Origin: Natronomonas gomsonensis | GTDB taxonomy: Archaea > Halobacteriota > Halobacteria > Halobacteriales > Haloarculaceae | Length of the DNA stretch: 64,000 nucleotides | NCBI RefSeq assembly: GCF_024300825.1 | Contig: NZ_CP101323.1 | Location: 1,054,001-1,118,000 of the forward strand | Direction of reading: 5' to 3' | In this document: in pieces, positions 1-64,000 of the stretch | How positions within the stretch are numbered: the first letter of the stretch is position 1 | Layout: every line of letters starts with the position of its first letter | Made by a program: the position numbers and the translations under genes | The notes under the pieces: generated by a model | The model's input: only the letters and a program-made list of their open reading frames with translations | Database searches by the model: none | Told to the model about the DNA's origin: nothing

Positions 1-336
1 GGCGCCGCGTACTTCGATTACAAGGAAGACGGCGGTACTGGCGGGTCGTCGACCTCGTCCACCTCACCGCCGGGCAGTCGTGGCGGCATCGACACGTCCG
101 GAAGCCACCGCGACAGTGAGAGACAGCAGGAAGTCGACGAGGCGTGGGGAAGCAGTAACGATGAATGGGGCAGCGACGCCGCCGACGATTCCGGGTGGAG
201 CAGCGACGAGACGGACGACTCGGCGTGGGAAAGCGACGAAACCGCCGACGAAAGCCAGTGGGACACCCGCGATGACACCGACACGAGCGACGAACCGAGT
301 TGGAGCGTCGACGAAGAGGACGACACCGACCGCTGA
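1..336 (+). CDS. C-terminal part of a protein with an acidic, Trp-studded tail (5' end outside window)
   Basis: The reading frame is open from the first base and stops with TGA at 334-336, giving 111 residues of an unidentified protein. After a short start (AAYFDYKEDGG) the chain becomes low-complexity: Ser/Gly-rich, then a very acidic stretch with six tryptophans, each next to Ser/Asp/Glu (for example AWGSS, EWGSD, GWSSD, AWESD, QWDTR, SWSVD). Such tails are probably disordered and exposed, and may be a binding segment. The conserved domain lies upstream, so no function can be given. The next gene starts 38 nt downstream and seems to have its own promoter. Confidence 0.7.
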   Translation, partial: GAAYFDYKEDGGTGGSSTSSTSPPGSRGGIDTSGSHRDSERQQEVDEAWGSSNDEWGSDAADDSGWSSDETDDSAWESDETADESQWDTRDDTDTSDEPSWSVDEEDDTDR

Positions 337-343
337 CCCGAAG

Positions 344-353
344 AGGTTTACCG
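344..353 (+). promoter_or_regulatory. TATA-like box for the lipoprotein gene at 375
   Basis: A GGTTTACC patch centred about 26 nt before the ATG at 375 fits a leaderless haloarchaeal promoter. Position only; no experimental support. Confidence 0.4.
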
Positions 354-374
354 CCGGATAGAAAACCTCGAACG

Positions 375-1709
375 ATGCCTGCTCCCTCCACTCGCCGCCG
401 TTTCCTGACCGGAGCGGCCGGGGCGCTCGCGGTCTTGGCCGGCTGTAACGAACAGTCGAGTCCCTCCAGACGGGGGACCGTCACGCCGGTCGACGTTCCC
501 CGGACCGACGAGGAACTACTGCAGGAAGCCGCCAACATCGACGTTCCGTCGGTCCCGAAGGCCGTCATCGTCAGCGAATCCCACCTCCAAGCGGCCATCG
601 ACCACATCGAATCGGTGCGTTCGACGGTCAAATCGGTGCTCGCAGACAGCGATATCGAGCCGGAGAATTATGATGGGATTCGATACGGGACGCCGAAATC
701 GATACTCGACGACACCGAACAGCGACTCGAAGACGTTCGTGAGTTGGGACGGACCGAGCAAGCGCTCAGCATCGCCTCGAATACACTCCGGGAACTCAGC
801 CGTCTGCTCGGGGTTTTGCAGGCGGAGACCGGAGCGGCCGACGGTGAGTCACTTCGAAAAGAGATAGAAGCCGAGCGTGATGCCATCGACGCACTCCCCA
901 GTCAGTTCGACTACCGCGTCGCCACCCCCGTCGAACGGTACCTGCCGACGCTGTACACCGCCGAATCGAAGCTAGAAAACCTGACTCAAGGGCCGTTCCC
1001 GGCCCGGGCCGAGACGGAGGAGGCGGACGACGAAACGGTTCCGCCGAGTCGAATCGGTGAACTTCGGCTGCACCTCGAACACCTCCGTCGGCAGCGCGAT
1101 GATGTCGAACGGTTCCACGCGACGGCAACCGACGAGAGTGCGCCCCCGGTTCGCGACGGAATCGACGATGCCTTGACGCAACTGGAGGCAGAAGTCCGCC
1201 AGATTGCCGAGGAGTACGGTGCCGAACCCTCCGGACAGCGAGAGGACCTAGGCGAGACAGCCGAAGGGCGAATTCGGGGCGTCCGCCGGTCGGTCGGCGC
1301 CCGGAGTCGGCGGTGGACCGAGGGGTTCGAGGAGTTTCGACAGGACGGACGCCGGATGGTGGGATTGCTAGAGGTCACGGAGTGGCTGTTGCTGTTCGAG
1401 GGCGTCGACGCCGCGGTCGACCGGACACTCACCCGTCTCGGCCCGGACGACTTCCCCACCGAGTCGGTCGTCACGGAAAAACGTCGAGCGGTCGAAGCGC
1501 TCGAGGCGGTAGCCGATGGGACGGCACTCCAGCGGCGGTTCGCCGAGCGTTCCCACGGACTGCTCCGAAGCGCCGACAGCCGCGCGGAGCGGGGCATCGG
1601 AAACACCGAGGAGGTCGCGTTCGTCCACCTGCTCTACGTCTCCGCGAAGGAGTGTGCCAATCGGGCGGCGGCTCGAAGCGAGACGGTCAGCGAAGCACTC
1701 GGTGGGTGA
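375..1709 (+). CDS. Tat-exported lipoprotein of unknown function
   Basis: The 444-residue product starts MPAPSTRRRFLTG, a twin-arginine signal, followed by the lipobox LAGC with Cys24, so the mature protein should be lipid-anchored outside the membrane. The rest is rich in Glu, Arg and Leu and looks mainly helical, with long amphipathic stretches suggestive of a coiled-coil bundle. There is no recognisable catalytic motif. The frame is open further upstream (to about 300), but ATG 375 places the Tat signal exactly at the N-terminus and has a TATA-like patch at the expected distance. It may be a haloarchaeal cell-surface protein; the role is unknown. Confidence 0.75.
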   Translation: MPAPSTRRRFLTGAAGALAVLAGCNEQSSPSRRGTVTPVDVPRTDEELLQEAANIDVPSVPKAVIVSESHLQAAIDHIESVRSTVKSVLADSDIEPENYDGIRYGTPKSILDDTEQRLEDVRELGRTEQALSIASNTLRELSRLLGVLQAETGAADGESLRKEIEAERDAIDALPSQFDYRVATPVERYLPTLYTAESKLENLTQGPFPARAETEEADDETVPPSRIGELRLHLEHLRRQRDDVERFHATATDESAPPVRDGIDDALTQLEAEVRQIAEEYGAEPSGQREDLGETAEGRIRGVRRSVGARSRRWTEGFEEFRQDGRRMVGLLEVTEWLLLFEGVDAAVDRTLTRLGPDDFPTESVVTEKRRAVEALEAVADGTALQRRFAERSHGLLRSADSRAERGIGNTEEVAFVHLLYVSAKECANRAAARSETVSEALGG

Positions 1710-1750
1710 GAGTGAGCGGCCCGGCGATTACCTCCAAACATACACCAATC

Positions 1751-1757
1751 TATAAGA
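1751..1757 (+). promoter_or_regulatory. TATA box for the methylase at 1782
   Basis: TATAAGA lies about 28 nt before the ATG at 1782, implying transcription starts at or next to the start codon. One of the clearest boxes in the window. Confidence 0.6.
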
Positions 1758-1781
1758 ATATCTGGCAAGTATTGAACGTCG

Positions 1782-2423
1782 ATGACCGACGGGACTCCCG
1801 GGGCGACGCGACGGCGGTTAGCACAGGAACTGGCGGTCGTCGCCGGCTTCGAGGACCCGCGGGCGCCGCTGGAGCAGTACCACACGCCGCCGGATTTGGC
1901 GGCTCACATCGTCCACGTCGCTGACTTACAGGGCGACATCGAGGGCGAAACCGTCGTCGACCTCGGCTGTGGGACGGGGATGTTGGCGCTCGGGGCGGCG
2001 CTTCGGGGACCGAAGCGCGTCGTCGGCGTCGACATCGACCCGGCACCGCTGTCGACGGCGCTGGAAAACGAGCGCCGCGTCGGCGCGACGGCCGACGTGT
2101 CGTGGCTTCGCGCCGACGCCACCGAAGCGCCGCTGTGTCCCGACGAGGGGGTGACCGTGCTGATGAATCCGCCGTTCGGCGCCCAAACCGGCAACGAGGG
2201 CGCCGACCGCGCCTTTCTGGAAACCGCTGTCGATATCGCCGCCGTCTCCTACTCCGTCCACAACGCCGGCAGCGAGTCGTTCGTCGAATCCTTCGCCGAC
2301 GACAACGCCGGCGAGGTGACCCACGCCTTCGCCGCGGAGTTCGACCTCCCGCGACAGTTCGACCACCACGAGGAGTCGACCCGAAGTATCGATACGGAAG
2401 TGTTCCGTATCGAGTGGACGTAG
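1782..2423 (+). CDS. METTL5-like RNA N6-adenine methylase
   Basis: This 213-residue class I methyltransferase has the SAM-binding motif VVDLGCGTGMLALG (about residues 60-73), the acidic VGVDID strand, and the catalytic motif NPPFG. NPPF/Y marks amino-methyltransferases acting on adenine N6 (or guanine N2). With the short size and the N-terminal motif LEQYHTPPDLA, it matches the archaeal putative RNA methylases (COG2263) related to METTL5, which modifies small-subunit rRNA in eukaryotes. The rRNA substrate here is an inference. The gene is monocistronic, has a good TATA box, and converges on the rhomboid gene 9 bp away. Confidence 0.8.
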   Translation: MTDGTPGATRRRLAQELAVVAGFEDPRAPLEQYHTPPDLAAHIVHVADLQGDIEGETVVDLGCGTGMLALGAALRGPKRVVGVDIDPAPLSTALENERRVGATADVSWLRADATEAPLCPDEGVTVLMNPPFGAQTGNEGADRAFLETAVDIAAVSYSVHNAGSESFVESFADDNAGEVTHAFAAEFDLPRQFDHHEESTRSIDTEVFRIEWT

Positions 2424-2432
2424 CGGGGTAGG

Positions 2433-4067
2433 TTACCTCGAGCGCTGGGCGATACGGACCCGCGTCTCGCCGCGTTCGACGAAGAGGTCACGCTCGTCGC
2501 GTTCGACGGTGAGGCCACCGACGGTCGTCTCCGTTCCGTTTGTGGGGACGGCCGCCCGTCCGAGCGTGTCGTTGTTCCGTGAGACGACGACATCGAACCG
2601 CGACTCCACTGGCTGAATAGAGACGTTCCGGCCGCCGATGCGGGCATCGGCCGTGGCTCGTTCGGCCCGGTAGACGACCGACCGCTCGTCAGCCGCGGCG
2701 GGTCCGAGACGGACGTTGTACGTCTGGTTGCCACCTGCGAGTCGCCACGTCGTCCGGTTGGCACGAACGTCTTCGTTCCACGTGAGGCCGCCGAGTCGAA
2801 CCGTCGCCGTCCCGCGAGAAGCGAGTCGGCTCTTCGAGACCTCCTCCCACCAGATGTTTCGATCCTCGGAGACGACGATGACGCCGCTGGCGTTGACCCG
2901 GTCCGTCGAGTTACCGCCGGGGAGCGGAACGGCCGGGATGAACTGGTTTTCGACGTCTTCGGCGTAGAAGACGGTGTAGTCGCCGACCTCGGTCGGTTCG
3001 GCGTCGTCGATACCGGCGCTGGCGTCGTCGACGGCGAAGAGATTGAGCGGGACGGCGACGAGCGCGAGGGCGAAAAGCGACGCGAGGACGAGACCGTACG
3101 CCGCCTCGCGGCGCGAGAGGTCGATGCTGGCTATCAGGTCACGCGTCGAGGCCGCCGCACCGCTTGCGATTAGCGCGGCCAAAAGGAAGACGAGTGCCGT
3201 CCCGAGCGCACGGAACAGCCGGAACGTCTCGGAGCCTTCGATGATGTAGACGGCCCACAACCCTCGGTCGACGGCGAAGACGAGCGCGGCGAGCCACAGA
3301 TGCGTCGGGTTCGGTCGGACGTTCCGGCGATAGCACAGCGCGATAGCCAGCGTGACACCGACGAACAGCCCCAGCGCGTGGCCCTGGATGGCGACGTTGG
3401 CCCACCACGGTCGGGAGAACGATTCGGCCGCTGTCTGTTGGAGCGTCGGCGACCGAAGCGAATTGTAAACGAGGGTGACGACGCCGCTGACCAGCACCGC
3501 CACGAGCGTCGACAGCGGGTACCGAATCAGCGCGAACCCGACGAAGGCGAAGACGACGCCGGAGAAGCCGATGACAGGGCCGAGGGCGAACAGCGACGTG
3601 AGGACGGTCACCGCGAACACGCCACCGGCCCACGCGAGGATGCGGGCGAAGGGGTTCGTCCGGAACGACGAAAACGAAGAGCGGCCGCGCTCTCGGGGGA
3701 AGTGACTCCAGGCGTACTCCGCGAGCGTCCCGAAGACGAGCGTTCCGAGCAGATTACCGGTGACGTGACCCAGCCCCGAGTGGGCAAACCCCGCCGTGAG
3801 CACCCCGGTCGGATAGAAGTACCCCCACGCGCGAAACGGGATGGTAACCGGATTGTAGGGGTTCGCGAGGCCGTCTTGGACGAACAGATAGAACGCCGCG
3901 ACGACCGCGACGACGAGGAGCGTTCCCCACGGGACGCCCAACACGAGTCGCTTCCGGGCGAGTCGCCCCCAGCGTCCGCCGGGACGGGCGAGTGCGACGA
4001 GCGTCGAAAGCGAGACGAGGATGCCGACCGCGAGCACGACGTACCAGGCGACGGCCGGTGCTGCCAT
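2433..4067 (-). CDS. Rhomboid-family intramembrane serine protease
   Basis: This 544-residue multi-spanning protein carries the rhomboid signature: GHVTGN in an early helix (the HxxxN oxyanion region), GFSG with the nucleophile Ser, and a later helix with QGHALG supplying the His. The dyad Ser/His is therefore intact, and cleavage of membrane proteins within the bilayer is expected. The last 200 or so residues form an extracytoplasmic beta-rich domain after extra helices, a common haloarchaeal extension. The frame is open up to 4631, but ATG at 4067 opens the first hydrophobic segment directly and has a TTATTT patch 28 nt upstream; the upstream extension overlaps the alcohol dehydrogenase and is rejected. 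Confidence 0.82.
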   Translation of the reverse strand: MAAPAVAWYVVLAVGILVSLSTLVALARPGGRWGRLARKRLVLGVPWGTLLVVAVVAAFYLFVQDGLANPYNPVTIPFRAWGYFYPTGVLTAGFAHSGLGHVTGNLLGTLVFGTLAEYAWSHFPRERGRSSFSSFRTNPFARILAWAGGVFAVTVLTSLFALGPVIGFSGVVFAFVGFALIRYPLSTLVAVLVSGVVTLVYNSLRSPTLQQTAAESFSRPWWANVAIQGHALGLFVGVTLAIALCYRRNVRPNPTHLWLAALVFAVDRGLWAVYIIEGSETFRLFRALGTALVFLLAALIASGAAASTRDLIASIDLSRREAAYGLVLASLFALALVAVPLNLFAVDDASAGIDDAEPTEVGDYTVFYAEDVENQFIPAVPLPGGNSTDRVNASGVIVVSEDRNIWWEEVSKSRLASRGTATVRLGGLTWNEDVRANRTTWRLAGGNQTYNVRLGPAAADERSVVYRAERATADARIGGRNVSIQPVESRFDVVVSRNNDTLGRAAVPTNGTETTVGGLTVERDERDLFVERGETRVRIAQRSR

Positions 4068-4131
4068 ACCCCCAACGAGAAGCGGGGGCGTCAAATAACT
4101 CGGCGGTTCGACGGGACGGGACGGGACGGGA

Positions 4132-5142
4132 CTACGGTTCGACGACCAGTTTTCCGAAGGCGTCCCGTTCGAGCATATCGTCGAATGCGTCACCGGTTTC
4201 GGAGAGCGTGTAAGTATCGCCGACCGGCGGTTCGAAGGCGCCGTCGGCGAGCAGTTCGACGAGCGTCTCCAACTCCGGTTGGGTGCCCATCGTCGAGCCG
4301 ACGATGCGGTGGTGGTTGAGGAAGAAGGGCGCGGGCTTGAACTGCGAGGAGCCGGCAGTCCGACCGCAGATGACCATCGTCCCGCCGCGGCGGAGGGCTT
4401 CGAGGCCGACCTGCGTGTACTCCCCCGAGAGGTGATTGACCACGGCGTCGACGGGGCCGAGCGAACGGACCTCCCGGGTGAGTTCCTCGGGGTCCGCCGA
4501 GTGAATCGTGTGCTCACAGCCGAGGTCACGCAAGCGTTCGAGTTTCCGCTCGGAAGTGGACGTGCCGATTGCCGTTCCGCCGAGGACACCGGTGAGTTGG
4601 ACGGCAGCGACGCCGACGCCACCGGTCGCACCGGGGACGAACACGAGGTCCGTCGGTCCCACGTCGGCCTCCTGTAGCATGTGCCACGCCGTGAGATAGG
4701 CGGTCGGAAGCGCCGCCGCCTCGCGGAATCCGACTGATTCGGGGAGGGGAATCAGGCGACTGGCGTCGACGGCGGCCTGTTCGGCGAGGGCGCCGTGAAA
4801 CAGCATGAACTGCTCACACAGCGTCTCGGGGCCCTCCCGACAGAACTCACAGGACCCACAGGTCTGGTTCGGACACAGAAGTACGCGGTCGCCCGTCTCC
4901 AATCCATGTACGTCGTCGCCGACTTCGCTGACGACGCCCGCGGCGTCGAGGCCGGAGACGAACGGCAGCGCACCCTCCGGAACCATCGCGGAATCACCCT
5001 GTAGAATCCAGAGGTCGTGGCGGTTGATAGAGCAGGCACGAACGTCGACGACGGCTTCGTCGGCGGCCGGCGTCGGGTCCGGGCGCTCCTGTAGTTCGAC
5101 TTCGTCTCCGTCGCCGAAAGCGGTGAACACGGCGGCTTGCAT
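4132..5142 (-). CDS. Zinc-dependent medium-chain alcohol dehydrogenase family protein
   Basis: The 336-residue MDR enzyme has an N-terminal GroES-like fold with the zinc-ligand region (CSINRHD) and the structural zinc loop with four cysteines (CPNQTCGSCEFCREGPETLC), followed by a Rossmann domain with GATGGVGVAAVQL for NAD(P)H. It probably oxidises an alcohol or reduces an aldehyde or enone; the substrate cannot be read from the sequence. It lies alone between the rhomboid gene and the YndJ-like gene, all on the minus strand, with 64 and 52 nt gaps. Length is normal for the family. Confidence 0.82.
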   Translation of the reverse strand: MQAAVFTAFGDGDEVELQERPDPTPAADEAVVDVRACSINRHDLWILQGDSAMVPEGALPFVSGLDAAGVVSEVGDDVHGLETGDRVLLCPNQTCGSCEFCREGPETLCEQFMLFHGALAEQAAVDASRLIPLPESVGFREAAALPTAYLTAWHMLQEADVGPTDLVFVPGATGGVGVAAVQLTGVLGGTAIGTSTSERKLERLRDLGCEHTIHSADPEELTREVRSLGPVDAVVNHLSGEYTQVGLEALRRGGTMVICGRTAGSSQFKPAPFFLNHHRIVGSTMGTQPELETLVELLADGAFEPPVGDTYTLSETGDAFDDMLERDAFGKLVVEP

Positions 5143-5194
5143 GGACGGGACTGTTCTGCCGAGAGGTTAGGTGTTCGGGATGCGGTGACAGTCG

Positions 5195-6151
5195 TCACTC
5201 CCGAGTCGGCACCGAAAGCCGCCACCCGACCGTCGCCAGTAAGCCGAACCCGAAGGCGTTCAGCGTGCCGTGAAGCGACACCATTCGGGAGATGCTCAAC
5301 CCCGCGAACCCGCGTCCGGTGAACGCCGTGACCCCGTAGGCGAGCGCCAAGAGCATCGAGACGGGAAGCGCCAGCGCCGACGCCGCGAGCAGGAACCCCT
5401 GCAGTCGCGGCCGCGTCGGGGCGACCCGGAGGGCGATGTACCCGCCGAGCACCGCGACCGCGGCAGTGAAAACGCCGACTGCGAGGAGTTCGACGGCCGG
5501 GGAAAACGAGATGCCGACGGCGATTATCGCCGGGCCGACCGCGACGACGCCAGCGAGAGGTCGGTACAGGACGCCGTCGGCGTCGGCGACGGCACACCGG
5601 CCGACGAGGCCAGCCGTCACCGGAAGGACGAACCCGGCGTAGTGAAAGTGAACCGCCGTGAGGAGGACGATGACTGGCGAAAACCACAGCGTTACGCCGA
5701 GGTGATACAGGACGAGGGCGGCCGCACCGACCACGGTGTAGGCCGATCCGGCGTCGATGACCGTCTCCGCGAGCGGCCACGGCCCACGGTCGGCGGTCCG
5801 GACGGTGGCGACGAGCGCCAACAGGATGGCAACGACCAACCAAGCCGACGCCATCGCGGCGGCCACGGCGTCGGATTCGACGACGAGCGAACCGGCCAAC
5901 AGCGCCGCGCCGACCGGCTGACAAACGGCAGCGGCCGCGTACAACTGTCCCGTGAGACCATCGAACGCCGGCGTCGCGGCGAAGTCGATGCCGAGTGGAA
6001 CCAACACGAGCGGTGCGAGCGCGAGTGCTCGCTCGATGGGGCCAAGACCCAATCCGACGGCGAGGCCGACCCACAGTACCGCGCCGGCTATCGCGCTCAA
6101 ATCGGTCAACGCGACGCCTCGAACCGACGGAGCGGTTCGATGCCGGGTCAT
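5195..6151 (-). CDS. YndJ-like multi-pass membrane protein
   Basis: The 318-residue product has about nine hydrophobic helices and the motifs HFHYAGFVLP and SLHGTLNAFGFG, which place it with the YndJ-like membrane proteins first seen in Bacillus. Biochemical role is unknown; the conserved intramembrane histidines could bind metal or haem, but that is speculation. ATG at 6151 overlaps the stop of the upstream DUF4166 gene by 4 nt (ATGA), so the two are translationally coupled. In Bacillus YndJ-type proteins the DUF4166 domain and the membrane part can be fused, which supports a joint function. Confidence 0.75.
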   Translation of the reverse strand: MTRHRTAPSVRGVALTDLSAIAGAVLWVGLAVGLGLGPIERALALAPLVLVPLGIDFAATPAFDGLTGQLYAAAAVCQPVGAALLAGSLVVESDAVAAAMASAWLVVAILLALVATVRTADRGPWPLAETVIDAGSAYTVVGAAALVLYHLGVTLWFSPVIVLLTAVHFHYAGFVLPVTAGLVGRCAVADADGVLYRPLAGVVAVGPAIIAVGISFSPAVELLAVGVFTAAVAVLGGYIALRVAPTRPRLQGFLLAASALALPVSMLLALAYGVTAFTGRGFAGLSISRMVSLHGTLNAFGFGLLATVGWRLSVPTRE

Positions 6152-6819
6152 TCCGGCGGGAGCGTCCAGAGGCCACGGGTCGGGCGGAGGTCCGCCGGCA
6201 CGTCCGTCATTGATTCGCGCTCCTGTGTGAACGACCCGCGATACGACAGCACCTGTCCTGCGAGCGTTTCCACGACCGCGTCGACGTGATAACACTCCTC
6301 GGTCTCGTCGTAGCGGTCCCGGACTTCGACCGTCGCCGCCAGCGGTCCCGGCATCGGGAGATAGCGCCCCCGAACGCGGAGCCACTGGCGGCCCCCTTCG
6401 ACGACGAGTGTGCCGTCCTCGACGCGGGGGTGGAGTTCGGAGACGATGTGGCCGCCCAATCCGAGAAAGTCGAGGAGTCGCCCGGCATCTTCGTCCCAGA
6501 CGGTCAGTGAATCGAACCGTCGGCGTGTCGATTCGAACTCGAACTCACGACGGGTCGTCATTACCTCGTGGCCGGCCTCGTCGCGATAGGCGACGGTCGT
6601 CACCGAGAAGGGAACGTCGTCGCCGGATTCGGGAAAGAGGAGGTTCCGGGTCGGCATGGCGTACAACACCGGGAGGAACTGAACACCGCGACGGATGTCC
6701 ATCTCGCCGCGACCGACAGTTGCGAACCCGTCTTCGGGGCCGATGCTGTAGCGTTGTCGCACCTTCGGGTGGAGGTCCTCGGCCTCGGAACCGAGGGCGT
6801 GTTCGTAAACACCAGTCAT
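6148..6819 (-). CDS. DUF4166 domain protein
   Basis: The 223-residue soluble protein starts MTGVYEHALG and carries the pattern of DUF4166: LHPKVRQRY near residue 17, followed by a beta-rich middle (GRGEMDIRRG, RYLPMPGPLA, CYHVDAVV). The family often accompanies or is fused to YndJ-like membrane proteins or saccharopine-dehydrogenase-like domains; no reaction is established. Its stop overlaps the YndJ-like start by 4 nt, so it heads a two-gene operon. I see no strong promoter in the 126 nt between it and the kinase gene. Confidence 0.78.
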   Translation of the reverse strand: MTGVYEHALGSEAEDLHPKVRQRYSIGPEDGFATVGRGEMDIRRGVQFLPVLYAMPTRNLLFPESGDDVPFSVTTVAYRDEAGHEVMTTRREFEFESTRRRFDSLTVWDEDAGRLLDFLGLGGHIVSELHPRVEDGTLVVEGGRQWLRVRGRYLPMPGPLAATVEVRDRYDETEECYHVDAVVETLAGQVLSYRGSFTQERESMTDVPADLRPTRGLWTLPPE

Positions 6820-6945
6820 TGGTTCGCGGTCGTGAGTCGCCGAGGGAGAGCAGGCGGTTCGAGGCGTCGGGAGTGAGTCGATGGAGATACGTCCATAGTG
6901 GCCCTTCGCGCGGCCACGTCAAGAGGATTCCCCGAAGTCGGTGGC

Positions 6946-8028
6946 TTAGAGTTCCATCTCGCCGTCGATTATCATCTGGGCCTGTTCGGCGAGTGCGGGG
7001 ACGCCCTCGCGCATCTTCGGATACATCGGGTCGTCGGAGTTGCCCTCCAGATACCGCCGGAAGAACATCTCTCCGAGGCCGGCGAGTTTGTAGACGGCGA
7101 GCACCCAGTAGAACTTCCAGTTATCGAACTCGAAGCCGGTCTTCCGCTCGTAGCGCTCGACGAGGTCACGGCGGGTTGGGTAGCCCTCGTTGGTCATGAA
7201 CGTCGAGGCCAGCGTCGGCGTGGGCGGTTCGGGGTCTTTCTCCTCGCGCCAATACGAGAGCATCCATCCGAGGTCGGTGAAGGGGTCCCCGAGCGTCGAC
7301 ATCTCCCAGTCGAAGATGGCGGCGATTTCGGGATCGTCCGAGGGCGCGAACATCACGTTGTCGAGTTTGTAGTCGCCGTGGACGAGCGTCGATGGGTACT
7401 CGTCGTCGTCGGGGGCGTTCTCGGTGAGCCACGACATCACGTCGTACAGCGTCTCGACTTCGCGTTCCTCGGCGGTGACCTCGAAGGCCCACGTCAACTG
7501 CTCGGACCACCGACGGACCTGCCGTTCGGTAAAGCCCGGCGGATAGCCGAAGTCGCCGTGTTCGAGGCCGACCGATTCGTAATCGACCTCGTGAATCTCG
7601 ACGAGTCGGTCGACGAGTTCGTGGCCGATGGCTTCCCGTGCCTCGGGGTTGGCGAAACGCTCCGGTTCGGTGTCCCGGAGCACGTCACCTTCGGCCTTCT
7701 CCATCCCGTAGAAGTCACACCCGAGAATCGAGTGGTCGTCGGTGGCGAACACCGTCGTCGGGACCCGAACCTCGGTGTCTTGGAGGGCGTCGATGACGCG
7801 ATACTCTCTGAGTACGTCGTGGGCGTTCTCGGCGATGTCGCCCGGCGGCGGCCGACGGATGACGAGTTCCTGCTCGCCCCACGTGACGAACAGCGTCTCG
7901 TTGGAGTGGCCCTCTTGGTGGTGGGAGACCTCGAAGGTTTCGGCGGGACCGAGTTCCGATTCGAGGTACGCCTTCAGTTTCTCCCGGTCGACGATGCGGT
8001 CGAAGTAGTCGGAGCTAGTGTCCGTCAC
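6946..8028 (-). CDS. APH-type phosphotransferase (ACAD10/11 kinase-domain-like)
   Basis: The 360-residue kinase-like protein has the aminoglycoside-phosphotransferase catalytic loop HGDYKLDN (His217, Asp219, Asn224) and the metal-binding DWE at Asp240; the ATP lysine region is ELVIRRPP. This subfamily is closest in type to the kinase half of animal ACAD10/ACAD11, which phosphorylates 4-hydroxyacyl-CoAs so that the partner dehydrogenase can remove the hydroxyl as phosphate. The divergent neighbour is an acyl-CoA dehydrogenase with the matching family signature, so the same job is inferred. I chose GTG at 8028: a GGAGG-like site lies about 10 nt upstream and a TTACAATG box about 30 nt upstream. 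An in-frame ATG at 8112 would add 28 poorly structured residues reaching past that box. Confidence 0.85.
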   Translation of the reverse strand: MTDTSSDYFDRIVDREKLKAYLESELGPAETFEVSHHQEGHSNETLFVTWGEQELVIRRPPPGDIAENAHDVLREYRVIDALQDTEVRVPTTVFATDDHSILGCDFYGMEKAEGDVLRDTEPERFANPEAREAIGHELVDRLVEIHEVDYESVGLEHGDFGYPPGFTERQVRRWSEQLTWAFEVTAEEREVETLYDVMSWLTENAPDDDEYPSTLVHGDYKLDNVMFAPSDDPEIAAIFDWEMSTLGDPFTDLGWMLSYWREEKDPEPPTPTLASTFMTNEGYPTRRDLVERYERKTGFEFDNWKFYWVLAVYKLAGLGEMFFRRYLEGNSDDPMYPKMREGVPALAEQAQMIIDGEMEL

Positions 8029-8052
8029 CGTCCGACACCCTCCGAATTCGCT

Positions 8053-8146
8053 AACATTGTAAGGAGTTGTGTGCGACCCTGCCCCAAATAACTGCCGCCG
8101 TCGCGACGACAACGGGTCCGAAGTTCGCCGGTTCTTTTACAATGTT
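8053..8146. promoter_or_regulatory. Divergent promoter with inverted TTACAATGTT boxes (kinase / acyl-CoA dehydrogenase)
   Basis: The same 10-mer occurs in opposite orientations: AACATTGTAA at 8053-8062 (reading TTACAATGTT toward the kinase) and TTACAATGTT at 8137-8146 (toward the dehydrogenase). Each sits about 25-30 nt before its start codon, so each overlaps the expected TATA position. Identical boxes suggest matched expression or a shared regulator. Confidence 0.5.
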
Positions 8147-8165
8147 GTGCCCTAAACGCTCCGCC

Positions 8166-9380
8166 ATGGAGTACCACGACTCCCCGGAAGCGAAGGAACT
8201 CGCCGAGCGCGCACGCGAGTTCGTCGACGATGTCGTCATCCCGACCGAACGCGAACACCTCGGCGGTGGACCGGTCGGCGAGGAGGTCATCGAGGACCTC
8301 CGGGCGGAGGCCCGCGAGCGGGACATCTACTGTCCACAAATTGACGAGGAACACGGCGGAATGGGGTATGACCTCGCCGACGTGTTGCCGCTGTTCGAGG
8401 AAGCCGGTCGCTCGCTTCTGGGCGCTTCCGCGATGCGCGTCGACGCGCCCGACGAGGGGAACATGCACACTATCGAACTGGTCGGCACCGAGGCCCAGAA
8501 AGAGGAGTGGCTCGAGCCGCTTGTCGCCGGCGACATCCGGTCGGCCTTCGGGATGACCGAACCCCGGGCCGGCGCCGGCTCGGACCCCAAGATGCTCAAG
8601 ACCACCGCCGAAAAGGACGGCGACGAGTGGGTCATCAACGGCCACAAGTGGTGGACGACGCAGGGCAGTCACGCCGACGTCATCCTCGTGATGGCCGTCA
8701 CCGACCCCGACGTCCACCCCTACAAGGGCGCCTCCATCATCCTCGTCCCCACCGACGCCGACGGCGTCGATTTCGTCCGCGACATCCCGCATCTCGGACC
8801 CGACCTTGATGGCCACGGCCACGCCGAATTCGAGTTCAACGACGTGCGGGTTCCCGAGGAGAACCTGCTCGGACAGGAGAACATGGGCTTTGCCATCGCC
8901 CAACAGCGTCTCGGCCCCGCCCGCCTCACTCACTGCATGCGCTTCTCGGGGATGGCGACGCGGGCGCTCACCATCGCGAAGGCGTACATGAGCGAACGGG
9001 AGGCCTTCGGTTCGTCGCTGTCCGACAAGCAGTCGCTGCGCTACGACATCGCCGACAAGGAGACGGAACTCCACGCGGCCCGGACGATGGTCCGCCACGC
9101 CGCCGAGGAAATCGCCCGCGGCGAAGAGGCCCGCATCCCCGTCTCGATGTCGAAAGTGTTCACCGCGAACGTCGCCCAGGAGACAATCGACCTCGCGATT
9201 CAATGCTGTGGCGGCGCCGGCATCTCCCGTGACCTCCCGCTTGCGGACTTCTACGAGGGCGTTCGGGCCTTCCGTATCGTCGACGGCGCCGACGAGGTCC
9301 ACCAGCGCGTTATCGCCCGCGACGCCTTCGAGGGCGCCGAGGAGAACGCCCACGAACTGGAGCGGACGCCCACGTTCTAA
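8166..9380 (+). CDS. Acyl-CoA dehydrogenase, ACAD10/11 type
   Basis: The 404-residue flavoprotein has the usual acyl-CoA dehydrogenase layout: helical N-domain, beta middle with TEPRAGAGSDP and HKWWTTQG, and helical C-domain with REAFGSSLSDKQ and CCGGAGISRDLPLADFY. At the place where ordinary members carry the catalytic EGT it has VDGADEVH, resembling the xDGPDEVH signature of ACAD10/ACAD11. With the divergent APH kinase (138 nt away), the SDR and the HAD phosphatase, it probably acts on phosphorylated 4-hydroxyacyl-CoA or a similar hydroxylated acyl-CoA; the substrate is inferred. ATG 8166 follows a TTTTACAATG box by about 28 nt; upstream in-frame residues are not family-like. Confidence 0.87.
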   Translation: MEYHDSPEAKELAERAREFVDDVVIPTEREHLGGGPVGEEVIEDLRAEARERDIYCPQIDEEHGGMGYDLADVLPLFEEAGRSLLGASAMRVDAPDEGNMHTIELVGTEAQKEEWLEPLVAGDIRSAFGMTEPRAGAGSDPKMLKTTAEKDGDEWVINGHKWWTTQGSHADVILVMAVTDPDVHPYKGASIILVPTDADGVDFVRDIPHLGPDLDGHGHAEFEFNDVRVPEENLLGQENMGFAIAQQRLGPARLTHCMRFSGMATRALTIAKAYMSEREAFGSSLSDKQSLRYDIADKETELHAARTMVRHAAEEIARGEEARIPVSMSKVFTANVAQETIDLAIQCCGGAGISRDLPLADFYEGVRAFRIVDGADEVHQRVIARDAFEGAEENAHELERTPTF

Positions 9381-9383
9381 AAC

Positions 9384-9816
9384 CACTTTTTGCACGCTCC
9401 GGCGGTCGCGCGCCGCTCGGCGCGCGACACGCCTCCGCGGCAAAAACTTGGGGAAAATATGCGCGAGAGCCTCCAGTCGCGCGCCTTCGGCGCGCGGTAG
9501 TCGGCTCTCGCTACGGCGACTCACTTCGTTCGTCGCCGCGAACCGCGCTCGCTTCGCTCGCACGGACACTCAGAAAAAAGAAAACATCAGAAGCATCCAC
9601 GAGCGTTTTAAGCCCGAAACAAATTATTTGGCTATCATCCGCCTCGGGGGCGTCCGTCAGGTCGCCCCCGAGGCGGTTCTCCGAGCGCGAACGGAGTGAG
9701 CGCTCGGTAGCGCGCGCGGACTGGCGCGAGCGAAGCGAGCGGAAGGAGCACGCGCTATTTTTCCCCAAGTTTTTGCCGCGAGGCGCGGCTCCGCCGCGCC
9801 GAGCGTGCAAAAAGTG
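9384..9816. repeat. Nested inverted repeats filling the 438-nt convergent gap
   Basis: No gene is seen between the stop codons at 9380 and 9819. The ends are inverted copies: a 16-nt block at 9384-9399 matches 9801-9816 and a 22-nt block at 9436-9457 matches 9759-9780, both exactly. Inside are perfect hairpins: 9463-9471/9503-9511 enclosing 9478-9485/9489-9496; 9639-9652/9663-9676 (14 bp, 10-nt loop); 9681-9688/9700-9707. Each outer arm begins with a T5 run right after a stop codon, so the arms may be duplicated terminators; a MITE-like insertion is the alternative. Confidence 0.7.
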
Positions 9817-9818
9817 GG

Positions 9819-10598
9819 TTAGAAGGAGAAAAGGTCGATACCGCCGGTGACGCCGATGACCTGTCCGGTGATGTAGTTGGATTGCTCCGAGGAGAGGTAG
9901 GCGACGAGGTTCGAGACGTCCTCTTCCTTGCCGAGTTTCCGCATCGGGGTTGCCTTGGCGATGCGGGCGAAGTGCTCGTCGACCTGTTCGAGTTGGTCGA
10001 TGGGGAGGTCCGCGAGTTGGCCAACGACGATGCTGGGGGCAATGATGTTCGAGGTGACGCCGTGTTGGGCACCTTCGAGTGCGAGCGTCTTGCCGAAGCC
10101 GATGAGCGCCGCCTTCGTCGCCGAGTAGGAGAGCTGGCCGAAGCCGCCCTGCCAACCGGCCATCGAGGACATCGAGATGATGCGACCGAAGCCGCGTTCC
10201 TTCATCCCGGGATAGACGGCCTGTGTGATGTTGTAGGCGCCGGTGAGGTTGACGGCGATGTCACGGTCCCAGATTTCGTCGTCGAAGTCCTCGACCTTGT
10301 CGCGGGCGTCGACCATCCCGGCGTTGTTGACGAGGATGTCGATGCCGCCGGTCTCCTCTTCGAGGGCGGCGACGGTGTTGGCGACGTCCTCTCGGTCGGT
10401 GAGGTCACACTCGACGGCGTGGGCGGTGCCGTCGTAGTCCTCCTCGATTTCGTCGGCGATGTTTTCGGCGGCTTCGTAGTTCACGTCGAGGACGACCACT
10501 TCGGCGCCCTCCTCGGCGAGTACGCGGCAGTCTTCGCTTCCGATACGTCCGGCACCGCCAGTGACGAGAGCGGTTTTGTCGTCGAGTCCTAGGTCCAT
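9819..10598 (-). CDS. SDR-family oxidoreductase (FabG-like)
   Basis: The 259-residue short-chain dehydrogenase has the glycine-rich cofactor loop GGAGRIG (14-20), NNAG near residue 92, and the catalytic YSATK (Tyr158, Lys162) preceded by a Ser in SMSSMAG. Length is typical. FabG-like members interconvert hydroxyacyl and ketoacyl thioesters or alcohols and ketones; the neighbourhood (acyl-CoA dehydrogenase, kinase, HAD phosphatase) suggests a hydroxyacyl-CoA substrate. A TATA-like TTATAG sits about 29 nt before the ATG. The gene converges on the acyl-CoA dehydrogenase across the palindromic gap. Confidence 0.82.
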   Translation of the reverse strand: MDLGLDDKTALVTGGAGRIGSEDCRVLAEEGAEVVVLDVNYEAAENIADEIEEDYDGTAHAVECDLTDREDVANTVAALEEETGGIDILVNNAGMVDARDKVEDFDDEIWDRDIAVNLTGAYNITQAVYPGMKERGFGRIISMSSMAGWQGGFGQLSYSATKAALIGFGKTLALEGAQHGVTSNIIAPSIVVGQLADLPIDQLEQVDEHFARIAKATPMRKLGKEEDVSNLVAYLSSEQSNYITGQVIGVTGGIDLFSF

Positions 10599-10624
10599 TG
10601 CAACACAGGTGTCTCCGGGTTTCG

Positions 10625-10632
10625 CTATAAGG
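10625..10632 (-). promoter_or_regulatory. TATA box for the SDR gene starting at 10598
   Basis: CCTTATAG on the minus strand is centred about 29 nt upstream of the ATG, fitting a leaderless transcript. Confidence 0.55.
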
Positions 10633-10691
10633 ATTTGGACGGTGATACGAGGGGCGTTTAGTAGGGGACGTGTGAACGGGCGACGAACGCC

Positions 10692-11381
10692 TCAGTCCGA
10701 GACGCCGACGACCGCGAGTAACTCCCGGAGGGCTTCGAGTTCGTGGTCGGCTTTCGGGCCCCAGCCTTCCTCGCCGTAGCCGGCTGCGGCGATTCCGAGC
10801 GCCGACGCGCCGGCAACGTCGTGAGAGTGGCGGTCCCCGACCATTACCGTTCGTTCGGGGTCGGATTGGATTGCTCCGAGGGCATCACGGAACATTCGCT
10901 CGTCGGGTTTCGTGTAGCCGACGGCTTCGGAGGTGGTGACGTGGGCGAAACACTCGTGGATGCCGAACGAGTCGAGCATGTTCTCGGCTTCGTGGGTGTC
11001 GATATCGGAGACGATGGCCTGCTCGATGCCGGCGTCGGCCAGCGTCTCGATGGTCTCGATTGCACCGTCTTCGGCGCGCAGCGTCGCCGCGGTACAGCGG
11101 TCGAAGGTTGCTCGCCACCCCTCCGGTGGGTCGCCGTCGAACAGCGCGGCCGTCGCCTTCCGGTATCCCTCCTTTGCGGTTCGGTATTCGGTTCCCTCCC
11201 GGCCACGGAAGTGCTCGCCGAGGACGGATTTCCAGTCGTCGAGGGCCGTCTCGGGGTCGAGGCCGTGTGTATCGGCGAGTTCGGCGACGAAGGCTGCGTA
11301 CCCCTCCCGGACCGATGCGAGTTCGACGATGACGCCGCCGATATCCCAGAAGACGGTGTCGTAGCGGTGGCCGTCGCTCAC
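10692..11381 (-). CDS. HAD-family phosphatase (ACAD10 / epoxide-hydrolase N-domain type)
   Basis: The 229-residue HAD protein has motif I as DIGGV (Asp13 nucleophile, the second Asp replaced by Gly), motif II in AIVSDID, the motif III lysine in GYTKPDE, and motif IV VGDRHSHD. The DxGGV form of motif I is the hallmark of the subgroup that includes the N-domains of soluble epoxide hydrolase and of ACAD10. Since free-standing ACAD10-type kinase and dehydrogenase genes lie within 4 kb, this may be the third ACAD10 module as a separate protein. It overlaps the upstream metallo-hydrolase gene by 4 nt, so the two are co-translated. Substrate is unknown. Confidence 0.82.
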   Translation of the reverse strand: MSDGHRYDTVFWDIGGVIVELASVREGYAAFVAELADTHGLDPETALDDWKSVLGEHFRGREGTEYRTAKEGYRKATAALFDGDPPEGWRATFDRCTAATLRAEDGAIETIETLADAGIEQAIVSDIDTHEAENMLDSFGIHECFAHVTTSEAVGYTKPDERMFRDALGAIQSDPERTVMVGDRHSHDVAGASALGIAAAGYGEEGWGPKADHELEALRELLAVVGVSD

Positions 11382-12340
11382 GGTTCGTAGTGCCGAACGC
11401 CGTCGCGCAGTTCGCTGTCGAGTTCGCCGGTCGCATCGAGGTGGGCGAGCGCACTCATCGTCTCTGGGATGAGGTACTTCACGTCGCGGTCACCGGCGAT
11501 GGCCATCGCGACGCCCGGGACGGTGGAGTAGCCGTCGGCGACGAGGTCGCTGACGCGTTCGAGACGATTGTCGAGGCTGCCGCGGTCGCGTTCGACGGCG
11601 CCGGCGAGGTCGGTGTGGACGGCGCCGTGGCCGGGGTAGACGCGGTCGACATCGAGTTCGGCGAGGCGGTCGAGGGCGGTGTAGAAGGCGTCAAAGGCTT
11701 CGACGTGGCCGTCATCGAGGCCGTCGTGCATGACGACTGGGCGGAACGGCTGGATTCCCATGTCGCCGCCGAGAAGCACCGACTCGCCGTCGATTTCGGC
11801 GGGATAGCTCAGGTGGTCGGCCTGATGGCCGGGGACGTGGACGGCGCCGACTTCGATGTCGCCGATTTCGGTTCGGTCGCCGGGCGCTATCCACACGTCG
11901 ACTGCCGCCGGTGGGAGGAGTTCTCGGTTTCGCTCCAGTGACTCGACGGCCATGTCGACGGCCATCTCCAGTTGTTCCTCGGGGAATCCGGCCTCAGTGC
12001 AGTTCTCGCGGACGCGGGCTTCGAGGGCGCCGAGGTCGCGGTCGAAACGTTCTTCGACGCTCGCGGGCGCGTAGACGGTCGGGTCGCCCTCCTCAAGCAC
12101 TGCCGGGACGAGACCGATGTGGTCGACGTGAGGGTGGGTGATGAGGACGTGTTCGATATCGCCCGGCTCGTATCCCAACTCGGCGAGCTGTGAGCGAAAC
12201 GCCGCTTCGTGGTCCGGGAGCGCGGCGTCGACGAGAATCGGCTCCGACCCCTCGATGAGGTAGCAGGCGACGTGGCCCGGTGGCCAGTCCACGTCGAACT
12301 CCAGTCGGCGGACGCTCCCCTGTTTGCTCCGTGTTTCCAT
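11378..12340 (-). CDS. Metallo-beta-lactamase-fold hydrolase
   Basis: The 320-residue protein has the dinuclear metal motif THPHVDH (His69, His71, Asp73, His74), further ligands in VPGHQADH and GGD, and YPGHGAVH. An unusual C-terminal helical extension of about 80 residues looks like a small winged-helix region (as in LACTB2-type enzymes). Members hydrolyse thioesters, lactones or RNA; given the acyl-CoA genes around it, a thioesterase or lactonase is plausible but unproven. It heads the pair with the HAD gene (4-nt overlap). A paralogue of the same layout lies at 45646-46605, also beside acyl-CoA genes. Confidence 0.8.
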   Translation of the reverse strand: METRSKQGSVRRLEFDVDWPPGHVACYLIEGSEPILVDAALPDHEAAFRSQLAELGYEPGDIEHVLITHPHVDHIGLVPAVLEEGDPTVYAPASVEERFDRDLGALEARVRENCTEAGFPEEQLEMAVDMAVESLERNRELLPPAAVDVWIAPGDRTEIGDIEVGAVHVPGHQADHLSYPAEIDGESVLLGGDMGIQPFRPVVMHDGLDDGHVEAFDAFYTALDRLAELDVDRVYPGHGAVHTDLAGAVERDRGSLDNRLERVSDLVADGYSTVPGVAMAIAGDRDVKYLIPETMSALAHLDATGELDSELRDGVRHYEP

Positions 12341-12363
12341 TCAGCGGTAGAATGCGACCGTTC

Positions 12364-12371
12364 GGTATAAG
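12364..12371 (-). promoter_or_regulatory. TATA box for the metallo-hydrolase starting at 12340
   Basis: CTTATACC on the minus strand is centred 27 nt upstream of the ATG, an almost ideal leaderless position. Confidence 0.6.
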
Positions 12372-12433
12372 AGTTTGTTTTGGTACGTCGGTAGTGTACC
12401 TTCCATTGTTCAATATACGGCGGCCGGACTTAC

Positions 12434-12442
12434 CTTTATTAA
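12434..12442 (+). promoter_or_regulatory. TATA-like box for the SDR/F420 pair at 12515
   Basis: CTTTATTAA is centred about 77 nt before the ATG at 12515, so the transcript would have a leader of about 50 nt. A GGTGCGTGAG patch just before the ATG may act as a ribosome site. Confidence 0.4.
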
Positions 12443-12514
12443 CGCTCCCTCGAAACGGGTCAGGCGTCACATGACAGCAGCCAACCGTTGCACCCCCGCG
12501 GTGCGTGAGTATCA

Positions 12515-13291
12515 ATGTTAGAGCAGTTCAGCGTCGACGGCAACACGGCAGTCATCACCGGGTCGAGTCAGGGTATCGGTGCCGTCACCGCAAAGCGATT
12601 CGCCGACGACGGCGCGAACGTCGTCGTCACCTCCCGGACACAGGAGAAAATCGACGAGGTCGCCGCCGAAATCAACGACAGCGACCGGCCCGGCGAGGCC
12701 ATCGCCGTCGAGTGTGACGTTCGCGACCGCGACAGCGTCGAGGCACTCATCGAGGCCACCGTCGAGGAGTTCGGCGCCGTCGACTGCATGGTGAACAACG
12801 CTGGAGCCTCCTTCATGGCCGGCTTCGACGACATCTCCGAGAACGGCTGGAAGACCATCGTCGATATCAACCTCCACGGTACTTTCCACGGCGCACAGGT
12901 CGCCGGCCAGCAGATGCAACAACAGGAGTCGGGAGGAACCATCATCAACTTCGCGAGCGTCGCGGGGACGATGGGCTCTCAGTACATGAGCCACTACGGC
13001 GCCGCCAAGGCCGCCGTCGTCAACCTCACCACGTCGCTGTCGGCGAACTACGCCGACCACGACATCCGGGTCAACTGCATCGCCCCCGGCCTCGTCGGCA
13101 CGGCAGGAGTCGCCTCCCAGATGGGTCTCGACCCCGCCGACGTCGACCGCAGCGACATCGCCAAGGAGATGGGCCTACCCGAGGAGATAGCCGACATCGT
13201 CCAGTTCCTCGCCAGCGACGCCTCCTCCTACATCGTCGGCGAAACCATTACGGCACAGGGCGTCCCGCCGTTAGAGGACTCCCAACTGTGA
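12515..13291 (+). CDS. SDR-family oxidoreductase
   Basis: The 258-residue short-chain dehydrogenase shows TGSSQGIG (15-22), NNAG near residue 94, Ser148 and YGAAK (Tyr161, Lys165). Arg41 after the second strand (TSRT) suggests NADP preference. It is likely a 3-ketoacyl/3-hydroxyacyl or alcohol dehydrogenase. It is followed after 7 nt by an F420-type oxidoreductase, so the pair is an operon divergent from the metallo-hydrolase/HAD pair. It differs clearly from the SDR at 9819-10598, so it is not a recent duplicate. Confidence 0.83.
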   Translation: MLEQFSVDGNTAVITGSSQGIGAVTAKRFADDGANVVVTSRTQEKIDEVAAEINDSDRPGEAIAVECDVRDRDSVEALIEATVEEFGAVDCMVNNAGASFMAGFDDISENGWKTIVDINLHGTFHGAQVAGQQMQQQESGGTIINFASVAGTMGSQYMSHYGAAKAAVVNLTTSLSANYADHDIRVNCIAPGLVGTAGVASQMGLDPADVDRSDIAKEMGLPEEIADIVQFLASDASSYIVGETITAQGVPPLEDSQL

Positions 13292-13298
13292 TTCCCCA

Positions 13299-14300
13299 AT
13301 GACCGAACGCGACGTGTTCCTCCCGGTCGCCGCACAGCCGAGCGTCGACGCGCTCGTCGAACAGGCCCAACTCGGCGAGGAGTTGGGCTACGACACCGCG
13401 TGGCTCCCCGAGACGTGGGGGCGCGACGCCGTGACGACGCTGACCTGTATCGCCCGCGAAACCGAGACCGTCGACATCGGCACCTCGATTATGCCGGTGT
13501 ACTCCCGTTCGCCAGCGCTCATCGGACAGAGCGCGGCGACGCTACAGGAAGTCTCGGAGGGTCGATTCCGACTCGGTCTCGGTCCCTCCGGCCCCATCGT
13601 CATCGAGAACTGGCACGGCGCGGAGTTCGGCAATCCCCTGCGTCGGACGCGGGAGACCGTCGACATCGTCAAGCAGGTCCTCTCCGGCGAGGAAGTCGAG
13701 TACGACGGGGAGTACTTCGACCTTGAAGGCTTCCGGCTGCGGTGTGAAGCCCCCGACCCAGTTCCGCCCGTCGAGACCGCCGGGATGGGTCCGAAGGCGG
13801 TCGAACTCGCTGGCCGGTTCGCCGACGGCTGGCACGCACTGATGTTGACGCGGGATGGCCTCCGAGAGCGACTGGAGGACTTCGAACGCGGGTCGGAGAT
13901 GGGTGACCGCGACCGCTCCGAACAGCGCGTCACGCTGTCGTTGACCTGCTGTGCCCTGGAGGACGAAGCGGAGGCGAAACGGCTCGCCAAACAGCACGCC
14001 GTCTTCTATCTCGGCGGCATGGGAACGTACTACCGCGACAACCTCGCCCGACAGGGCCACGAGGAAGTCGCCCACGCAATCTACGACAACTACCAGGACG
14101 GCGACAGAGAGGCCGCGATGGCAGCACTGCCCGACGACCTCTTAGAGCAGTTGGTCGTCTGGGGCACTCCCGAGGGGGCCCGCGAACACTTCGAGCGATT
14201 CACCGACGTCGAGGGCGTCGAAGCCGTCTCGGTGTCGTTCCCCCGGGCGGCGGACCTCGAACAAATCGACTCGACGATGCGGGCGCTACAGCCGCGTTGA
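13299..14300 (+). CDS. LLM-class F420-dependent oxidoreductase (NP1902A-type)
   Basis: The 333-residue TIM-barrel protein of the luciferase-like class has DTAWLPETWGRDA, VDIGTSIMPVYSRSP and the phosphate-binding RFRLGLGPSGP. It matches the haloarchaeal coenzyme F420-dependent family named after Natronomonas NP1902A. Such enzymes move hydride between F420 and a small organic substrate, which is unknown here. It is the second gene of an operon with the SDR (7-nt gap), so the two may act in sequence on the same compound, one with a nicotinamide and one with F420. Confidence 0.82.
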   Translation: MTERDVFLPVAAQPSVDALVEQAQLGEELGYDTAWLPETWGRDAVTTLTCIARETETVDIGTSIMPVYSRSPALIGQSAATLQEVSEGRFRLGLGPSGPIVIENWHGAEFGNPLRRTRETVDIVKQVLSGEEVEYDGEYFDLEGFRLRCEAPDPVPPVETAGMGPKAVELAGRFADGWHALMLTRDGLRERLEDFERGSEMGDRDRSEQRVTLSLTCCALEDEAEAKRLAKQHAVFYLGGMGTYYRDNLARQGHEEVAHAIYDNYQDGDREAAMAALPDDLLEQLVVWGTPEGAREHFERFTDVEGVEAVSVSFPRAADLEQIDSTMRALQPR

Positions 14301-14459
14301 CGACTGCCCCGTTCGGCTTTTCCTTACCGCTGTTTCCCATATCGCTCCAGAGCCTACCATTGTTCTCCAGTGAGGCCATCGGACCCAGAACTGTTAGGAA
14401 CTTTTTGATAGTTGAAGATTCACGCGGGGTTCTTAACCCCGGGGTCGTTTTGCGACTGT

Positions 14460-15545
14460 ATGGCAGACCAAAAGCCACGACAATCGACACGTCGACGTTT
14501 TCTCGCAACGACCGGGCTCAGCGCCGGAGCGTTCGCCCTCGCCGGGTGTACCGGTGGAAACGGAGGAAACGGCGGCAACGGTGGTAACGGCGGCAACGGC
14601 AGCAACGACGGGCCTGCGCCCGGCTCTGACGGCAACCTCGTGATGACGACGTCGGGGTCGAGTACGACCGCCTACGCCGCGAGTCAGGGCCTCTCGGCCG
14701 CCGTCGAGGAACACAGCGACTCCGTCAGCATCGACGCCCGCCCCAGCAACGGGACCGACGCCAACGTCGCCCGACTCGATCGAGAGGAGAGCGACATCGC
14801 CTACATCCAGAACTGGACGGCCGCGCGACTCCGACAGGGAGAAGCGCCGTTCGACGACCTGAACTACGACCCCGTACAGGTGTTCCACCTGTACAACCTT
14901 CCGTGGATTTTCGCCACGGCCAACGCCGACTGGACCTCGGTGACCGACATCGAATCCGACAGTCGCGTCGTCCCGACACCGCGCGGTTCCGGGACCGCCC
15001 CGGCGCTGGAGCACGGCCTCGAGTACGCCGTCGACGACTACGAGCGCGTCAGCGTCGGCTACGGTGAGTTGGGCGGTGCGTTCAGCGAGGGCCGCATCGA
15101 CGCCGCCGCGATTACCATCCTCAACGGCGACATCGAGCCCGGCTGGGTCCAGGAGATGAAAGGCAGCGTCGACCTCCGACTGCTCGATTGGCCCGAGGAT
15201 GCTGTCCAGTCGATGCGCGACGACGACAGCCTGCTGGTTCAGGACGTGGACATGACTTCCTTCGAGGGCTACGACTACGCCTCCGACAGCATCCCCTCGA
15301 TTACGTTCGCCTACAACTTCATCAGCCGACACGACCTCGATTACGACGCCGTCTACTCGCTGCTGGAGACGCTGTACGAGAACCGCGAGGGGCTCTCGGA
15401 GTTCAACGCCCTGCTGGGCTATCACGAGGAACCGGAGTACTGGGTCAGCGACATGTACGAGGGTATCCCGTTCCACCCGGCCGCCGCCGACTTCTACCAG
15501 GAAATCGGCGTCTGGCGAGACGAGTTCGAGCGGTACGAGGAGTAG
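14460..15545 (+). CDS. TAXI-family TRAP transporter solute-binding lipoprotein
   Basis: The 361-residue protein starts with a Tat lipoprotein signal (STRRRFLAT, lipobox LAGC with Cys30), then a flexible Gly/Asn-rich linker, then a periplasmic-binding-type fold. TAXI traits are LVMTTSGSSTTAYAASQGLSAAV at the start and PRGSGTAPALEHGLE in the middle. It captures a solute, usually a carboxylate, outside the cell for the fused permease encoded 3 nt downstream. The frame is open from 14412, but ATG 14460 gives the proper signal; a weak TTCTTAACC lies about 27 nt before it. The Gly/Asn repeat is coding low complexity, not a DNA repeat element. Confidence 0.86.
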   Translation: MADQKPRQSTRRRFLATTGLSAGAFALAGCTGGNGGNGGNGGNGGNGSNDGPAPGSDGNLVMTTSGSSTTAYAASQGLSAAVEEHSDSVSIDARPSNGTDANVARLDREESDIAYIQNWTAARLRQGEAPFDDLNYDPVQVFHLYNLPWIFATANADWTSVTDIESDSRVVPTPRGSGTAPALEHGLEYAVDDYERVSVGYGELGGAFSEGRIDAAAITILNGDIEPGWVQEMKGSVDLRLLDWPEDAVQSMRDDDSLLVQDVDMTSFEGYDYASDSIPSITFAYNFISRHDLDYDAVYSLLETLYENREGLSEFNALLGYHEEPEYWVSDMYEGIPFHPAAADFYQEIGVWRDEFERYEE

Positions 15546-15548
15546 GCC

Positions 15549-17582
15549 ATGGAGCGTGAGGCTCCACTCGGCGTCCGTGAGCGACTCGACCGACCGCCGG
15601 TCGAGTTGGGGCTGCGGAGCATCATCTACGCCTTCGCCGTCTTCCTGACGCTGTACACCATCTACTACGCCTACACCCTGTTTTGGGTTCGCGTTCGCTT
15701 CGCGAACATCTTCCTCGGGGTCGGCGTCGCGCTGTTTTACCTCGTCCAACTGCTGGAGAAACACGTCGCCGAACGGGACGTAGACGACCTCGAAGCCGAA
15801 ACCGCCGACGAAGGGTCCTCGTTGTCCGACTACAGACTGTGGGAGGTCGCTGACGTTGTCATGCTTCTCGCCGGTGCCGTCGTGGCACTCGCTGTGGCGG
15901 GGTACGTCGAACTCCACTTCGCACGACTGCTGGAGGACGCACCCATCTTCGGCTGGACGACGACCGACTACTACGTCGGCGTCGCCGCGATGTTGCTCGT
16001 CACCGACGCGACGCGGCGGGCCTACGGCAACGTCATCGCTGGCGTCGTCGTCGCCGGCATCGCCTACGCCTTCGTCGGTCCCTACCTGCCGGGCGTGCTG
16101 TATCACACCGGCATGGACTGGCAGCAGGTCGCCCGCAACGGCGCCATCGGTCTCTCAGGCGTCTACGGATTCATCCTCGAAGTGGGGACCACCGCAGTCG
16201 CCATCTTCCTGATGTTCGCCGGCATGGCGAAAGCCTACGGCCTGATGGACCTCGTGTTGAACCTCAGCCGCGAGGTGCGGAACGTTCTCGAAACCGGCGT
16301 CGTCCAAGTCGCCGTCGTCGGCAGCATGATAATGGGTTCCATCACGGGCAGCGCCGCGGCCAACACCGCGACGACCGGGAGCTTCACGATTCCGATGATA
16401 AAAGATCAGGGCGTCCGCGAGGACTTCGCGTGTGCCATCGAGTCGGTGGCCTCCAGCGGTGGCCAGATGCTGCCGCCGATTATGGGCGTCGCCGCCTTCC
16501 TGATGGCCGACATCCTCGGTATCCCCTACCTCGAAGTCGTCAAAGCCGGACTGTTCCCGGCGCTTTTGTTCTACTTCAGCGTCGGCGCCGCGGTTCATCT
16601 CATCATCCACAAGTTCGACTGGACGACCGACGCCGAGGGAACCTTCGACAAGAGCATCCTGCTGGACGGCATCCACTACGTCATCCCGCTTGGCATCCTG
16701 TTGTACACGCTCGTCGTGTTGCGGTTCTCGCCGCTGAGCGCGGGGTTCTACACCATCGTCGCGCTCGTTCCCTCGGCGCTTCTCAAGCGACTCATCGACG
16801 CCTACCGCGAGGACGATTCCCCGGCCGAGGTCGCGGTCGATTTTACCGTCACGACCTTCGACGGTCTCCGACAGGGTGCCGTCGACATGGCACCGCTGGT
16901 CGGCATCCTCGCCTCGCTCGGCATCGTCATCACGATGGTCGAACAGACCGGCCTCGGCGCTCGTATCAGTTTCCGGATGCTCGCGTTAGCCGGCGGGGTT
17001 CTCGTCGTCCTCCTGCTGTTGGCGATGGCGACGAGCATCCTCTTCGGACTGGGGATGCCGACACCCGCCGCCTACATCGTCGTGGCAGCACTCGTCGCGC
17101 CGGCACTGACCACGAGCGAGACGTTCACCATCCAACCGCTGACCGCACACATGTTCGTGTTCTACTTCGCGATGCTGTCGGCGATTACGCCGCCGGTGGC
17201 TGTCGCAGTCGCCGTCGGGGCCCGCATCGCCGACTCGGACTTCCTGCAGTCGTGTAAGCAGGCGCTCCGCATCGGTGCCCCCGGGTTCGTCATCCCCTTC
17301 GCGTTCGTCGCCAACGACGGCATCATCATCTGGTCGTCGACCACGCCTATCGACCTGTTCGTCGTGTTGGCCGGCACCGTCGCCGTCGTCGTCGCGACGG
17401 TCGGCTACGACGGAGCGAGCGACCTCGGGTGGCCACACCGCATCGTCTACCTCGCCATCGCCGGCGGGGCGATGTTCGGCCCACGGATGGTGCAGGTCGG
17501 CACGGCCGGACTGCTCGTCCTCACGCTTGCACTCGCGAACACCGGTCGAATGCCGGCCGTCGTCACCCCCTCTCGACAATGA
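15549..17582 (+). CDS. TRAP transporter permease, fused small and large subunits (TAXI type)
   Basis: The 677-residue membrane protein joins an N-terminal four-helix small-subunit-like region with the large DctM-like permease. The large part shows GSITGSAAANTATTGSFTIP followed by SGGQMLPPIMG, the typical TRAP substrate and Na+ region, and a repeat-like GLGMPTPAAYIVVAAL in the second half. It drives uptake with a Na+ (or H+) gradient. It starts 3 nt after the binding-protein stop, forming a two-gene transporter operon, and the ThDP enzyme 82 nt downstream suggests the imported solute is a 2-oxo acid or similar; that link is inference. Confidence 0.87.
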   Translation: MEREAPLGVRERLDRPPVELGLRSIIYAFAVFLTLYTIYYAYTLFWVRVRFANIFLGVGVALFYLVQLLEKHVAERDVDDLEAETADEGSSLSDYRLWEVADVVMLLAGAVVALAVAGYVELHFARLLEDAPIFGWTTTDYYVGVAAMLLVTDATRRAYGNVIAGVVVAGIAYAFVGPYLPGVLYHTGMDWQQVARNGAIGLSGVYGFILEVGTTAVAIFLMFAGMAKAYGLMDLVLNLSREVRNVLETGVVQVAVVGSMIMGSITGSAAANTATTGSFTIPMIKDQGVREDFACAIESVASSGGQMLPPIMGVAAFLMADILGIPYLEVVKAGLFPALLFYFSVGAAVHLIIHKFDWTTDAEGTFDKSILLDGIHYVIPLGILLYTLVVLRFSPLSAGFYTIVALVPSALLKRLIDAYREDDSPAEVAVDFTVTTFDGLRQGAVDMAPLVGILASLGIVITMVEQTGLGARISFRMLALAGGVLVVLLLLAMATSILFGLGMPTPAAYIVVAALVAPALTTSETFTIQPLTAHMFVFYFAMLSAITPPVAVAVAVGARIADSDFLQSCKQALRIGAPGFVIPFAFVANDGIIIWSSTTPIDLFVVLAGTVAVVVATVGYDGASDLGWPHRIVYLAIAGGAMFGPRMVQVGTAGLLVLTLALANTGRMPAVVTPSRQ

Positions 17583-17633
17583 CACGAACCACCCACGAAC
17601 CCACTAAAAGCGGCCGACTTCCGACGGAATCAA

Positions 17634-17642
17634 CTATTTACC
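17634..17642 (+). promoter_or_regulatory. TATA-like box for the ThDP enzyme at 17665
   Basis: CTATTTACC is centred about 27 nt before the ATG, so this gene can be transcribed separately from the TRAP operon. Confidence 0.5.
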
Positions 17643-17664
17643 GACGGCCGCGACAGGTAGAGCC

Positions 17665-19359
17665 ATGACCGACTCCTACACGGGAGCCGACCTGTTCGTC
17701 GACGCGCTCGAGCAGTACGGCGTCGAGCACGTCTTCGGCAACCCCGGAACGACCGAGTTGCCCATCATGAACGCGCTGTCCGAAAGCGACGTCGAGTACG
17801 CACTCGGACTGCAGGAGGACGTGGCGACGGGGATGGCCGCCGGCTACGCCTCGACCCGACGCTACCACGCCGACGACGACCCCGAGGTCTGTCCGGTCGG
17901 CGTCGCCAACCTTCACGTCACCCCCGGACTCGCACACGGCCTCGGCAACGTCTTCGGTGCGATGTACGGCGGCGTCCCGATGGTCGTCACCGCCGGTAAC
18001 CACGAACTCGACTTCCGCCACGAGGAACCCATCCTCACCGGCGACTTAGAACAGATGGTCGAGCAGTTCTGTAAATACTCCGCGGAGGTGACTCACATCG
18101 ACGCCTTGCCGATGCTCGTCCGCCGGGCGTTCCGCGTCGCGATGACGCCCCCGACCGGCCCCGTCTTCCTCGCGCTGCCGGCCGACGTGATGATGACCGA
18201 GACGGAGGCCGACCCCGAGCGACTCGGTCCGATTCCCGACGCCGGTGCGGGCGACCCGGCCCAAATCGAGGCCGCCGCCGACCAACTCCTCGAGGCCGAC
18301 CAACCCGTCCTCGTGTTGGGCGACCACGTCGCCCGCGCGGGCAAGGACGCAATCGACGCCGCCGTCCGACTCGCCGAGGCGACCGGCGCACGCGTCCACG
18401 GCGAAATCCTCGCGAGCGAAGTGAACTACCCGACCGACCACCCGCAGTGGATTTCCTTCATCGGTCCCGACGAGGGCATCGCCTCGATGCTGATGGACAC
18501 CGACACGCTGGCGCTCGTGGGCTGTTCGACCAACACGACGCTGTTGCACCACGATAACCCGCTCGTCTCCGAGGACACCACGACGATTCAAGTCTCCAGT
18601 GACCCCTGGGAGGTCGGCAAGAACCACCCCGCTGATTCCGCCGTCGTCGGCGACCCCGGCCGGGTGATGGACGCCATCGCAGAGCGCGTCGAAGACCGCC
18701 TCGACGAGGAGGAGCGACAGTCCCGAATCGACTACGTCGAGACGATGAAGGCCAGTCTCGAAGCGACGATGGAGGACCTCGGCGAAGACGAAACACCGGA
18801 GGGCGACACCCGGTCGTCGAAGGCCGAACTCGTCGACAACATGAAAGCCGTCGACTCCGACACCTACATCGTCGACGAGGGCGTCACCTCGAAGTTCGCG
18901 CTACTGACCCGGTTCCCGATGGAACCCGAACAGTACCTCTCGAACAAGGGTGGCGGCCTCGGCTACGGCTTGCCCGCCGCCGTCGGTGCGGCCTTCGCCG
19001 AATCCCTGCAGGACGACCCCCGAAACGTCGTCGGCTACATCGGCGACGGCTCGTATCTGTACTACCCCAACTCGATGTACACGGCGGCCCGTCACAACCT
19101 CGATATGACCGTCGTCGTCCCCGACAACCGCAACTACCGCATCCTCAAGGACAACACCGTGAAGATGATGGGCGGCGAGGAAGACGACTACGAGTTCGTC
19201 GGTATGGACTTCGAGCCCCACGTCGACATCCCGAAAAACGCCGAGAGCCACGGTGCTCGTGGCCACCTCGTCGAGACACCCGAGGAGTTCCCCGAGGTGT
19301 ACGAGGAGGCGCTCGAAAGCGAGGGACCGGACGTTATCGACGTGTTGGTCCACGACTGA
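17665..19359 (+). CDS. ThDP-dependent decarboxylase, benzoylformate-decarboxylase-like
   Basis: The 564-residue protein has the three-domain ThDP fold. The N-domain has FGNPGTTELP and the activating Glu in GLQEDVATGMAAGYA; NLHVTPG keeps a His where benzoylformate decarboxylase has its catalytic His70. The C-domain has GDGSYLYYPNSMYTA followed by the Asn of PDNRNY for Mg-ThDP. The GNPG-x-x-ELP loop carries Thr where the Pseudomonas enzyme has Ser26. An acetolactate-synthase role is less likely because that family lacks this NLH. A 2-oxo acid decarboxylase acting on the solute imported by the upstream TAXI-TRAP system is a reasonable guess. Confidence 0.78.
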   Translation: MTDSYTGADLFVDALEQYGVEHVFGNPGTTELPIMNALSESDVEYALGLQEDVATGMAAGYASTRRYHADDDPEVCPVGVANLHVTPGLAHGLGNVFGAMYGGVPMVVTAGNHELDFRHEEPILTGDLEQMVEQFCKYSAEVTHIDALPMLVRRAFRVAMTPPTGPVFLALPADVMMTETEADPERLGPIPDAGAGDPAQIEAAADQLLEADQPVLVLGDHVARAGKDAIDAAVRLAEATGARVHGEILASEVNYPTDHPQWISFIGPDEGIASMLMDTDTLALVGCSTNTTLLHHDNPLVSEDTTTIQVSSDPWEVGKNHPADSAVVGDPGRVMDAIAERVEDRLDEEERQSRIDYVETMKASLEATMEDLGEDETPEGDTRSSKAELVDNMKAVDSDTYIVDEGVTSKFALLTRFPMEPEQYLSNKGGGLGYGLPAAVGAAFAESLQDDPRNVVGYIGDGSYLYYPNSMYTAARHNLDMTVVVPDNRNYRILKDNTVKMMGGEEDDYEFVGMDFEPHVDIPKNAESHGARGHLVETPEEFPEVYEEALESEGPDVIDVLVHD

Positions 19360-19409
19360 TCGAATCCGTTCACCCCCGTTTTCGTCTTCCGCGGCCCACG
19401 GTTCGAGTG

Positions 19410-19444
19410 TTCGATACTCGACGGCCGAAGGTTCAAGTATCGAA
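19410..19444. repeat. Imperfect inverted repeat after the ThDP gene
   Basis: GTTCGATACT and the later AGTATCGAAAC form arms with one bulge and a loop of about 15 nt, about 50-85 nt after the stop at 19359. The rest of the 229-nt gap up to 19588 has no gene I can support. It may be a transcript-end structure. Confidence 0.35.
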
Positions 19445-19588
19445 ACGCGACCAGACGACCCCGTGCGCTGAACGTCGCTGACGAGTCGCCGAGGCGGTCG
19501 CGCGACCCACGGCTCGTCAGTACGCCGGGTCGCCTGTTCGCTACACCGAAACGGCAGCGATTTCACTCGACAGCCGTTACTCGACATC

Positions 19589-20491
19589 GTGTCACGGTTC
19601 TACGCAACGGCCCTCTTCGTCGCACTCGCGACGATGTGGGGGCTGTCGTTTCCCGCAATCAGCGTCGGTCTCGAATTCATCCCGCCGCTGCTGTTCGCCG
19701 CCTTCCGCTACGACGTGGCCGCCGTCCTGCTGCTCGGCTACGCAATCCTGACGACCGACAGTTGGCGGCCAGTCGGCCGCAACAACGCCGAGGCCATCGT
19801 CGGTGGCGGCCTCTTTCTGGTCGCCGGCAACGGCTTGCTGTTCGTCGGCCAACAGACCGTCCCGAGCGGCGTCGCCGCCATTTTGCAGGCACTGGTCCCT
19901 ATCGCCACCGCGCTGTGGGCCCTCGGGGTACTCGACGAGCGCCTCACCGGGGCAGGCGCAGCCGGCGTCGTGTTGGGCTTTCTCGGTATCGGACTCATCG
20001 TTCGTCCGGACCCGTCGAACCTGTTGGCCGGCGACACGGTGGGACGACTCCTCATCGTCGGACAGGTCGTAAGCGTCGCCTTGGGCGGCGTGTTGGTCCA
20101 GCGTGCCGGCCCGACGATGGAACGGGTCGCACTCACCGGCTGGTCGATGCTCCTCGGCGGCGTGACGCTACATCTCGTCAGCCTCGGTGCAGGTGAAGTT
20201 CCGACGGCAACGATTATCGCCCCCACGGCCCTCGGCGCAGTCGTCTATCTCGGCGTGTTCTCGACGGCCATCGCCTTCGTCATCTACTTCACCTTGCTCG
20301 AAGAGCGCGGCGCCTTCGAGACGAGTCTCGTCGCCTACCTCGTCCCCGTGGTCGCCACCGTCGCCGGCGTCGTCCTCCTCGGTGAGACCATCAGTCCGCT
20401 CTCTGTCGTGGGATTCACCGTCGTGTTCTTCGGCTTCGTACTGCTGAAACGGCGGGCGCTCGCCGACCTAATCGATTCGACCGGCAGTTGA
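19589..20491 (+). CDS. EamA/DMT-superfamily permease
   Basis: The 300-residue protein has ten hydrophobic helices in two EamA repeats; the first begins TMWGLSFPAISVGLEFIPPL and the second has VVYLGVFSTAIAFVIYFTLLEE and PVVATVAGVVLLGE, a standard drug/metabolite transporter pattern. It exports or imports a small metabolite that cannot be named. The start is GTG at 19589, the only codon that gives the full first helix. It lies downstream of the ThDP gene after a 229-nt gap and is probably independent of it. Confidence 0.82.
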   Translation: MSRFYATALFVALATMWGLSFPAISVGLEFIPPLLFAAFRYDVAAVLLLGYAILTTDSWRPVGRNNAEAIVGGGLFLVAGNGLLFVGQQTVPSGVAAILQALVPIATALWALGVLDERLTGAGAAGVVLGFLGIGLIVRPDPSNLLAGDTVGRLLIVGQVVSVALGGVLVQRAGPTMERVALTGWSMLLGGVTLHLVSLGAGEVPTATIIAPTALGAVVYLGVFSTAIAFVIYFTLLEERGAFETSLVAYLVPVVATVAGVVLLGETISPLSVVGFTVVFFGFVLLKRRALADLIDSTGS

Positions 20492-20515
20492 TGCCCCTCG
20501 AAGAGGAATCGGGCG

Positions 20516-20719
20516 TCAGTAGTATCCGCGGACGTTGCTGGAGCCGATAGCCGCCGCAGAGCCGAGATACCCCAACACCGCGCCGCACTCCCGACACTCA
20601 AGTTGGGTGTGCTGTTGGGCGCCGGCGTCGACGTCGACGTTGCCGTCGAATATCTCTTCGAGGAGTATCTGCTTGCCGGCAGGGGTATCGTTGTCCGCCC
20701 CGCAGTCGAGACACTTCAT
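20516..20719 (-). CDS. Zinc-finger micro-protein (CxxC...CxxC), second of a tandem pair
   Basis: The 67-residue protein starts MKCLDCGAD and has a second CxxC in ECRECGAVLGYLG, so it should bind one zinc ion. Between them is an acidic segment with ILLEEIFDG. It is clearly related to the gene just upstream (20721-20909): both keep CxxC, an acidic middle, LEC-x-x-C and AVLGYL. The stop codon of that gene and this ATG are separated by a single base, so they are co-translated. Role unknown; haloarchaeal zinc micro-proteins often act in regulation. ATG 20719 is preferred because it begins right at the first CxxC. Confidence 0.72.
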   Translation of the reverse strand: MKCLDCGADNDTPAGKQILLEEIFDGNVDVDAGAQQHTQLECRECGAVLGYLGSAAAIGSSNVRGYY

Positions 20720-20720
20720 C

Positions 20721-20909
20721 TCAGCCCCCCGCCGCCGCGCCGACGGCCAGATAGCCGAGGACGGCCTCGCAGTTGGGACACTCCAACTGGACGTGCTCCT
20801 GGGCACTAACGTCGATGTCGCCGGCCTCCTCGCTGAAGAACTCGTCGACGCGAATCGTGGCCGCGTTCGGTACCTCCATCTCCTCCTTGCAGTGCGGGCA
20901 GTGTGTCAC
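20721..20909 (-). CDS. Zinc-finger micro-protein, first of a tandem pair
   Basis: The 62-residue protein MTHCPHCKEE... has two zinc pairs, CPHC near the start and CPNC near residue 46, with the shared ending EAVLGYLAVG. It looks like a duplicate of the next gene (20516-20719), with similar spacing between the pairs and an acidic VDEFFSEEAGDIDV middle. It probably works as a small metal-binding adaptor, but nothing in the context defines its partner. It lies tail to tail with the CoA transferase promoter-distal end, 51 nt away. Confidence 0.72.
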   Translation of the reverse strand: MTHCPHCKEEMEVPNAATIRVDEFFSEEAGDIDVSAQEHVQLECPNCEAVLGYLAVGAAAGG

Positions 20910-20960
20910 GCCCGGGGGAACGAACGCGGTGAGTATAGTGGTTGTGCCGACTTCGGTCGG

Positions 20961-22130
20961 TCAGCGGACGGCGCCGTCCTCGCGGAGATGTTCGATGTCT
21001 CCCTCCGAGAGTCCCGCCGATTCGAGGAGTTCGCCGGTGTGTTCGCCGTGGCCCGGCGTGTCGACGGTCGCCGAGTGCTCGATATCTGAGCCACGAAGCG
21101 GGAATCCGACGCGGGGAGAGCCGTCGTCGGGGCGTTCGACGTATCCCCGTGCCTCTATTTGGGGATGGTCGAAGGCCTCGGCCGGCGAGTAGACGCCGTC
21201 GACGGCGGCGTCCACGTCGGCCATCGTCTCGGCCCACTCATCGCGCGTTCGTTCGGCGAAGATGGCTTCGAGTTCCTCCCGAACAGCCTGCCGTTCGGCG
21301 GGGTCGTTGGTCATGTGCTTGCCTATCAGTTCGGGTCGGTCGACGGCCTCACAGAACGCACTCCAGAACTGCGGTTCGAGCGCGCCCAAGGTCACGTAGT
21401 TGCCGTCGGCGGCCTCGTAGACGTCGTACCACGGATACTCCCCGGTCAGCGGTGTCTCGCTCGGGCGCGGGTCGTCGCCGGCGAGTGCCTGCGGCGCCAG
21501 CGCCTGCGAGAAGGAGACGACGGCGTCGGTGAGCGCCACGTCGAGGTACTCGCCACCCGTGTTGCCGAGTTCACGCGACAAAAGCGCCGAACACACCGAG
21601 TAGGCGGCGAGCAGTCCCCCCGCCATATCGGCGATTTGATACCCCGGCATCCGCGGTTTCTCATCGCTGTCCTCGCGGGTCATATCGAGCAGTCCCGCCA
21701 GTCCGATGTAGTTGAGGTCGTGGCCGGCGCGGTCGGAGTGAGGCCCTTCCTGTCCGTACCCCGTCAGCGAGCAGTACACGAGGTCCTCGCGGTACTCGGT
21801 GAGCGTCTCGTAGTCGACGCCGAGGCGTTCGGTGACGCCCGGGCGGAAACTCTCGATGACCACGTCGGCGTCTTCGACGAGCGCGTAGAACGCCTCGCGG
21901 CCGCCCTCGCTTTTGAGGTCGAGGGCGACGCTTCGTTTGCCACGGTTGACGGCGTCGAAGACGGCACCGACGCCGGCCTCCGTCGTCGGCGGCATGTGCC
22001 GTGCGTAGTCGCCCGAGCCGGTGTCCTCTATCTTCACCACGTCGGCGCCGGAGTCGGCGAGCAGTTGCGTCGCATACGGGCCGGGGAGCAGTCGCGTGAG
22101 GTCGAGCACGCGAACGCCATCGAGTTGCAT
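20961..22130 (-). CDS. Family III CoA transferase (CaiB/BaiF type)
   Basis: The 389-residue protein has the family III N-terminal signature MQLDGVRVLDLTRLLPGPYATQLLADSGADVVKIE, with a conserved Asp expected to carry CoA in the second half of the fold, and the motif GYGQEGPHSDRAGHDLNYIG that includes the catalytic-Asp region. The group includes 2-methylacyl-CoA racemases and carnitine or succinyl CoA transferases; GHDLNYIGLAG favours the racemase branch. ATG 22130 starts the conserved domain, and a TTATG patch lies 26 nt upstream. It is divergent from an acyl-CoA dehydrogenase, so the two probably share a degradation route. Confidence 0.84.
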   Translation of the reverse strand: MQLDGVRVLDLTRLLPGPYATQLLADSGADVVKIEDTGSGDYARHMPPTTEAGVGAVFDAVNRGKRSVALDLKSEGGREAFYALVEDADVVIESFRPGVTERLGVDYETLTEYREDLVYCSLTGYGQEGPHSDRAGHDLNYIGLAGLLDMTREDSDEKPRMPGYQIADMAGGLLAAYSVCSALLSRELGNTGGEYLDVALTDAVVSFSQALAPQALAGDDPRPSETPLTGEYPWYDVYEAADGNYVTLGALEPQFWSAFCEAVDRPELIGKHMTNDPAERQAVREELEAIFAERTRDEWAETMADVDAAVDGVYSPAEAFDHPQIEARGYVERPDDGSPRVGFPLRGSDIEHSATVDTPGHGEHTGELLESAGLSEGDIEHLREDGAVR

Positions 22131-22151
22131 GGATTTGGGTGGGAGCCTCGT

Positions 22152-22203
22152 CACATAAGCCTGCCGTCGGCCGGGAACCGTCCGTGCGTGGTTTGTTTAA
22201 ATG
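22152..22203. promoter_or_regulatory. Divergent promoters for the CoA transferase and the acyl-CoA dehydrogenase
   Basis: Leftward, GGCTTATGTG (minus strand) is centred 26 nt before the ATG at 22130. Rightward, GTTTGTTTAAA at about 22192-22202 would start a transcript near 22225, giving a leader of about 30 nt before the ATG at 22256. Confidence 0.45.
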
Positions 22204-22255
22204 CCCCTGCCAGACGGCGCGCAGGGTTCAAGAGGCGGCCGTCGTATGTGGTGGT

Positions 22256-23479
22256 ATGGCAACACAGGAAGCCCAACCGACGGGCGTCAGTTTCGAGACC
22301 GACGAGGAGACGAGTCTCATCCTCTCCAGTCTGGAAGATTTCATCGAACAGGAGGTCGAACCCATCGAGAGCGAGTTGGGCGAGACGTGGTCGAACCCAC
22401 GAAAGCGCCACGAGGACGACGGCCGACTCGTTCCCGACGTTCAGGAGGCGGTACAGGAGGTCCGCAAGAAGAGCGCCGATGCCGGCTTCTACGCGATGAA
22501 TCTCCCCGAAGACGTCGGCGGCGAGGGCGTCTCCAACGTCACGTGGTATCGCGCCATCAAACACGTCGCCTCGACCGGGCCGGGGCTCTCGGAGTACGTG
22601 CTGGCCGGACCCGAGGGGCCGAAGCCGCTGCTCGCACAGGCGGAGGGCGACCAAATCGAGGAGTACCTCCTGCCCTGCGTCCGCGGCGAGAAGTCCACCG
22701 CCTTCGCCCAGACGGAACCCGGTGTCGGTTCCGACTCGCCGAACATGTCGACGACCGCCGAGAAGGACGGCGACGAGTGGGTCATCAACGGCTCCAAGCA
22801 GTGGATTACGAACGCCCCCTACGCCGACTTCGTGCAGGTGTTCGCCCGCACCTCCCCCATCGAGGAGATGGGCCGCTACGGCGGCATCACCTGCTTCATC
22901 GTCGAGGCCGACGAGTACGAGGTCACGTCGATGAACAACGCCGTCGGCATGACGGGCATGCAGGGTGAACTCTCCTTCGACGACACGCGCGTCCCCGAAG
23001 ACCGCGTCCTCGGTACCGAGGACGGCGCCTTCTACGACGCCATGGAGTTCCTCTCGCTGGGCCGTCTCGAAATCGGCGGCCGGGCACTGGGCCACTCGGA
23101 GTTCCTCCTCGAGAAGGGAACCGAGTACGCCAACGAACGGGAGGCCTTCGGCCGCTCAATCGGGAAGTTCCAAGGCATCTCGCACAAACTCGCCCGCGGG
23201 AAGGCCAACGCCTTCGCCGCCGACACCACCGCGCTCCGACTCGCGTGGCTGATGGACAACGGCGAGCAGGCGATTCAGGAGTCGTCCATCGTCAAGTACC
23301 TCGCCTCGAACGTCATGTTCGACATCGCCGACGACGTGGTGCAGGTCCACGGCGGCAACGGCCTCTCGGAGGACAACCCATTCATGAGCGAACTCCAGAC
23401 CGCCCGCGTTCTACGCATCGTCGAAGGGACCGACGAGATTCAGTTGAACACCATCGCCAAAGAGTTGGGCGTCAACTGA
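22256..23479 (+). CDS. Acyl-CoA dehydrogenase
   Basis: The 407-residue flavoprotein has TEPGVGSDSP and SKQWITNAPYADF for FAD and substrate, REAFGRSIGKFQGISHKLA, and the C-terminal signature RVLRIVEGTDEIQ with the catalytic Glu in the usual EGT position. It should introduce a trans-2 double bond in an acyl-CoA. An N-terminal extension of about 30 residues precedes the conserved part. It is divergent from the family III CoA transferase, suggesting a branched or 2-methyl acyl-CoA as substrate. ATG 22256 is favoured over the earlier in-frame codon at 22139 because the latter lies upstream of the likely transcript start. Confidence 0.85.
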   Translation: MATQEAQPTGVSFETDEETSLILSSLEDFIEQEVEPIESELGETWSNPRKRHEDDGRLVPDVQEAVQEVRKKSADAGFYAMNLPEDVGGEGVSNVTWYRAIKHVASTGPGLSEYVLAGPEGPKPLLAQAEGDQIEEYLLPCVRGEKSTAFAQTEPGVGSDSPNMSTTAEKDGDEWVINGSKQWITNAPYADFVQVFARTSPIEEMGRYGGITCFIVEADEYEVTSMNNAVGMTGMQGELSFDDTRVPEDRVLGTEDGAFYDAMEFLSLGRLEIGGRALGHSEFLLEKGTEYANEREAFGRSIGKFQGISHKLARGKANAFAADTTALRLAWLMDNGEQAIQESSIVKYLASNVMFDIADDVVQVHGGNGLSEDNPFMSELQTARVLRIVEGTDEIQLNTIAKELGVN

Positions 23480-23494
23480 CGCCGTCGCCGCTCG

Positions 23495-23712
23495 TTACAA
23501 CTCCTCGACAGCCTCCTCGACCTCTTCCCGCGGAACTGGGTGAATCCACTACTTCCGACCTTTTTCTTCGTCGGGTGTGCTCGCTCCGCTCGCACACCTC
23601 TCCTCGAAAAACGTCGATGAAAAAGCGCTCGCTCGGCCCGGTGGCCCTCGCTCGCGTTACAACTCCTCGACGGCTTCCTCGACTTCCTCCCGCGGAACTG
23701 GGTGAATCCACT
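23495..23712 (+). repeat. Direct repeat of the 3' end of the redoxin gene
   Basis: About 55 nt at 23495-23550 repeat, with a few mismatches, the segment at 23658-23712 that encodes the last residues and stop of the redoxin-like gene (minus strand, ending VEEAVEEL). The spacer holds a GC-rich hairpin (GGTGTG...CACACC) and T-rich tracts. The left copy lies outside the gene, so it is a non-coding remnant of a partial duplication. It fills most of the 177-nt gap after the acyl-CoA dehydrogenase. Confidence 0.75.
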
Positions 23713-24133
23713 CTTCGGTGTCCCAGGCGTACTGTACTTCCCCGTCGCCGTCGATGACGAAGACGGCCCGACGTGGCGTTTTCGTCCCGGCCATCCCCTG
23801 CCGTTCGACGAGCAGGTCGAAGGCTTCGGCGGCGTCGCCGTTGAGGTCCGAAAAGATGGAGAACGGACTGTCGAGTTGTCTGAGGAACTCGTTTATCGAG
23901 TAGGGGCCGTCGCGGACGACGCCGTAAACGGGGACGGGAAACTCGTCCCAGTCGGCGTCGTCGTAGCGACGCCACCAGTTCTGTGCGATGGCCGAGAAGA
24001 CGAAGCCGTCGAAGATGAGGACCACGCCGTCGTCGTCGTCGAGGGCGTCGTCGAGTGTTCGAGGACGGAACGTCTCGCCGTCACACAGTAGTGCCTCGAA
24101 ACCGGGGGCATCGTCGCCGACAGCTGGTGGCAT
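23657..24133 (-). CDS. Thioredoxin-fold redoxin-like protein lacking the peroxidatic cysteine
   Basis: The 158-residue protein has the start and end of an AhpC/TSA peroxiredoxin: AVGDDAPGFEALLCDG, a beta strand VVLIFDGFVF, SIFSDLNGDAAEAFDL and RRAVFVIDGDGEVQYAW. At the site where peroxiredoxins have the P-x-x-x-(T/S)-x-x-C loop it reads FSAIAQNWW, so no peroxidatic Cys is present; the only cysteine is in the early LLCDG. It is therefore unlikely to be a normal peroxidase and may be a binding or chaperone-like relative. GTTTAAG lies 27 nt before the ATG. Its 3' end is partly duplicated just downstream. Confidence 0.75.
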   Translation of the reverse strand: MPPAVGDDAPGFEALLCDGETFRPRTLDDALDDDDGVVLIFDGFVFSAIAQNWWRRYDDADWDEFPVPVYGVVRDGPYSINEFLRQLDSPFSIFSDLNGDAAEAFDLLVERQGMAGTKTPRRAVFVIDGDGEVQYAWDTEEWIHPVPREEVEEAVEEL

Positions 24134-24156
24134 ACCACGTCAACCGACGCCGGACC

Positions 24157-24163
24157 CTTAAAC
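24157..24163 (-). promoter_or_regulatory. TATA box for the redoxin-like gene
   Basis: GTTTAAG on the minus strand, centred 27 nt before the start at 24133. Confidence 0.5.
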
Positions 24164-24222
24164 ACGCCGCCGTCGACACCCGTCGCCGTCGGGTTTTTGC
24201 CCTCCCGCGACGAGGTGTGTGT

Positions 24223-24498
24223 ATGACAATCACGCTGTACCGGCTTGAGGGCTGTCCGTACTGTGAGTTCGTCGTCGACAAACTCGAGGAGTTGGACGTA
24301 CCGTTCGACAGCGTCTGGGTCGAAGGGCCACACTCCAAACGCGACGAGGTGAAGACGATAACGGGACAGCGGCAGGTTCCCGTCGTCGTCGACGACGACT
24401 ACGGCGTCTCAATGAGCCAATCGGCGCGTATCTTCGAGTTCCTCGAAACGACCTACGGCGACGCCGAGTCACCGGCCGAAGTCGACACCGATTTCTGA
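24223..24498 (+). CDS. Glutaredoxin-like protein (CPYC)
   Basis: The 91-residue thioredoxin-fold protein has MTITLYRLEGCPYCEFVVDKL with the redox pair CPYC at about residues 11-14, and the cis-Pro segment RQVPVVVDDD. Length and motif match glutaredoxin or the GST N-terminal type 3 domain; in haloarchaea, which lack glutathione, the partner is probably gamma-glutamylcysteine or a protein. ATG 24223 begins the domain; the longer open frame overlaps the divergent redoxin gene. The next gene follows after 2 nt, so they are likely co-transcribed. Confidence 0.82.
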   Translation: MTITLYRLEGCPYCEFVVDKLEELDVPFDSVWVEGPHSKRDEVKTITGQRQVPVVVDDDYGVSMSQSARIFEFLETTYGDAESPAEVDTDF

Positions 24499-24500
24499 GC

Positions 24501-24857
24501 GTGTCCCTCGGGGTGACCCACTTCGCCGTCGGCGCGACGTTTACGACGCTGCTCGTGACGCTTTTCGTTCCGAACGTCGCCTATCCGCGGGTGTGGACGC
24601 TACTCGGTGGCGGGTGGGGGATGGTTCCCGACATCGGAAAGGTGTATTCTCACCCAGCGGTGTCGGCGTTTCACAGCAGTCAGTGGGCGGACGTCTTCTG
24701 GTTTCACCGGACGCTCGACGTGGTCGACGCCAGCGATTCCGCGTTGGTCGGGGCGGTCGCAATCGCCGTGTTCATCGTCGCCACCGCTGTCGCCGAGCGG
24801 CAGTCGTATCACGCACTCGATGCGATTCGAGACCGGGTGGAGTCGTCGGACGACTGA
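24501..24857 (+). CDS. Small membrane protein, possibly of the YdjM/DUF457-like group
   Basis: The 118-residue protein begins with GTG at 24501 (SLGVTHFAVGATFTTLLVTLF) and has two to three hydrophobic helices plus a central loop WGMVPDIGKVYSH. The early THFAVG and the PDIGK-type loop recall the membrane-bound putative metal-dependent hydrolases of the YdjM/DUF457 type, but the protein is shorter and the match is weak. It starts 2 nt after the glutaredoxin gene and ends directly against the convergent cupin gene with no spacer. Function unknown. Confidence 0.62.
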   Translation: MSLGVTHFAVGATFTTLLVTLFVPNVAYPRVWTLLGGGWGMVPDIGKVYSHPAVSAFHSSQWADVFWFHRTLDVVDASDSALVGAVAIAVFIVATAVAERQSYHALDAIRDRVESSDD

Positions 24858-25259
24858 TTACTCGTCCAGCGAGTGGGGGTCGAGTCCGGGGTCCTCCACG
24901 GGCGGGGCGCCGAGGGAGAGGACGACGCCCTCGTCGTCGCCGACGTAGCGGTGGCCGTGGCCGATTTTCGGCTCGGCGACCCAGAACGTTCCCGGGCCGG
25001 CGTCGACGTACTCCTCCTCGCCGGACTTGCCGAGTTTCAGCGAGAACTCCCCCTCCATGACGAAGTACAGTTCCTCCTGTTCGCGGTGGGCGTGGTACTG
25101 AATCTCCTCGCCGGGTTCGAAGTACCAGACGGTCGCCCGCATCTGGGTGAGGCCGAGCTGGTCGCCGATGGGCTTGATGTCAAGCGTCGGCGGAATCCCG
25201 TCGATTTCCGAGAGGTCGGTTATCGGTACGTCATCGAGGTCAACGACCTTGTAGTCCAT
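24858..25259 (-). CDS. Cupin-domain protein
   Basis: The 133-residue beta-barrel protein has the cupin motif 1 pattern GEEIQYHAHREQEELYFVMEGE (His pair and Glu for metal) and motif 2 around GTFWVAEPKIGHGHRY. It probably binds a metal and is a small dioxygenase, isomerase or sensor. The open frame reaches 25289, but ATG 25259 gives the usual MDYKVVDLDDV start. It lies between the small membrane gene (no gap) and the sirtuin gene (48 nt), both giving no hint of substrate. Confidence 0.78.
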   Translation of the reverse strand: MDYKVVDLDDVPITDLSEIDGIPPTLDIKPIGDQLGLTQMRATVWYFEPGEEIQYHAHREQEELYFVMEGEFSLKLGKSGEEEYVDAGPGTFWVAEPKIGHGHRYVGDDEGVVLSLGAPPVEDPGLDPHSLDE

Positions 25260-25307
25260 ACCGACTGTCCGCTGGTCGGCCGAGGGCAAAAAGGTACGCC
25301 GCCGGCG

Positions 25308-26066
25308 TCACTCCGCGAGCACTTCCTCGACGAGTCGCGGCAAGGCCTCGGTCACATCGGCCCGGAAGTCGTATTCGGCCTGCCCGGATAGCTTCGTGCG
25401 GTCGAGGTTGACGATGACGAGCGTCGCGCCGTTGTTTTGGGCCACCCGAGGGAGCGACGCCGCGGGCTCGACTGTGAGCGACGACCCGACCGCGAGGAAG
25501 GCGTCTGCGCTTTCTGTGAGCGACTGTGCTCGAAACAGGGCGTGTTCGGGGAGTTGTTCGCCGAACAGCACCACGTCGGGTTTCAACACGTCATCGCAGT
25601 CGTCACACGTCGGCGGCGCCTCGCCGTCCCGGACTCGCTCGAAGACGGGGTCGGCTTCGAAGCGCCGCTTACAGCCGGTACAGACGACCCGCCGGCCGTT
25701 GCCGTGAATCTCGATGGGGTCGTCGCTGCCGGCGTCCTGATGGAGTCCGTCGACGTTCTGTGTGATGAGGCCATTGAGGTGGCCCGCCGACTCCAACTCC
25801 GCGAGGGCCTCGTGGGCCGGGTTCGGGTCGACCGCGTCGCCGAAGAGGTCCTCGACGAGCGTGAGGCGGTCGCGCCAAAACCCCTCGGGGTCGGCACGGA
25901 ACCGCCGGACGTGAAAGTCGTTGGGGTCGTACTCCGTCCAGAGGCCGTCCTCGGAGCGGAAGTCGGGGATGCCGGAGGCCGTCGAGACGCCAGCGCCGGT
26001 CAGCGCGGCGACGGAGTCGGCGTCCCGAATCGCCGCTGCTGCGAACTCGGTTTCCCGCTCGTTCAT
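25308..26066 (-). CDS. Sir2-family NAD-dependent protein deacylase
   Basis: The 252-residue sirtuin has GAGVSTASGIPDFRS (24-38) for NAD, TQNVDGLHQDAGS with the catalytic region IEIHGN, and a zinc ribbon with CTGC and, about 27 residues later, CDDC. It removes acyl groups from lysines using NAD+, giving nicotinamide and O-acyl-ADP-ribose. The setting beside acyl-CoA dehydrogenases fits regulation of acyl-CoA enzymes by acylation, as known for other sirtuins, though that is inference. It is on the minus strand 41 nt downstream of an acyl-CoA dehydrogenase and could be read from the same transcript. Confidence 0.87.
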   Translation of the reverse strand: MNERETEFAAAAIRDADSVAALTGAGVSTASGIPDFRSEDGLWTEYDPNDFHVRRFRADPEGFWRDRLTLVEDLFGDAVDPNPAHEALAELESAGHLNGLITQNVDGLHQDAGSDDPIEIHGNGRRVVCTGCKRRFEADPVFERVRDGEAPPTCDDCDDVLKPDVVLFGEQLPEHALFRAQSLTESADAFLAVGSSLTVEPAASLPRVAQNNGATLVIVNLDRTKLSGQAEYDFRADVTEALPRLVEEVLAE

Positions 26067-26107
26067 ACCGTCGATTCACACCTGAGCGGCAAAAAACCGC
26101 TCGGCGG

Positions 26108-27295
26108 CTACTTGTAAGCGCGGATGCCCGTCAGTTCCTTGCCGACGACCAACTGCTGGATGTCGGTCGTCCCGTCGGGGATGGTCATCGTGCGGGCGTC
26201 GCGGTAGTATCGCTCGAGGGGATAGTCCTTCGAGAGGCCGTTGCCGCCGTGGACCTGCAGCGCCTCGTCGGCCACGTCGACGGATTTCTCACACACCCAC
26301 CCCTTCGCCAGCGAGGAGTACATCCGGGCCTCGGGGTCACCCTCGGCGACTTTCCGGGCGGCCTCGTAAGTGAGCAGTCGGCCGGTTTCGAGGCCGGCAC
26401 GGATGTTGTAGAGGTGTTCTTGGACGAGTTGGTGACCGGCGATGGGACCGCCGAAGACCTCTCGCTCCTTGGAGTAGTCGAGGGCGGCTTCGTAGGCGGC
26501 CTGCATGATGCCGACGGACATCGCCGCCATCCCCGTCCGCATGTAGGCGAACATGGCGTTGAGCGGGTCGCCGGTCTGGAACATTTCGTTGTCCGCGAGG
26601 TCGGATTCTCCCGAGGCGAGCATGTTCATCACGGCGTTCATCAGTTTGTTGTCCTCGGGGACGCGCACGTCGTCGAAGAAAATCTGGCCGGTCGGAGAGC
26701 CCTTCCAGCCGAGTTTGTCGAGTTCGCGCGTCTCGATGTCGTTTGTGACCGTATCGACGATGAAGAAGTCCCGCTGGCCGGCCTCGGTGTCCTGTGCGAC
26801 GACCAGGGCCATGTCGGCGATGGGCGCGTTCGACACCCACGTCTTCTCGCCGTTGATGACGTACTCGTCGCCGTCCTTCTCGGCGGTGGTTCCGGGGTTT
26901 GCCGTGTCGCTACCGCCGTCGGGTTCGGTGACGGCCATACAGCCGATACAGGAACCGTCGTCGAGTTTGTCTTCGAGCGCGTCGGCCGTCTCCTCGCCCG
27001 CATAGGGCGCGAAAATCGTCGGGAACGACATGTTCAGCGTGACGTTCAGCGACGGCCACACCCGCGATATCTCCTCGGATGTGACGGTGTAGGTCATCGG
27101 GTCAGCAAAGCCGCCGCTTTCGGTGTCGCCGGGGCCGATACCGAGTTCACCCAGCATCTGTTGATACTCGATGGCCTGGTCTTTGCTCATCGGCTTTCGG
27201 TCGGCCTCCGGGAGGTCCGGTTCGATTTCGGCTTCGAGGAACTCCCGCGTGGAGTTCCGAATCATCTCGTGTTCGTCGTCTAAGTGTGCGCTCAT
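26108..27295 (-). CDS. Acyl-CoA dehydrogenase
   Basis: The 395-residue flavoprotein has TEPDGGSDTANPG, EKTWVSNAPIADM, REVFGGPIAGHQLVQE and a C-terminal YPLERYYRDARTMTIPDGTTDIQ. Instead of the EGT at the usual catalytic-base position it has PDGT, so the base may be Asp here or may lie elsewhere, as in isovaleryl-CoA dehydrogenase. The substrate is unknown. ATG 27295 (SAHLDDEHEMIRN) is preferred; a GTG three codons upstream is possible. The sirtuin gene follows 41 nt downstream on the same strand. Confidence 0.83.
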   Translation of the reverse strand: MSAHLDDEHEMIRNSTREFLEAEIEPDLPEADRKPMSKDQAIEYQQMLGELGIGPGDTESGGFADPMTYTVTSEEISRVWPSLNVTLNMSFPTIFAPYAGEETADALEDKLDDGSCIGCMAVTEPDGGSDTANPGTTAEKDGDEYVINGEKTWVSNAPIADMALVVAQDTEAGQRDFFIVDTVTNDIETRELDKLGWKGSPTGQIFFDDVRVPEDNKLMNAVMNMLASGESDLADNEMFQTGDPLNAMFAYMRTGMAAMSVGIMQAAYEAALDYSKEREVFGGPIAGHQLVQEHLYNIRAGLETGRLLTYEAARKVAEGDPEARMYSSLAKGWVCEKSVDVADEALQVHGGNGLSKDYPLERYYRDARTMTIPDGTTDIQQLVVGKELTGIRAYK

Positions 27296-27420
27296 CGCTG
27301 TCACACCGTCGTGGTGTCACCATCAAAGCGGTTTACCGTGCCATAGGAGGGTATTCAAGAGGCGACTCGGCCGGCGGATGCGATGCCGCATGACGGAGCC
27401 AACGTTTCTAGACTCGCTGT

Positions 27421-27427
27421 TATAAAT
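27421..27427 (+). promoter_or_regulatory. TATA box for the surface protein gene
   Basis: TATAAAT implies a transcript start near 27450. This argues against start codons at 27427 or 27436 and for ATG 27481. Confidence 0.55.
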
Positions 27428-27480
27428 TGCCTCGTATGGGACACAGAGTAGTCGTAGTCGTTTGTGTGGACTGTCACGCT

Positions 27481-28578
27481 ATGCCAGCCACTCGACGACG
27501 CAGTTCGGTGAGAATGAGCCTGTTGGTGGTGGCCGCGGCGGTTGCGGTCGTCGCCGTCTTCGCCACCTTCACGGCGCCCGTTGCCGCCGACGGCCACACG
27601 AAGGCAGAGGCCGACGACTACACCGAGGAGGCGAACTTCTCGGTCAACTTCCCGCACGCGACGGACCACTATCCCGGCGACCAGAACGAGCAGAACGGCA
27701 GCATCGAGTACTTCGCGACCGGCGCGGACGCGGTTCGTGCGGAAACCGACGAGGAAGGCGTCTACATGGATTTCGTCATCATCGACGCCGACTGGATAGA
27801 CTACTCCGCCTGCGACATCCCGAACACGGCCGTCTTCGGCATCGACCGCGGTAACAACCTCTCGGGAACACAAATCGACGAGGACCTCGTCCAGAAACAG
27901 AAGAACACCGATTTCCGGGACGACGGCATCACCATCGACTTCTACGATTGGAGCGACTTCGCGGGAGATCCACCCTACGCGACCCCCCAGAGCCAAATCG
28001 TCGCCGCCCAAGGCGCCGGGTCACAGGACGGCACCTGCCTGACGGTGACGAGCGAACCCGGATGGTATCAGGTACAGGGGTTCATCAACGGCACCGCCGC
28101 CGACAACGGTCGCGGGACGGAACCTTCCGAGGACGCGACACGGGCGGGCATCAACGCCAAGTCGAACTACCTCTACGTCTGTGAGTGCGACAGTCGCGCC
28201 GAGGCCGAAGAACAACTCGGCCCCGCACCGGGAAGCGGCGACGACAGCGGGACCGAACCAACGCCGACTCCGGAACCGACCGCAACGCCGGAGTCCACGC
28301 CGACGCCGACCGAGGCACCCGAGGAGACACCGACTCCCACCGAACCGCCCGAGGAGACGCCACCACCAACCGATGCAAACGACATGCCGACACCCACTGA
28401 ACCACCCGAAGAGACGGCTGCACCCACCGCAACGGATGCCAACAACGGGGGCGGAGGCGGAGGTGGTAACGCGAACACCGGCATGACGCCGACTGCAGGC
28501 CCCGGTTCCGGGTTCGGCTCGCTGGCCGCACTGCTGTCGCTGCTGGCGAGCGCGCTCTACCTCCAGCGTCGACAGTAA
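27481..28578 (+). CDS. Secreted surface protein with PGF-CTERM-like C-terminal anchor
   Basis: The 365-residue protein has an N-terminal signal (Arg-rich start, then a long hydrophobic core ending APVAADG), a globular domain of about 220 residues, a Thr/Pro/Glu-rich spacer with repeats of the TPTEPPEET type, a Gly/Asn run, and a final GSGFGSLAALLSLLASALYLQRR. That end is a variant of the PGF-CTERM signal (PGF motif, hydrophobic helix, Arg cluster), so the archaeosortase ArtA may process and lipid-anchor it in the S-layer. The domain has a few Cys (SACDIP, DGTCLT, CECDS). No known function. I chose ATG 27481 from the TATA position; 27436 is an alternative. Confidence 0.75.
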   Translation: MPATRRRSSVRMSLLVVAAAVAVVAVFATFTAPVAADGHTKAEADDYTEEANFSVNFPHATDHYPGDQNEQNGSIEYFATGADAVRAETDEEGVYMDFVIIDADWIDYSACDIPNTAVFGIDRGNNLSGTQIDEDLVQKQKNTDFRDDGITIDFYDWSDFAGDPPYATPQSQIVAAQGAGSQDGTCLTVTSEPGWYQVQGFINGTAADNGRGTEPSEDATRAGINAKSNYLYVCECDSRAEAEEQLGPAPGSGDDSGTEPTPTPEPTATPESTPTPTEAPEETPTPTEPPEETPPPTDANDMPTPTEPPEETAAPTATDANNGGGGGGGNANTGMTPTAGPGSGFGSLAALLSLLASALYLQRRQ

Positions 28579-28606
28579 AATCGGAACGGACGGTTTCTCG
28601 GAGCGT

Positions 28607-30019
28607 TCAGAGGTTCACGCGAACACCCTCGTCTTCGGTTTCGGGGAACATCTTTCCGGGGTTGAGGATGTCCTTCGGGTCGAGGGCGCGTTTAATCGCG
28701 CGCATCGCCTCGACGCCGCCCTCGCCGTGTTCCAACTCGAGGAACTTCCGTTTCCCCATGCCGATTCCGTGTTCGCCGGTGGCGGTGCCGCCCCACTCGA
28801 TGGCCTTCTCGACGATGGCACCGTAGATTTCTTCGGCATCTTCGACCATCTCCTCGTCGTCGGGGTCGACGAGCGCCGCATAGTGGACGTTGCCGTCGCC
28901 GGCGTGACCGAAACACGGCAGCAGGATGTCGTACTCCTCGCCGAGTTCCTTCGCATAGCGGATGATGTCGGGGTACTTGCTGATGGGGACGGTCACGTCG
29001 CCGGGGTGGCGCGGCGAGAGGTCGGGGTCGTACTGCTGGACGGCGAAGGCGAGTTCGTTTCGGGCGCGCCACAGTTCGTCCATCCGTTCCTCTTCGGCTA
29101 TCTCGAACCGTTCGACGTCGTGGGATTCGAAGATGGCCCGACAGAACTCGATTTCCTCGTCGATGCCGTGGTTGGCGTGGAACTCGACGAAAATCATCGG
29201 CGCGTCCGGGAGGCCGGTGTCGAAGTAAGCGTTGGCCATCTCGCCGGCCAGCGGGTCGATGAGTTCGATTTTCGCCACGTCGACGCCCGACCGGACGGCG
29301 TCGAAGACGGCTTCGGCGGCGTCGTCCATCTCCTCGAACACCGCGCGACCGCCCTTGATTTGCTCGGGGATGCCCTCCAACTCCAGCGTCGCGCGCGTGA
29401 CGACGCCGAGAGTTCCCTCGCTGCCGATGATGAGGTTCTTGAGGTTGTACCCGGAGGAGGTCTTGACGGCCTTGCTTCCGGTTTCGATGACCGTTCCGTC
29501 CGCGAGGACGACTTCGAGTTCCAGCACCCAGTCTGCGACCTCGCCGTACTTGACGGTCTTCTGTCCGGAGGCGTCGTTGATTATCATGCCGCCGATGGTC
29601 GAGAGGTTCGCCGAGGAAGGCATCGGCGGGAAGAACAGGCCGTGTTCGGCGACCGTCTCGTCGACGACGTTGCCCATCACGCCAGGTTCCACGTCGATTT
29701 GGAAGTCATCGGGGCGGACATCGAGTACGTCGTTCATCTTCGTCATGTCCATGCTGATACCCTTGAACAGCGGGACGGCGTTGCCCTCCAGCGACGTGCC
29801 GGCGGCATACGGCGTCACCGGTATCTCCTGTTCGTGGGCAGCCTCGAGGATGGCCGAGACATCGGCGGTCGATTCGGGCCAGACCACGGCGTCGGGGGTG
29901 ACGCCGATGCCGGCCTCCTGTGCTACCCAGTCGGCGGCGTGGTTCTCCCGTGCCGAGTCCTCGAACGACACTGCCCCCTCCAGGGAAAGTTCCGAGAGGA
30001 ACGAACAGTCGTACGTCAT
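28607..30019 (-). CDS. FAD-linked oxidase, GlcD/D-2-hydroxyacid dehydrogenase type
   Basis: The 470-residue enzyme has a PCMH-type FAD domain (VVWPESTADVSAILEAAHEQEIPVTPYAAGTSLEGN, then SANLSTIGGMIINDASGQKTVKYGEVADWVLELEVV) and a C-terminal domain with FGHAGDGNVHYA and TGEHGIGMGKRKFLELEHG. It oxidises a D-2-hydroxyacid such as D-lactate or glycolate, passing electrons to a quinone or an electron-transfer protein; the acceptor is not visible. ATG 30019 is used because a TTTAAG box lies 27 nt upstream; the open frame up to 30103 lies in promoter DNA. The surface protein gene converges on it. Confidence 0.86.
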   Translation of the reverse strand: MTYDCSFLSELSLEGAVSFEDSARENHAADWVAQEAGIGVTPDAVVWPESTADVSAILEAAHEQEIPVTPYAAGTSLEGNAVPLFKGISMDMTKMNDVLDVRPDDFQIDVEPGVMGNVVDETVAEHGLFFPPMPSSANLSTIGGMIINDASGQKTVKYGEVADWVLELEVVLADGTVIETGSKAVKTSSGYNLKNLIIGSEGTLGVVTRATLELEGIPEQIKGGRAVFEEMDDAAEAVFDAVRSGVDVAKIELIDPLAGEMANAYFDTGLPDAPMIFVEFHANHGIDEEIEFCRAIFESHDVERFEIAEEERMDELWRARNELAFAVQQYDPDLSPRHPGDVTVPISKYPDIIRYAKELGEEYDILLPCFGHAGDGNVHYAALVDPDDEEMVEDAEEIYGAIVEKAIEWGGTATGEHGIGMGKRKFLELEHGEGGVEAMRAIKRALDPKDILNPGKMFPETEDEGVRVNL

Positions 30020-30043
30020 ACCCTGACGGGATGGCCGTATCCG

Positions 30044-30050
30044 CTTAAAC
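30044..30050 (-). promoter_or_regulatory. TATA box for the GlcD-type oxidase
   Basis: GTTTAAG on the minus strand, centred 27 nt before the ATG at 30019. The rest of the 278-nt divergent gap (to 30297) is AT-richer than its surroundings and holds a further TATA-like AGATATATC near 30210 pointing to NadE; no gene seen. Confidence 0.5.
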
Positions 30051-30283
30051 CTATTTGCGTCCGACGGAGGTGCTTTATCCGCGAGGCCGGAGCCGTTTAT
30101 CATCGCACCCTAATACAGTATCAGGTGTACGAACACCCACGTGGAAAGGTTTTAGTTGGTCGTATCGAGTTCGTATAGCGTGAATAGCAAACGAGCGTCA
30201 CTAGATGGAAGATATATCAAAACAAAGACAGAGTTATCGCCACAGAGAGCCGTGAACGGAAACTTCAGTCGGAGAGTGTTCTC

Positions 30284-30291
30284 GGGGGTGA
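30284..30291 (+). promoter_or_regulatory. Ribosome-binding site for NadE
   Basis: GGGGGTGA lies 6 nt before the ATG at 30298, a good match to the anti-SD and thus support for that start rather than the ATG at 30319. Confidence 0.5.
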
Positions 30292-30297
30292 CGGCGG

Positions 30298-31170
30298 ATG
30301 ATAGCCGCCGTCGACGGAATGCCGGACGTGACGTTCCGAACAGAAGAGTCCGAACTCGAGTCACTCCGGGCGGATATAGTCGACTTCCTTCGCGAAACTG
30401 TCGCTGACGCCGGCGCCGACGGTGTCATCGTTTGTCTGAGCGGCGGTATCGACTCGACGCTGACCGCCCACCTCTGTGTCGAAGCACTCGGCCCGGAGCG
30501 CGTCACCGCGTTGGTGTTGCCCTGTCACCTCACCGACGCGGTGGACACGCTGGACGCTCACTCCATCGCACAAAACCTCGGCGTCGACCCGACGATGGTG
30601 CAACTGCAGCCGTTGCTCGATATGTTCGAGGACAGCGTGGCGCCGGCCATCGAGGAGGAAGTTGACCGGGTCGCGCTGGGCAACGCCATCGCCCGCCTTC
30701 GGATGAGCGTCGCCTACTACGCCGCCAATATGACCGGTCGACTCGTCTGTGGAACCTCCAACCGGACGGAACTCCTGTTGGGGTATTTCACGAAACACGG
30801 CGATGGGGCTGCCGACCTCAGGCCGCTTGCGGACCTCTACAAGACGGAGGTGAAGGCGCTCGCCCGGCACGTCGGCGTTCCCCGCACCATCATCCAGAAA
30901 CCCCCGACTGCGGGTCTGTGGGATGGACAGACCGACGAGGAGGAACTCGGCGCGCCGTACGGACTCCTCGACGTGTTACTGTACGGCCTCGTCGACGAGA
31001 ACCTCGGTGTCGAGGGGACCGCCGATGAACTGGGCATCGACCCGGGAATCGTCCGCGAGTACGCCGAACTGTATCTGGATACCGCACACAAACGGCAGCG
31101 CGCGTCAAAACCCGAAACCGACCGAACCGACTCGGAGGGCCTGTTCTGTGAACTCGAAGGGCGGCTCTGA
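30298..31170 (+). CDS. nadE: NAD+ synthase
   Basis: The 290-residue amidotransferase-free (ammonia-type) synthetase has the ATP-pyrophosphatase loop SGGIDS (48-53), CGTSNRTELLLGYFTKHGDGAADLRPLADLYKTEV and QKPPTAGLWDGQTDEEELG, all typical of NadE. It adenylates the carboxylate of deamido-NAD and replaces it with ammonia, the last step of NAD+ synthesis. No glutaminase domain is present, which is normal for archaea. It stands alone, divergent from the GlcD-type oxidase, with a possible TATA near 30210 and a ribosome site before the ATG. Confidence 0.93.
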   Translation: MIAAVDGMPDVTFRTEESELESLRADIVDFLRETVADAGADGVIVCLSGGIDSTLTAHLCVEALGPERVTALVLPCHLTDAVDTLDAHSIAQNLGVDPTMVQLQPLLDMFEDSVAPAIEEEVDRVALGNAIARLRMSVAYYAANMTGRLVCGTSNRTELLLGYFTKHGDGAADLRPLADLYKTEVKALARHVGVPRTIIQKPPTAGLWDGQTDEEELGAPYGLLDVLLYGLVDENLGVEGTADELGIDPGIVREYAELYLDTAHKRQRASKPETDRTDSEGLFCELEGRL

Positions 31171-31209
31171 GCCCCGTCTCTGCTTCACCCCGAGGTGTTT
31201 CGGTTGCCA

Positions 31210-31223
31210 AGTGTTTTAACACT
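31210..31223. promoter_or_regulatory. AGTGTT-TT-AACACT palindrome upstream of the quinone oxidoreductase
   Basis: A 6-bp perfect inverted repeat separated by TT, 40 nt after the NadE stop and 64 nt before the next start. It may be an operator or part of a terminator. Confidence 0.35.
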
Positions 31224-31286
31224 ATTCCACTAATCGTACCCTTCGGTTAACATTGATAAGGCCAGGGCGCGCATGTGGACAGTACG

Positions 31287-32258
31287 ATGCGAGCAATCGA
31301 AATCACCGAGTTCGGCGACGCTGACACGCTGGAACTGGCCGAGACCGACGCACCCGAACCCCGGGAGGGGCAGGTCCGAATCGACGTGAAAGCCGCCGGC
31401 ATCAACTTCGCCGACATCATGCAGCGGCGCGGACACTATCAGGGCGGCCCCGAACCGCCGTACACCCCCGGCATGGAGGTGGCAGGCGTTGTCGACGCGG
31501 TCGGCGATGGTGTCGGCCGCGAGGTCGGCGACGAGGTCGTCTCGCTGGTCAACGGCGGCGGCTACGCCGACTACGCGGTCGCCGACGCTCGCGGCCTGCT
31601 GGACATTCCGGGCGAGATGAGTTTCGAGGAGGCCGCCGGCTTCCCGGTCCAGTGGCTCACCGCCCACAACTGCCTCCACGAGTGGGGTGGCCTCGAGGAG
31701 GGCGAGTCGGTCCTGATTCACGCCGCCGCGGGCGGCGTCGGCAGCGCCGCCGTGCAGTTGGCCGACGAGGCCGGCGCCGAGGTGTTCGGTACCGCCTCGA
31801 CCCCCGAGAAACTCTCGATGGCCGAGGACCTCGGGATGGACCACGCGATTCAGTACACCGAGGAGGACTTCGTCGACTGCGTGAACGACCTCACCGACGG
31901 CGAAGGCGTCGACCTCGTGTTGGACGGTATCGGCGGCGAAACCTCCGACGATAGCCTCGACGCATTGACCGACTTCGGACGCATGGTCTCCTACGGCGCC
32001 GCCGCGGGCGAACCCGGCCGACCCAACACCGCCGACCTCCTGTTCGGCAACAAGACCGTCATCGGCTACCACCTCGGACGCGCCATCGAACAGCAGCCGA
32101 TGAAGGTGATGGGCGCCGTCCCCGAACTGACACAGCTGCTCGGCGACGGCACGCTCGAAGTGCAGGTCGGCCACACCTTCGACCTCGAAGACGCCGCCGA
32201 CGCCCACCGATTCATCGAGGACCGCAAATCCAGCGGCAAGGTCGTCCTGCAACCGTAA
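31287..32258 (+). CDS. Quinone oxidoreductase-like MDR protein
   Basis: The 323-residue zinc-less medium-chain reductase has AGINFADIMQRRGHYQGGPEPPYTPGMEVAG, the NADPH-binding HAAAGGVGSAAVQLADEAGA, and TASTPEKLSMAEDLGMDHAIQY. No structural-zinc cysteines occur, so it belongs to the quinone oxidoreductase (zeta-crystallin) group and would reduce a quinone, enone or similar with NADPH. The ATG at 31287 begins the domain directly; an ATG at 31275 would add four residues. A weak TTGATAAGG lies 27 nt upstream. It is not obviously linked to either neighbour. Confidence 0.82.
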   Translation: MRAIEITEFGDADTLELAETDAPEPREGQVRIDVKAAGINFADIMQRRGHYQGGPEPPYTPGMEVAGVVDAVGDGVGREVGDEVVSLVNGGGYADYAVADARGLLDIPGEMSFEEAAGFPVQWLTAHNCLHEWGGLEEGESVLIHAAAGGVGSAAVQLADEAGAEVFGTASTPEKLSMAEDLGMDHAIQYTEEDFVDCVNDLTDGEGVDLVLDGIGGETSDDSLDALTDFGRMVSYGAAAGEPGRPNTADLLFGNKTVIGYHLGRAIEQQPMKVMGAVPELTQLLGDGTLEVQVGHTFDLEDAADAHRFIEDRKSSGKVVLQP

Positions 32259-32293
32259 CTCCGGGTTCGGCACGGTGAGTTGCTACTAACCCA

Positions 32294-32301
32294 TTTATAT
32301 T
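32294..32301 (+). promoter_or_regulatory. TATA box for the disrupted pilin gene
   Basis: TTTATATT is centred about 24 nt before the GTG at 32321, so the remnant may still be transcribed. Confidence 0.5.
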
Positions 32302-32898
32302 TTTTGCCCAAACGTGGGGCGTGGACTCCGAGCGCCGCCCACTCCAGCGGTTGTACGCCGCCGACAGCGGCATGTCGCCAGTCGTCGGTGTGGCGCTCAT
32401 GATTGCGATTACCGTCGCGCTGGCGGCCGTCATCGTGGCGATGTTACTCGGCGTCGCCGACCCCGGCATCGCGCCGACACAGGATACGGCTGTAAGTCTC
32501 GACTCGACCAACGCCGGGACGGCGTTGGTGCCCGAGGTCACCGGAAGCAACGCCGTCGACGTACGGCTCAACGGCGAGTCGATTCGACCGTCGACGGCAA
32601 CGTGACCGGCCGCGAGATATTCCTCCCGACGGCACCGGGCGACGAAGTGATGCTCGTCACGGAAAGCGAGGACGCGACCGTCCTCGTCCGCGAGCAGTTC
32701 GAGGCCGGCGAAGCCGGCGACTTCGTCGCGTATTATCCATTCACTGGGGGCGGCACGACAGTAGAAGACCACTCGCGGAACGGCAACGATGGGACGTTTC
32801 AGAACTCCCCACAGAGGGTTGAGGCCGGACAAGGGTCCGCACTGGAGTTCGACGGAACCGACGACTACGTAACGGTCGACGACGTAAACTACCCCACC

Positions 32899-34182
32899 CT
32901 ACTCGCTCACGGCTTTGCCGTTCGCTTCGTTGAGGGTGGGGCTTTCGCGTGGACTCCCGTTCTGGCCACTGCTGGCAGGCTCATAATCGCCGTTCACGTT
33001 CAACATCCCGCGATTCAAGCGCACGTTTACGGGTGCGCCTCCGCCCGACGACGTTTGCGCCGAGCGGAGATGCTTCAGACCGATGTTCTTCGCCGCGTTG
33101 TAGTCCGCGTGCGGTGAGTACCCGCACTTCAGACACTCGAATACGTCCTGTCCGTCCGATGTCGGGCGGCTGTTCTCGTGAGTGAACCCACACTTAGAAC
33201 ACCGCTGGCTCGTGTACGCGGGACTCACCTGCTCGACCGAGATACCCTCTACTTCGGCCTTATACTCGACGTAGTCGTACAGTCGACGGAACGCCCATGC
33301 GTGGAACTTCTTGGCACGAGGCATCCGCTCACGAATCCCCGTCAGGTTCTCAAACGCGATTACGTCACAGTCGTGTTCGACGGCTTCCGCGACGAGTTCC
33401 TTCGAGACAGTGTGTAAGAAGTGGTCGTAGCGGCCTGTCTCCGTGCGTCCGACCGATTTCATAGTTTCGTGAGCGGCTCGCGTTCCACGCTGTTGAAGCG
33501 ACCCGCGCCGCTTCTCAAACTCGCGGTGCCAGTGGTTCACCTCCGACCCGTTCCAGAACTCGCCGGTTGAGGTGACAGCGACGTTTTCGATGCCAAGGTC
33601 AACGCCGAGGACTGTGCTGTGCTCGTCGTTGCCGTCGTCGGCAGTCTCGAACTCCACGTCCGCCTTTGTTCGGACGTGAAGGTAGAACTCACCATCTCGG
33701 TAGTGGAGTTCTGCGCCCGTCACTTCGTAGTCGTCGTTGAATAGGTACTCCGAGTGGGGCGTCTCGCGGCCCTCGTCGGGAAGAACGTACTCGGCAGTGA
33801 TGCGTCCTTCGACGGTTGAGAGCGTTGCGTGGTCGTCGTTGAACGTCGCACATCGCTTGTCATAGACGAGCGTCGGGGCGGTGAAGTTCGGTTTCCCCGC
33901 GTAGTCACCGTGCTTCCACCGAGCGACGACGCTCTGGACGGCGTCGGCGGCCTTGTTGCGGGCGTTCTGGACGAGATTCGCTTGGAGTCTCGTTTCGGCC
34001 CGCACGTCGTCGTAGGTTTCGCGTTGAAGTTCGGCTTTGCTCGTAGTCTTGTACTCGCCTTGCCATGCGTGGTCGACGACGTAGTTGGCGGCCCACAGGA
34101 ACTCGGAGATGGTTTCGTGGAGGAGGTCGGCGTCGCTGTCGGCCACGTCAAGTTTGACGGGGACGGTGCGACGTACCTCCAT
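32899..34182 (-). CDS. tnpB: RNA-guided endonuclease TnpB, intact catalytic residues
   Basis: The 427-residue protein has the split RuvC nuclease with all three acidic residues: Asp195 in [11 protein letters not shown], Glu278 in AFENLTG, and Asp360 in [11 protein letters not shown]. The zinc ribbon has CSKC (328-331) and CLKC (350-353). Known TnpBs use an RNA made from the element's right end to cut the empty donor site, helping the element persist. Here the last 50 residues overlap the right-end hairpin, so the RNA and the coding sequence share DNA. GTATAAAGG (34207-34215) lies about 29 nt before the ATG, so it looks expressed. No TnpA gene is adjacent. Confidence 0.88.
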
Positions 34183-34206
34183 CCGTGTTTCAGCTGTAGT
34201 GCCATG

Positions 34207-34215
34207 CCTTTATAC
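34207..34215 (-). promoter_or_regulatory. TATA box for tnpB
   Basis: GTATAAAGG on the minus strand, about 29 nt before the TnpB start codon at 34182. Confidence 0.55.
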
Positions 34216-34516
34216 TACCAACGATTTGGTGGGGGAGTCGGCCAGTCATCGAGCGTGGTTGGTGTAGTACCATGTCGGTTTCCTCTCCGACCTACTCGCT
34301 CGCTACGCTCTTGAGGTCGGAGGCTCCACCTCGAACGACGGTGAACATGGGAGAAATGCAGTTGGGGAAGAACGACCCTTCCGACATCCAGTACTTCCAC
34401 GGCCGCATGTACGAGTTCCGACTGTACTACACCGCCTTCGACGACCACCAAGTCGAGATGCTGACGCGCGTTTTGGAGTGATTTCCCCTCGCCACCGGGC
34501 AAGTATATCCTTCTCC

Positions 34517-34753
34517 CTACTCCTCGCCCCGATGGAGTGGGGACTCCGCCGTCGTACACTCCGGACGGCCACAGACACCGGCATCGTCGCCGGCGCGCTC
34601 GACGCCGGACGCAAGCGAGGGTAGTTCCCACGTCGCTTCGTGGCCCGTCTCCGTTCGGTGTGTCTCGATGAACTCCCGGGCCGTCCCGAGCGTTTCGAAC
34701 GTCTCCGTTCGGTCACACGCCCGACAGGAGACTGTGACGTGCTTTTCTGCCAT
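34517..34753 (-). CDS. Small zinc-finger protein
   Basis: The 78-residue protein MAEKHVTVSCRACDRTETF has a first CxxC (SCRAC), a central helix (GTAREFIETHRTETGHEATW) with two His, and a second cysteine pair CGRPEC near residue 64. It resembles haloarchaeal small C2-type zinc proteins, role unknown. The open frame extends to 35461, but ATG 34753 begins the domain and has GGTAAATG centred 27 nt upstream, so the longer form is rejected. It lies just right of the disrupted pilin gene, on the opposite strand. Confidence 0.7.
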   Translation of the reverse strand: MAEKHVTVSCRACDRTETFETLGTAREFIETHRTETGHEATWELPSLASGVERAGDDAGVCGRPECTTAESPLHRGEE

Positions 34754-34775
34754 TGGCCACGCTAGCGGTGGCAGG

Positions 34776-34783
34776 CATTTACC
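34776..34783 (-). promoter_or_regulatory. TATA-like box for the small zinc protein
   Basis: GGTAAATG on the minus strand, centred 27 nt before the ATG at 34753. Confidence 0.45.
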
Positions 34784-35065
34784 CCTAGCGCTTCCTGAAC
34801 TCCAGCCAGCGCGTTCGGAGGGACCGCTCCCCTCCTGCCCGTGGCGCTTGCGGTCGGCGCTGGATTGAACCCGCCGAGGCGCTCCTTCGTCAGACAGCGG
34901 GTTCTGGACGCCGGCGGTGGACACACCTGACCGGCCAGACCAAGCGCTCTTGGTTGTGGCGTCCGCCTGTCTACGTATCCACATCGCGGTGGCCGCCTCA
35001 TCGACGACGACGGCGACCTCGACGGAGACGCGGCCCACGGATGACCACCGGATACACGCCCACGC
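34784..35065. other. Unassigned spacer
   Basis: The 312 nt between the zinc protein start (34753) and the next gene (35066) hold the zinc gene's TATA patch and otherwise GC-rich DNA. Frames are open on both strands but none has a recognisable motif, start signal or family-like sequence. Its position beside the interrupted pilin gene makes an old, decayed insertion possible; I see no inverted ends to support that. Confidence 0.4.
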
Positions 35066-35560
35066 ATGTCGAACCACTATCTCACCTCCGAGGAACATCT
35101 TCCCGAGGAGCCAGGGACCGAGACGACCCTCCAGATAACCGACGCCGAGACGAAACGCATCTTCGAGGCGCGGGTGCGCATCGCCCGCGAACCGGACGAG
35201 CTCACCGACCCGTCTCGGTTGACGGTCGTCGCGGGACCACACGAGAGCGTCCGAAAGGAGTGGTACGTGGAACTGCTCGACGAGGTCGATGCGGCCGGCA
35301 TCAACGAGGACCTGCTCCGCCGGCTTGCCGACGAGCAGGCCTCGACCTCGAACATCATCAACACGCGCTCGAACGACCTGAAGGTGGTGCTGCGGTATCT
35401 CGTCGAGTCGGGTCAGTACGAGTCGACTGCGGCCGCACTCCGAAAAATCGCCTTCGAACAACTCGCAACCGAACGGCCAGCCTTGCTGGAGGCCTACGAG
35501 AGCGTTCGGACCGAGTTCGAGAGCGACCCGCTCCGGGATGCGCTCTCGGAGCGTGAGTGA
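35066..35560 (+). CDS. Conserved-looking helical protein of unknown function, head of the UbiD operon
   Basis: The 164-residue acidic protein starts MSNHYLTSEEHLPEEPG. It has a mixed N-terminal half (TTLQITDAETKRIFEARVRIA) and a helical C-terminal half with LLRRLADEQASTSNIINTRSNDLKVVLRYLVESGQYES, which could hold a helix-turn-helix-like or oligomerisation unit. I do not recognise the family. Its stop overlaps the UbiD start (TGATG), so it is translationally coupled to the decarboxylase and may be a small subunit, chaperone or regulator of it. I see no clear TATA box nearby. Confidence 0.65.
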   Translation: MSNHYLTSEEHLPEEPGTETTLQITDAETKRIFEARVRIAREPDELTDPSRLTVVAGPHESVRKEWYVELLDEVDAAGINEDLLRRLADEQASTSNIINTRSNDLKVVLRYLVESGQYESTAAALRKIAFEQLATERPALLEAYESVRTEFESDPLRDALSERE

Positions 35561-37062
35561 TGGCGGTCGATTCGTTCCGTGCGTACCTCGACCGGTTGGC
35601 CGACGCCGGTGATCTCGCCGAGTTCGAGGCGGGCGTCTCCTGGGACTTGGAGGCGAGTGCGATTACGATGCTCGCCAACCAACGCGACGGTCCAATTCCG
35701 GCGTTTCGGTCGATAGCGGAATCGGAGACCGACGCTGTCCTCGTGGGAGACCCCTACCGCGGCTCCCGCGAACGACCGTGGGACCGTATCGCCCGCTCCC
35801 TCGGGATGGCGAGTGACCTGAGCGGCGCCGACTACTACGCGGCTGTCATCGACCGGCTCTCCTCGCCTCGGGAGCCACGCGTCGTCGACCGTCCGGCCGC
35901 ACCCTGCAAGGAGGTCGTCAAGACCGGCGGCGACGTCGACCTCCTGTCGTTCCCGTGGCCCTACATCCATCAAGGCGACGGCGGCCGCTACTCGAACCTC
36001 CAGACGCTTGTCGCGCCGGCACCCGACAGCGAGTGGGGCCGCTGGTCGAGCCATCGCATGATGCTCCACGACGAGACGCAGGCGAGTCTGCTCCTGTTGG
36101 CCGGCGAGCAGGTGCCGAACCTCTATTACTACCAGTACGAGCGTTGCGACCAGCCGATGCCGGTCGCCGCGGTCATCGGCGCCGAACCCGCCGTCGAGTA
36201 CAGCGCCGACATGTGGATTCCCAGCGGGCGGAGCGAGGCGACGTTCGCGGGCGGGCTGAAAGAAGAGCCCGTCGACCTCGTTCCCTGTGAGACGAGCGAC
36301 CTCTTGGTGCCGGCGTCGGCGGAACTCGTCATCGAGGGGCGCGTACTGCCCGGCGAACGCCTCGACGAGGGGCCGTTCGGCGATTACTTCGGCTACATGA
36401 ACGGGCCGCGCCGGTCGATGCCGACCTTCGAAATCGACGCGATTACCCACCGGAGGGCGCCGCGTGTCCCCTTCTGTGTCGAAGGGTCGGGCGTGGGCTA
36501 CGACCGGAACTCCAGTAGCACGCTGGAAGTCACCGCTGCCGGCCCCGACGCGACGCTGGGGCTCCGTGCGGCGGGGTTCGATGTCGAGTTCGCGGTGCCG
36601 TGGCGGTTCACCTCTCGGACGGTCTGGGTCATCGCCACCGACTGCCCCTATCCGGGCTATCTCCACGAACTCGCCAACTTCATCTTCACGACGTGGGGGA
36701 TGCTCCACATCGACTTTTTCGTCTTCGTGGACGCCGATGTCGACCCCTTCGACCCTCGGGCAGTCCTGACGGCGTTCGCCCTTGAGGCTGACCCCGACGA
36801 GGATTTCCACCAGTTCGGCGTCGAGCGCATGCCGAAGGTCCCGCTCAACATCTATCAGACGCCCGATGAGAAGGAGGGCGCCGACGTGGGGACGTCAAAG
36901 GCCAAGACGGCGAAGGCCTACGTCGACGCGACGACCGACGGCGAGCGGATACGGCGTCACGCCGACGAAGAGCTACGGAAACGGGCACGGGCGGTTCTCC
37001 GGGAGGCAGGCGTCTCAGGGGCCGAGTTCGGCTCCGACGAGTCGAGGGGTGAGACCGAGTGA
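35560..37062 (+). CDS. UbiD-family prenylated-FMN decarboxylase (catalytic residues present)
   Basis: The 500-residue UbiD-type protein keeps the catalytic triad region: Arg166 in SSHRMMLHDE, Glu270 and Asp275 in LDEGPFGDYFGYM. The spacing (104 and 5 residues) equals that of Arg173, Glu277 and Glu282 in fungal Fdc1; Asp at the last site also occurs in E. coli UbiD. It should reversibly decarboxylate an aromatic or alpha,beta-unsaturated acid with prenylated FMN, made by a UbiX not in this window. ATG 35560 overlaps the previous stop by 1 nt. The next gene, a degenerate paralogue, overlaps it by 4 nt, and a CoA ligase follows. Confidence 0.86.
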   Translation: MAVDSFRAYLDRLADAGDLAEFEAGVSWDLEASAITMLANQRDGPIPAFRSIAESETDAVLVGDPYRGSRERPWDRIARSLGMASDLSGADYYAAVIDRLSSPREPRVVDRPAAPCKEVVKTGGDVDLLSFPWPYIHQGDGGRYSNLQTLVAPAPDSEWGRWSSHRMMLHDETQASLLLLAGEQVPNLYYYQYERCDQPMPVAAVIGAEPAVEYSADMWIPSGRSEATFAGGLKEEPVDLVPCETSDLLVPASAELVIEGRVLPGERLDEGPFGDYFGYMNGPRRSMPTFEIDAITHRRAPRVPFCVEGSGVGYDRNSSSTLEVTAAGPDATLGLRAAGFDVEFAVPWRFTSRTVWVIATDCPYPGYLHELANFIFTTWGMLHIDFFVFVDADVDPFDPRAVLTAFALEADPDEDFHQFGVERMPKVPLNIYQTPDEKEGADVGTSKAKTAKAYVDATTDGERIRRHADEELRKRARAVLREAGVSGAEFGSDESRGETE

Positions 37063-38486
37063 TTCCATTTGCGGATTATCTGCGCGGCCTGCGGCGCGAC
37101 GACGACTTGGTGGCCATCACCGACGGTCAACGGGACGACGTTCCGGTGGACGTCCTCGCGGCGGAGGCGCTGGATGGAAACGGTCCGGCACTCCGGTTCG
37201 AGCGAGACGACGGCGTCGACCTGGCAAGCGGCGTCTTCAGCGGCCCGGACCAGATGCACTGCCGTGAGTCCGCCCCGTGGTCGCGTCTGTCGCTCGGCCT
37301 CGGCCTCGATGTCGAGGCGCCGCTCGTGGACCTGCTGGATACCGTCGTCTGTCTCGGGCCGACCGGAACCCCCGAGAAAACCACCTACACCCCACAGGCG
37401 GCCTCGCGGACACTGGAGGACCTACAGGCGCTTTCGTTCCCGCGTGGTGTCGACGACACGTGGCCGGTCATCTCCCTCGGTGTCGCCTCGATTACGACCG
37501 ACGACGGCACACACTGGGCGCCGGTCTACGGTGTCGTCGTGAGTACCGACACCCTCCGGGTGCGGGTGCCCGCGTCGCTGGCGTCGCTGTCCGACGACGG
37601 CGACACCGTCGCCATCGCGCTCGGTGTTCCCCCCGCCGCCATCACTGCGGCGTACCTGCTGGCGGTCGCCGACCGGGTCGAAACTCCCATCCGAGAGACC
37701 GGTGTCGAGGGGGCGGTACCGCTCGTGCCGACCAACGGCGGTCGCGTCCCGAGCGCGACGGAGGTCGTCGTCGAGGCGACCGTCGCCGATTCCCAGCCCG
37801 ATTTCGAACCCGACCGGCGGGAGGCCTGGGAGCATGCCGTCGCGGGAGCATCACTCGCTCTCGATGTGACCCGCGTCGTCGCGACCGACGACCCGGTCGT
37901 CCCCATTTCGCCGGTCGGACAGCCGATGGCGGACGACCTCCAGTTGACCGGGCTGACGACGGCGGCCCACCTCTATCATCGCGTCAACAACTACTGGGGC
38001 ATCTCCCCGGTCGAGTGGCTCCTGCTCCCGCCGTCGACGGAACTCGGGGTCTGTTTCGTGGCAAGCGACGTACTTTACGCCGGCTTCGAGTGGCAACTCG
38101 CCAACATCCTGTTTTCCTTCTCGTCGCTGTTCGATACGGTCGTCATCGTCGACGACGACGTCCCATCGTGGGATTTCGGCCGCGTGTTGAGCGATATCTG
38201 GGTGAAGGCCCACCCCTCTCGGGACTGGCTTTTCAGCGAACCGGACGCGCCTGCGGCGAAACGCCCCAACTACCGACAGGACGGGACGACCGGTGCCAGA
38301 CTGTACGTGGACGCGACGTGGGACCCCCGTTGGGACGACTCCTATCTCGCCCCGCGGGTCACATTCGGGAAGTCCTTCCCCGAATCGGTTCGTGAACTGG
38401 CCCGGGAGTTCTGGTCGGCCCGAGGGTTGGAACCGGCCGACTGCGACCCGATAGCCGATGACCTCGATGGCGATTCTACGGGGTGA
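37059..38486 (+). CDS. Degenerate UbiD paralogue, probable non-catalytic partner
   Basis: The 475-residue protein aligns with the preceding UbiD over its whole length: the N-terminal FADYLRGLRRDDDL, and the C-terminal FEWQLANILFSFSSLFDTVVIVDDDV corresponds to LHELANFIFTTWGMLHIDFFVFVDADV. In the middle the catalytic Arg is replaced (PVYGVVVSTDTL where the partner has SSHRMMLHDETQ) and the EGPFGD segment is gone (VPTNGGRVPSATEV). It therefore should not decarboxylate by itself and may be a structural or regulatory subunit. It starts with GTG, overlapping the upstream stop by 4 nt (GTGA), which implies a fixed ratio of the two. Family membership is clear, the role is inferred. Confidence 0.75.
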   Translation: MIPFADYLRGLRRDDDLVAITDGQRDDVPVDVLAAEALDGNGPALRFERDDGVDLASGVFSGPDQMHCRESAPWSRLSLGLGLDVEAPLVDLLDTVVCLGPTGTPEKTTYTPQAASRTLEDLQALSFPRGVDDTWPVISLGVASITTDDGTHWAPVYGVVVSTDTLRVRVPASLASLSDDGDTVAIALGVPPAAITAAYLLAVADRVETPIRETGVEGAVPLVPTNGGRVPSATEVVVEATVADSQPDFEPDRREAWEHAVAGASLALDVTRVVATDDPVVPISPVGQPMADDLQLTGLTTAAHLYHRVNNYWGISPVEWLLLPPSTELGVCFVASDVLYAGFEWQLANILFSFSSLFDTVVIVDDDVPSWDFGRVLSDIWVKAHPSRDWLFSEPDAPAAKRPNYRQDGTTGARLYVDATWDPRWDDSYLAPRVTFGKSFPESVRELAREFWSARGLEPADCDPIADDLDGDSTG

Positions 38487-38627
38487 ACCACGCCCTCGAA
38501 GAAACGATATAAAATCGTATGTTTTGAAAACGATAGCGTTTACGCACCACGGTAGCCTTAAACTTCTCTTGTTCTTCTCGTTTATATACTCTATCAAATA
38601 TTTTCTGATGGGAAATAATAGGGAGCG

Positions 38628-38637
38628 TTTATATATT
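38628..38637 (+). promoter_or_regulatory. TATA box for the acyl-CoA ligase
   Basis: TTTATATATT is centred about 28 nt before the ATG at 38661. The 174-nt gap is very AT-rich and has two further TATA-like runs near 38509 and 38580, so this is a strong, possibly regulated start for the downstream catabolic genes. Confidence 0.65.
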
Positions 38638-38660
38638 GGTCTGCTATCCGAGCGGACTGT

Positions 38661-40343
38661 ATGGTCGAAAGCCACAATCTCCCGGACTACGAGTCAGTGC
38701 GTGAAGAGTTCTCGTGGGACGACATCTACGCGGAGGCGGATTGGGATGCACCCGAGGAACTGAACGTTGGACACGAGGTGGCCGACCGCCACGCTACCGA
38801 CCGCGAGAAGGTGGCGCTGTATCAGGTCGGCACCGACGGCGAACTGAACAAACTGACGTTCTGGGAACTGGCCAACCGGTCGAGCCAGTTCGCGAACGTC
38901 CTCGAAGACCTCGGTGTCGAGGAGGGCGACCGGGTTTTCTCGTATATGCCGCGGATTCCCGAACACTACGTCGCCCTCGTGGGAACCCTCAAGCGCGGCG
39001 CCGTCTGGGGGAGCGTCAACGAGCGGTTCGGCCCCGACGGCATCTCCTATCGGCTTGACGACTGTGACGCGAAAGTCGTCGTCACGACCACCGACAACCG
39101 CGACACCGTCGCCGACGCCTTAGACGACGCGCCGACGGTCGAACACGTCATCACCGTCGACCGCGGCACGGGCGCCCCCGCCGAAGACGTCGTCTTCAAC
39201 ACGGCACTGGACGACGCGAGCACCGAGTACGACGCCGCCGAGACCGGCGGCGAAGACGACGCAATGTTGTACTACACCTCCGGGACGACCGGACTGGCGA
39301 AGGGCGTCCTGCATAAACACCGCTGGATTGCGGGCGTCGCCGCTACCCAGCGGTACACCGTCGACCTCCAGGAGGGTGACCTCTACTGGTCGACCGGCGA
39401 CCTCGGCTGGCTGACCGGGGCCATCAACACCCTCGGTGCGTGGTTCTGGGGGAGTTCGCTGTTCACCTACGAGGGCGAGTTCGATCCCGAGGAGTGGGCC
39501 GACCTCCTCGACGAATACCCCATTACCGTCCTGTTTTCGGTGCCGACGGCCTACCGGATGCTCCGCGAACACGAGGAGGTCCTCGAAGGCGTCGACCTCG
39601 ACCTCCGACATGCGCTGTCCATCGGCGAACCCCTCTCTGCGGGCGTCGTCGAGTGGGGCGAGGAGTCGCTGGGCGTCACCATCCTCGACACCTACGGCCA
39701 GACCGAGACGGGCAACATGATTATCAACAACTACCCGACGATGGAACTCCGTCCCGGCTCGATGGGCAAACCCCTCCCGGGCATCGAGGCGGACATCGTC
39801 GACCCCGAGACGGGCGAGGTGCTCGAACCGGGCGAGACCGGCGAAATCGCCGAGCGCGGTGAGTACCCCTGCTTCTTCGACGAATACTGGCAAAAGCCCG
39901 AGAAGACCGCCGACTGCTTCATCGACGGGCCAGACGGCGAGTGGTATCTCTCCGGTGACCTCGCACACAAAGACGAGGACGGCTACTTCTGGTTCGAAGG
40001 ACGGGCCGACGACGTGATTCTCTCCTCGGGCTACCGCATCGGCCCCTTCGAGGTCGAGAGTTCACTCGGCGAGCACGAAGCCGTCGCCGAGACCGCGGTC
40101 GTCCCCAAGCCTCACCCCGAGCGGGGCAACATCGTCAAGGCCTACGTCGTGCCCAGCGAGGGCGCTACCCCCTCCGAGGACCTGAAGGAGACCGTCAAGA
40201 CCCACGTGAAGGAGGAACTGTCCGCCCACGAGTACCCCCGCGAAATCGAGTTCGTCGAGGAACTACCCAAGACGGTGACCGGGAAGATTCGACGGACCGA
40301 ACTGCAAGACGAGGCCGAAGAAGAGGCCGACGTGAGCGCCTGA
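38661..40343 (+). CDS. Acyl-CoA ligase (AMP-forming, acetyl/propionyl-CoA synthetase-like)
   Basis: The 560-residue ANL-family ligase has the P-loop YYTSGTTGLAKGV, the adenylate motif LDTYGQTETGN, YLSGDLAHKDEDGY and the C-terminal lysine segment PKTVTGKIRRTEL. It activates a carboxylic acid with ATP and CoA. The overall pattern (WSTGDLGWLTG, FTYEGEF) resembles acetyl/medium-chain acyl-CoA synthetases; the exact acid is not decided by the sequence. It starts a block with an acyl-CoA dehydrogenase, a biotin carboxylase system and a MaoC dehydratase, so the acid may be the product of the upstream UbiD pair or a parallel substrate. Confidence 0.87.
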   Translation: MVESHNLPDYESVREEFSWDDIYAEADWDAPEELNVGHEVADRHATDREKVALYQVGTDGELNKLTFWELANRSSQFANVLEDLGVEEGDRVFSYMPRIPEHYVALVGTLKRGAVWGSVNERFGPDGISYRLDDCDAKVVVTTTDNRDTVADALDDAPTVEHVITVDRGTGAPAEDVVFNTALDDASTEYDAAETGGEDDAMLYYTSGTTGLAKGVLHKHRWIAGVAATQRYTVDLQEGDLYWSTGDLGWLTGAINTLGAWFWGSSLFTYEGEFDPEEWADLLDEYPITVLFSVPTAYRMLREHEEVLEGVDLDLRHALSIGEPLSAGVVEWGEESLGVTILDTYGQTETGNMIINNYPTMELRPGSMGKPLPGIEADIVDPETGEVLEPGETGEIAERGEYPCFFDEYWQKPEKTADCFIDGPDGEWYLSGDLAHKDEDGYFWFEGRADDVILSSGYRIGPFEVESSLGEHEAVAETAVVPKPHPERGNIVKAYVVPSEGATPSEDLKETVKTHVKEELSAHEYPREIEFVEELPKTVTGKIRRTELQDEAEEEADVSA

Positions 40344-40421
40344 GCGTTCTTTCGGCCGACGTGGCGCGACGGCTACCCGCCGTCGAACCGCTGTTCGCTG
40401 TTTCCATCCACACTACAACCC

Positions 40422-41588
40422 ATGAATTTCGAAACTACACAGGAGCGTTCGATGATACGCTCGACCGCCGAGGATATCGCGGGCGAGTACGGACCGGAGT
40501 ACTGGCGTGAGAAAGAAGAAGACGGCGAGTTCGCCCAGGCGTTCTGGGACGAACTCGGCGAGGCCGGCTTCCACGGCCTGCTGGTGCCCGAGGAGTACGA
40601 GGGCGCCGGCATGGGCATGCAGGAGATGGGCCTTGCCATGGAGACGCTGTGTGCGGAAGGCTGTGGCATGGCCGGCACCTGGTATCTGGTGTTGACCGCC
40701 GGGATGGCCGCCGTCGGCATCCGCGAGCACGGCACCGACGAACAGAAGGAACGGTACCTGCCCGATATCGCGGCCGGCGACCGGAACTTCTCGATCGGCA
40801 TCACCGAACCAGAGGCGGGCACGAACACGCTCAACGTCGCGACCCGCGCCGAGAAGGACGGCGACGAGTACGTCCTCAACGGGAACAAGGCGTGGATTAC
40901 CTTCTCCGACCGGGCCGACAACATGATTCTCGTCACACGGACGACGCCGCGTGAGGAGGTCGACCGCGGCGTCGACGGCATCAGCCTGTTCATCGTCGAC
41001 ATGGACGACCCCGGTATCGACGTTTCGCCCATCCCCAAACACGGCATCAACTACTCGAAGTCCTGTGAGGTCTTCATCGAGGACGTCCGCGTCCCCGAGG
41101 AGAACCTGCTTGGCGAGAAAGACGGCGGCTGGTGGACGCTGGTCGACATGCTCAACCCCGAGCGTATCGGCTTTGCCGCCGCTGGGACCGGAATCGGCAA
41201 ACTCGCGGCGGATACCGCCATCGAGTACGCCAACGACCGCGAGGTGTTCGACGCACCCGTCGGGAGCCATCAGGGCGTCTCCTTCCCCATCACCCAGGCC
41301 TACGCGGAGATGGAGACGGCGACGCTGATGCGCGAGAAGGCCGCCTGGCTCTACGACCAAGGCGAGGACTGCGGCTACGAGACCAACGTCGCGAAGGCGA
41401 CGGCCGTCAACGCCGGCATCGAGGCGGTCAAACAGTCGATGCAGGCCTTCGGCGGCTGGGGCTACGCCAAGGAGTACGACGTCGAGCGCTGGTGGCGGGA
41501 AATCAACCTCACGCGACTGGCGCCGGTCTCCCAGCAGATGGCGTACAACCACATCAGCCAGCAACTCGGCTTCCCGAAGTCCTACTGA
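40422..41588 (+). CDS. Acyl-CoA dehydrogenase
   Basis: The 388-residue flavoprotein has [25 protein letters not shown], and [27 protein letters not shown]. At its C-terminal end it reads [22 protein letters not shown]: the EGT-type catalytic signature is replaced by a TRLAPVS form, known from other acyl-CoA dehydrogenases such as FadE-type ones. It probably oxidises the ligase product to an enoyl-CoA, which the carboxylase could then extend. It begins 78 nt after the ligase and ends 2 nt before the biotin carboxylase gene, so it is in the same operon. Confidence 0.85.
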
Positions 41589-41590
41589 CC

Positions 41591-43366
<1,776 letters not shown>

Positions 43367-43371
43367 TACCA

Positions 43372-45099
43372 ATGCGCATCAGAGTCTCCGACGACACGAC
43401 CGACGTACAGGCACGGGCGATAGCCGAGGCGATGGCAACCCATTACGGAGACGACGTGACGGTCGTCGACGACGACGGCGCGGTACTCGGCGAGGCGACC
43501 TACGACGGCGGCGATGCCGGAAGGTCGGCCGACACCGAACCCATCGACGACGACCTCGGGCCGACCGAACGCGAAGAGACACTCCTCGAGCAAATCGAGG
43601 AAATCGAATCGGGAGGCAAAGAGAAGTACAAGGAGCAACTGCCCGAGGAGGGCAAACTGTTCGTCCGGGACCGCATCGACCTGTGGTTCGGCGACGACGG
43701 CTTTCTCTTCGAGGATGGCACGTTCGCGGAGTTCGACGCCGACGACGTGCTGCCGGCGGACGGTCTCATCACCGGCGGCGCGGAGTTCGAAGACCGCGAT
43801 GTCCATTTCATGGCCAACGACTACACCGTCAAACGCGGGAGCATGGCCGCCAAGGGCGTCGAGAAGTTCCTCCGCATGCAGCAACGCGCCCTCAAAACGG
43901 GGCAACCGGTGTTGTACCTGATGGACTCTTCGGGCGGTCGCATCGACCAGCAGACCGGCTTTTTCGCCAACCGCGAGGGAATCGGGAAGTACTACTACAA
44001 CCACTCCCGACTTTCGGGCCGCGTTCCACAGATTTGCGTCCTGTATGGCCCCTGTATCGCCGGCGCCGCGTACACGCCGGTCTTCGCGGATTTCACCGTC
44101 ATGGTCCGCGGGATGAGCGCGATGGCTATCGCCTCTCCTCGGATGGTCGAGATGGTCACCGGCGAGGACATCGGACTGCAGGAACTCGGCGGCCCGGACG
44201 TACACGCGAAACACTCCGGTAGCGCCGACCTCATCGCCGAAGACGAGGAACACGCCCGGGAGCTGGTCGCCCAACTCATCAGTTACCTGCCGGACAACAG
44301 CGACGAGGACCCGCCGCGGGCAACGCCGAAGCCGCCGAAGTACGCTCCGAAGGGCATCGACTCGGTGATTCCACAGGAACCCAACAAGGGCTACGACATG
44401 TTCGACGTCATCGACCGCGTGGTCGATGCGGGGTCGGTGCTGGAGCTCCGTCCGGAGTACGGCAAGGAGATTATCACGTCGTTCGCCCGAATCGACGGGC
44501 GGCCGGTCGGTATCGTCGCCAACCAACCCAACCACCGGGCCGGGGCCATCTTCCCCGATGCCGCCGAGAAAGCCGCCGAGTTCATCTGGACCTGCGACGC
44601 CTACAACATCCCGCTTCTGTATCTGTCGGACACGCCGGGCTTCATGGCCGGTTCACAGGTCGAAAAGGACGGGATTCTGGAGCAGGGCAAGAAGATGATT
44701 TACGCTACCTCCAGCGCGACGGTGCCGAAGCAGTGTGTCGTCGTCCGGAAGGCCTACGGCGCCGGCATCTACGCGATGTCGGGGCCGGCCTACGACCCCG
44801 AATCGACCATCGCACTCCCCTCCGGCGAAATCGGCATCATGGGACCGGAAGCGGCCATCAACGCGGTCTACGCCCGCAAACTCGCCGAAATCGACGACCC
44901 CGAAGAGCGCGAGCGGAAAGAACAGGAACTCCGCGAGGAGTACCGCGAGGACATCGACGTTCGCCGGATGGCCAGCGAAGTCGTCATCGACGACGTGATT
45001 CCGCCGTCGAGTCTGCGCGAGCAACTCGAACGACGGTTCGCGTTCTACGAGGGCATCGAGAAGGACCTGCCAGACAAGAAACACGGGACCGTTCTCTGA
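43372..45099 (+). CDS. Acyl-CoA carboxylase, carboxyltransferase subunit with extra N-terminal domain
   Basis: The 575-residue subunit is a crotonase-fold carboxyltransferase (LMDSSGGRIDQQTGFF, PQICVLYGPCIAGAAYTPVFAD for acyl-CoA; YLSDTPGFMAGSQVEKDGILEQGKKMIYA for biotin; EIGIMGPEAAINAVY). The first 80 or so residues (MRIRVSDDTTD...) form a small acidic module not usual for the family. The substrate side has the MVRG-M-S-A-M-A-I-A-S-P pattern of 3-methylcrotonyl/geranyl-type rather than classic propionyl enzymes, suggesting an unsaturated acyl-CoA; confidence in that is modest. It starts 5 nt after its partner. Confidence 0.87.
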   Translation: MRIRVSDDTTDVQARAIAEAMATHYGDDVTVVDDDGAVLGEATYDGGDAGRSADTEPIDDDLGPTEREETLLEQIEEIESGGKEKYKEQLPEEGKLFVRDRIDLWFGDDGFLFEDGTFAEFDADDVLPADGLITGGAEFEDRDVHFMANDYTVKRGSMAAKGVEKFLRMQQRALKTGQPVLYLMDSSGGRIDQQTGFFANREGIGKYYYNHSRLSGRVPQICVLYGPCIAGAAYTPVFADFTVMVRGMSAMAIASPRMVEMVTGEDIGLQELGGPDVHAKHSGSADLIAEDEEHARELVAQLISYLPDNSDEDPPRATPKPPKYAPKGIDSVIPQEPNKGYDMFDVIDRVVDAGSVLELRPEYGKEIITSFARIDGRPVGIVANQPNHRAGAIFPDAAEKAAEFIWTCDAYNIPLLYLSDTPGFMAGSQVEKDGILEQGKKMIYATSSATVPKQCVVVRKAYGAGIYAMSGPAYDPESTIALPSGEIGIMGPEAAINAVYARKLAEIDDPEERERKEQELREEYREDIDVRRMASEVVIDDVIPPSSLREQLERRFAFYEGIEKDLPDKKHGTVL

Positions 45100-45101
45100 G
45101 T

Positions 45102-45578
45102 ATGGCGGGCAAGTACTTCGAGGAGTTCGAGGTCGGCGAGACCATCGAACACGACAAGCGGCGTACCATCAGCGAAAGCGACAACCAGCAGTTTTGCGAT
45201 ATGACGATGAACCAGCAACCGCTCCATCTGGACGCGGAGTTCGCCGCCGACACCCAGTTCGGCGACCGACTGGTCAACGGACTCTACACGATGAGCCTCG
45301 CCGTCGGCCTCACGATTCCGGATACGACCGACGGCACCATCGTCGCGAACCTCTCGTATGACAACGTCGAACACCCCAATCCCGTCTTTCACGGGGATAC
45401 CGTCCGGGTGCAATCGACGGTGACGGATAAACGCGAGACCTCCGACGGCGAACGCGGCATCGTCACGATGCACGTCGAGGTGTTCGCGGTCAACCGCGAA
45501 ACAGAGGACGGCGAGGAAGTGCTGGTCTGTGCGTTCGACCGAACGGCGCTGTCGCTGAAGAAGGCAAACGTCGAGTAA
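45102..45578 (+). CDS. MaoC-family hot-dog dehydratase
   Basis: The 158-residue hot-dog-fold protein has the hydratase motif QQPLHLDAEFA, related to GD-x-NPLHxD where Asp and His activate water; here the residue before is Asn (MNQQPLH) and an earlier MTMNQQ takes the Asp site, as in mesaconyl/beta-methylmalyl-CoA-type members. It likely hydrates the carboxylated enoyl-CoA made upstream. The start follows the carboxyltransferase by 2 nt, so it is the last gene of the plus-strand operon, converging on a metallo-hydrolase gene. Confidence 0.83.
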   Translation: MAGKYFEEFEVGETIEHDKRRTISESDNQQFCDMTMNQQPLHLDAEFAADTQFGDRLVNGLYTMSLAVGLTIPDTTDGTIVANLSYDNVEHPNPVFHGDTVRVQSTVTDKRETSDGERGIVTMHVEVFAVNRETEDGEEVLVCAFDRTALSLKKANVE

Positions 45579-45645
45579 AGGCACGCACTCCGTCGACGCT
45601 CGTAGCGTCGTCAACGCTGGCGTCGACGTTCGCCTGTATTGGGCC

Positions 45646-46605
45646 TCATCCTTCGAGACGGTAGCGTCGCACGCCGTCGTCGGTCGTCGACTCGATGTTA
45701 CCCCGCCGTTCCAGTCGTGCGAGCGCGCCGACCGACTCGAAGAGCGTGTACGGGCGTTTTTCGAGGTTCTCGATGCGGGCGTCGGTCACCTCGTAAGCCG
45801 TCGCCTCCCCGAGGACTTCCAGCGTACGCCGGCAGTCCGTGGCGAGGGTCTCCAACGACTCGCGGTCCCGCTCGACGACGGCTTGGAGGCCCTCGAAGAC
45901 GGGGCCGTGGCCGGGATAGACGCAGTCGATGTCCGGCGCAACGGCTTCGAGGGCGTCCAATCCCCGATGGAAGGCGTCTATCGCCTCACGGCAGCCGTCG
46001 TCGAGGCCGACGTGAAGCGCAGCGGGGCGGAACGGCTCGACGGCTGTATCACCGGCGAAGAGTCGGTCGCCGTGTCGGAACGCCGCCTGATTCTCCTGGT
46101 GGCCCGGCACGTGTATCGCTTCGAACGTGAGACCGCCCACCTCGATGGGCTCGCCCGGGGCGAGTTCGGTGTCGATGTGTTCGGGCGGCAGACAGTTCCG
46201 ATTCCGCCGGAGCGAATCGACCGCTCGGTCGACCTCTTTTTCGAGGTCGGGAATGCCGACCTCGACCGCGTTCCGACGGACGGCGGCCGCGAGGTCGTCG
46301 GAGTCGCGTGTGAGGCGCTCGCGGACGCCCGAAAGCGTGTACACGGTGGGGTCGGCCGCCTCGACGATAGTAGCGACCTGCCCACCGTGGTCGGTGTGTG
46401 GATGCGTTATCAGGAGGTGGTCGACATCGGACAGTTCGTAACCCGCCTCGGCGAGCTCCTCTCGGAGCGTCTCGGTGGCTGTCTCCCCGGGTGCGCCAGC
46501 GTCGACGAGTATCAGCTCGTCGGCGTCGAGGAGGTAGGCGTAGGCGGTGTCGGGCGGCCACGGGATGTCGAACTCGATACGGTGGACCGGCGGGTCGGCC
46601 GTCAT
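45646..46605 (-). CDS. Metallo-beta-lactamase-fold hydrolase (paralogue of 11378-12340)
   Basis: The 319-residue protein has the metal motif THPHTDH (His68, His70, Asp72, His73), VPGHQENQ, AGDTAVE and YPGHGPVF, and a C-terminal helical extension with a winged-helix-like end. It shares size, motif spacing and extension with the gene at 11378-12340, so the two are paralogues. A thioesterase or lactonase role in acyl-CoA metabolism is suggested by both contexts. The open frame runs to 47016, but ATG 46605 has CCTTTTATTT centred about 27 nt upstream and gives the standard N-terminus. Confidence 0.8.
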   Translation of the reverse strand: MTADPPVHRIEFDIPWPPDTAYAYLLDADELILVDAGAPGETATETLREELAEAGYELSDVDHLLITHPHTDHGGQVATIVEAADPTVYTLSGVRERLTRDSDDLAAAVRRNAVEVGIPDLEKEVDRAVDSLRRNRNCLPPEHIDTELAPGEPIEVGGLTFEAIHVPGHQENQAAFRHGDRLFAGDTAVEPFRPAALHVGLDDGCREAIDAFHRGLDALEAVAPDIDCVYPGHGPVFEGLQAVVERDRESLETLATDCRRTLEVLGEATAYEVTDARIENLEKRPYTLFESVGALARLERRGNIESTTDDGVRRYRLEG

Positions 46606-46628
46606 CGGACCCGCTTCGCCGGAGGCGG

Positions 46629-46638
46629 AAATAAAAGG
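46629..46638 (-). promoter_or_regulatory. TATA box for the metallo-hydrolase starting at 46605
   Basis: CCTTTTATTT on the minus strand, centred about 27 nt before the ATG. Confidence 0.5.
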
Positions 46639-46663
46639 TCCGACTGCCCCCGATACTGCCGGC

Positions 46664-47359
46664 TCACACGCCGTCGAGCCACGGGAGGTCGATGCCGTCC
46701 CGGCGGCCGTCGAGAACCCCGAAGCGCTCACCACGGCGCAGTTCCAGCCACCGGAGCAGCCGTTCGGCCCACAGCAGTTTCCGGGCTTTCGTCGGGTCGA
46801 CCGTCGGGTCCTCGAAGTCCCATCCCGCGAAGACGAGAGCATCGGCGCCACAGGCGTCCGCGAGGAACGCCGCCCGGTCGCCGTCGGTGAATCCACCGGG
46901 GTTGACGACGGGGACGCGTGGCTCGGCTTGCGTCGTCGGCAGCACCGCCGTGGCCTCGAACGTAGGCACCAACTCCCGGAGTGCCTCGACGTTGTCGCCG
47001 TGGGCGTGGGCCGCAACCGGTGTCCCCGCCGTGGTCAACTCACGTGCGGTCTCCGGGTTCTTGTCGAGGTCGGTCACCATGCAGTCGACGGCGACACCGG
47101 CGTCACGAAGCACGTCGACGGCCGTCGAGGCGGCGACGACGCTATCTGCTCGGCGGGCACGCGAGAGGTCACCGGCCAGCGATGGCCCGGCGCCACAGAC
47201 TGCGACCGTCCCCGAGAGGTCGAGGTCATCGAGAGCGAGCGGCCGTTCGTCCGCCAATAACTCGACGAGCAGGTCTCTGGCGTGTTCGTCGGCCGCCCGG
47301 TCGAACCCGAAATCGGACAGTATCGCCTCGTATGCGGGATTCCACTCCTGATATAGCAT
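46664..47359 (-). CDS. mptE: 6-hydroxymethylpterin diphosphokinase MptE-like (DUF115)
   Basis: The 231-residue protein has the DUF115 core: GTVAVCGAGPSLAG, SVVAASTAVDVL, DCMVTDLDKNP and VNPGGFTDGDRAAFLADACG, which match archaeal MptE. It transfers pyrophosphate from ATP to 6-hydroxymethyl-7,8-dihydropterin. Dihydropteroate synthase, the next enzyme in the same pathway, is encoded 145 nt upstream on the same strand, which supports this assignment. ATG 47359 (MLYQEWNPAYE) is preferred over the GTG two codons upstream. The 145-nt spacer has no gene or clear promoter I can support. Confidence 0.85.
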   Translation of the reverse strand: MLYQEWNPAYEAILSDFGFDRAADEHARDLLVELLADERPLALDDLDLSGTVAVCGAGPSLAGDLSRARRADSVVAASTAVDVLRDAGVAVDCMVTDLDKNPETARELTTAGTPVAAHAHGDNVEALRELVPTFEATAVLPTTQAEPRVPVVNPGGFTDGDRAAFLADACGADALVFAGWDFEDPTVDPTKARKLLWAERLLRWLELRRGERFGVLDGRRDGIDLPWLDGV

Positions 47360-47504
47360 CGCCACTACGGGACGTAAAGACTGGGCCCAGAGCGCACCAA
47401 GGTACCCCTACCCAGATGTGCCCTCCGGGCTTCCAGTCGGTCATTCCGGTCGGTCTGGCATAAGCTTTCTTGTACTGAATGCCAAGCGTCCGACATACGT
47501 CAGA

Positions 47505-48632
47505 CTACTCCAGAGACGCCGATATCTCCATTAAAGCGTTTTGGGCAGATTTCGGTCCCGAGCGAACGACCGCCCGGAGCGACCGGAGTTCCGCCGCGGT
47601 TCCGACGAGTAAAAGGCCGTCACCACGGAAGACACGGACTCCCTCGGTCGAAGCGCGTCTGGCGACGTAACGTTCGGCGTCCTCCGGTAGCCGGAGTTCG
47701 AAGGCGCGAGTCGTAACTGCGGGTTCCTCTTCGGAGTCGGTCACGCGGTCGAGGTGTCGGGCGAACTCCCCATCCGTTGTCACGTCTAACTCCTCGACGG
47801 CGATTTCGGGGTCCCGGAGCCGGTCGCGTCGGAACTCGTAACCGACGAGGGCGGCGTCGCGTGTCTCGGCGACGTCGTGGGTTCGGACGACGTGGGCGCC
47901 GCGTTCGACCGCCATCGACGTGGCCGCAAGCGACACCGGCAGCGCCTCCTCGGTGTCCCGTCCCGCGAGTTCTCGGAGGAAGTTCTTCCGGTTGATGGAG
48001 ACGAGAATCGGTCGGCCGTAGCCTCGGAACTCCCGCAGTCGGTCGAACGTCTCGCGGTCGTCTTCGAGGGTCTTCGCTTCCGACCACCCGCCGAAAGCGG
48101 GGTCGACGAGCGTCTTCTCGGTGAAGCCGTTCATCGACAGCGCCTCGTAGATGTCGTCGGGGTCCTCGACCGCACCGGGACGTTCGAGGTCCGGCGGCGA
48201 GGCCATCTTCGAGACGGCCACGTCGTACTCCGAGCACACACGGGGCATCTCGGGGTCGGCGAAGCCACAGATGTCGTTGACCATCTCGAAGCCCGCATCG
48301 AGAGCCGCTTCGGCGACCTCGTGATACCGCGTCTCTATCGACCAGACGGCGTCACCGGAGGTCGATTCAAGCGTCTCGACGGCGGTGTCGAGTCGGTCGA
48401 GTTCCTCTTCGGCCGACAACACCTCGAAGCGCTTGTTCGCCGACTCCAGCCCCACGTCGACGATGTCGGCGCCCTCGTCGATGAGTTCGCGGTCGACGTA
48501 CTCGGCGGCCTCGCCGGCGTCGTCGAACACGCTCGGGTCGTACGGCGACTCTTCGGAGACGTTCAACACGCCCATGATTCGCGGCGGGTGGTCGTCGCCG
48601 ATGGAGAGCCCTGCGGCGTCTACCGTTCGCAT
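47505..48632 (-). CDS. folP: Dihydropteroate synthase with C-terminal extension
   Basis: The 375-residue protein has the DHPS fold: IMGVLNVSEESPYDPS, GADIVDVGLESAN, FEMVNDICGFADPE, TLVDPAFGGWSEAKT, GRPILVSINRKNFL and RGAHVVRTHDVAETRDA. These bind the pterin pyrophosphate and p-aminobenzoate. After about residue 270 it continues with about 100 residues containing LPEDAERYVARRAS and FRGDGLLLVGTAAELRSL, which are not part of ordinary DHPS; it may be a regulatory or ligand-binding module. It lies upstream of MptE on the same strand, so both pterin steps are probably co-expressed. A TTTAG patch precedes the ATG by 26 nt. Confidence 0.87.
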   Translation of the reverse strand: MRTVDAAGLSIGDDHPPRIMGVLNVSEESPYDPSVFDDAGEAAEYVDRELIDEGADIVDVGLESANKRFEVLSAEEELDRLDTAVETLESTSGDAVWSIETRYHEVAEAALDAGFEMVNDICGFADPEMPRVCSEYDVAVSKMASPPDLERPGAVEDPDDIYEALSMNGFTEKTLVDPAFGGWSEAKTLEDDRETFDRLREFRGYGRPILVSINRKNFLRELAGRDTEEALPVSLAATSMAVERGAHVVRTHDVAETRDAALVGYEFRRDRLRDPEIAVEELDVTTDGEFARHLDRVTDSEEEPAVTTRAFELRLPEDAERYVARRASTEGVRVFRGDGLLLVGTAAELRSLRAVVRSGPKSAQNALMEISASLE

Positions 48633-48706
48633 ACCTCGAATTCGGGGGCCGGCCGCTAAAGGCGTCGGGTATCGGCAGCCGACGACGCCGCCGCGGACGG
48701 ACGCGC

Positions 48707-48713
48707 TTATACG
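48707..48713 (+). promoter_or_regulatory. TATA box for the operon at 48736
   Basis: TTATACG is centred about 26 nt before the ATG at 48736; it should also drive trmJ. Confidence 0.5.
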
Positions 48714-48735
48714 CTCCCGTCACGAAATCCCGCCC

Positions 48736-49251
48736 ATGGGAAAGGTCTCCATCGCGCTTCGGGGATGGCGCTTCGACGAGGAGGAGGTGTTCGACGAGAA
48801 CGACGACATCCGACCGCTCGAGGAGATGAGCGAGGAGACGCGTCGGCGTCTCATCCGACTGCGCGTCGTCGCCGGCGAACCGTGTGACGTGTGTTGGCTG
48901 CTCAACGAGAAGAAGGCCGACTGCAACGTCGCCCGCATCGTCTACGGCGAACCCCTCTCGGAGGTACTGCTCTGTCCGGAACACGAACCCCACTTCCTCT
49001 ACTGGTTCCGGGAAGGTCCCGGACAGCGTGCGAAGGGTGATTCCGACTTCGCGGACCTGTTCCACGAATGGTTCGCCGCAGGCAACCGCGCACCCGACGA
49101 CTACGAGGGACTGGAGTACGTCGACACCGAACCCGACGAGATTCCGACGCCCGAGATGGGCGAGGACGTGCCGGAACTCGAGGAGGCAATCGAGGATCTC
49201 GACGACGAGGACCTCGACGCCATCGGGATGGACTACTCCGACATCACGTAG
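48736..49251 (+). CDS. Haloarchaeal protein of unknown function, co-transcribed with TrmJ
   Basis: The 171-residue protein starts MGKVSIALRGWRFDEEEVF and has a possible metal site with EPCDVCW, KADC and LLCPEHEP, then a hydrophobic stretch FLYWFREGPG and a very acidic tail. No known family comes to mind. It ends directly before the TrmJ ATG with no spacer, so the two are co-translated; a role in tRNA or ribosome-related work is only a guess. ATG 48736 is favoured by the TATA position. Confidence 0.72.
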   Translation: MGKVSIALRGWRFDEEEVFDENDDIRPLEEMSEETRRRLIRLRVVAGEPCDVCWLLNEKKADCNVARIVYGEPLSEVLLCPEHEPHFLYWFREGPGQRAKGDSDFADLFHEWFAAGNRAPDDYEGLEYVDTEPDEIPTPEMGEDVPELEEAIEDLDDEDLDAIGMDYSDIT

Positions 49252-50013
49252 ATGGTCGACATCGCAGTCGCCGTCGTCGGCGCCGAAACGCCGGGGAACG
49301 TCGGCACCATCGCCCGCGGGATGAAGAACTTCGGGCTCTCGGAGCTGTATCTGGTCGACCCGCCCGAACTCGACCCCGAGGGTGAGGCCTACGGCTTCGC
49401 CGGTCACGCACGCGAGGACGTGTTGCCGAACGCCCGTGAGGTCGACTTCGAGTACCTCGTCGAGAACTTCTACACCGTCGCCTGCACCGCGACGACCAAC
49501 GAGGACGCACGCAAACACGTTCGCTACCCGTTCGTCGAACCCGCCGACCTCACCGACGAGTTGGCCGGCCTCGACGCCGACGTGTGTATCGTCTTCGGCC
49601 GCGAACGCGTCGGTCTGCTCAACGAGGAAATCGCCCGATTAGACCGAGTCTGTTCGATTCCGGCCAGCGGCGAATACCCCGTCCTCAACCTCGCTCAGGC
49701 TGCAACTATCGTCCTGTACGAACTCCGTGAGTTGACCGTCGAGGAGACACAACATCCCGAAAACGAACACGTCCGCGCCGAGGAACACGAAATCGAGGGA
49801 CTGTACGAGACGTTCTCGGAGTACCTCCACGACGTGGGGCACCCGGAGGAGAAAATCGAGAAGACCGAACGGCTGTTCCGCCGACTCATCGCCCGTGGCC
49901 AGCCGACCGGGCGGGAGGCACGGACGATGCGGGGCGTCCTCCGGCGCGGCGCGCTACGGGCAACCGGAGAGATTCCCCGCGGTGACGAGAACGACGAGAA
50001 CGACGAGTCCTGA
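49252..50013 (+). CDS. trmJ: tRNA 2'-O-methyltransferase TrmJ-like (SpoU family)
   Basis: The 253-residue SPOUT enzyme has the family's three motifs: VGAETPGNVGTIARGMKNFG, CIVFGRERVGL and SGEYPVLNLAQAATIVLYE, the last forming the SAM-binding knot. TrmJ methylates the ribose of nucleotide 32 of tRNAs. A C-terminal helical extension, typical for archaeal and bacterial TrmJ, follows. It starts immediately after the stop of the preceding gene. The 3' side meets GatE's stop 4 nt away, convergently. Confidence 0.87.
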   Translation: MVDIAVAVVGAETPGNVGTIARGMKNFGLSELYLVDPPELDPEGEAYGFAGHAREDVLPNAREVDFEYLVENFYTVACTATTNEDARKHVRYPFVEPADLTDELAGLDADVCIVFGRERVGLLNEEIARLDRVCSIPASGEYPVLNLAQAATIVLYELRELTVEETQHPENEHVRAEEHEIEGLYETFSEYLHDVGHPEEKIEKTERLFRRLIARGQPTGREARTMRGVLRRGALRATGEIPRGDENDENDES

Positions 50014-50017
50014 GAAG

Positions 50018-51871
50018 TCAGCTCCGCTTTCCGATTTCCTCTCGCAGCAACTCCGAGACGACTTCGCCGTCGGCCTTTCCGCGGAGGGCGCCCATGCATT
50101 CGCCCATGAGCCCCGAGAACGCGCCCATCCCCTCGGCTTCGACCTGGTCGGCGTTCCGTCCGACGACCTCCTCGACGACCTCCCGAACTTCCTCGCGGTC
50201 GACGCCGGAGAGGCCGGCCTCCTCGATGGCTTCCTCGGCCGACAGCGACCCGTCTGCGGCCAACTCCGAAAGCACCGGACCGATACCCTCGTTGGCCAAC
50301 TCGCCGTCCTCGACGAGTTCCAGCACCGAGAGCAACTGTTCTGCGGTGAGGTTTCCGACGGGCACGTCGTCGCGTCTGAGTTCCGTCAGCGTCGATTCGA
50401 GCGTGCCGGCGGCCGTCGTCGGGTCGATGCCGCGGTCGACGGCCTCCTCGAAGGTGGACATGTGTCGGCCGTAGGCGACCTGGTCGGCCAGTCCTTCGCC
50501 GAGGCCCAACTCCGATTGATAGCGTTCGACTTTCTCGGTGAGCAGTTCGGGCGTCTCAACGGTAGAGGGGTCGGGTTCGACCGGCGGCACGTCCGTCTCG
50601 GGGTACATCCGCGCCGCGCCGGGCAGCGGCCGGAGGTACCGAGAGGTGCCGTCCTCGTTTGCCCCGCGGGTCTCTTCGGGCACCTCGTGGATGGCGACTT
50701 CCGCGCGGTCGGCGACGGCATCGATGGCCCCCTCGGCAACCTCGGCGTCGGCCGCCACCAGCGCGACGGCGTCGTCGGCCTCGGCGTCGACGGCCTCACG
50801 AAGCGCCTCGACCTCGGCGTCGGTGACGCCGTAGGCCGGCAGTTCGTCGGTGTGGAAGATGCCGCCGGTACCGTGGCGTTTGGCGTGGTCGGAAAACTCC
50901 GTGCCGAGGCGGCGGTCGGGCTGGATTTCCCGGCCGACGAGGCCGTCGAATCCTTCGAGTCGGACGGCGTAGACCGCTTCGGCACCGGCGATTACGCCGC
51001 TGTCAGTGTCTTCGAACACGCCGCTTACGTCCTGCGGTTCGGCGACCGACGCGTCTCTCGCCTGCAGTTCCTTGGCGATGTCGAGTAACGCGACCTGTCG
51101 GCCGACCTCGCCCTCGACGAGGTCGTCGATGTCGTCGAGGCTCTGGACGCCTTTCATCTCGACGCGGGCACCCTCGGCGATGGAGACGTTCACGTCCTGT
51201 CGGATGGTGCCGAGACCGCGTTTCACCTTTCCCGTCGAGCGCAGCAACATCCCGATTCGCTCTGCGGCCTCCAGCGCCTGTTCGGGCGATCGGATGTCGG
51301 GTTTGGTTCCGATTTCGACGAGCGGGATGCCGAGACGGTCCAGTCCGTAGGTGACGCCACCCTCTCGCTCCTCGATTCGTGCGGCGGACTCCTCTTCGAG
51401 CAGCATATCCGCGATGCCGACCGAACCCTCCGAGGTGGTGATTTCGCCGTCGGTGGCGACGAGCGAGGAGCGCTGAAAGCCCGAGGTGTTCGAGCCGTCG
51501 ACGACGATTTTCCGCATGACGTGGGCCTGGTCGACGACCTCACAGTCGAGCAGGGAGGCGATTTCCATCGCGGTGTCGAGTGCCTCGCCGTCGAGGCGGT
51601 GCGGTGGCTCGTCGTCCTCTTCGACGAGACAGGTGGTGTCGAAGGCGAGATACTCGAACTCTCGGTCGACGCGGGACTCCTCGAGGGCCGCCTCGTCGAG
51701 TTCGCCGAGTTCGGATTTCGTCGGGTGGAGGTATCGCGTGAACGACCGGACCGACTCCTCCGGTTCGCGGCGCTCCGTCGGACAGTTACAGAAGAGTTTG
51801 GTCTCGGTGTCGAGTTGCTGGTGAATCTCCAGCCCCGCGACGAGACCCAACTCCTCGTAGTCGTAGCTCAT
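50018..51871 (-). CDS. gatE: Glu-tRNA(Gln) amidotransferase subunit E
   Basis: The 617-residue protein is the archaeal GatE: N-terminal GLVAGLEIHQQLDTETKLFCNCP, the kinase-like core with SDNTSGFQRSSLVATDG-type motif (DGSNTSGFQR) and GLDRLGIPLVEIGTKPD, an inserted GAD domain in the middle, and a YqeY-like helical tail that contacts tRNA. With GatD (not in the window) it converts Glu-tRNA(Gln) to Gln-tRNA(Gln), since archaea lack a direct GlnRS. Only a weak T-rich box lies upstream. The length is normal. Confidence 0.92.
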   Translation of the reverse strand: MSYDYEELGLVAGLEIHQQLDTETKLFCNCPTERREPEESVRSFTRYLHPTKSELGELDEAALEESRVDREFEYLAFDTTCLVEEDDEPPHRLDGEALDTAMEIASLLDCEVVDQAHVMRKIVVDGSNTSGFQRSSLVATDGEITTSEGSVGIADMLLEEESAARIEEREGGVTYGLDRLGIPLVEIGTKPDIRSPEQALEAAERIGMLLRSTGKVKRGLGTIRQDVNVSIAEGARVEMKGVQSLDDIDDLVEGEVGRQVALLDIAKELQARDASVAEPQDVSGVFEDTDSGVIAGAEAVYAVRLEGFDGLVGREIQPDRRLGTEFSDHAKRHGTGGIFHTDELPAYGVTDAEVEALREAVDAEADDAVALVAADAEVAEGAIDAVADRAEVAIHEVPEETRGANEDGTSRYLRPLPGAARMYPETDVPPVEPDPSTVETPELLTEKVERYQSELGLGEGLADQVAYGRHMSTFEEAVDRGIDPTTAAGTLESTLTELRRDDVPVGNLTAEQLLSVLELVEDGELANEGIGPVLSELAADGSLSAEEAIEEAGLSGVDREEVREVVEEVVGRNADQVEAEGMGAFSGLMGECMGALRGKADGEVVSELLREEIGKRS

Positions 51872-51949
51872 TACGAACCGCTCCGATGGGCAGCGTCAAA
51901 AAAGACACCATCCGCGGGACCGACGGAGCGACGGACGGTCCACGAGTGC

Positions 51950-52459
51950 TCAGAACTCGCCGGCTTCAAGCGCGGCGTGAAACACCATTCCCAAGGCGAG
52001 GTGCTGGCGAGCGGCCTCGGCGACCTGTCTGCGAGCGGCGTCGCCGTCTGCGAGGGTGTACTCCTTCGTCTTGACCAGTTCGCGCTGTTCGAGTACGTCG
52101 CCGTCACAGAGGCCGTGGAGCCGTGGATAGACGGTACCCGGGCTGAGAACGGTGTCGAACTCGCTTGCGAGGTCATCGAGCAGTTGCTTGCCGTGGGTGT
52201 CCGAGGCTCGAAGCCCCACGAGCGACAACAGCAGTTCGTCCAGCGACGTTTTGACGTAGGATTCACCGAAGGAGAACCGGCCGCGGTCGGCCACCGACGA
52301 TTCGACATCGGCGACGAGTTCCGCTACGGCACTGCCGGAGGCGGCGGACTCGTCTTCGCCGGTGAGTTCCGCTTGCAGACGGTCGATACTGATTTGCGGG
52401 CTCGATTCAGAGCCGGACTCCATCGGGTTCATGTTGCCGTAGAAACCCCGTGTGTACAT
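51950..52459 (-). CDS. PadR-family transcriptional regulator
   Basis: The 169-residue protein has a disordered acidic N-terminus and a PadR-type winged helix: TSLDELLLSLVGL, KQLLDDLASEFDTVLSPGTVYPRLHGLCDGDVLEQRELVKTKEYTLADGD, followed by a C-terminal helix. The winged helix binds DNA; ligands are not predictable. ATG 52459 is used, but ATG 52432 (MNPMESG) is possible: a strong TATA box lies near 52510 and a transcript start near 52478 fits either. It is not adjacent to an obvious target. It could control its own gene. Confidence 0.78.
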   Translation of the reverse strand: MYTRGFYGNMNPMESGSESSPQISIDRLQAELTGEDESAASGSAVAELVADVESSVADRGRFSFGESYVKTSLDELLLSLVGLRASDTHGKQLLDDLASEFDTVLSPGTVYPRLHGLCDGDVLEQRELVKTKEYTLADGDAARRQVAEAARQHLALGMVFHAALEAGEF

Positions 52460-52503
52460 AACCCATCAACCCCGTTTTCTCCGGCAGAAAACCCGCCAAA
52501 GGA

Positions 52504-52515
52504 TTTATATAAAAT
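52504..52515 (-). promoter_or_regulatory. TATA box for the PadR gene
   Basis: ATTTTATATAAA on the minus strand, about 50 nt before the ATG at 52459, giving a short leader of roughly 20 nt. Confidence 0.5.
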
Positions 52516-52607
52516 ACGCATGTATCCGGTTGATTCACCCTGTTTTGTATTAGTGGTTGGAGGGGTTTCTCACAGGGGACTTCTCGAAAGCCGAAGCGCT
52601 TTCGTCC

Positions 52608-54020
52608 TCAGTCGTCGCCGAGGATGACCCGCTCGGTCATCGCACGCGGGTCGAGGACGTCGTCTGCCTCCGCCTCGGTGAGGTAGCCCTCCTCGATGGC
52701 GACCTCACGGACGGTCTTTCCCTCTGTGAGAGCCTGTTTTGCGACCTTCGAAGCCTTGTCGTAGCCGATGGCGGGGTTCAGCGCCGTCGCGAGCGCCATC
52801 GTCTCCTCGACCTTCTTCCGGCAGTGGTCAGCGTTGGCTTCGAGTTTGCCGACGAAACGCTCGCCGAAGACGGCGGCGCTGTTGGCGATGAGGTTCGCAC
52901 TCTGCAGGAAGTTGTACGCGACCACCGGCTTGTAGAGGTTGAGGTCGATTTCGCCGCGGGCCGCGCCAGCGGAGACGGCGGCGTCGTTGCCGACGACCTG
53001 CTTGTGGACCTGATTGACCGACTCGGCGACGACCGGGTTGATTTTGCCCGGCATGATCGACGAGCCGGGCTGGTTCTCCGGCTGTTCGATTTCGCCGAGG
53101 CCGTTTCGGGGGCCGGAAGCGAGCAGTCGGAGGTCGTTTGCGATTTTGTTCATCGATCCGGCGACCGTCCGCAGGGCACCGTGGGCCTCGTTCATCGCGT
53201 CGTGGGCCGCCTGTGCCTCGAAGTGGTTGTCGGCTTCACGGAACTCCAGGCCCGTCTCCGAGGAGATGTACTCCGCGGCGAGGCCGGGGAACTCGGGGTG
53301 GGTGTTCAGACCCGTCCCGACGGCGGTGCCGCCGAGGGCGAGTTCGCCGAGGTGGTCCCGCGTCGCGGCGACGCGCTTGATTCCTTTCTCGATTTGGGTC
53401 CGGTAGCCGCCGAACTCCTGTCCGAGACGGACGGGCGTGGCGTCCTGCAGGTGGGTTCGGCCGGTCTTGACCACGTCGTCGAACTCGCCTTCCTTCTCGG
53501 CGAGTTCGTCCGCCAGCGTCTCCAGGGCCGGAATCACGTCGCGCTCGACGGCCTCCAGTGCGGCGACGTGCATCGCCGTCGGAATCACGTCGTTGCTCGA
53601 TTGGCCGTAGTTGACGTGGTCGTTGGGGTGAATCTCCCGCGTACCGATTTCGCCACCGAAAATCTCGGTGGCCCGGTTGGAGAGAACCTCGTTTACGTTC
53701 ATGTTCGAGGAGGTTCCCGAGCCGGTCTGGAACACGTCGACGGGGAACTGCTCGTCGTGGTCGCCGGCGATGACCTCGTCGGCCGCCTCGACGATGGCGT
53801 CGGCCTTCTCGGACTCGAGGAGGCCGAGTTCCTCGTTGGCCTTCGCGGCGGCCTTCTTGACGATGCCGAGCGCACGGATGAACCGCCGCTGGAAGGTCAG
53901 CCCCGAGATGGGGAAGTTCTCGACGGCGCGCTGGGTCTGGGCGCCCCAGTAGGCGTCCGCCGGCACCTGCATCTCGCCGAGACTGTCGCGTTCGGTTCGG
54001 AACTCCTGGTCGTCGGACAT
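52608..54020 (-). CDS. fumC: Class II fumarate hydratase
   Basis: The 470-residue protein has TGSGTSSNMNVNEV, KTGRTHLQDATPVRLGQE, and GSSIMPGKINPVVAESV, the signature loop of the fumarase/aspartase superfamily. It converts fumarate to L-malate in the citric acid cycle. Aspartate ammonia-lyase is the main alternative, but the GTGLNTHPEF segment agrees better with fumarases. ATG 54020 is used as the upstream open frame covers only the spacer; TTTTTAC lies 28 nt upstream. The 3' gap to PadR is 148 nt. Confidence 0.88.
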   Translation of the reverse strand: MSDDQEFRTERDSLGEMQVPADAYWGAQTQRAVENFPISGLTFQRRFIRALGIVKKAAAKANEELGLLESEKADAIVEAADEVIAGDHDEQFPVDVFQTGSGTSSNMNVNEVLSNRATEIFGGEIGTREIHPNDHVNYGQSSNDVIPTAMHVAALEAVERDVIPALETLADELAEKEGEFDDVVKTGRTHLQDATPVRLGQEFGGYRTQIEKGIKRVAATRDHLGELALGGTAVGTGLNTHPEFPGLAAEYISSETGLEFREADNHFEAQAAHDAMNEAHGALRTVAGSMNKIANDLRLLASGPRNGLGEIEQPENQPGSSIMPGKINPVVAESVNQVHKQVVGNDAAVSAGAARGEIDLNLYKPVVAYNFLQSANLIANSAAVFGERFVGKLEANADHCRKKVEETMALATALNPAIGYDKASKVAKQALTEGKTVREVAIEEGYLTEAEADDVLDPRAMTERVILGDD

Positions 54021-54044
54021 ACGAGAGGCGTCGCGTCGGGGCAC

Positions 54045-54051
54045 GTAAAAA
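54045..54051 (-). promoter_or_regulatory. TATA-like box for fumC
   Basis: TTTTTAC on the minus strand, about 28 nt before the ATG at 54020. Confidence 0.45.
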
Positions 54052-54092
54052 TCACCGAATCCGCCGCGAGCGCCGAGCAACGTCGGCCGTCG

Positions 54093-54329
54093 TTACTCCT
54101 CGGGCGTCCGCGTCGTCAACTCCAAGGCGTGGACGTCGGTCGTCATCGCCTCCCCGAGGGCGTCGTAGACGAGGTCGTGCTGTTCGAGCAGCGACAGTCC
54201 CTCGAAGGCCGGCGAGACGACCGTCGCCCGGAGGTGGTCGTCGTCGTGGTCGCCGCGGGCACGCTCGACGGTCGCCTCACACTCCTCGATTGCCGCCTCG
54301 ATTGTTTCCTCAACGTCTTCCGGTGTCAT
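54093..54329 (-). CDS. BolA-family protein
   Basis: The 78-residue protein has the class II KH-like BolA pattern: MTPEDVEETIEAAIEECE, then HLRATVVSPAFEGLSLLEQHDLVYDALGE and a C-terminal TTDVHALELTTRTPEE with the conserved metal-ligand His. Known BolAs work with monothiol glutaredoxins in iron-sulfur cluster handling; a CPYC glutaredoxin exists elsewhere in the window (24223) but no monothiol one. It lies 25 nt downstream of FEN1 on the same strand, so it may be co-transcribed with it. Confidence 0.83.
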   Translation of the reverse strand: MTPEDVEETIEAAIEECEATVERARGDHDDDHLRATVVSPAFEGLSLLEQHDLVYDALGEAMTTDVHALELTTRTPEE

Positions 54330-54354
54330 ACTGCCGTGTGTGTCTTCGATTCAC

Positions 54355-55341
54355 CTACGTCCATCGGTCCAGGCCGGTCTGGACGACCGACTCCTCGATG
54401 CGCTCGAAGCCGCGTTCGACCTCCTCGGCCGGAACCTCCCACATGTCGGTGACGAACCGCTTTGCCGCCTCGATATCCGGGTCGATGTCAGTGTCGTAGT
54501 CGTAGTCGTCGGTCACGTTCGGGTCCAGAAACATCGCTCGAATGCGGTCGGCGTGGGCGATGGACTCCCCACGGGCCGCCAGTGCGCCGTCGAGGTCGCC
54601 GTGTTCCCGGATGAGTTTCACGGCCGTCTTTGGGCCGATTCCGGAGATGCCTTCGTTGAAGTCCGTCCCCATCAGGATGGCGGCGTCGACGAGTCCTTCC
54701 CACGTCAACTCGTGTTCTTCGAGCGTCGCCTCGAACTCCATACACTCGGGGTCGCCCTTGCTCGTCAATCCCCGCAGCGTGTAGGGAGCGCCCAACAGCA
54801 GCGCGTCGTAGTCCTCCGAACCGACGTAGTCGGCATCGCCGTATCGAGCCATGTGGGCCGCCTGTGCCTCCCCTTCGGCAGGCGCCTCGACGACCGGCAC
54901 GTCGAGCAACGCAAGCAGTTCGCGGGTCGTCTCCTGTATCGTGTCGGTGAGTCGCTGGGTTCGGGATTCAAGGGCCGCGATTTCGGCCGCTTCGGAGTCC
55001 TCGCGTTCGCGGGCCTCCGCGAGTTGTTCCTCGTAGGTCTCCCGCTGTTCGCGACGTTCTTGGACCTCGTCGTCTTTGAGTTCGGTGACGCCGCCGTCGA
55101 AGACGAACACGGGCGTGATGTCGTGCTCGAAGAACTTCGGAAGCCCCTGAACGACGCCGATGAGGTTCGCGACCTCCTCGCCGTCGGCCGTAGTGTAGGC
55201 CTCGCTTCGGGTGAACTTCACCGTCGTCGTCAGATACCGATACAGCCAGTTGTGGGCGTCGATGGCGACGACCGATCCGGCCAACTCCTCGAAGGGTTTC
55301 GGCTCGATGACCGCCAACTGCCGGATGTCCGCGTTTCCCAT
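54355..55341 (-). CDS. fen: Flap endonuclease 1
   Basis: The 328-residue nuclease has the N-terminal XPG region ([25 protein letters not shown]), the internal region with [27 protein letters not shown] carrying the acidic active-site residues, the helix-hairpin-helix [14 protein letters not shown], and a short C-terminal tail QTGLDRWT, a PCNA-interacting-peptide-like end. It removes 5' flaps in DNA replication and repair. Length is typical for archaeal FEN1. It is encoded upstream of the BolA gene. Confidence 0.92.
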
Positions 55342-55428
55342 TGGCGGCCGTTGGCCCGCCGAGCGCTTGAATCCCCCGCCACGCCGGAGTCGTGGGGTTT
55401 TCCTCGGCCGGTGCCGTACGCTGGGGCA

Positions 55429-55683
55429 ATGGACCGGGAGCGAACGGTCGACAGGGCGGCACTGCTAGTCTTCGTCGCAGTCTCCGTACTCGGCCTCGTC
55501 GTTTTCCGCATCGCCGTCGGCTGGTCTGTCACCGAACCGTATCTCGAAGGGACCATCGTCGAAGTCGTCCCACCGACCGTGTGGATATCCGTCGTCCCCG
55601 TCTTCGTCCTCGTGGGAGCGCTCGCCGCGCTCCTGTTGTACCGACTCAGCGGTGTCAGGATGCCGGGCAGCCGATTTCGGTAG
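55429..55683 (+). CDS. Small two-helix membrane protein
   Basis: The 84-residue protein has two hydrophobic helices ([17 protein letters not shown] near residues 10-26 and [21 protein letters not shown] near 51-71), separated by a short extracellular loop, and a basic C-terminal tail. It is a haloarchaeal-type small membrane protein of unknown function. It converges on the GNAT gene, only 3 nt apart, and is divergent from FEN1. Confidence 0.65.
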
Positions 55684-55686
55684 CGC

Positions 55687-56256
55687 TCACCCGGACGGCG
55701 CGGGCGGCTCCTCACCGCGTTTTCGCTCCAGAAACGCCCGTTCGTCATCGGAGAGGTCACGCTTTCGGTACCGGTCGAGCCCTGCGCGGTATCGGGCCGT
55801 CGAGCGCTCCGCCGGCGCGTGGGCGGGGCGTTCCAACACCAACTCGGCGATGCCGGTCTCCTCGCCGGTGAAGGCAAACCCCGCCCGGTACAGCGCCTCG
55901 TAGGCGAAGGGGTTGTTGACCGCGATGCGGACGCGCTCGTAGCCCCGGGCAGCCGCTCGCTCGACGACGAACCGACAGAGTCGCGGGCCGATTCCCTCGC
56001 CGCGACGGTCGTCCCGGACGGTGACGTACCGGAGCCACAGCGTCTCCGAGTCGGTTCGGTCGGCATTGAACGCGACGGCAGCGACCACGCTGTCGTCGAA
56101 CTCGCCATCGGTCGACTCGCCTTCGCGAACGACTGCCTTTCCCGTGTTCGACATGACGAACTTCCCGGCGTAGCTGAACCGCCGGTAATCGAGTCGGATC
56201 GTGGGGCCGTCGGCCGGCCAGCCGAGGAGTTCGGGGGCCGGGAACTCGGAGGCCAT
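55687..56256 (-). CDS. GNAT-family N-acetyltransferase
   Basis: The 189-residue protein has the acetyl-CoA-binding signature in YVTVRDDRRGEGIGPRLCRFVVERAAARGYERVRIAVNNPFAYEALYRAGFAFTGEE: the RRGEGIG loop is motif A, and NPFAYEALYRAGF is motif B. It transfers an acetyl group to an amine; the acceptor cannot be told. The C-terminal 45 residues are charged and helical. It is on the minus strand, divergent from the methyltransferase at 56308. Confidence 0.8.
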   Translation of the reverse strand: MASEFPAPELLGWPADGPTIRLDYRRFSYAGKFVMSNTGKAVVREGESTDGEFDDSVVAAVAFNADRTDSETLWLRYVTVRDDRRGEGIGPRLCRFVVERAAARGYERVRIAVNNPFAYEALYRAGFAFTGEETGIAELVLERPAHAPAERSTARYRAGLDRYRKRDLSDDERAFLERKRGEEPPAPSG

Positions 56257-56307
56257 ACCCGACCGACGGGGGCAACGGAGTTATGCCCGGCGCTCGATTC
56301 CCCGACA

Positions 56308-56865
56308 ATGAGTTGGGACGTTCGCGCCTTCGATACCTTCGCGCCGCTGTACGACATCTTCATGCCACCGGCCGACACGCTCGCGCTCCGGAAAGGGCTG
56401 GTCTGTGCCGACCGCGAACTCGAACGAATCGTCGAGGTCGGCGGCGGTTCGGGACGAGTGGCCCAGGAGGTGGGGGCCACCGTCGTCGACCCCGCCGAGG
56501 GGATGCTCCGACGGGCTCGTGGCCGCGGCCTCGAAACCGTCCAAGGCGTCGCGGAATCGCTACCACTCGCAGACGGCTCGGTCGATGCCGTCCTCATCGT
56601 CGACGCGTTCCATCACTTCCCCGACCATGAGGGTGCCTTGCGCGAGGCCGCCCGCGTGCTCGCCCCGGGCGGCGTCCTCGTCATCTCGGAGTTCGACCGC
56701 TCGACGCGCCGAGGGCGACTGCTCGACGTTGGTGAACGACTCGTCGGGTTCGATTCGCGGTTCTACACGGCGGCGGAACTCCAAGCCGCAATCGACGATG
56801 CCGGCCTCGACACTCGGCCGCTCGAGTACGGCTTCGAGATGACTATCGCGGGCGTCAAGGAGTGA
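56308..56865 (+). CDS. Class I SAM-dependent methyltransferase
   Basis: The 185-residue protein has the SAM motif IVEVGGGSGRVAQEV near residue 41, VVDPAEGML, the acidic strand VDAVLIVDAFHHFPDHEGALREAARVLAPGGVLVISEF, and a short end. It resembles UbiE/COQ5-like small-molecule methyltransferases; the substrate is unknown. ATG 56308 (MSWDVRAFDTF) starts the conserved fold, whereas the open frame upstream overlaps the GNAT gene. It ends 16 nt before the convergent DUF3054 gene. Confidence 0.8.
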   Translation: MSWDVRAFDTFAPLYDIFMPPADTLALRKGLVCADRELERIVEVGGGSGRVAQEVGATVVDPAEGMLRRARGRGLETVQGVAESLPLADGSVDAVLIVDAFHHFPDHEGALREAARVLAPGGVLVISEFDRSTRRGRLLDVGERLVGFDSRFYTAAELQAAIDDAGLDTRPLEYGFEMTIAGVKE

Positions 56866-56881
56866 GAAGGGACCGACCGTC

Positions 56882-57295
56882 TCAGCTGATTTTGAAGTAG
56901 AGGAACCGCCACACCGTCAGCACGAACGCGCCGCCGACAAGCATGATGCCGGCGAAGATGGGGTCGAAACCGCGGTTCGGAACAACGAGGACACGGACGA
57001 CGATGCCGACGATGGCGGCGGGCACCCACGACCGGATGGCGAGCGGAATCGAGGAGTTCGGCGCCGACCCACCGCCCGGCGAGTACGCCCCGACGAGCGG
57101 CGCACAGACGAGCCACCCGAGGATGAACGGCCCGGCGGCGTAGAGGTAGATTATCGGTTCGGCCTGCAACCGCTCCATCGGCGTGTGTTGAAGCGTCCCG
57201 ACGAGTAGGAACGCCATCAGGACGACGATATCGCCGACCGCAATCGGCCACGTACTCGCGTCGAGTCGCTGTTCGAGGAACGACTGGTCTGCCAT
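56882..57295 (-). CDS. DUF3054 family membrane protein
   Basis: The 137-residue protein has four hydrophobic helices and the DUF3054 traits: WPIAVGDIVVLMAFLLVGTLQH, AGPFILGWLVCAPLVGAYS, and the end WRFLYFKIS. No biochemical role is known. It lies downstream of the OFA-type carrier gene in opposite transcript order: both are on the minus strand, with DUF3054 51 nt after the carrier's start-distal side, so a shared transcript is not excluded. Confidence 0.8.
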   Translation of the reverse strand: MADQSFLEQRLDASTWPIAVGDIVVLMAFLLVGTLQHTPMERLQAEPIIYLYAAGPFILGWLVCAPLVGAYSPGGGSAPNSSIPLAIRSWVPAAIVGIVVRVLVVPNRGFDPIFAGIMLVGGAFVLTVWRFLYFKIS

Positions 57296-57345
57296 GAGCG
57301 AGGCTTCGAGGCCACCCCTTCAAGTCCTTGCGGATTGTCCTGCGG

Positions 57346-58659
57346 TCACTCCGTCGGGTCGGCGTTCAGCCCCGACCCGGATGGCGGCCGGAGAACGAGT
57401 GCGGCCAACCCCGCGGCGATAGCGAGGGCGCCGCCGAGCGTGAAGGTGGGAATCCAGCCGAACGAAGCGACGAGGAAGCCGGCGACGGTGCCGGCGAAGA
57501 CGCCGCCACCGACCTTCGCGGTGTAGATGACCGCGTAGTTGCTGGAGGAGTACTCCGAGCCGTAGTAGTCGGCTATCATCGCTGGGAAGTAGACGTACAG
57601 CGGCGAGGAGAAGAACATCGCGCCCATCACCATCGCGACGAAGACGATGCCGGCGTCGGCGCTGCCGGCGGCGATGAGGCCGAGACGGAACAGGCCGGCG
57701 AGGACGAACGAGACGACCATCACGTGCTTGCGCTCGAAGCGGTCGGAGGCCTCACCCAGAATCATCCGGGAGACACCGGCAGCGATGGGGAGAAGGGTTG
57801 CCGCGGCGGTGGCGACGACGGCGGCGAATCCGAGGTGTTCGGCGAAGCGAACGACGTTCGCGATGACGAGCAAGTCGGCGCCGGCGGTCGCGATGAACAT
57901 CGCATACAGCAGCCAGAACTGCCAGGTCTTCAGCATCTCTCTGGTCGTATAGGAGCGACCGCGCAGCGACGCCGCGAGGTTCGAGCGGTCGGCGTTGTCG
58001 TCATCGTCCTCCAAACCGAGCCAGTTCGAGGGCGGGTCACGGAGGAGAACCGCACCGAGGAGCAAGACGAGGAGGATGACGATGCCGACGTTGCGCAACA
58101 CGTCGGCGTAACTGGCGACGGTCGCGTTCGCCCGGACGTAGGGAACGACGAGTGCGCTGCCGCCGGCGAAGGCCATCGTCCCGATACCGGTCGTGAGTCC
58201 GGTTCGGTCGGGGAACCACTTGACTGCGGTGTTGACGGCGACGGTGTAGACGATACCGACGCCGACCGCACCCAGCGAGTAGAGGACGTACAACTGCCAG
58301 ATGCTGTCGGCGTAGGCCAACCCGACGTAGCCGCCGCCGGCGAGCAGCGCCGCGAGAAACATCAACAGTCGCGGGCCGCGGCGGTCCCGCCACCAGCCAG
58401 CGGGGAACTGCGACAGCGACTGGAAGACGACATAAAACGAGAAGACAGCACCGAGCGCCGGCAGGGCGATGTCGAGGCTCTCTGCGAGCGGCCCTTCGAT
58501 GGACGACCAGACGTACTGATACGGGCTAACGGCGGCCATCATGCCGGCCGCGGCGACGATTTGCCACCATCGCGAGAAGCCGAGTATCTCCCGTGCTCGC
58601 CCGTCGTAGTCGACTTCGGACGGGCTGTCGGGACCGTCCGACGACGCGTCATCACTCAT
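57346..58659 (-). CDS. OFA-family MFS carrier
   Basis: The 437-residue protein has twelve helices and the OFA (oxalate/formate antiporter) pattern: FSRWWQIVAAAGMMAAVSPYQYVWSSIEGPLAE, WRDRRGPRLLMFLAALLAGGGY in the first half, and KTWQFWLLYAMFIATAGADLLV with ASDRFERKHVMVVSF in the second. It is a secondary carrier of a carboxylate or similar anion; substrate unknown. ATG 58659 starts after a clear TTATAT box centred 27 nt upstream; the open frame to 58830 lies in promoter DNA. The 232-nt gap to 58891 has two promoters and no gene. Confidence 0.84.
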   Translation of the reverse strand: MSDDASSDGPDSPSEVDYDGRAREILGFSRWWQIVAAAGMMAAVSPYQYVWSSIEGPLAESLDIALPALGAVFSFYVVFQSLSQFPAGWWRDRRGPRLLMFLAALLAGGGYVGLAYADSIWQLYVLYSLGAVGVGIVYTVAVNTAVKWFPDRTGLTTGIGTMAFAGGSALVVPYVRANATVASYADVLRNVGIVILLVLLLGAVLLRDPPSNWLGLEDDDDNADRSNLAASLRGRSYTTREMLKTWQFWLLYAMFIATAGADLLVIANVVRFAEHLGFAAVVATAAATLLPIAAGVSRMILGEASDRFERKHVMVVSFVLAGLFRLGLIAAGSADAGIVFVAMVMGAMFFSSPLYVYFPAMIADYYGSEYSSSNYAVIYTAKVGGGVFAGTVAGFLVASFGWIPTFTLGGALAIAAGLAALVLRPPSGSGLNADPTE

Positions 58660-58682
58660 TGCCCGGCGGTTGTCGTGGCCAC

Positions 58683-58690
58683 GATATAAG
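58683..58690 (-). promoter_or_regulatory. TATA box for the OFA-family carrier
   Basis: CTTATATC on the minus strand, centred 27 nt before the ATG at 58659. Confidence 0.6.
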
Positions 58691-58853
58691 CGAACGGACT
58701 CACGCCCACCCGTCGTAGAGCGGCTAGGGGCGGTCGGCAGACCGGCCGGGTGCTTTTCTTCTATAACCTCTCTATAAGTTATGGAAATTTTTCTTGCCAC
58801 CTTTACAGAGCCAATTCGTTGTTTCTGCATTGAATATCAGATGATTTTGAAAA

Positions 58854-58864
58854 ATGTTTAAGTA
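58854..58864 (+). promoter_or_regulatory. TATA-like box for the small membrane gene at 58892
   Basis: ATGTTTAAGTA is about 30 nt before the ATG; the 130 nt before it are unusually AT-rich for this genome. Confidence 0.45.
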
Positions 58865-58891
58865 ACAATCAGCAGTAGTTTACGGCGTATT

Positions 58892-59122
58892 ATGACGGAT
58901 TACTACGACATCGTTCTCGGGCTCATTCCCGCGTCGTTCGCCGGCCTGACCGCCGTGTTCCTCCTCGCCGGGTTGTCGTTGTCCGTCTCGATTCCGTTGG
59001 CGTCAGTGGCTGCGGTCGGTCTCATCTACCATGCGCTGTTCGTCAACGCGCCCGTCGCAACGACTGCCGGAGACGACGAACCCACCGCCGAGGCGCCGCC
59101 AGCGGGCGCCACTGCCGACTAG
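58892..59122 (+). CDS. Small two-helix membrane protein
   Basis: The 76-residue protein has two hydrophobic helices (VLGLIPASFAGLTAVFLLAGL and VSIPLASVAAVGLIYHALFV) and a soluble, acidic-Pro/Ala tail. Unknown family. It is followed after 37 nt by the ornithine-cyclodeaminase-like gene on the same strand and may be co-transcribed; it could be a small accessory protein, but there is no direct evidence. Confidence 0.65.
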   Translation: MTDYYDIVLGLIPASFAGLTAVFLLAGLSLSVSIPLASVAAVGLIYHALFVNAPVATTAGDDEPTAEAPPAGATAD

Positions 59123-59159
59123 TCGCAGTCCCTAAGCGGGCGCCGCCCGAAGCGTCGGT

Positions 59160-60158
59160 ATGACGGACGTTCTGTTCCTTCGAAGCGACGAACTCGCAGG
59201 TCTTGCGACGCCCACGGAGTACGTCGAGTGGGTTCGCGCCGGCTACGAGAGCCACGGCTTGACCGGCACCGCCGAACCGCGGACGAAACTCGTCAACGGC
59301 GACCCACCGGGGATGTGTACCGGCTACCTCGCTATCCTCCCGGAAGTCGGCGGGATGGGCGGGTACACCTACGCTGCCGGGTTCGGCGACGGCGACGTAC
59401 ACTTCGCGTTGCCGCTGTTCGATGCCGAATCCGGCCGGATGCTCGCGTTGCTCGATGGGGCGTCGATGAACCCCTTCAAGACCGGCGCGACCGGCGCCGT
59501 CGCGGTCGACGAACTGGCACGCGAGGACGCGAGTACCTGTGCGGTCGTCGGGTCGGGCGCACAGGCACGAGGGCAATTGAAGGCCACCGCGACGGTTCGG
59601 GACTTCGAGACGGTTCGCGTGTTCTCGCCGACACCGGAGAGTCGGGAGTCCTTCGCCGCCGACTTCGACGACCACCTCGCGGCCGACGTTACCGCGGCAG
59701 ATTCCGCGAGTGCGGCCGTTTCGGGAGCCGACGTGGTCATCACGGCGACGAAGGCCTCCGACCCCGTCTTCCACGACGACGACCTTGCGGACGGTGCCCA
59801 CGTCACCGCGATGGGCCAGTACGACCTCGGGAAGCAGGAAATCAGTGCCGAGACGGTCGCCCGTTCGACCTACGTCCCGGACCTCCGGGAACGAGCGTTC
59901 CAGGACGCCGGCGCGTTCCTCGCGGCGCGGGACGCCGGCGTCGTCGACGACGACCACATCCACGCCGAGTTGGGCGAAGTCGTCGCCGGGTCGGCGGAGG
60001 GTCGGACGAGCGACGAGGAGGTGACGGTGTTCGACAGCGGTGGAACCGGCATCGAAACCGTCGCGGCGGCGTGGGGACTGTACGAGCGGGCGAAAGAGCG
60101 CGGTCTCGGCGAGACCATCGAGTTCGCGCCCGGAAGCGAGGCGCTGACCGGCGAGTAG
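59160..60158 (+). CDS. Ornithine cyclodeaminase / alanine dehydrogenase-family protein
   Basis: The 332-residue enzyme has the family's substrate-binding Arg and Lys (PRTKLV near residue 40), the GASMNPFKTGATGAVAVDEL segment, and the NAD(P)-binding GSGAQARGQLKA. Members are ornithine cyclodeaminase, archaeal alanine dehydrogenase, or ketimine reductase (mu-crystallin). The archaeal alanine dehydrogenase type is reasonable, but the sequence does not decide. It ends directly against the convergent HTH gene, no spacer (stop at 60158, next gene's stop at 60159). Confidence 0.82.
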   Translation: MTDVLFLRSDELAGLATPTEYVEWVRAGYESHGLTGTAEPRTKLVNGDPPGMCTGYLAILPEVGGMGGYTYAAGFGDGDVHFALPLFDAESGRMLALLDGASMNPFKTGATGAVAVDELAREDASTCAVVGSGAQARGQLKATATVRDFETVRVFSPTPESRESFAADFDDHLAADVTAADSASAAVSGADVVITATKASDPVFHDDDLADGAHVTAMGQYDLGKQEISAETVARSTYVPDLRERAFQDAGAFLAARDAGVVDDDHIHAELGEVVAGSAEGRTSDEEVTVFDSGGTGIETVAAAWGLYERAKERGLGETIEFAPGSEALTGE

Positions 60159-61013
60159 TCAGACTCGCTCGCGGACCGTCCGGACGATATTCAAGTCGTC
60201 GTCGAGTCGGACGCGGAGTTCCTCCTCGCCGGCCGGGAACGTGACTTCCACGTCGAGTGGGTCACGGGACTCGACGGTCGTGTACTCCCCCGTTACGCAG
60301 GGTTCGATGTCCCAGTAGGGGCGAGTCTCGACGTCGACGCCGTGGTCGGCGTAGAACGACTCGACGACTGATTTTCGGAGCGCGAGCGACGCGAAGGACG
60401 TGCCCGAGCGGTTCGTACAGACGGTACACTCGAAGCCGACCAGCACCTCGAACGGGAGGTGGTTGTCCGGTTCGAAGAGGTATCGCTCCGTCTTGCCGCC
60501 ACAGCTCGGACACACCCCGTTGGCCGCGAGCATCATTCCCGTGGTCGCCCAGCGACGGTAGGCTTCCATCAGTTCCTCGGTGTCGCGGTTCTGCAGCGCA
60601 CTCGGCGGGTAGTCGATGGAGAGGATTCGCTCCTCGCAGTCGGTACAGCGAATCGTCACTCGCTCGTCGTCGTAGACGCCCTCCAGCGCCCCACCACAGG
60701 CGTAGCAGGACCCCTCGACGGAGAACGGTCCGACCGTCGCGGTGTCGGTGAGCGTCCCCGAAAGGACGGTCTCGACGACCCGTTTGCCGTGATACCGGAG
60801 TTCGTAGCCGTCGTCGGTGCGGCGGATGAAGTGGCCGCGAAGGCGGTCGAGGTGATAGTTGAATCGGCCGCTGTCGTCGACATCGGCGCGTTCGCGAAGT
60901 TCGGAGAACGACACCGGACGCCGGTCGTCTTTGAGCGCCTGCAGAATCGACAGCCGCACGTCGTCGCCGAGTATCTCGAACGCCTCGGCCGGCGAGAGCC
61001 GTTGGCTCGACAT
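60159..61013 (-). CDS. Winged-helix (ArsR-like) regulator with zinc-binding C-terminal domain
   Basis: The 284-residue protein has an ArsR-like winged helix in residues 5-70 (AFEILGDDVRLSILQALKDDRRPVSFSELRERADVDDSGRFNYHLDRL). The rest carries two zinc pairs, CYACGG and CTDCEE, and further CPSCGG and CTVC, then a beta-rich end. This layout is common in haloarchaeal regulators of unknown ligand. CTTAAG is centred 26 nt before the ATG. Its target is unknown; the convergent ornithine-cyclodeaminase-like gene is close but not divergent, so regulation of it is uncertain. Confidence 0.82.
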   Translation of the reverse strand: MSSQRLSPAEAFEILGDDVRLSILQALKDDRRPVSFSELRERADVDDSGRFNYHLDRLRGHFIRRTDDGYELRYHGKRVVETVLSGTLTDTATVGPFSVEGSCYACGGALEGVYDDERVTIRCTDCEERILSIDYPPSALQNRDTEELMEAYRRWATTGMMLAANGVCPSCGGKTERYLFEPDNHLPFEVLVGFECTVCTNRSGTSFASLALRKSVVESFYADHGVDVETRPYWDIEPCVTGEYTTVESRDPLDVEVTFPAGEEELRVRLDDDLNIVRTVRERV

Positions 61014-61036
61014 ACGCCTACTCCTCGGCGGTCGCC

Positions 61037-61042
61037 CTTAAG
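61037..61042 (-). promoter_or_regulatory. TATA-like box for the HTH regulator
   Basis: CTTAAG centred about 26 nt before the ATG at 61013. Confidence 0.45.
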
Positions 61043-61064
61043 CCTCAGCAGAAACGTGTTTCTG

Positions 61065-62072
61065 TCAGACGTACGGCGTCAGGCCGACGGCGTCGACGAG
61101 AGCGATGCCGGCGACGAGCGCCCCGAGGAGGTACCCCGCGATTGCACCGCCGTTGAGCAGCGGCAGCCCTGCGTGGGCACGCCCTTTCATCACCATCCAC
61201 ATGAGGACGAGCAGTCCGACCGTCGTGCCGAGGACGGCGCCGAGTGCGGGAACGGTGACCGCGAGTCCGGGCACGTCCAACAGCGGCGCGTCGCCGGGGC
61301 GGAAAAACGCCGCCGACGCGACGAGAATCGAGGGGATGACCGCATCGCCCAACCCGATGAAGAAGGCGTCGCGCTCGAACGGTTCGGGTGGCTCCTCCTC
61401 TTCCTCGGTGTCGTCACTTTCAGCCTCGGAAGTCTCCTCGTCCTCATCGTCGTCCGAAATCGTCTCCGGCCCCTCCTCTTCGAGGAACGAGTACGACAGC
61501 GTCAGCGGAATCACCAACACGACCGGCAGTCGGAGGTCCATCACACCCGAGGCCAGCGTGAGCATGTGTTCGGTGCCGTACACCGAGATGGCGTCGTACA
61601 CTGCCAACACGACGAGCAAGACGAGGGCGGGGAGAAGTCCGAAACTGATGCCGAACAGCCCCGCCGCGCCCGCTCCCATGACGATACCGGCGGCATCGAT
61701 GACGTACCACTCGGGGTAGGCGAGCAGGCCGACACCCAAGCCGAGTGCGGCACCGACCGCCAAGACGTTGAGACCGCCGACCGTGACCACGGCGGGAATC
61801 ACGACCGAGAAGACGTAGAACGACAGGAACACCGACGCGAAGACGATGAGTCCCTGGAGGAGTTGGTCGACGCCGAACTTCAGCGCGACGAGCATCACCG
61901 CCGTCGCGACGAGGATGGCGCCGATGTACAGCACGCTGTTGGTCGGGTCGGAGGGGTCTTCGACGGTCTGGTAGCCGGCTTCCATGAACGGCTCAACGAG
62001 GGCGAGGGCGCCCAACTGGACGAGGAGGAAGACGCCGACAGTGGCGGCGACGGCAACGTAGGCCCGCTTCAT
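61065..62072 (-). CDS. Presenilin / signal-peptide-peptidase-like intramembrane aspartyl protease
   Basis: The 335-residue protein has nine helices and both catalytic aspartates: Asp160 in AVYDAISVYG (YD) and Asp243 in FIGLGDAVIPS (GLGD), with a downstream GLPLLN segment in the place of the PAL motif. Between the two active-site helices is an acidic loop of about 35 residues, almost all Asp and Glu, longer than in typical archaeal homologues. It should cleave membrane-spanning peptides. It is followed upstream by Gar1 and SRP19 on the same strand in the order SRP19-Gar1-protease. Confidence 0.85.
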   Translation of the reverse strand: MKRAYVAVAATVGVFLLVQLGALALVEPFMEAGYQTVEDPSDPTNSVLYIGAILVATAVMLVALKFGVDQLLQGLIVFASVFLSFYVFSVVIPAVVTVGGLNVLAVGAALGLGVGLLAYPEWYVIDAAGIVMGAGAAGLFGISFGLLPALVLLVVLAVYDAISVYGTEHMLTLASGVMDLRLPVVLVIPLTLSYSFLEEEGPETISDDDEDEETSEAESDDTEEEEEPPEPFERDAFFIGLGDAVIPSILVASAAFFRPGDAPLLDVPGLAVTVPALGAVLGTTVGLLVLMWMVMKGRAHAGLPLLNGGAIAGYLLGALVAGIALVDAVGLTPYV

Positions 62073-62124
62073 ACCCTACGGTCCGGTGGCGGTCGTTTGG
62101 GCGTTGCGGTCTCCGAACGGTCCC

Positions 62125-62352
62125 TCACCGGGCGTACAGTTTCGTCCCGAGCAACAGCGGGAGGTCGACGCCGTCGTCGGGCGAGACGGCGATGTAGGGG
62201 CGGTCGACCGGCCCGAACACGTCGACGACGCGGCCGACCGAATCGAGGTCCTGGTCGACGACTGCGGCCCCCATGTCCGGGTGGTCGTCGTCGGGACAGC
62301 GGACGACGGCCAGCCCCTGGGCGGTCCTGACGACCTCGCCGACGCGTTTCAT
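62125..62352 (-). CDS. gar1: H/ACA ribonucleoprotein protein Gar1
   Basis: The 75-residue protein is a short Gar1: [48 protein letters not shown], a beta-barrel that binds the pseudouridine synthase Cbf5 in H/ACA guide RNPs. The Gly/Arg-rich ends of eukaryotic Gar1 are missing, as usual in archaea. Its start overlaps the stop of SRP19 by 4 nt, so they are co-translated. Confidence 0.87.
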
Positions 62353-62627
62353 TCCCGGAGGGCGGAGACGTACGCCGCGACGGCCCCGAGGAGGTCGGAT
62401 TTCGTGGCGTCGTCGGCGTCCTTCACGAGGACGCGACCGCGGGGTTCGTACTCCCGTGGATACGTCTTTTCGCGCTCGATGACGGCGTCGTAGCCGACCT
62501 GCTGGACCGCGCTGGCTATCTCGTCGACGGTGGGTTCCGGAATGGCGAGGTCCGCGGGGACGCGCCGGCCCTCGCTACGCGATAACTCCGCGTCGAGATA
62601 GGCGGGCCAGATGACGTTCTCGACCAT
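62349..62627 (-). CDS. srp19: Signal recognition particle 19 kDa protein
   Basis: The 92-residue protein has [39 protein letters not shown], conserved SRP19 patches that bind helices 6 and 8 of SRP RNA before SRP54 joins. Length is normal for archaea. A CTTTTTACG patch sits about 25 nt upstream. It forms a cotranscribed pair with Gar1 (4-nt overlap). The 37-nt space to the BtuF-type gene has nothing else. Confidence 0.9.
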
Positions 62628-62664
62628 AGTCGACGTGGGCGACGGCGGCGTAAAAAGAGGGCGG

Positions 62665-63732
62665 TTACGGCCGACGGGCGAGGAGTGCCACGGCGGCGAG
62701 TGCGACTACTGCGACGAGTCCACCGAAGCCCGCGCCGTCGCCATCAGTCGAGTCGGTCTCGGTCGTCGACGGCTCCGAGTCGGCCGGCGTCGCGGTCGGC
62801 GTCGCCTCTGACTCCAGTTCGGCCTCCGAAAGCGCCTCGGCGATTGACTCCAGTGCGATGGCGATTCGGGGCGCCGGTTGGCTGAGGTAGTTGCCGTTGA
62901 TGGCGACGACTTGGTCGTTCTGGACCGCGAACGTCGACTCGTAGGCGGCCGTGTTCGGGACCCGCCCCTCGTCGTCTGCGACGATGATTACTTCGGGGTT
63001 CCACTCCACGAGAGCCTCGTCGTTGATTTGGCCGTATCCCTCGACGCCGTTTTCGGCGGCGACGTTGACGCCGCCGGCGGTCGTGATGAGTTCGCTGATG
63101 AAGGTTCCCGACCCGGCGGTGAAGTTGTCGGTGAAGTGTAACACGCGCGGCGACTCGTAGGCGTCGGTGCCGTTGCGGACCGAATCGATGCGGTTCCAGT
63201 ACTCCTCGTTGGTCGTCTCGGCGGCCTCACAGGAACCGACGAGTTGACCGGTCAGTTCGGTTTTGTCCGCGACGAACTGCAGGGAGTTGCCAAAGCCGAA
63301 CTTGTAGACGGTCTGGTTGGCCTCACGGAGGCTCTGGACGGTCTCGTCGGGAACGACGTTCGGTGCCAACACGATGTCGGCGTCGAGTTCGACGACGGCC
63401 TCCTGGTTGACGGAGAAGCCGTCGTCGTTGAGGACGTTCGTCTTTCCGTCGATGCCCTCGAGATAGTCGGTGTAGGGGCCGACCGGGGCGCCGACGACGC
63501 GGTCCTGGGCGTCGAGTTCCCACAGCGTCTGGGCCGCACTCGGTTGGAGGGCGACGATGCTGTCGGGCCGTTCCTCGACGGTCACGTTCGTCCCCGTGGC
63601 ATCGGTCGCGGTGAACGGGAACGAACAGTCGGCGTCTCCCTGTGTGGTCGCGCCCACCGCAGGGGCGGCGGCCGCAGAGAGCGCGACGACGAGAAGCGCC
63701 GTGACGAAGACGGCAGTGTAGCATCGAGTCAT
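62665..63732 (-). CDS. PGF-CTERM-like anchored BtuF/FecB-type solute-binding protein
   Basis: The 355-residue protein has an N-terminal signal peptide ([28 protein letters not shown]), a TroA/BtuF-type fold ([76 protein letters not shown]), a Thr/Glu-rich spacer, and an end [23 protein letters not shown], a PGF-CTERM-like sorting signal. It captures cobalamin or an iron chelate for the divergent BtuC-like permease. It is anchored by sorting instead of a lipobox. Confidence 0.85.
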
Positions 63733-63756
63733 CGAGCGAACAGAGAGACGAGGGCA

Positions 63757-63769
63757 ATAAGTATTTGGC
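63757..63769. promoter_or_regulatory. Shared divergent TATA patch for the BtuF- and BtuC-type genes
   Basis: ATAAGTATTTGGC (plus) sits about 29 nt before the BtuC-type start at 63792 and about 31 nt before the BtuF-type start at 63732, reading AATACTTAT on the minus strand. A single AT patch serves both directions. Confidence 0.5.
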
Positions 63770-63791
63770 TAATCCAACCGCAGTTGTGCCT

Positions 63792-64000
63792 ATGGTCTTC
63801 CGACGGGCGCTGGCGTGGTCGGCGGGGTTAGCCCTGCTGTTCGTCGCCGTCGTGCTCGTCAGCGCGACGCTCGGCTACGCCGACATCACGCCGCTGTCGG
63901 TCGCCTACGTCGTGCTCAACGCGGTCGCGGTGCCGACCGTCGACACCTCGGGGATGGCGTGGGTTCACCCCTTCGAGTTCGCGGTGCCGGCGACGACCAC
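63792..64000 (+). CDS. BtuC/FecCD-type ABC transporter permease (3' end outside window)
   Basis: The first 69 residues (MVFRRALAWSAGLALLFVAVVLVSATLGYADITPLSVAYVVL) give a cytoplasmic start, one hydrophobic helix and the short loop seen at the start of BtuC-type permeases. The rest is beyond the window edge. It would form the membrane channel that takes cobalamin or a siderophore from the BtuF-type protein encoded divergently 59 nt away, with an ATPase expected downstream. Confidence 0.72.
   Translation, partial: MVFRRALAWSAGLALLFVAVVLVSATLGYADITPLSVAYVVLNAVAVPTVDTSGMAWVHPFEFAVPATT

Follow-up and report, generated by a model that had tools for sequence, protein, structure and literature searches.

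Animal ACAD10 carries a kinase, an acyl-CoA dehydrogenase (ACAD), and a HAD domain in one polypeptide. A locus of the haloarchaeon Natronomonas gomsonensis with separate genes for proteins of these three kinds therefore raises the question of whether the hydroxyacyl-CoA chemistry of ACAD10/11 also exists in archaea, and which of the three genes take part in it. We analyzed a stretch of 64 kb (here called the window) from this genome, which is nearly closed (3.65 Mb in two contigs).

Organization of the locus

The initial annotation had named four motifs, HGDYKLDN and DWE for the kinase, VDGADEVH for the ACAD, and DxGGV for the HAD protein, all of which were found, and in intact genes. Between positions 6946 and 12340 of the window, the genes are arranged in the order kinase (-), ACAD (+), short-chain dehydrogenase SDR1 (-), HAD (-), and metallo-hydrolase (-), followed by SDR2 (+) and an F420-dependent LLM-class oxidoreductase (+).

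6946-8028, minus strand: predicted APH-fold hydroxyacyl-CoA kinase of the LvaA/ACAD11-kinase family, 360 aa, likely GTG start at 8028 (Pfam APH, 2.2e-41)
8052-8062, no strand assigned: TAACATTGTAA, near-palindromic, operator-like element on the kinase side, whose reverse complement matches the ACAD-side element
8135-8145, plus strand: TTTTACAATGT, possible promoter/operator element, 31 nt upstream of the ACAD start
8166-9380, plus strand: LvaC/ACAD10/11-type acyl-CoA dehydrogenase, predicted to eliminate phosphate, 404 aa (Acyl-CoA_dh, 1.9e-37)
9819-10598, minus strand: SDR1, FabG/BadH-like short-chain dehydrogenase, possibly for a hydroxyacyl/ketoacyl-CoA redox step (Pfam adh_short, 3e-55)
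10692-11381, minus strand: HAD-fold protein with motif I FWDIGGV, Gly replacing the second Asp (Pfam Hydrolase, 8.1e-21)
11378-12340, minus strand: metallo-beta-lactamase-fold hydrolase, 4-base overlap with the HAD start (Pfam Lactamase_B, 2.2e-25)
12515-13291, plus strand: SDR2, annotated as "glucose 1-dehydrogenase" in relatives, recurrent neighbor
13299-14300, plus strand: LLM-class F420-dependent oxidoreductase, recurrent neighbor (TIGR04024, 1.2e-168)

The kinase and ACAD genes are divergent neighbors. Since the end of the metallo-hydrolase gene overlaps the HAD start, the metallo-hydrolase, HAD, and SDR1 genes probably form one operon. An SDR and a metallo-hydrolase had been placed among the three genes of interest, which is correct for SDR1, but the metallo-hydrolase gene lies almost wholly beyond them.

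Family assignment of the kinase and the ACAD

In a PDB search, the closest solved structures to the kinase (motifs HGDYKLDN and FDWEMST) were 9o56, 3dxp, and ACAD11 (1e-61 to 7e-48), with no other structure near, and the top matches of the ACAD were 4hr3 and ACAD11, with about 100 ordinary ACADs ranking below. The cryo-EM analysis of ACAD11 named the kinase residues D220, N225, R86, and R176 and described the 4-phosphate as held by R626, H634, and R637, with D753 as the catalytic residue of the ACAD part (PMC12440821). Each window protein was aligned with ACAD11 and with about 50 to 60 of its haloarchaeal relatives. The kinase has equivalents of the catalytic D220 and N225 and of the CoA-contacting R86 and R176 (HGDYKLDN, LREYR, and ERQV), and these are kept in essentially all haloarchaeal kinase relatives aligned. 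In the ACAD of the window, RLGPARLTHCMR together with DGADEVH provides the equivalents of R626, R631, H634, R637, and D753, and those of R626, H634, R637, and D753 were conserved in every full-length haloarchaeal relative read. While DGADEVH thus places an Asp at the catalytic-base position of D753, ordinary ACAD paralogues from the same neighborhoods read EGTSEI and have no His/Arg cluster. In the IHHCMR stretch, the haloarchaeal version has Thr for the first His.

Trees were calculated as quick maximum-likelihood searches without bootstrap, and their branch values are to be read as such. The haloarchaeal kinases formed a single clade (100), with the window kinase placed outside the separate clade of the ACAD11 and 3dxp kinases (also 100). 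The ACAD joined the LvaC/ACAD11-like group as opposed to ordinary ACADs, with a value of 99 for the branch to the outgroup, which is long in this quick tree. Here, the haloarchaeal enzymes formed a clade of their own (100), on a branch shared with TH/AH-type bacterial enzymes and outside the clade (100) that holds ACAD11 and 4hr3. Residue set, PDB ranking, and tree agree with the earlier proposal that the protein with VDGADEVH in place of EGT is of ACAD10/11 type, and the kinase had its PDB matches with the ACAD11 type and not with other APH families. Membership of the two proteins in the LvaA/LvaC and ACAD10/11 families is therefore supported at the level of sequence. In these trees, the archaeal branch lies outside the characterized clade, so that a specificity for 4-hydroxy substrates is only presumptive. 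In the phylum, matches to the kinase were confined to this order, and transfer from bacteria seems the likeliest origin.

Co-inheritance across the Halobacteriales

We searched 117 genomes of the order, with thresholds of E<=1e-60 for the kinase, E<=1e-100 for the ACAD, and E<=1e-30 for the HAD protein. The kinase was present in 67 genomes and the ACAD in exactly the same 67, the two genes being at most 500 bp apart in 40 of them and at most 10 kb apart in 50. Conservation as neighbors in related genomes had been suggested earlier as a check, and the two genes do adjoin in many. Such co-occurrence (67/67) combined with proximity cannot be chance, with the hypergeometric figure itself being descriptive, as related genomes are not independent. 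Both genes are missing from two congeners of N. gomsonensis. Since genomes devoid of the pair still contain up to 14 ACAD candidates, the pattern does not simply follow the presence of beta-oxidation.

The HAD protein was detected in 44 of the 117 genomes, all 44 within the kinase/ACAD set, at a distance of at most 10 kb from the pair in 29, and its adjacency to the pair recurs in several families. It is missing from 23 of the 67 pair-bearing genomes and lies far off or on another contig in some. The 50 pair-less genomes revealed no HAD match at E<=1e-30, though other HADs and ACADs are present there.

A shared promoter element

Two matching elements in inverted orientation lie between the divergent genes: TTTTACAATGT, at a distance of 31 nt upstream from the ACAD start, and TAACATTGTAA, nearer to the kinase. 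No site in the 64 kb other than that of TAACATTGTAA fits the palindrome pattern. The same arrangement was found in two further loci (L070 and L072), and of 38 divergent pairs, 27 have a TTTTAC-type box that precedes the ACAD start by 28-36 nt. Haloarchaeal loci totaling 1.23 Mb contained a strict form of the element 19 times, a count that is not a genome-wide rate, since these loci were picked around kinase/ACAD genes. Eighteen of the 19 are at kinase/ACAD genes: 13 precede an ACAD, and 5 lie shortly before a kinase without an adjoining ACAD. Kinase and ACAD share a promoter region, in which the position of TTTTACAATGT would suit a leaderless transcript whose TATA-like box is overlapped by an operator. 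A sigma-70 promoter scan gave no match; its model is not applicable to archaea.

Neighboring genes

In 24 of the 52 loci analyzed, a member of the SDR2-like family lies no more than 9 kb from the kinase; a 3-hydroxyacyl-CoA dehydrogenase/enoyl-CoA hydratase fusion was found near the pair in 21 and an ordinary ACAD in 17, all of these counts depending on the choice of loci. Further recurrent neighbors are the HAD, zinc alcohol dehydrogenases, a MaoC dehydratase, and an acyl-CoA ligase. The LLM-class oxidoreductase adjoins SDR2 in about 15 loci, with the order conserved. Close relatives of SDR1 were identified in 23 of the 117 genomes, adjoining the HAD gene in a few, and the metallo-hydrolase stands beside the HAD in five other genomes. 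In Haloferax mediterranei, the plasmid pHME132 carries SDR, HAD, ACAD, kinase, and 3-hydroxyacyl-CoA dehydrogenase genes consecutively, with WP_004060557 and WP_004060558 as kinase and ACAD. In the window, no beta-oxidation hydratase or ligase lies directly beside the pair, and no AMP-ligase was recognized within about 20 kb of it, the nearest one found being 29 kb off; relatives have one nearby. The N. gomsonensis genome does encode the fusion enzyme (70% identity). Genes for a TRAP transporter, a TPP enzyme, and a CaiB-type CoA-transferase were also observed in the neighborhood.

The HAD protein

Motif I of the HAD protein reads DIGGV, and D-x-G-G was found in all 34 aligned linked relatives, compared with DLDGT in the two other HADs of the same genome with a readable motif I. 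Motifs II-IV (SD, KPD, and GDRYxxD) and the nucleophile Asp are retained in the aligned relatives. A single-sequence structure prediction reached a pLDDT of 43 and was discarded. For a subfamily test, TIGR02247 (epoxide-hydrolase-like) was used as a proxy for the HAD of ACAD10. The nine HAD proteins tested scored at most 47 bits against it (cut-off 125.4), and in all nine it was outscored by other subfamily models, mostly TIGR02253 but also a related RuBP-phosphatase-like model. Based on this proxy, an origin of the haloarchaeal HAD separate from that of ACAD10 is likelier. Its proposed role as counterpart of the ACAD10 domain is in line with the DxGGV loop, the loss of the second Asp, and the gene linkage, but not with the subfamily, the best match being TIGR02253.

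Some HAD phosphatases, such as YihX of E. coli, also carry Gly at this position, and the exchange taken alone is compatible with phosphatase activity. We give slightly less than an even chance to an active phosphatase that would serve the pathway as a safety valve by hydrolyzing phosphohydroxyacyl-CoA that has stalled, or some other phosphate ester, a reading favored by these YihX-like enzymes, by the conserved nucleophile and motifs II-IV, and by the strong linkage to kinase and ACAD, but opposed by the exchange of the motif I acid/base Asp for Gly in 34/34 sequences. The HAD of ACAD10, in which the second Asp is likewise lost, also speaks against it, its phosphatase activity being negligible while it restrains the kinase (PMC11342911).

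It appears doubtful that HAD, SDRs, metallo-hydrolase, and LLM-class oxidoreductase merely make up a general acyl-CoA catabolic island, with nothing specific to the kinase/ACAD reaction. Many of the neighbors are indeed general beta-oxidation genes, and the HAD is absent or remote in part of the pair-bearing genomes as described above; its complete absence, at the set similarity, from the 50 pair-less genomes and its recurrent adjacency in several families argue otherwise. We also think it rather unlikely that haloarchaea recruited a stand-alone, catalytically weakened DxGG HAD to regulate or proofread the kinase, in a development independent of the HAD fused into ACAD10. If this were true, two domains of life would have converged on control of a phosphorylated acyl-CoA intermediate. 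With three separate proteins in place of one fused, cleaved chain, the locus would make the puzzling function of this degenerate HAD accessible to testing.

Proposed pathway and its substrate

Taken together, it seems probable that kinase and ACAD form a hydroxyacyl-CoA route, with the HAD in the same pathway and the SDRs, and possibly the F420 enzyme, supplying the substrate. The kinase would phosphorylate a hydroxyacyl-CoA on its hydroxyl, most likely one at C4, and the divergent ACAD would remove the phosphate by internal redox elimination on FAD, yielding a 2-enoyl-CoA that could enter ordinary beta-oxidation. The linked SDRs, possibly with the F420 enzyme, would probably make or interconvert hydroxy and keto acyl-CoA, and the HAD may serve in clean-up or restraint of the phosphorylated intermediate. 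Substrate, hydroxyl position, and reaction are predictions, as are the roles of the HAD, SDRs, metallo-hydrolase, and LLM-class oxidoreductase. The initial annotation had pictured phosphorylation followed by removal of the phosphate, which agrees with the families, residues, and linkage of kinase and ACAD; in animal ACAD10, however, the phosphate is eliminated by the ACAD domain and not by the HAD (PMC11342911).

There is a small chance that the same two-step chemistry serves another hydroxylated acyl-CoA (branched, isoprenoid-derived, aromatic, or 3/5-hydroxy) instead of straight-chain 4-hydroxy acids. Both haloarchaeal proteins lie in deep clades separate from ACAD11, Thr replaces the first His of IHHCMR, the window neighborhood includes the transporter, TPP enzyme, and CoA-transferase genes mentioned, and a bacterial relative is located beside a bile-acid-type symporter. 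Every residue reported to contact the 4-phosphate is nevertheless retained, which points to a phosphate in the same position. Though the APH fold is common to many small-molecule kinases, a resistance-type or sugar/choline-type enzyme only incidentally adjoining the ACAD is most improbable, given that ACAD11 and similar proteins are its nearest solved relatives, that it co-occurs perfectly with the ACAD, and that its score of 32 bits against the APH(3') model (cut-off 205) led us to reject an aminoglycoside-resistance kinase.

Comparison with known systems

The phosphorylation and phosphate-elimination route preferred here is known in split form from bacteria, where LvaA and LvaC of Pseudomonas putida are separate proteins (PMC12440821, PMC11342911), LvaC has the phosphate-binding residues and catalytic Asp in common with ACAD10/11 (PMC12440821), and Burkholderia orthologues can stand in for ACAD10 domains in vitro (PMC11342911, PMC12440821). 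As the pair is also widespread in bacteria, the split form is not new, contrary to what had been supposed for the unfused archaeal version; its archaeal branch, in turn, appears unreported in the open-licence literature. Neither of the two ACAD10/11 papers mentions archaea (PMC12440821, PMC11342911), and a search of the open-licence literature (subscription literature lay outside it) yielded no relevant archaeal or haloarchaeal mention of the pathway. Within this scope, the archaeal branch with complete signature residues, its order-wide co-inheritance, the shared promoter element, and the linked DxGG HAD appear to be new.

Like the lva operon for levulinic acid catabolism in P. putida, with LvaA and LvaC compared here by description, the haloarchaeal locus has separate kinase and ACAD genes, but these are archaeal, divergent instead of co-directional, of other kinase and ACAD clades, and linked to a HAD. 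In the lva operon, the kinase partner LvaB and the acyl-CoA synthetase LvaE are encoded beside the pair; in the window, no AMP-ligase was recognized within about 20 kb of it. Animal ACAD11 belongs to the same families, is among the top PDB matches, and has all listed active-site residues in common with the haloarchaeal proteins, but it is fused in one chain and peroxisomal, and they branch outside its clade. Like ACAD10, the locus combines kinase and ACAD with a HAD that retains the first but not the second Asp of DxD, but it has three genes in place of one polypeptide and a HAD that scores best with TIGR02253 and not with TIGR02247.

Bacterial kinase-ACAD-SDR clusters (Deinococcus, Roseivivax, Massilia, Rhodococcus, and many others) show the same residues in a neighboring pair, often with an SDR. 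Among 80 loci from a bacterial-led ACAD query (79 bacterial and one from Halorubrum), 42 had a kinase no more than 7 kb away, and in 28 an SDR was found at most 2.5 kb from the ACAD. A HAD-like gene within 7 kb was almost absent (one weak match), in contrast to the linkage in haloarchaea. The Pseudomonas loci found (e.g., L172) had no kinase match within 7 kb and were rejected as the lva operon.

The kinase/phosphate-lyase route into beta-oxidation is described in mammals and bacteria, and the archaeal branch, present in more than half of the Halobacteriales genomes sampled, would add the third domain. With its genes on pHME132, H. mediterranei offers a tractable host, and since it takes gamma-butyrolactone into a 4-hydroxybutyrate-containing polyester (PMC3880725), a source of substrate is plausible.

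Gene content downstream of the cluster

Downstream of the gene cluster comprising the kinase and the acyl-CoA dehydrogenase, the following features were annotated in the window:
14412-23476, TAXI-type TRAP transporter pair, TPP enzyme, EamA transporter, CaiB/BaiF CoA-transferase, and a further acyl-CoA dehydrogenase
32902-34209, TnpB-like gene with Cas12f1-like TNB and OrfB_IS605 domains
35557-40340, two UbiD-type decarboxylase genes side by side, followed by an AMP-binding acyl-CoA ligase

The genes at 14412-23476 may form one shared uptake/catabolic island together with the cluster. Regarding the UbiD-type pair, the domain match was weak in the second gene.

Related genes at other loci

A second LvaC-type acyl-CoA dehydrogenase (63% identical) was identified at locus L230 (7088-8323; G000:C1:2609105-2610310); the enzyme harbored both RLGPARLTHCLR and DGADEVH and had no adjoining kinase. 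Kinase genes lacking an acyl-CoA dehydrogenase alongside, while retaining the operator-like TTTTACAATGT element close upstream, were found at loci L080, L087, L125, L126, and L127, all belonging to one family (f7). Furthermore, locus L002 (G000:C1:1580201-1581375) carried a second APH-fold kinase-like gene, whose catalytic loop is altered to YPWDLRPGN, with a HAD gene encoding an intact DLDGT motif immediately ahead of it and an adjoining carboxyltransferase-like ORF.

Follow-up and report, generated by a model that had tools for sequence, protein, structure and literature searches.

Three adjoining genes in the window, i.e., the whole stretch of 64,000 nucleotides of Natronomonas gomsonensis DNA that was analyzed, probably encode an obligate heteromeric UbiD-type (de)carboxylase. 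The proposed enzyme would combine a catalytically intact UbiD subunit (UbiD1) with a catalytically dead UbiD partner (UbiD2) and an obligate third component (p164), and would function without UbiX. We hold this reading with slightly more belief than doubt. What was read directly from the genomes, as described below, is the order of the genes, their co-occurrence and joint evolution, the lost residues and the absence of UbiX. The three genes lie head to tail in the order p164, UbiD1 and UbiD2:

35066..35560, plus strand: p164, first gene of the cassette, 164 aa, a family without known match (profile matches in the pair genomes)
35560..37062, plus strand: UbiD1, subunit of the UbiD family that has kept the Arg-Glu-Asp triad, 500 aa, ATG start (Pfam UbiD, 1.4e-62)
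37059..38486, plus strand: UbiD2, partner with a UbiD fold but no EGPFGD catalytic region, 475 aa, GTG start (UbiD_C, 7.8e-12)

The genes for p164 and UbiD1 overlap by 1 nt (TGATG) and those for UbiD1 and UbiD2 by 4 nt (GTGA), the latter as described in the earlier note on this DNA, whose open reading frames we also recovered. Of the 52 loci listed, 48 had a UbiD1–UbiD2 overlap of precisely 4 nt, which is thus not a chance feature of the window. The host genome (3.65 Mb, 99.99% complete) contained only two UbiD_C matches, which were UbiD1 and UbiD2. In the near relative Natronomonas sp. CBA1123, UbiD2 is 96% identical to that of the window.

UbiD1 matched the Pfam families UbiD (211 bits), UbiD_C (54.2 bits) and UbiD_N (35.2 bits), all above cut-off. 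When it was aligned with Fdc1 of yeast, HudA and haloarchaeal UbiDs of the ordinary type, its residues R166, E270 and D275 (R175, E280 and D285 in yeast Fdc1 numbering) were invariant in 53/53 homologues, and their spacing of 104 and 5 residues was the same as that of R173, E277 and E282 in Fdc1 of A. niger (PMC5818171), which bears out the earlier description of UbiD1 as keeping this triad with Fdc1 spacing. Conservation of UbiD1 was 0.82 in the C-terminal domain and 0.79 in the flavin domain. Two other positions differed from those of Fdc1. At the position of yeast Fdc1 N170, nearly all UbiD1 proteins had D, R, H, S or T, of which Asp was the commonest and Arg was found in the window copy; almost all other UbiDs compared had Asn and HudA had Ser. 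Judging from Fdc1 structures, we take this Asn to be a metal ligand that helps hold Mn2+ at the cofactor phosphate. At the second position, UbiD1 had an invariant Gln where Fdc1 has His.

UbiD2 matched UbiD_C above cut-off, the UbiD rift domain just below it (1e-4) and UbiD_N at 0.004. Its structural model aligned with solved UbiD structures at Z scores of 25–32, including that of HmfF (6h6x; Z 32.3, rmsd 3.1, 358 residues), which agrees with the suggestion that UbiD2 is homologous to UbiDs along its length. The EGPFGD motif was kept in none of the 54 UbiD2 homologues (0/54), and UbiD2 lacks the E-R-E/D triad. The loss of both the Arg and the EGPFGD region had been proposed, of which only the latter holds for the whole family: at the Arg position (yeast 175) the window copy has Tyr, but 29 of 54 homologues have an aligned Arg, whose loss therefore does not extend to the entire family. 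The omega values of UbiD2 between close relatives, mostly about 0.05–0.3, indicate purifying selection. Its C-terminal domain, which forms oligomers in known UbiDs, was the best conserved part (0.76, vs. 0.53 for the flavin domain), and UbiD2 also has invariant residues of its own, such as those in the WQLAN and WVKAHP stretches; W313, W345 and K383 are among its invariant positions.

Among 292 haloarchaeal genomes, UbiD2 was found in 67 from 21 genera; UbiD1 adjoined it in all 67, and UbiD2 was found alone in none, which gives an affirmative answer to the earlier question of whether the pair always co-occurs. A 68th match (G286) was an ordinary UbiD. It should be noted that these counts treat genomes as independent of phylogeny. 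The p164 profile was run against a 247-genome sample that held 61 pair genomes; it gave a strong match in 61/61 pair genomes and no other strong match in the sample, and nearly every locus had p164 upstream of UbiD1. One genome (G213) carried two pairs, one without an adjoining p164 and the other with a truncated p164, while an intact orphan p164 was located about 0.7–0.9 Mb away among unrelated genes. The persistence of this unlinked copy argues that p164 is functionally needed and not just carried along. Beyond the haloarchaea, a contig scan for UbiD2 yielded 61 loci, all of which were haloarchaeal judging by the record titles, and a 392-genome phylum sample added only the tandem pairs of two other archaea (G493 and G465). 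Within haloarchaea, the trees of UbiD1 and UbiD2 were congruent, apart from weak deep forks. The co-occurrence, purifying selection, C-terminal domain conservation and mirrored trees together fit an obligate heteromer with a non-catalytic partner. This part of the earlier proposal is thus consistent with our results; its remark that no such UbiD heteromer had been described is not, given that phenylphosphate carboxylase requires two UbiD-like subunits (PMC7500099).

UbiX has been called obligate for all UbiDs (PMC8379154). The UbiX model TIGR00421 had no match in the genome of the window and none above cut-off in any of the 67 pair genomes (0/67). It scored above cut-off in 23 of the 292 haloarchaea, which were exactly the 23 with UbiD_C matches but no pair; the chance probability of zero overlap between UbiX genomes and pair genomes was 0.002, with genomes treated as independent. 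The laboratory haloarchaeon Haloferax volcanii yielded neither a UbiX nor a UbiD_C match in the control sets. The wider Flavoprotein family PF02441 had a single match in each pair genome (67/67), CoaBC-like and mostly in frames of about 390–450 aa, and two matches in each of eight UbiX-bearing haloarchaeal controls (8/8). With both models applied to the 67 pair genomes and controls in 23 and 8 haloarchaea, a UbiX that is present but was missed can be ruled out. Several cassettes are located on plasmids and therefore seem to travel without UbiX.

The absence of UbiX from the pair genomes and the loss of the Asn in UbiD1 suggest that the pair probably does without prFMN from UbiX and is likely to use FMN or a different cofactor. 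The changes at the Asn and His positions fit an altered cofactor. HudA uses prFMN (PMC7976604) and has Ser at the N170 position, so prFMN can be used without this Asn. The Asp common in UbiD1 could still bind metal, and the residue loss alone does not exclude prFMN. As no pair genome contains UbiX, the assumption behind the decarboxylation assay with prFMN that the earlier note had suggested is in doubt.

The p164 proteins evolve under omega values mostly of 0.04–0.2. They matched no family in Pfam or NCBIfam and nothing in PDB by sequence, nor credibly by fold. The AF2 model (pLDDT 82) is rich in beta structure over its N-terminal half and helical over its C-terminal half; its best Foldseek candidate was a sortase (E 0.01, TM about 0.2) and its best VIA-align candidate had a Z score of 3.6 at an rmsd of 13.9, neither of which is credible. 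No Pfam, NCBIfam or PDB match linked p164 to LpdD/VdcD, which it may nevertheless resemble even without a fold match. Single members showed sub-threshold similarity over residues about 103–141 to the ribbon-helix-helix proteins ParD and CdrS (E 0.002–0.004), with best scores below the curated cut-offs (18 bits vs. 100 for CdrS, and 17.2 vs. 46.2 for ParD). The role of p164 may be that of a subunit, a cofactor factor or a regulator; the earlier idea that it is a third part of the enzyme is borne out insofar as the gene is obligate, with a subunit being one option among the three.

In the mechanism proposed here, UbiD1 and UbiD2 would together provide both large subunits of a (de)carboxylase of the UbiD type that is an obligate heteromer, with p164 as its obligate third component. 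UbiD1 would supply the catalytic Glu-Arg-Asp triad, while UbiD2 would most likely complete a dimer or hexamer and shape the active site or substrate entry. This completing or structural role is considered the most likely one given that UbiD2 has kept the fold and the conserved C-terminal oligomerization domain and lost the catalytic motif. The enzyme would be independent of UbiX and most likely employ unmodified FMN or another cofactor, and its substrate is probably an acid, aromatic or conjugated, from which an acyl-CoA pathway is supplied. The physical complex, its catalysis, cofactor and substrate are all predicted from sequence. Tentatively, and with more reserve than for the heteromer itself, we suggest that the cassette is a self-contained (de)carboxylase that dispenses with both UbiX and prFMN, in which the dead UbiD paralogue and p164 would replace what UbiX and prFMN give elsewhere.

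The pair may instead still depend on prFMN that is either scavenged or produced by a flavin prenyltransferase without relation to UbiX, perhaps p164 itself; UbiD2 would then be a partner with a role in structure or in handling the cofactor. The complete Glu-Arg-Asp triad is retained in UbiD1, and in Fdc1 these residues are located next to prFMN (PMC5818171); p164 is the only other gene found co-occurring in every genome checked and was not detected beside the UbiX-bearing tandem relatives; and prFMN-handling proteins of unrelated folds exist, namely LpdD and PhdC. However, p164 could be assigned to no known fold or family of enzymes, there is no sign of any alternative prenyltransferase, and the usual Asn has been lost from UbiD1, so that we regard a continued need for prFMN as rather unlikely. 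A role of p164 as a local transcriptional regulator, with the enzyme consisting of UbiD1 and UbiD2 alone, is somewhat easier to accept, although it still falls short of an even chance, and it is compatible with the heteromer favored here. It would be consistent with the position of p164 as the first gene of the operon, its persistence when unlinked and its faint resemblance to ParD and CdrS. Those scores are, however, within the range of noise, there is no ribbon-helix-helix match in Pfam, and the AF2 model has no strand at residues about 103–141.

Two further explanations concern UbiD2. That it is not a subunit but a separate UbiD-fold protein, engaged for example in substrate binding or in chaperoning UbiD1, would accord with its weakly conserved flavin domain and its own invariant WQLAN and WVKAHP stretches. 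Given the gene overlap and joint evolution with UbiD1, and that its best-conserved part is the domain forming oligomers in known UbiDs, we consider such a separate role improbable. The loss of catalytic residues could also mark UbiD2 as a decaying, pseudogene-like duplicate of UbiD1, to which we attach next to no probability: omega and conservation rule against decay, UbiD2 is full-length in most of the 67 genomes, and the split between UbiD1 and UbiD2 predates the haloarchaeal cassette.

For the preferred heteromeric enzyme, the neighboring genes offer clues to the pathway. Five lie downstream of the cassette in the window:

38661..40343, plus strand: AMP-dependent acyl-CoA ligase (AMP-binding, 4.1e-77), which adjoins the cassette in many group-A loci
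40422..41588, plus strand: acyl-CoA dehydrogenase (Acyl-CoA_dh domains), position conserved in group A
41588..43366, plus strand: biotin carboxylase/biotin carrier subunit of acyl-CoA carboxylase (Biotin_carb, Biotin_lipoyl), position conserved in group A
43370..45099 (start approximate), plus strand: carboxyltransferase subunit of acyl-CoA carboxylase, a conserved group-A neighbor (open reading frame and annotation at the same position)
45099..45578, plus strand: MaoC-family dehydratase (MaoC, 1.3e-25), position conserved in group A

In Haloarcula sinaiiensis, the gene at the position of the carboxyltransferase is annotated as “acyl-CoA carboxylase subunit beta.” The loci fall into two context groups. 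Group A (the window, Natrinema, Halorientalis, Natronorubrum and others) has the AMP ligase, acyl-CoA dehydrogenase, biotin-dependent acyl-CoA carboxylase and MaoC dehydratase downstream. Group B (Halalkalicoccus, Haloterrigena, Haloferax and others) has a metallo-beta-lactamase-fold protein, then often a thiolase, an HMG-CoA-synthase/DUF35 fusion, an enoyl-CoA hydratase, oxygenase parts of PaaA/B/C/D-like type, a ferredoxin and an enzyme resembling benzoate-CoA ligase. Genes of the PaaA and PaaC families were found elsewhere in the genome of the window, but in only 8 of the 12 genomes tested, which were mostly of group A. The neighbors suggest catabolism of aromatic or branched acyl-CoAs and are best read as an acyl-CoA pathway that activates acids and that, in group B at least, is aromatic.

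The tandem pairs of G493 and G465, which are non-haloarchaeal archaea that both possess UbiX, bear on the origin of the cassette. In a quick tree with some long branches, UbiD1 and UbiD2 each grouped with the matching gene of these pairs (SH-aLRT 95 and 97). As in the haloarchaeal cassette, the first gene of each tandem pair is catalytically intact and the second lacks parts of the triad, with EGPFTG in place of EGPFGD in G493, and EGPYLN and loss of the Arg in G465. Unlike in the cassette, UbiX is present in the genome, the first gene keeps Asn at the N170 position, and no p164 adjoins. Given that the second genes are already degenerate in genomes that both have UbiX, the split into an active and a degenerate copy, which is older than the haloarchaeal form, probably came first, and UbiX dependence was probably dropped later, when or after p164 joined.

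By homology, the cassette is a UbiD system; it would work like a heteromeric UbiD, and its host genomes lack the UbiX that has been treated as universal for the family. A conserved UbiD system in 21 UbiX-less haloarchaeal genera makes the rule of UbiX dependence testable in culturable hosts. The cassette would also show an enzyme family building a heteromer by giving up one active site, and it could yield carboxylases free of an oxygen-sensitive cofactor.

Among the papers searched, none was relevant to haloarchaeal UbiDs or dead UbiD paralogues. The Fdc1/HudA-type decarboxylases share with UbiD1 the fold, the E-R-E/D triad and its spacing; unlike the cassette, they are encoded by a single gene, use prFMN from UbiX and have no degenerate partner. 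VdcCD and LpdCD, like the enzyme proposed here, combine a UbiD with a small accessory protein (PMC8379154, PMC10865409), but that protein has a mass of at most about 10 kDa and does not resemble UbiD, and UbiX is required. In the gene cluster for naphthalene carboxylase, four UbiD-like subunits are encoded that have been proposed to form a large complex (PMC12016498). The phenylphosphate carboxylase of Thauera/Azoarcus (PpcA/PpcB) resembles the enzyme predicted for the cassette in its two UbiD-like subunits, additional small subunits and aromatic-acid chemistry. In contrast to UbiD1 and UbiD2, however, PpcA and PpcB of Azoarcus both keep the Asn, the Arg and both acidic residues (EGPF[GA]E), and UbiX is encoded in the same cluster. 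They fall outside both the UbiD1 and UbiD2 clades, and no p164 was found beside the Azoarcus Ppc genes. Descent of the pair from PpcA/PpcB is unsupported, with NCBIfam scores far below cut-off and Ppc placed outside by the tree. The phenylphosphoamidate carboxylase of D. anilini also requires two UbiD-like subunits (Ppc-beta and Ppc-beta2), which are 52% identical, and was reported, from work with refolded proteins, to be active with FMN rather than prFMN (PMC7500099). It is a precedent for the use of FMN proposed here, although separate clusters encode its subunits and its host genome carries a ubiX-like gene (PMC7500099). The dead partner, p164 and the absence of UbiX set the haloarchaeal cassette apart from known UbiD heteromers.

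Tandem UbiD pairs are also found in two non-haloarchaeal archaea (genomes G493 and G465), in each of which the second copy is degenerate and UbiX, the flavin prenyltransferase, is encoded elsewhere in the genome, away from the pair.

L157:9461-12666 and L159:1-2674, tandem UbiD pairs of G493 and G465
L158:216-2993 (G493 contig 20), additional intact UbiD accompanied by a UbiX of its own

Besides its tandem pair, G493 contains this separate UbiD, near which genes for a thiolase, a DUF35-like protein and an enoyl-CoA hydratase are located.

In the group-B clusters, the haloarchaeal cassettes with a metallo-beta-lactamase-fold gene downstream, this gene directly follows UbiD2 in the 25 loci where it was detected. 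A fusion gene adjoins a thiolase gene in two of these clusters (L074 and L182), and its product looks like a single-chain acyl-transfer complex.

L074:11532-12470 (+), metallo-beta-lactamase-fold protein (equivalents in 25 group-B loci)
L074:12446-13852 (-) and L182:16296-17705 (-), fusion of an HMG-CoA-synthase-like protein with a ChsH2-type zinc ribbon/OB fold

The haloarchaeal genome G213 carries an intact orphan p164 gene distant from both of its UbiD pairs, one of which lacks an adjoining p164 while the other has a truncated p164 (L054).

L185:8474-8980 (G213:C1, ~470.5 kb), intact orphan p164

A short way upstream of the p164-UbiD1-UbiD2 cassette in the window lies an IS605-type TnpB gene, a sign of mobile DNA close to the cassette.

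32899-34182 (-), TnpB with OrfB_IS605 and Cas12f1-like TNB domains
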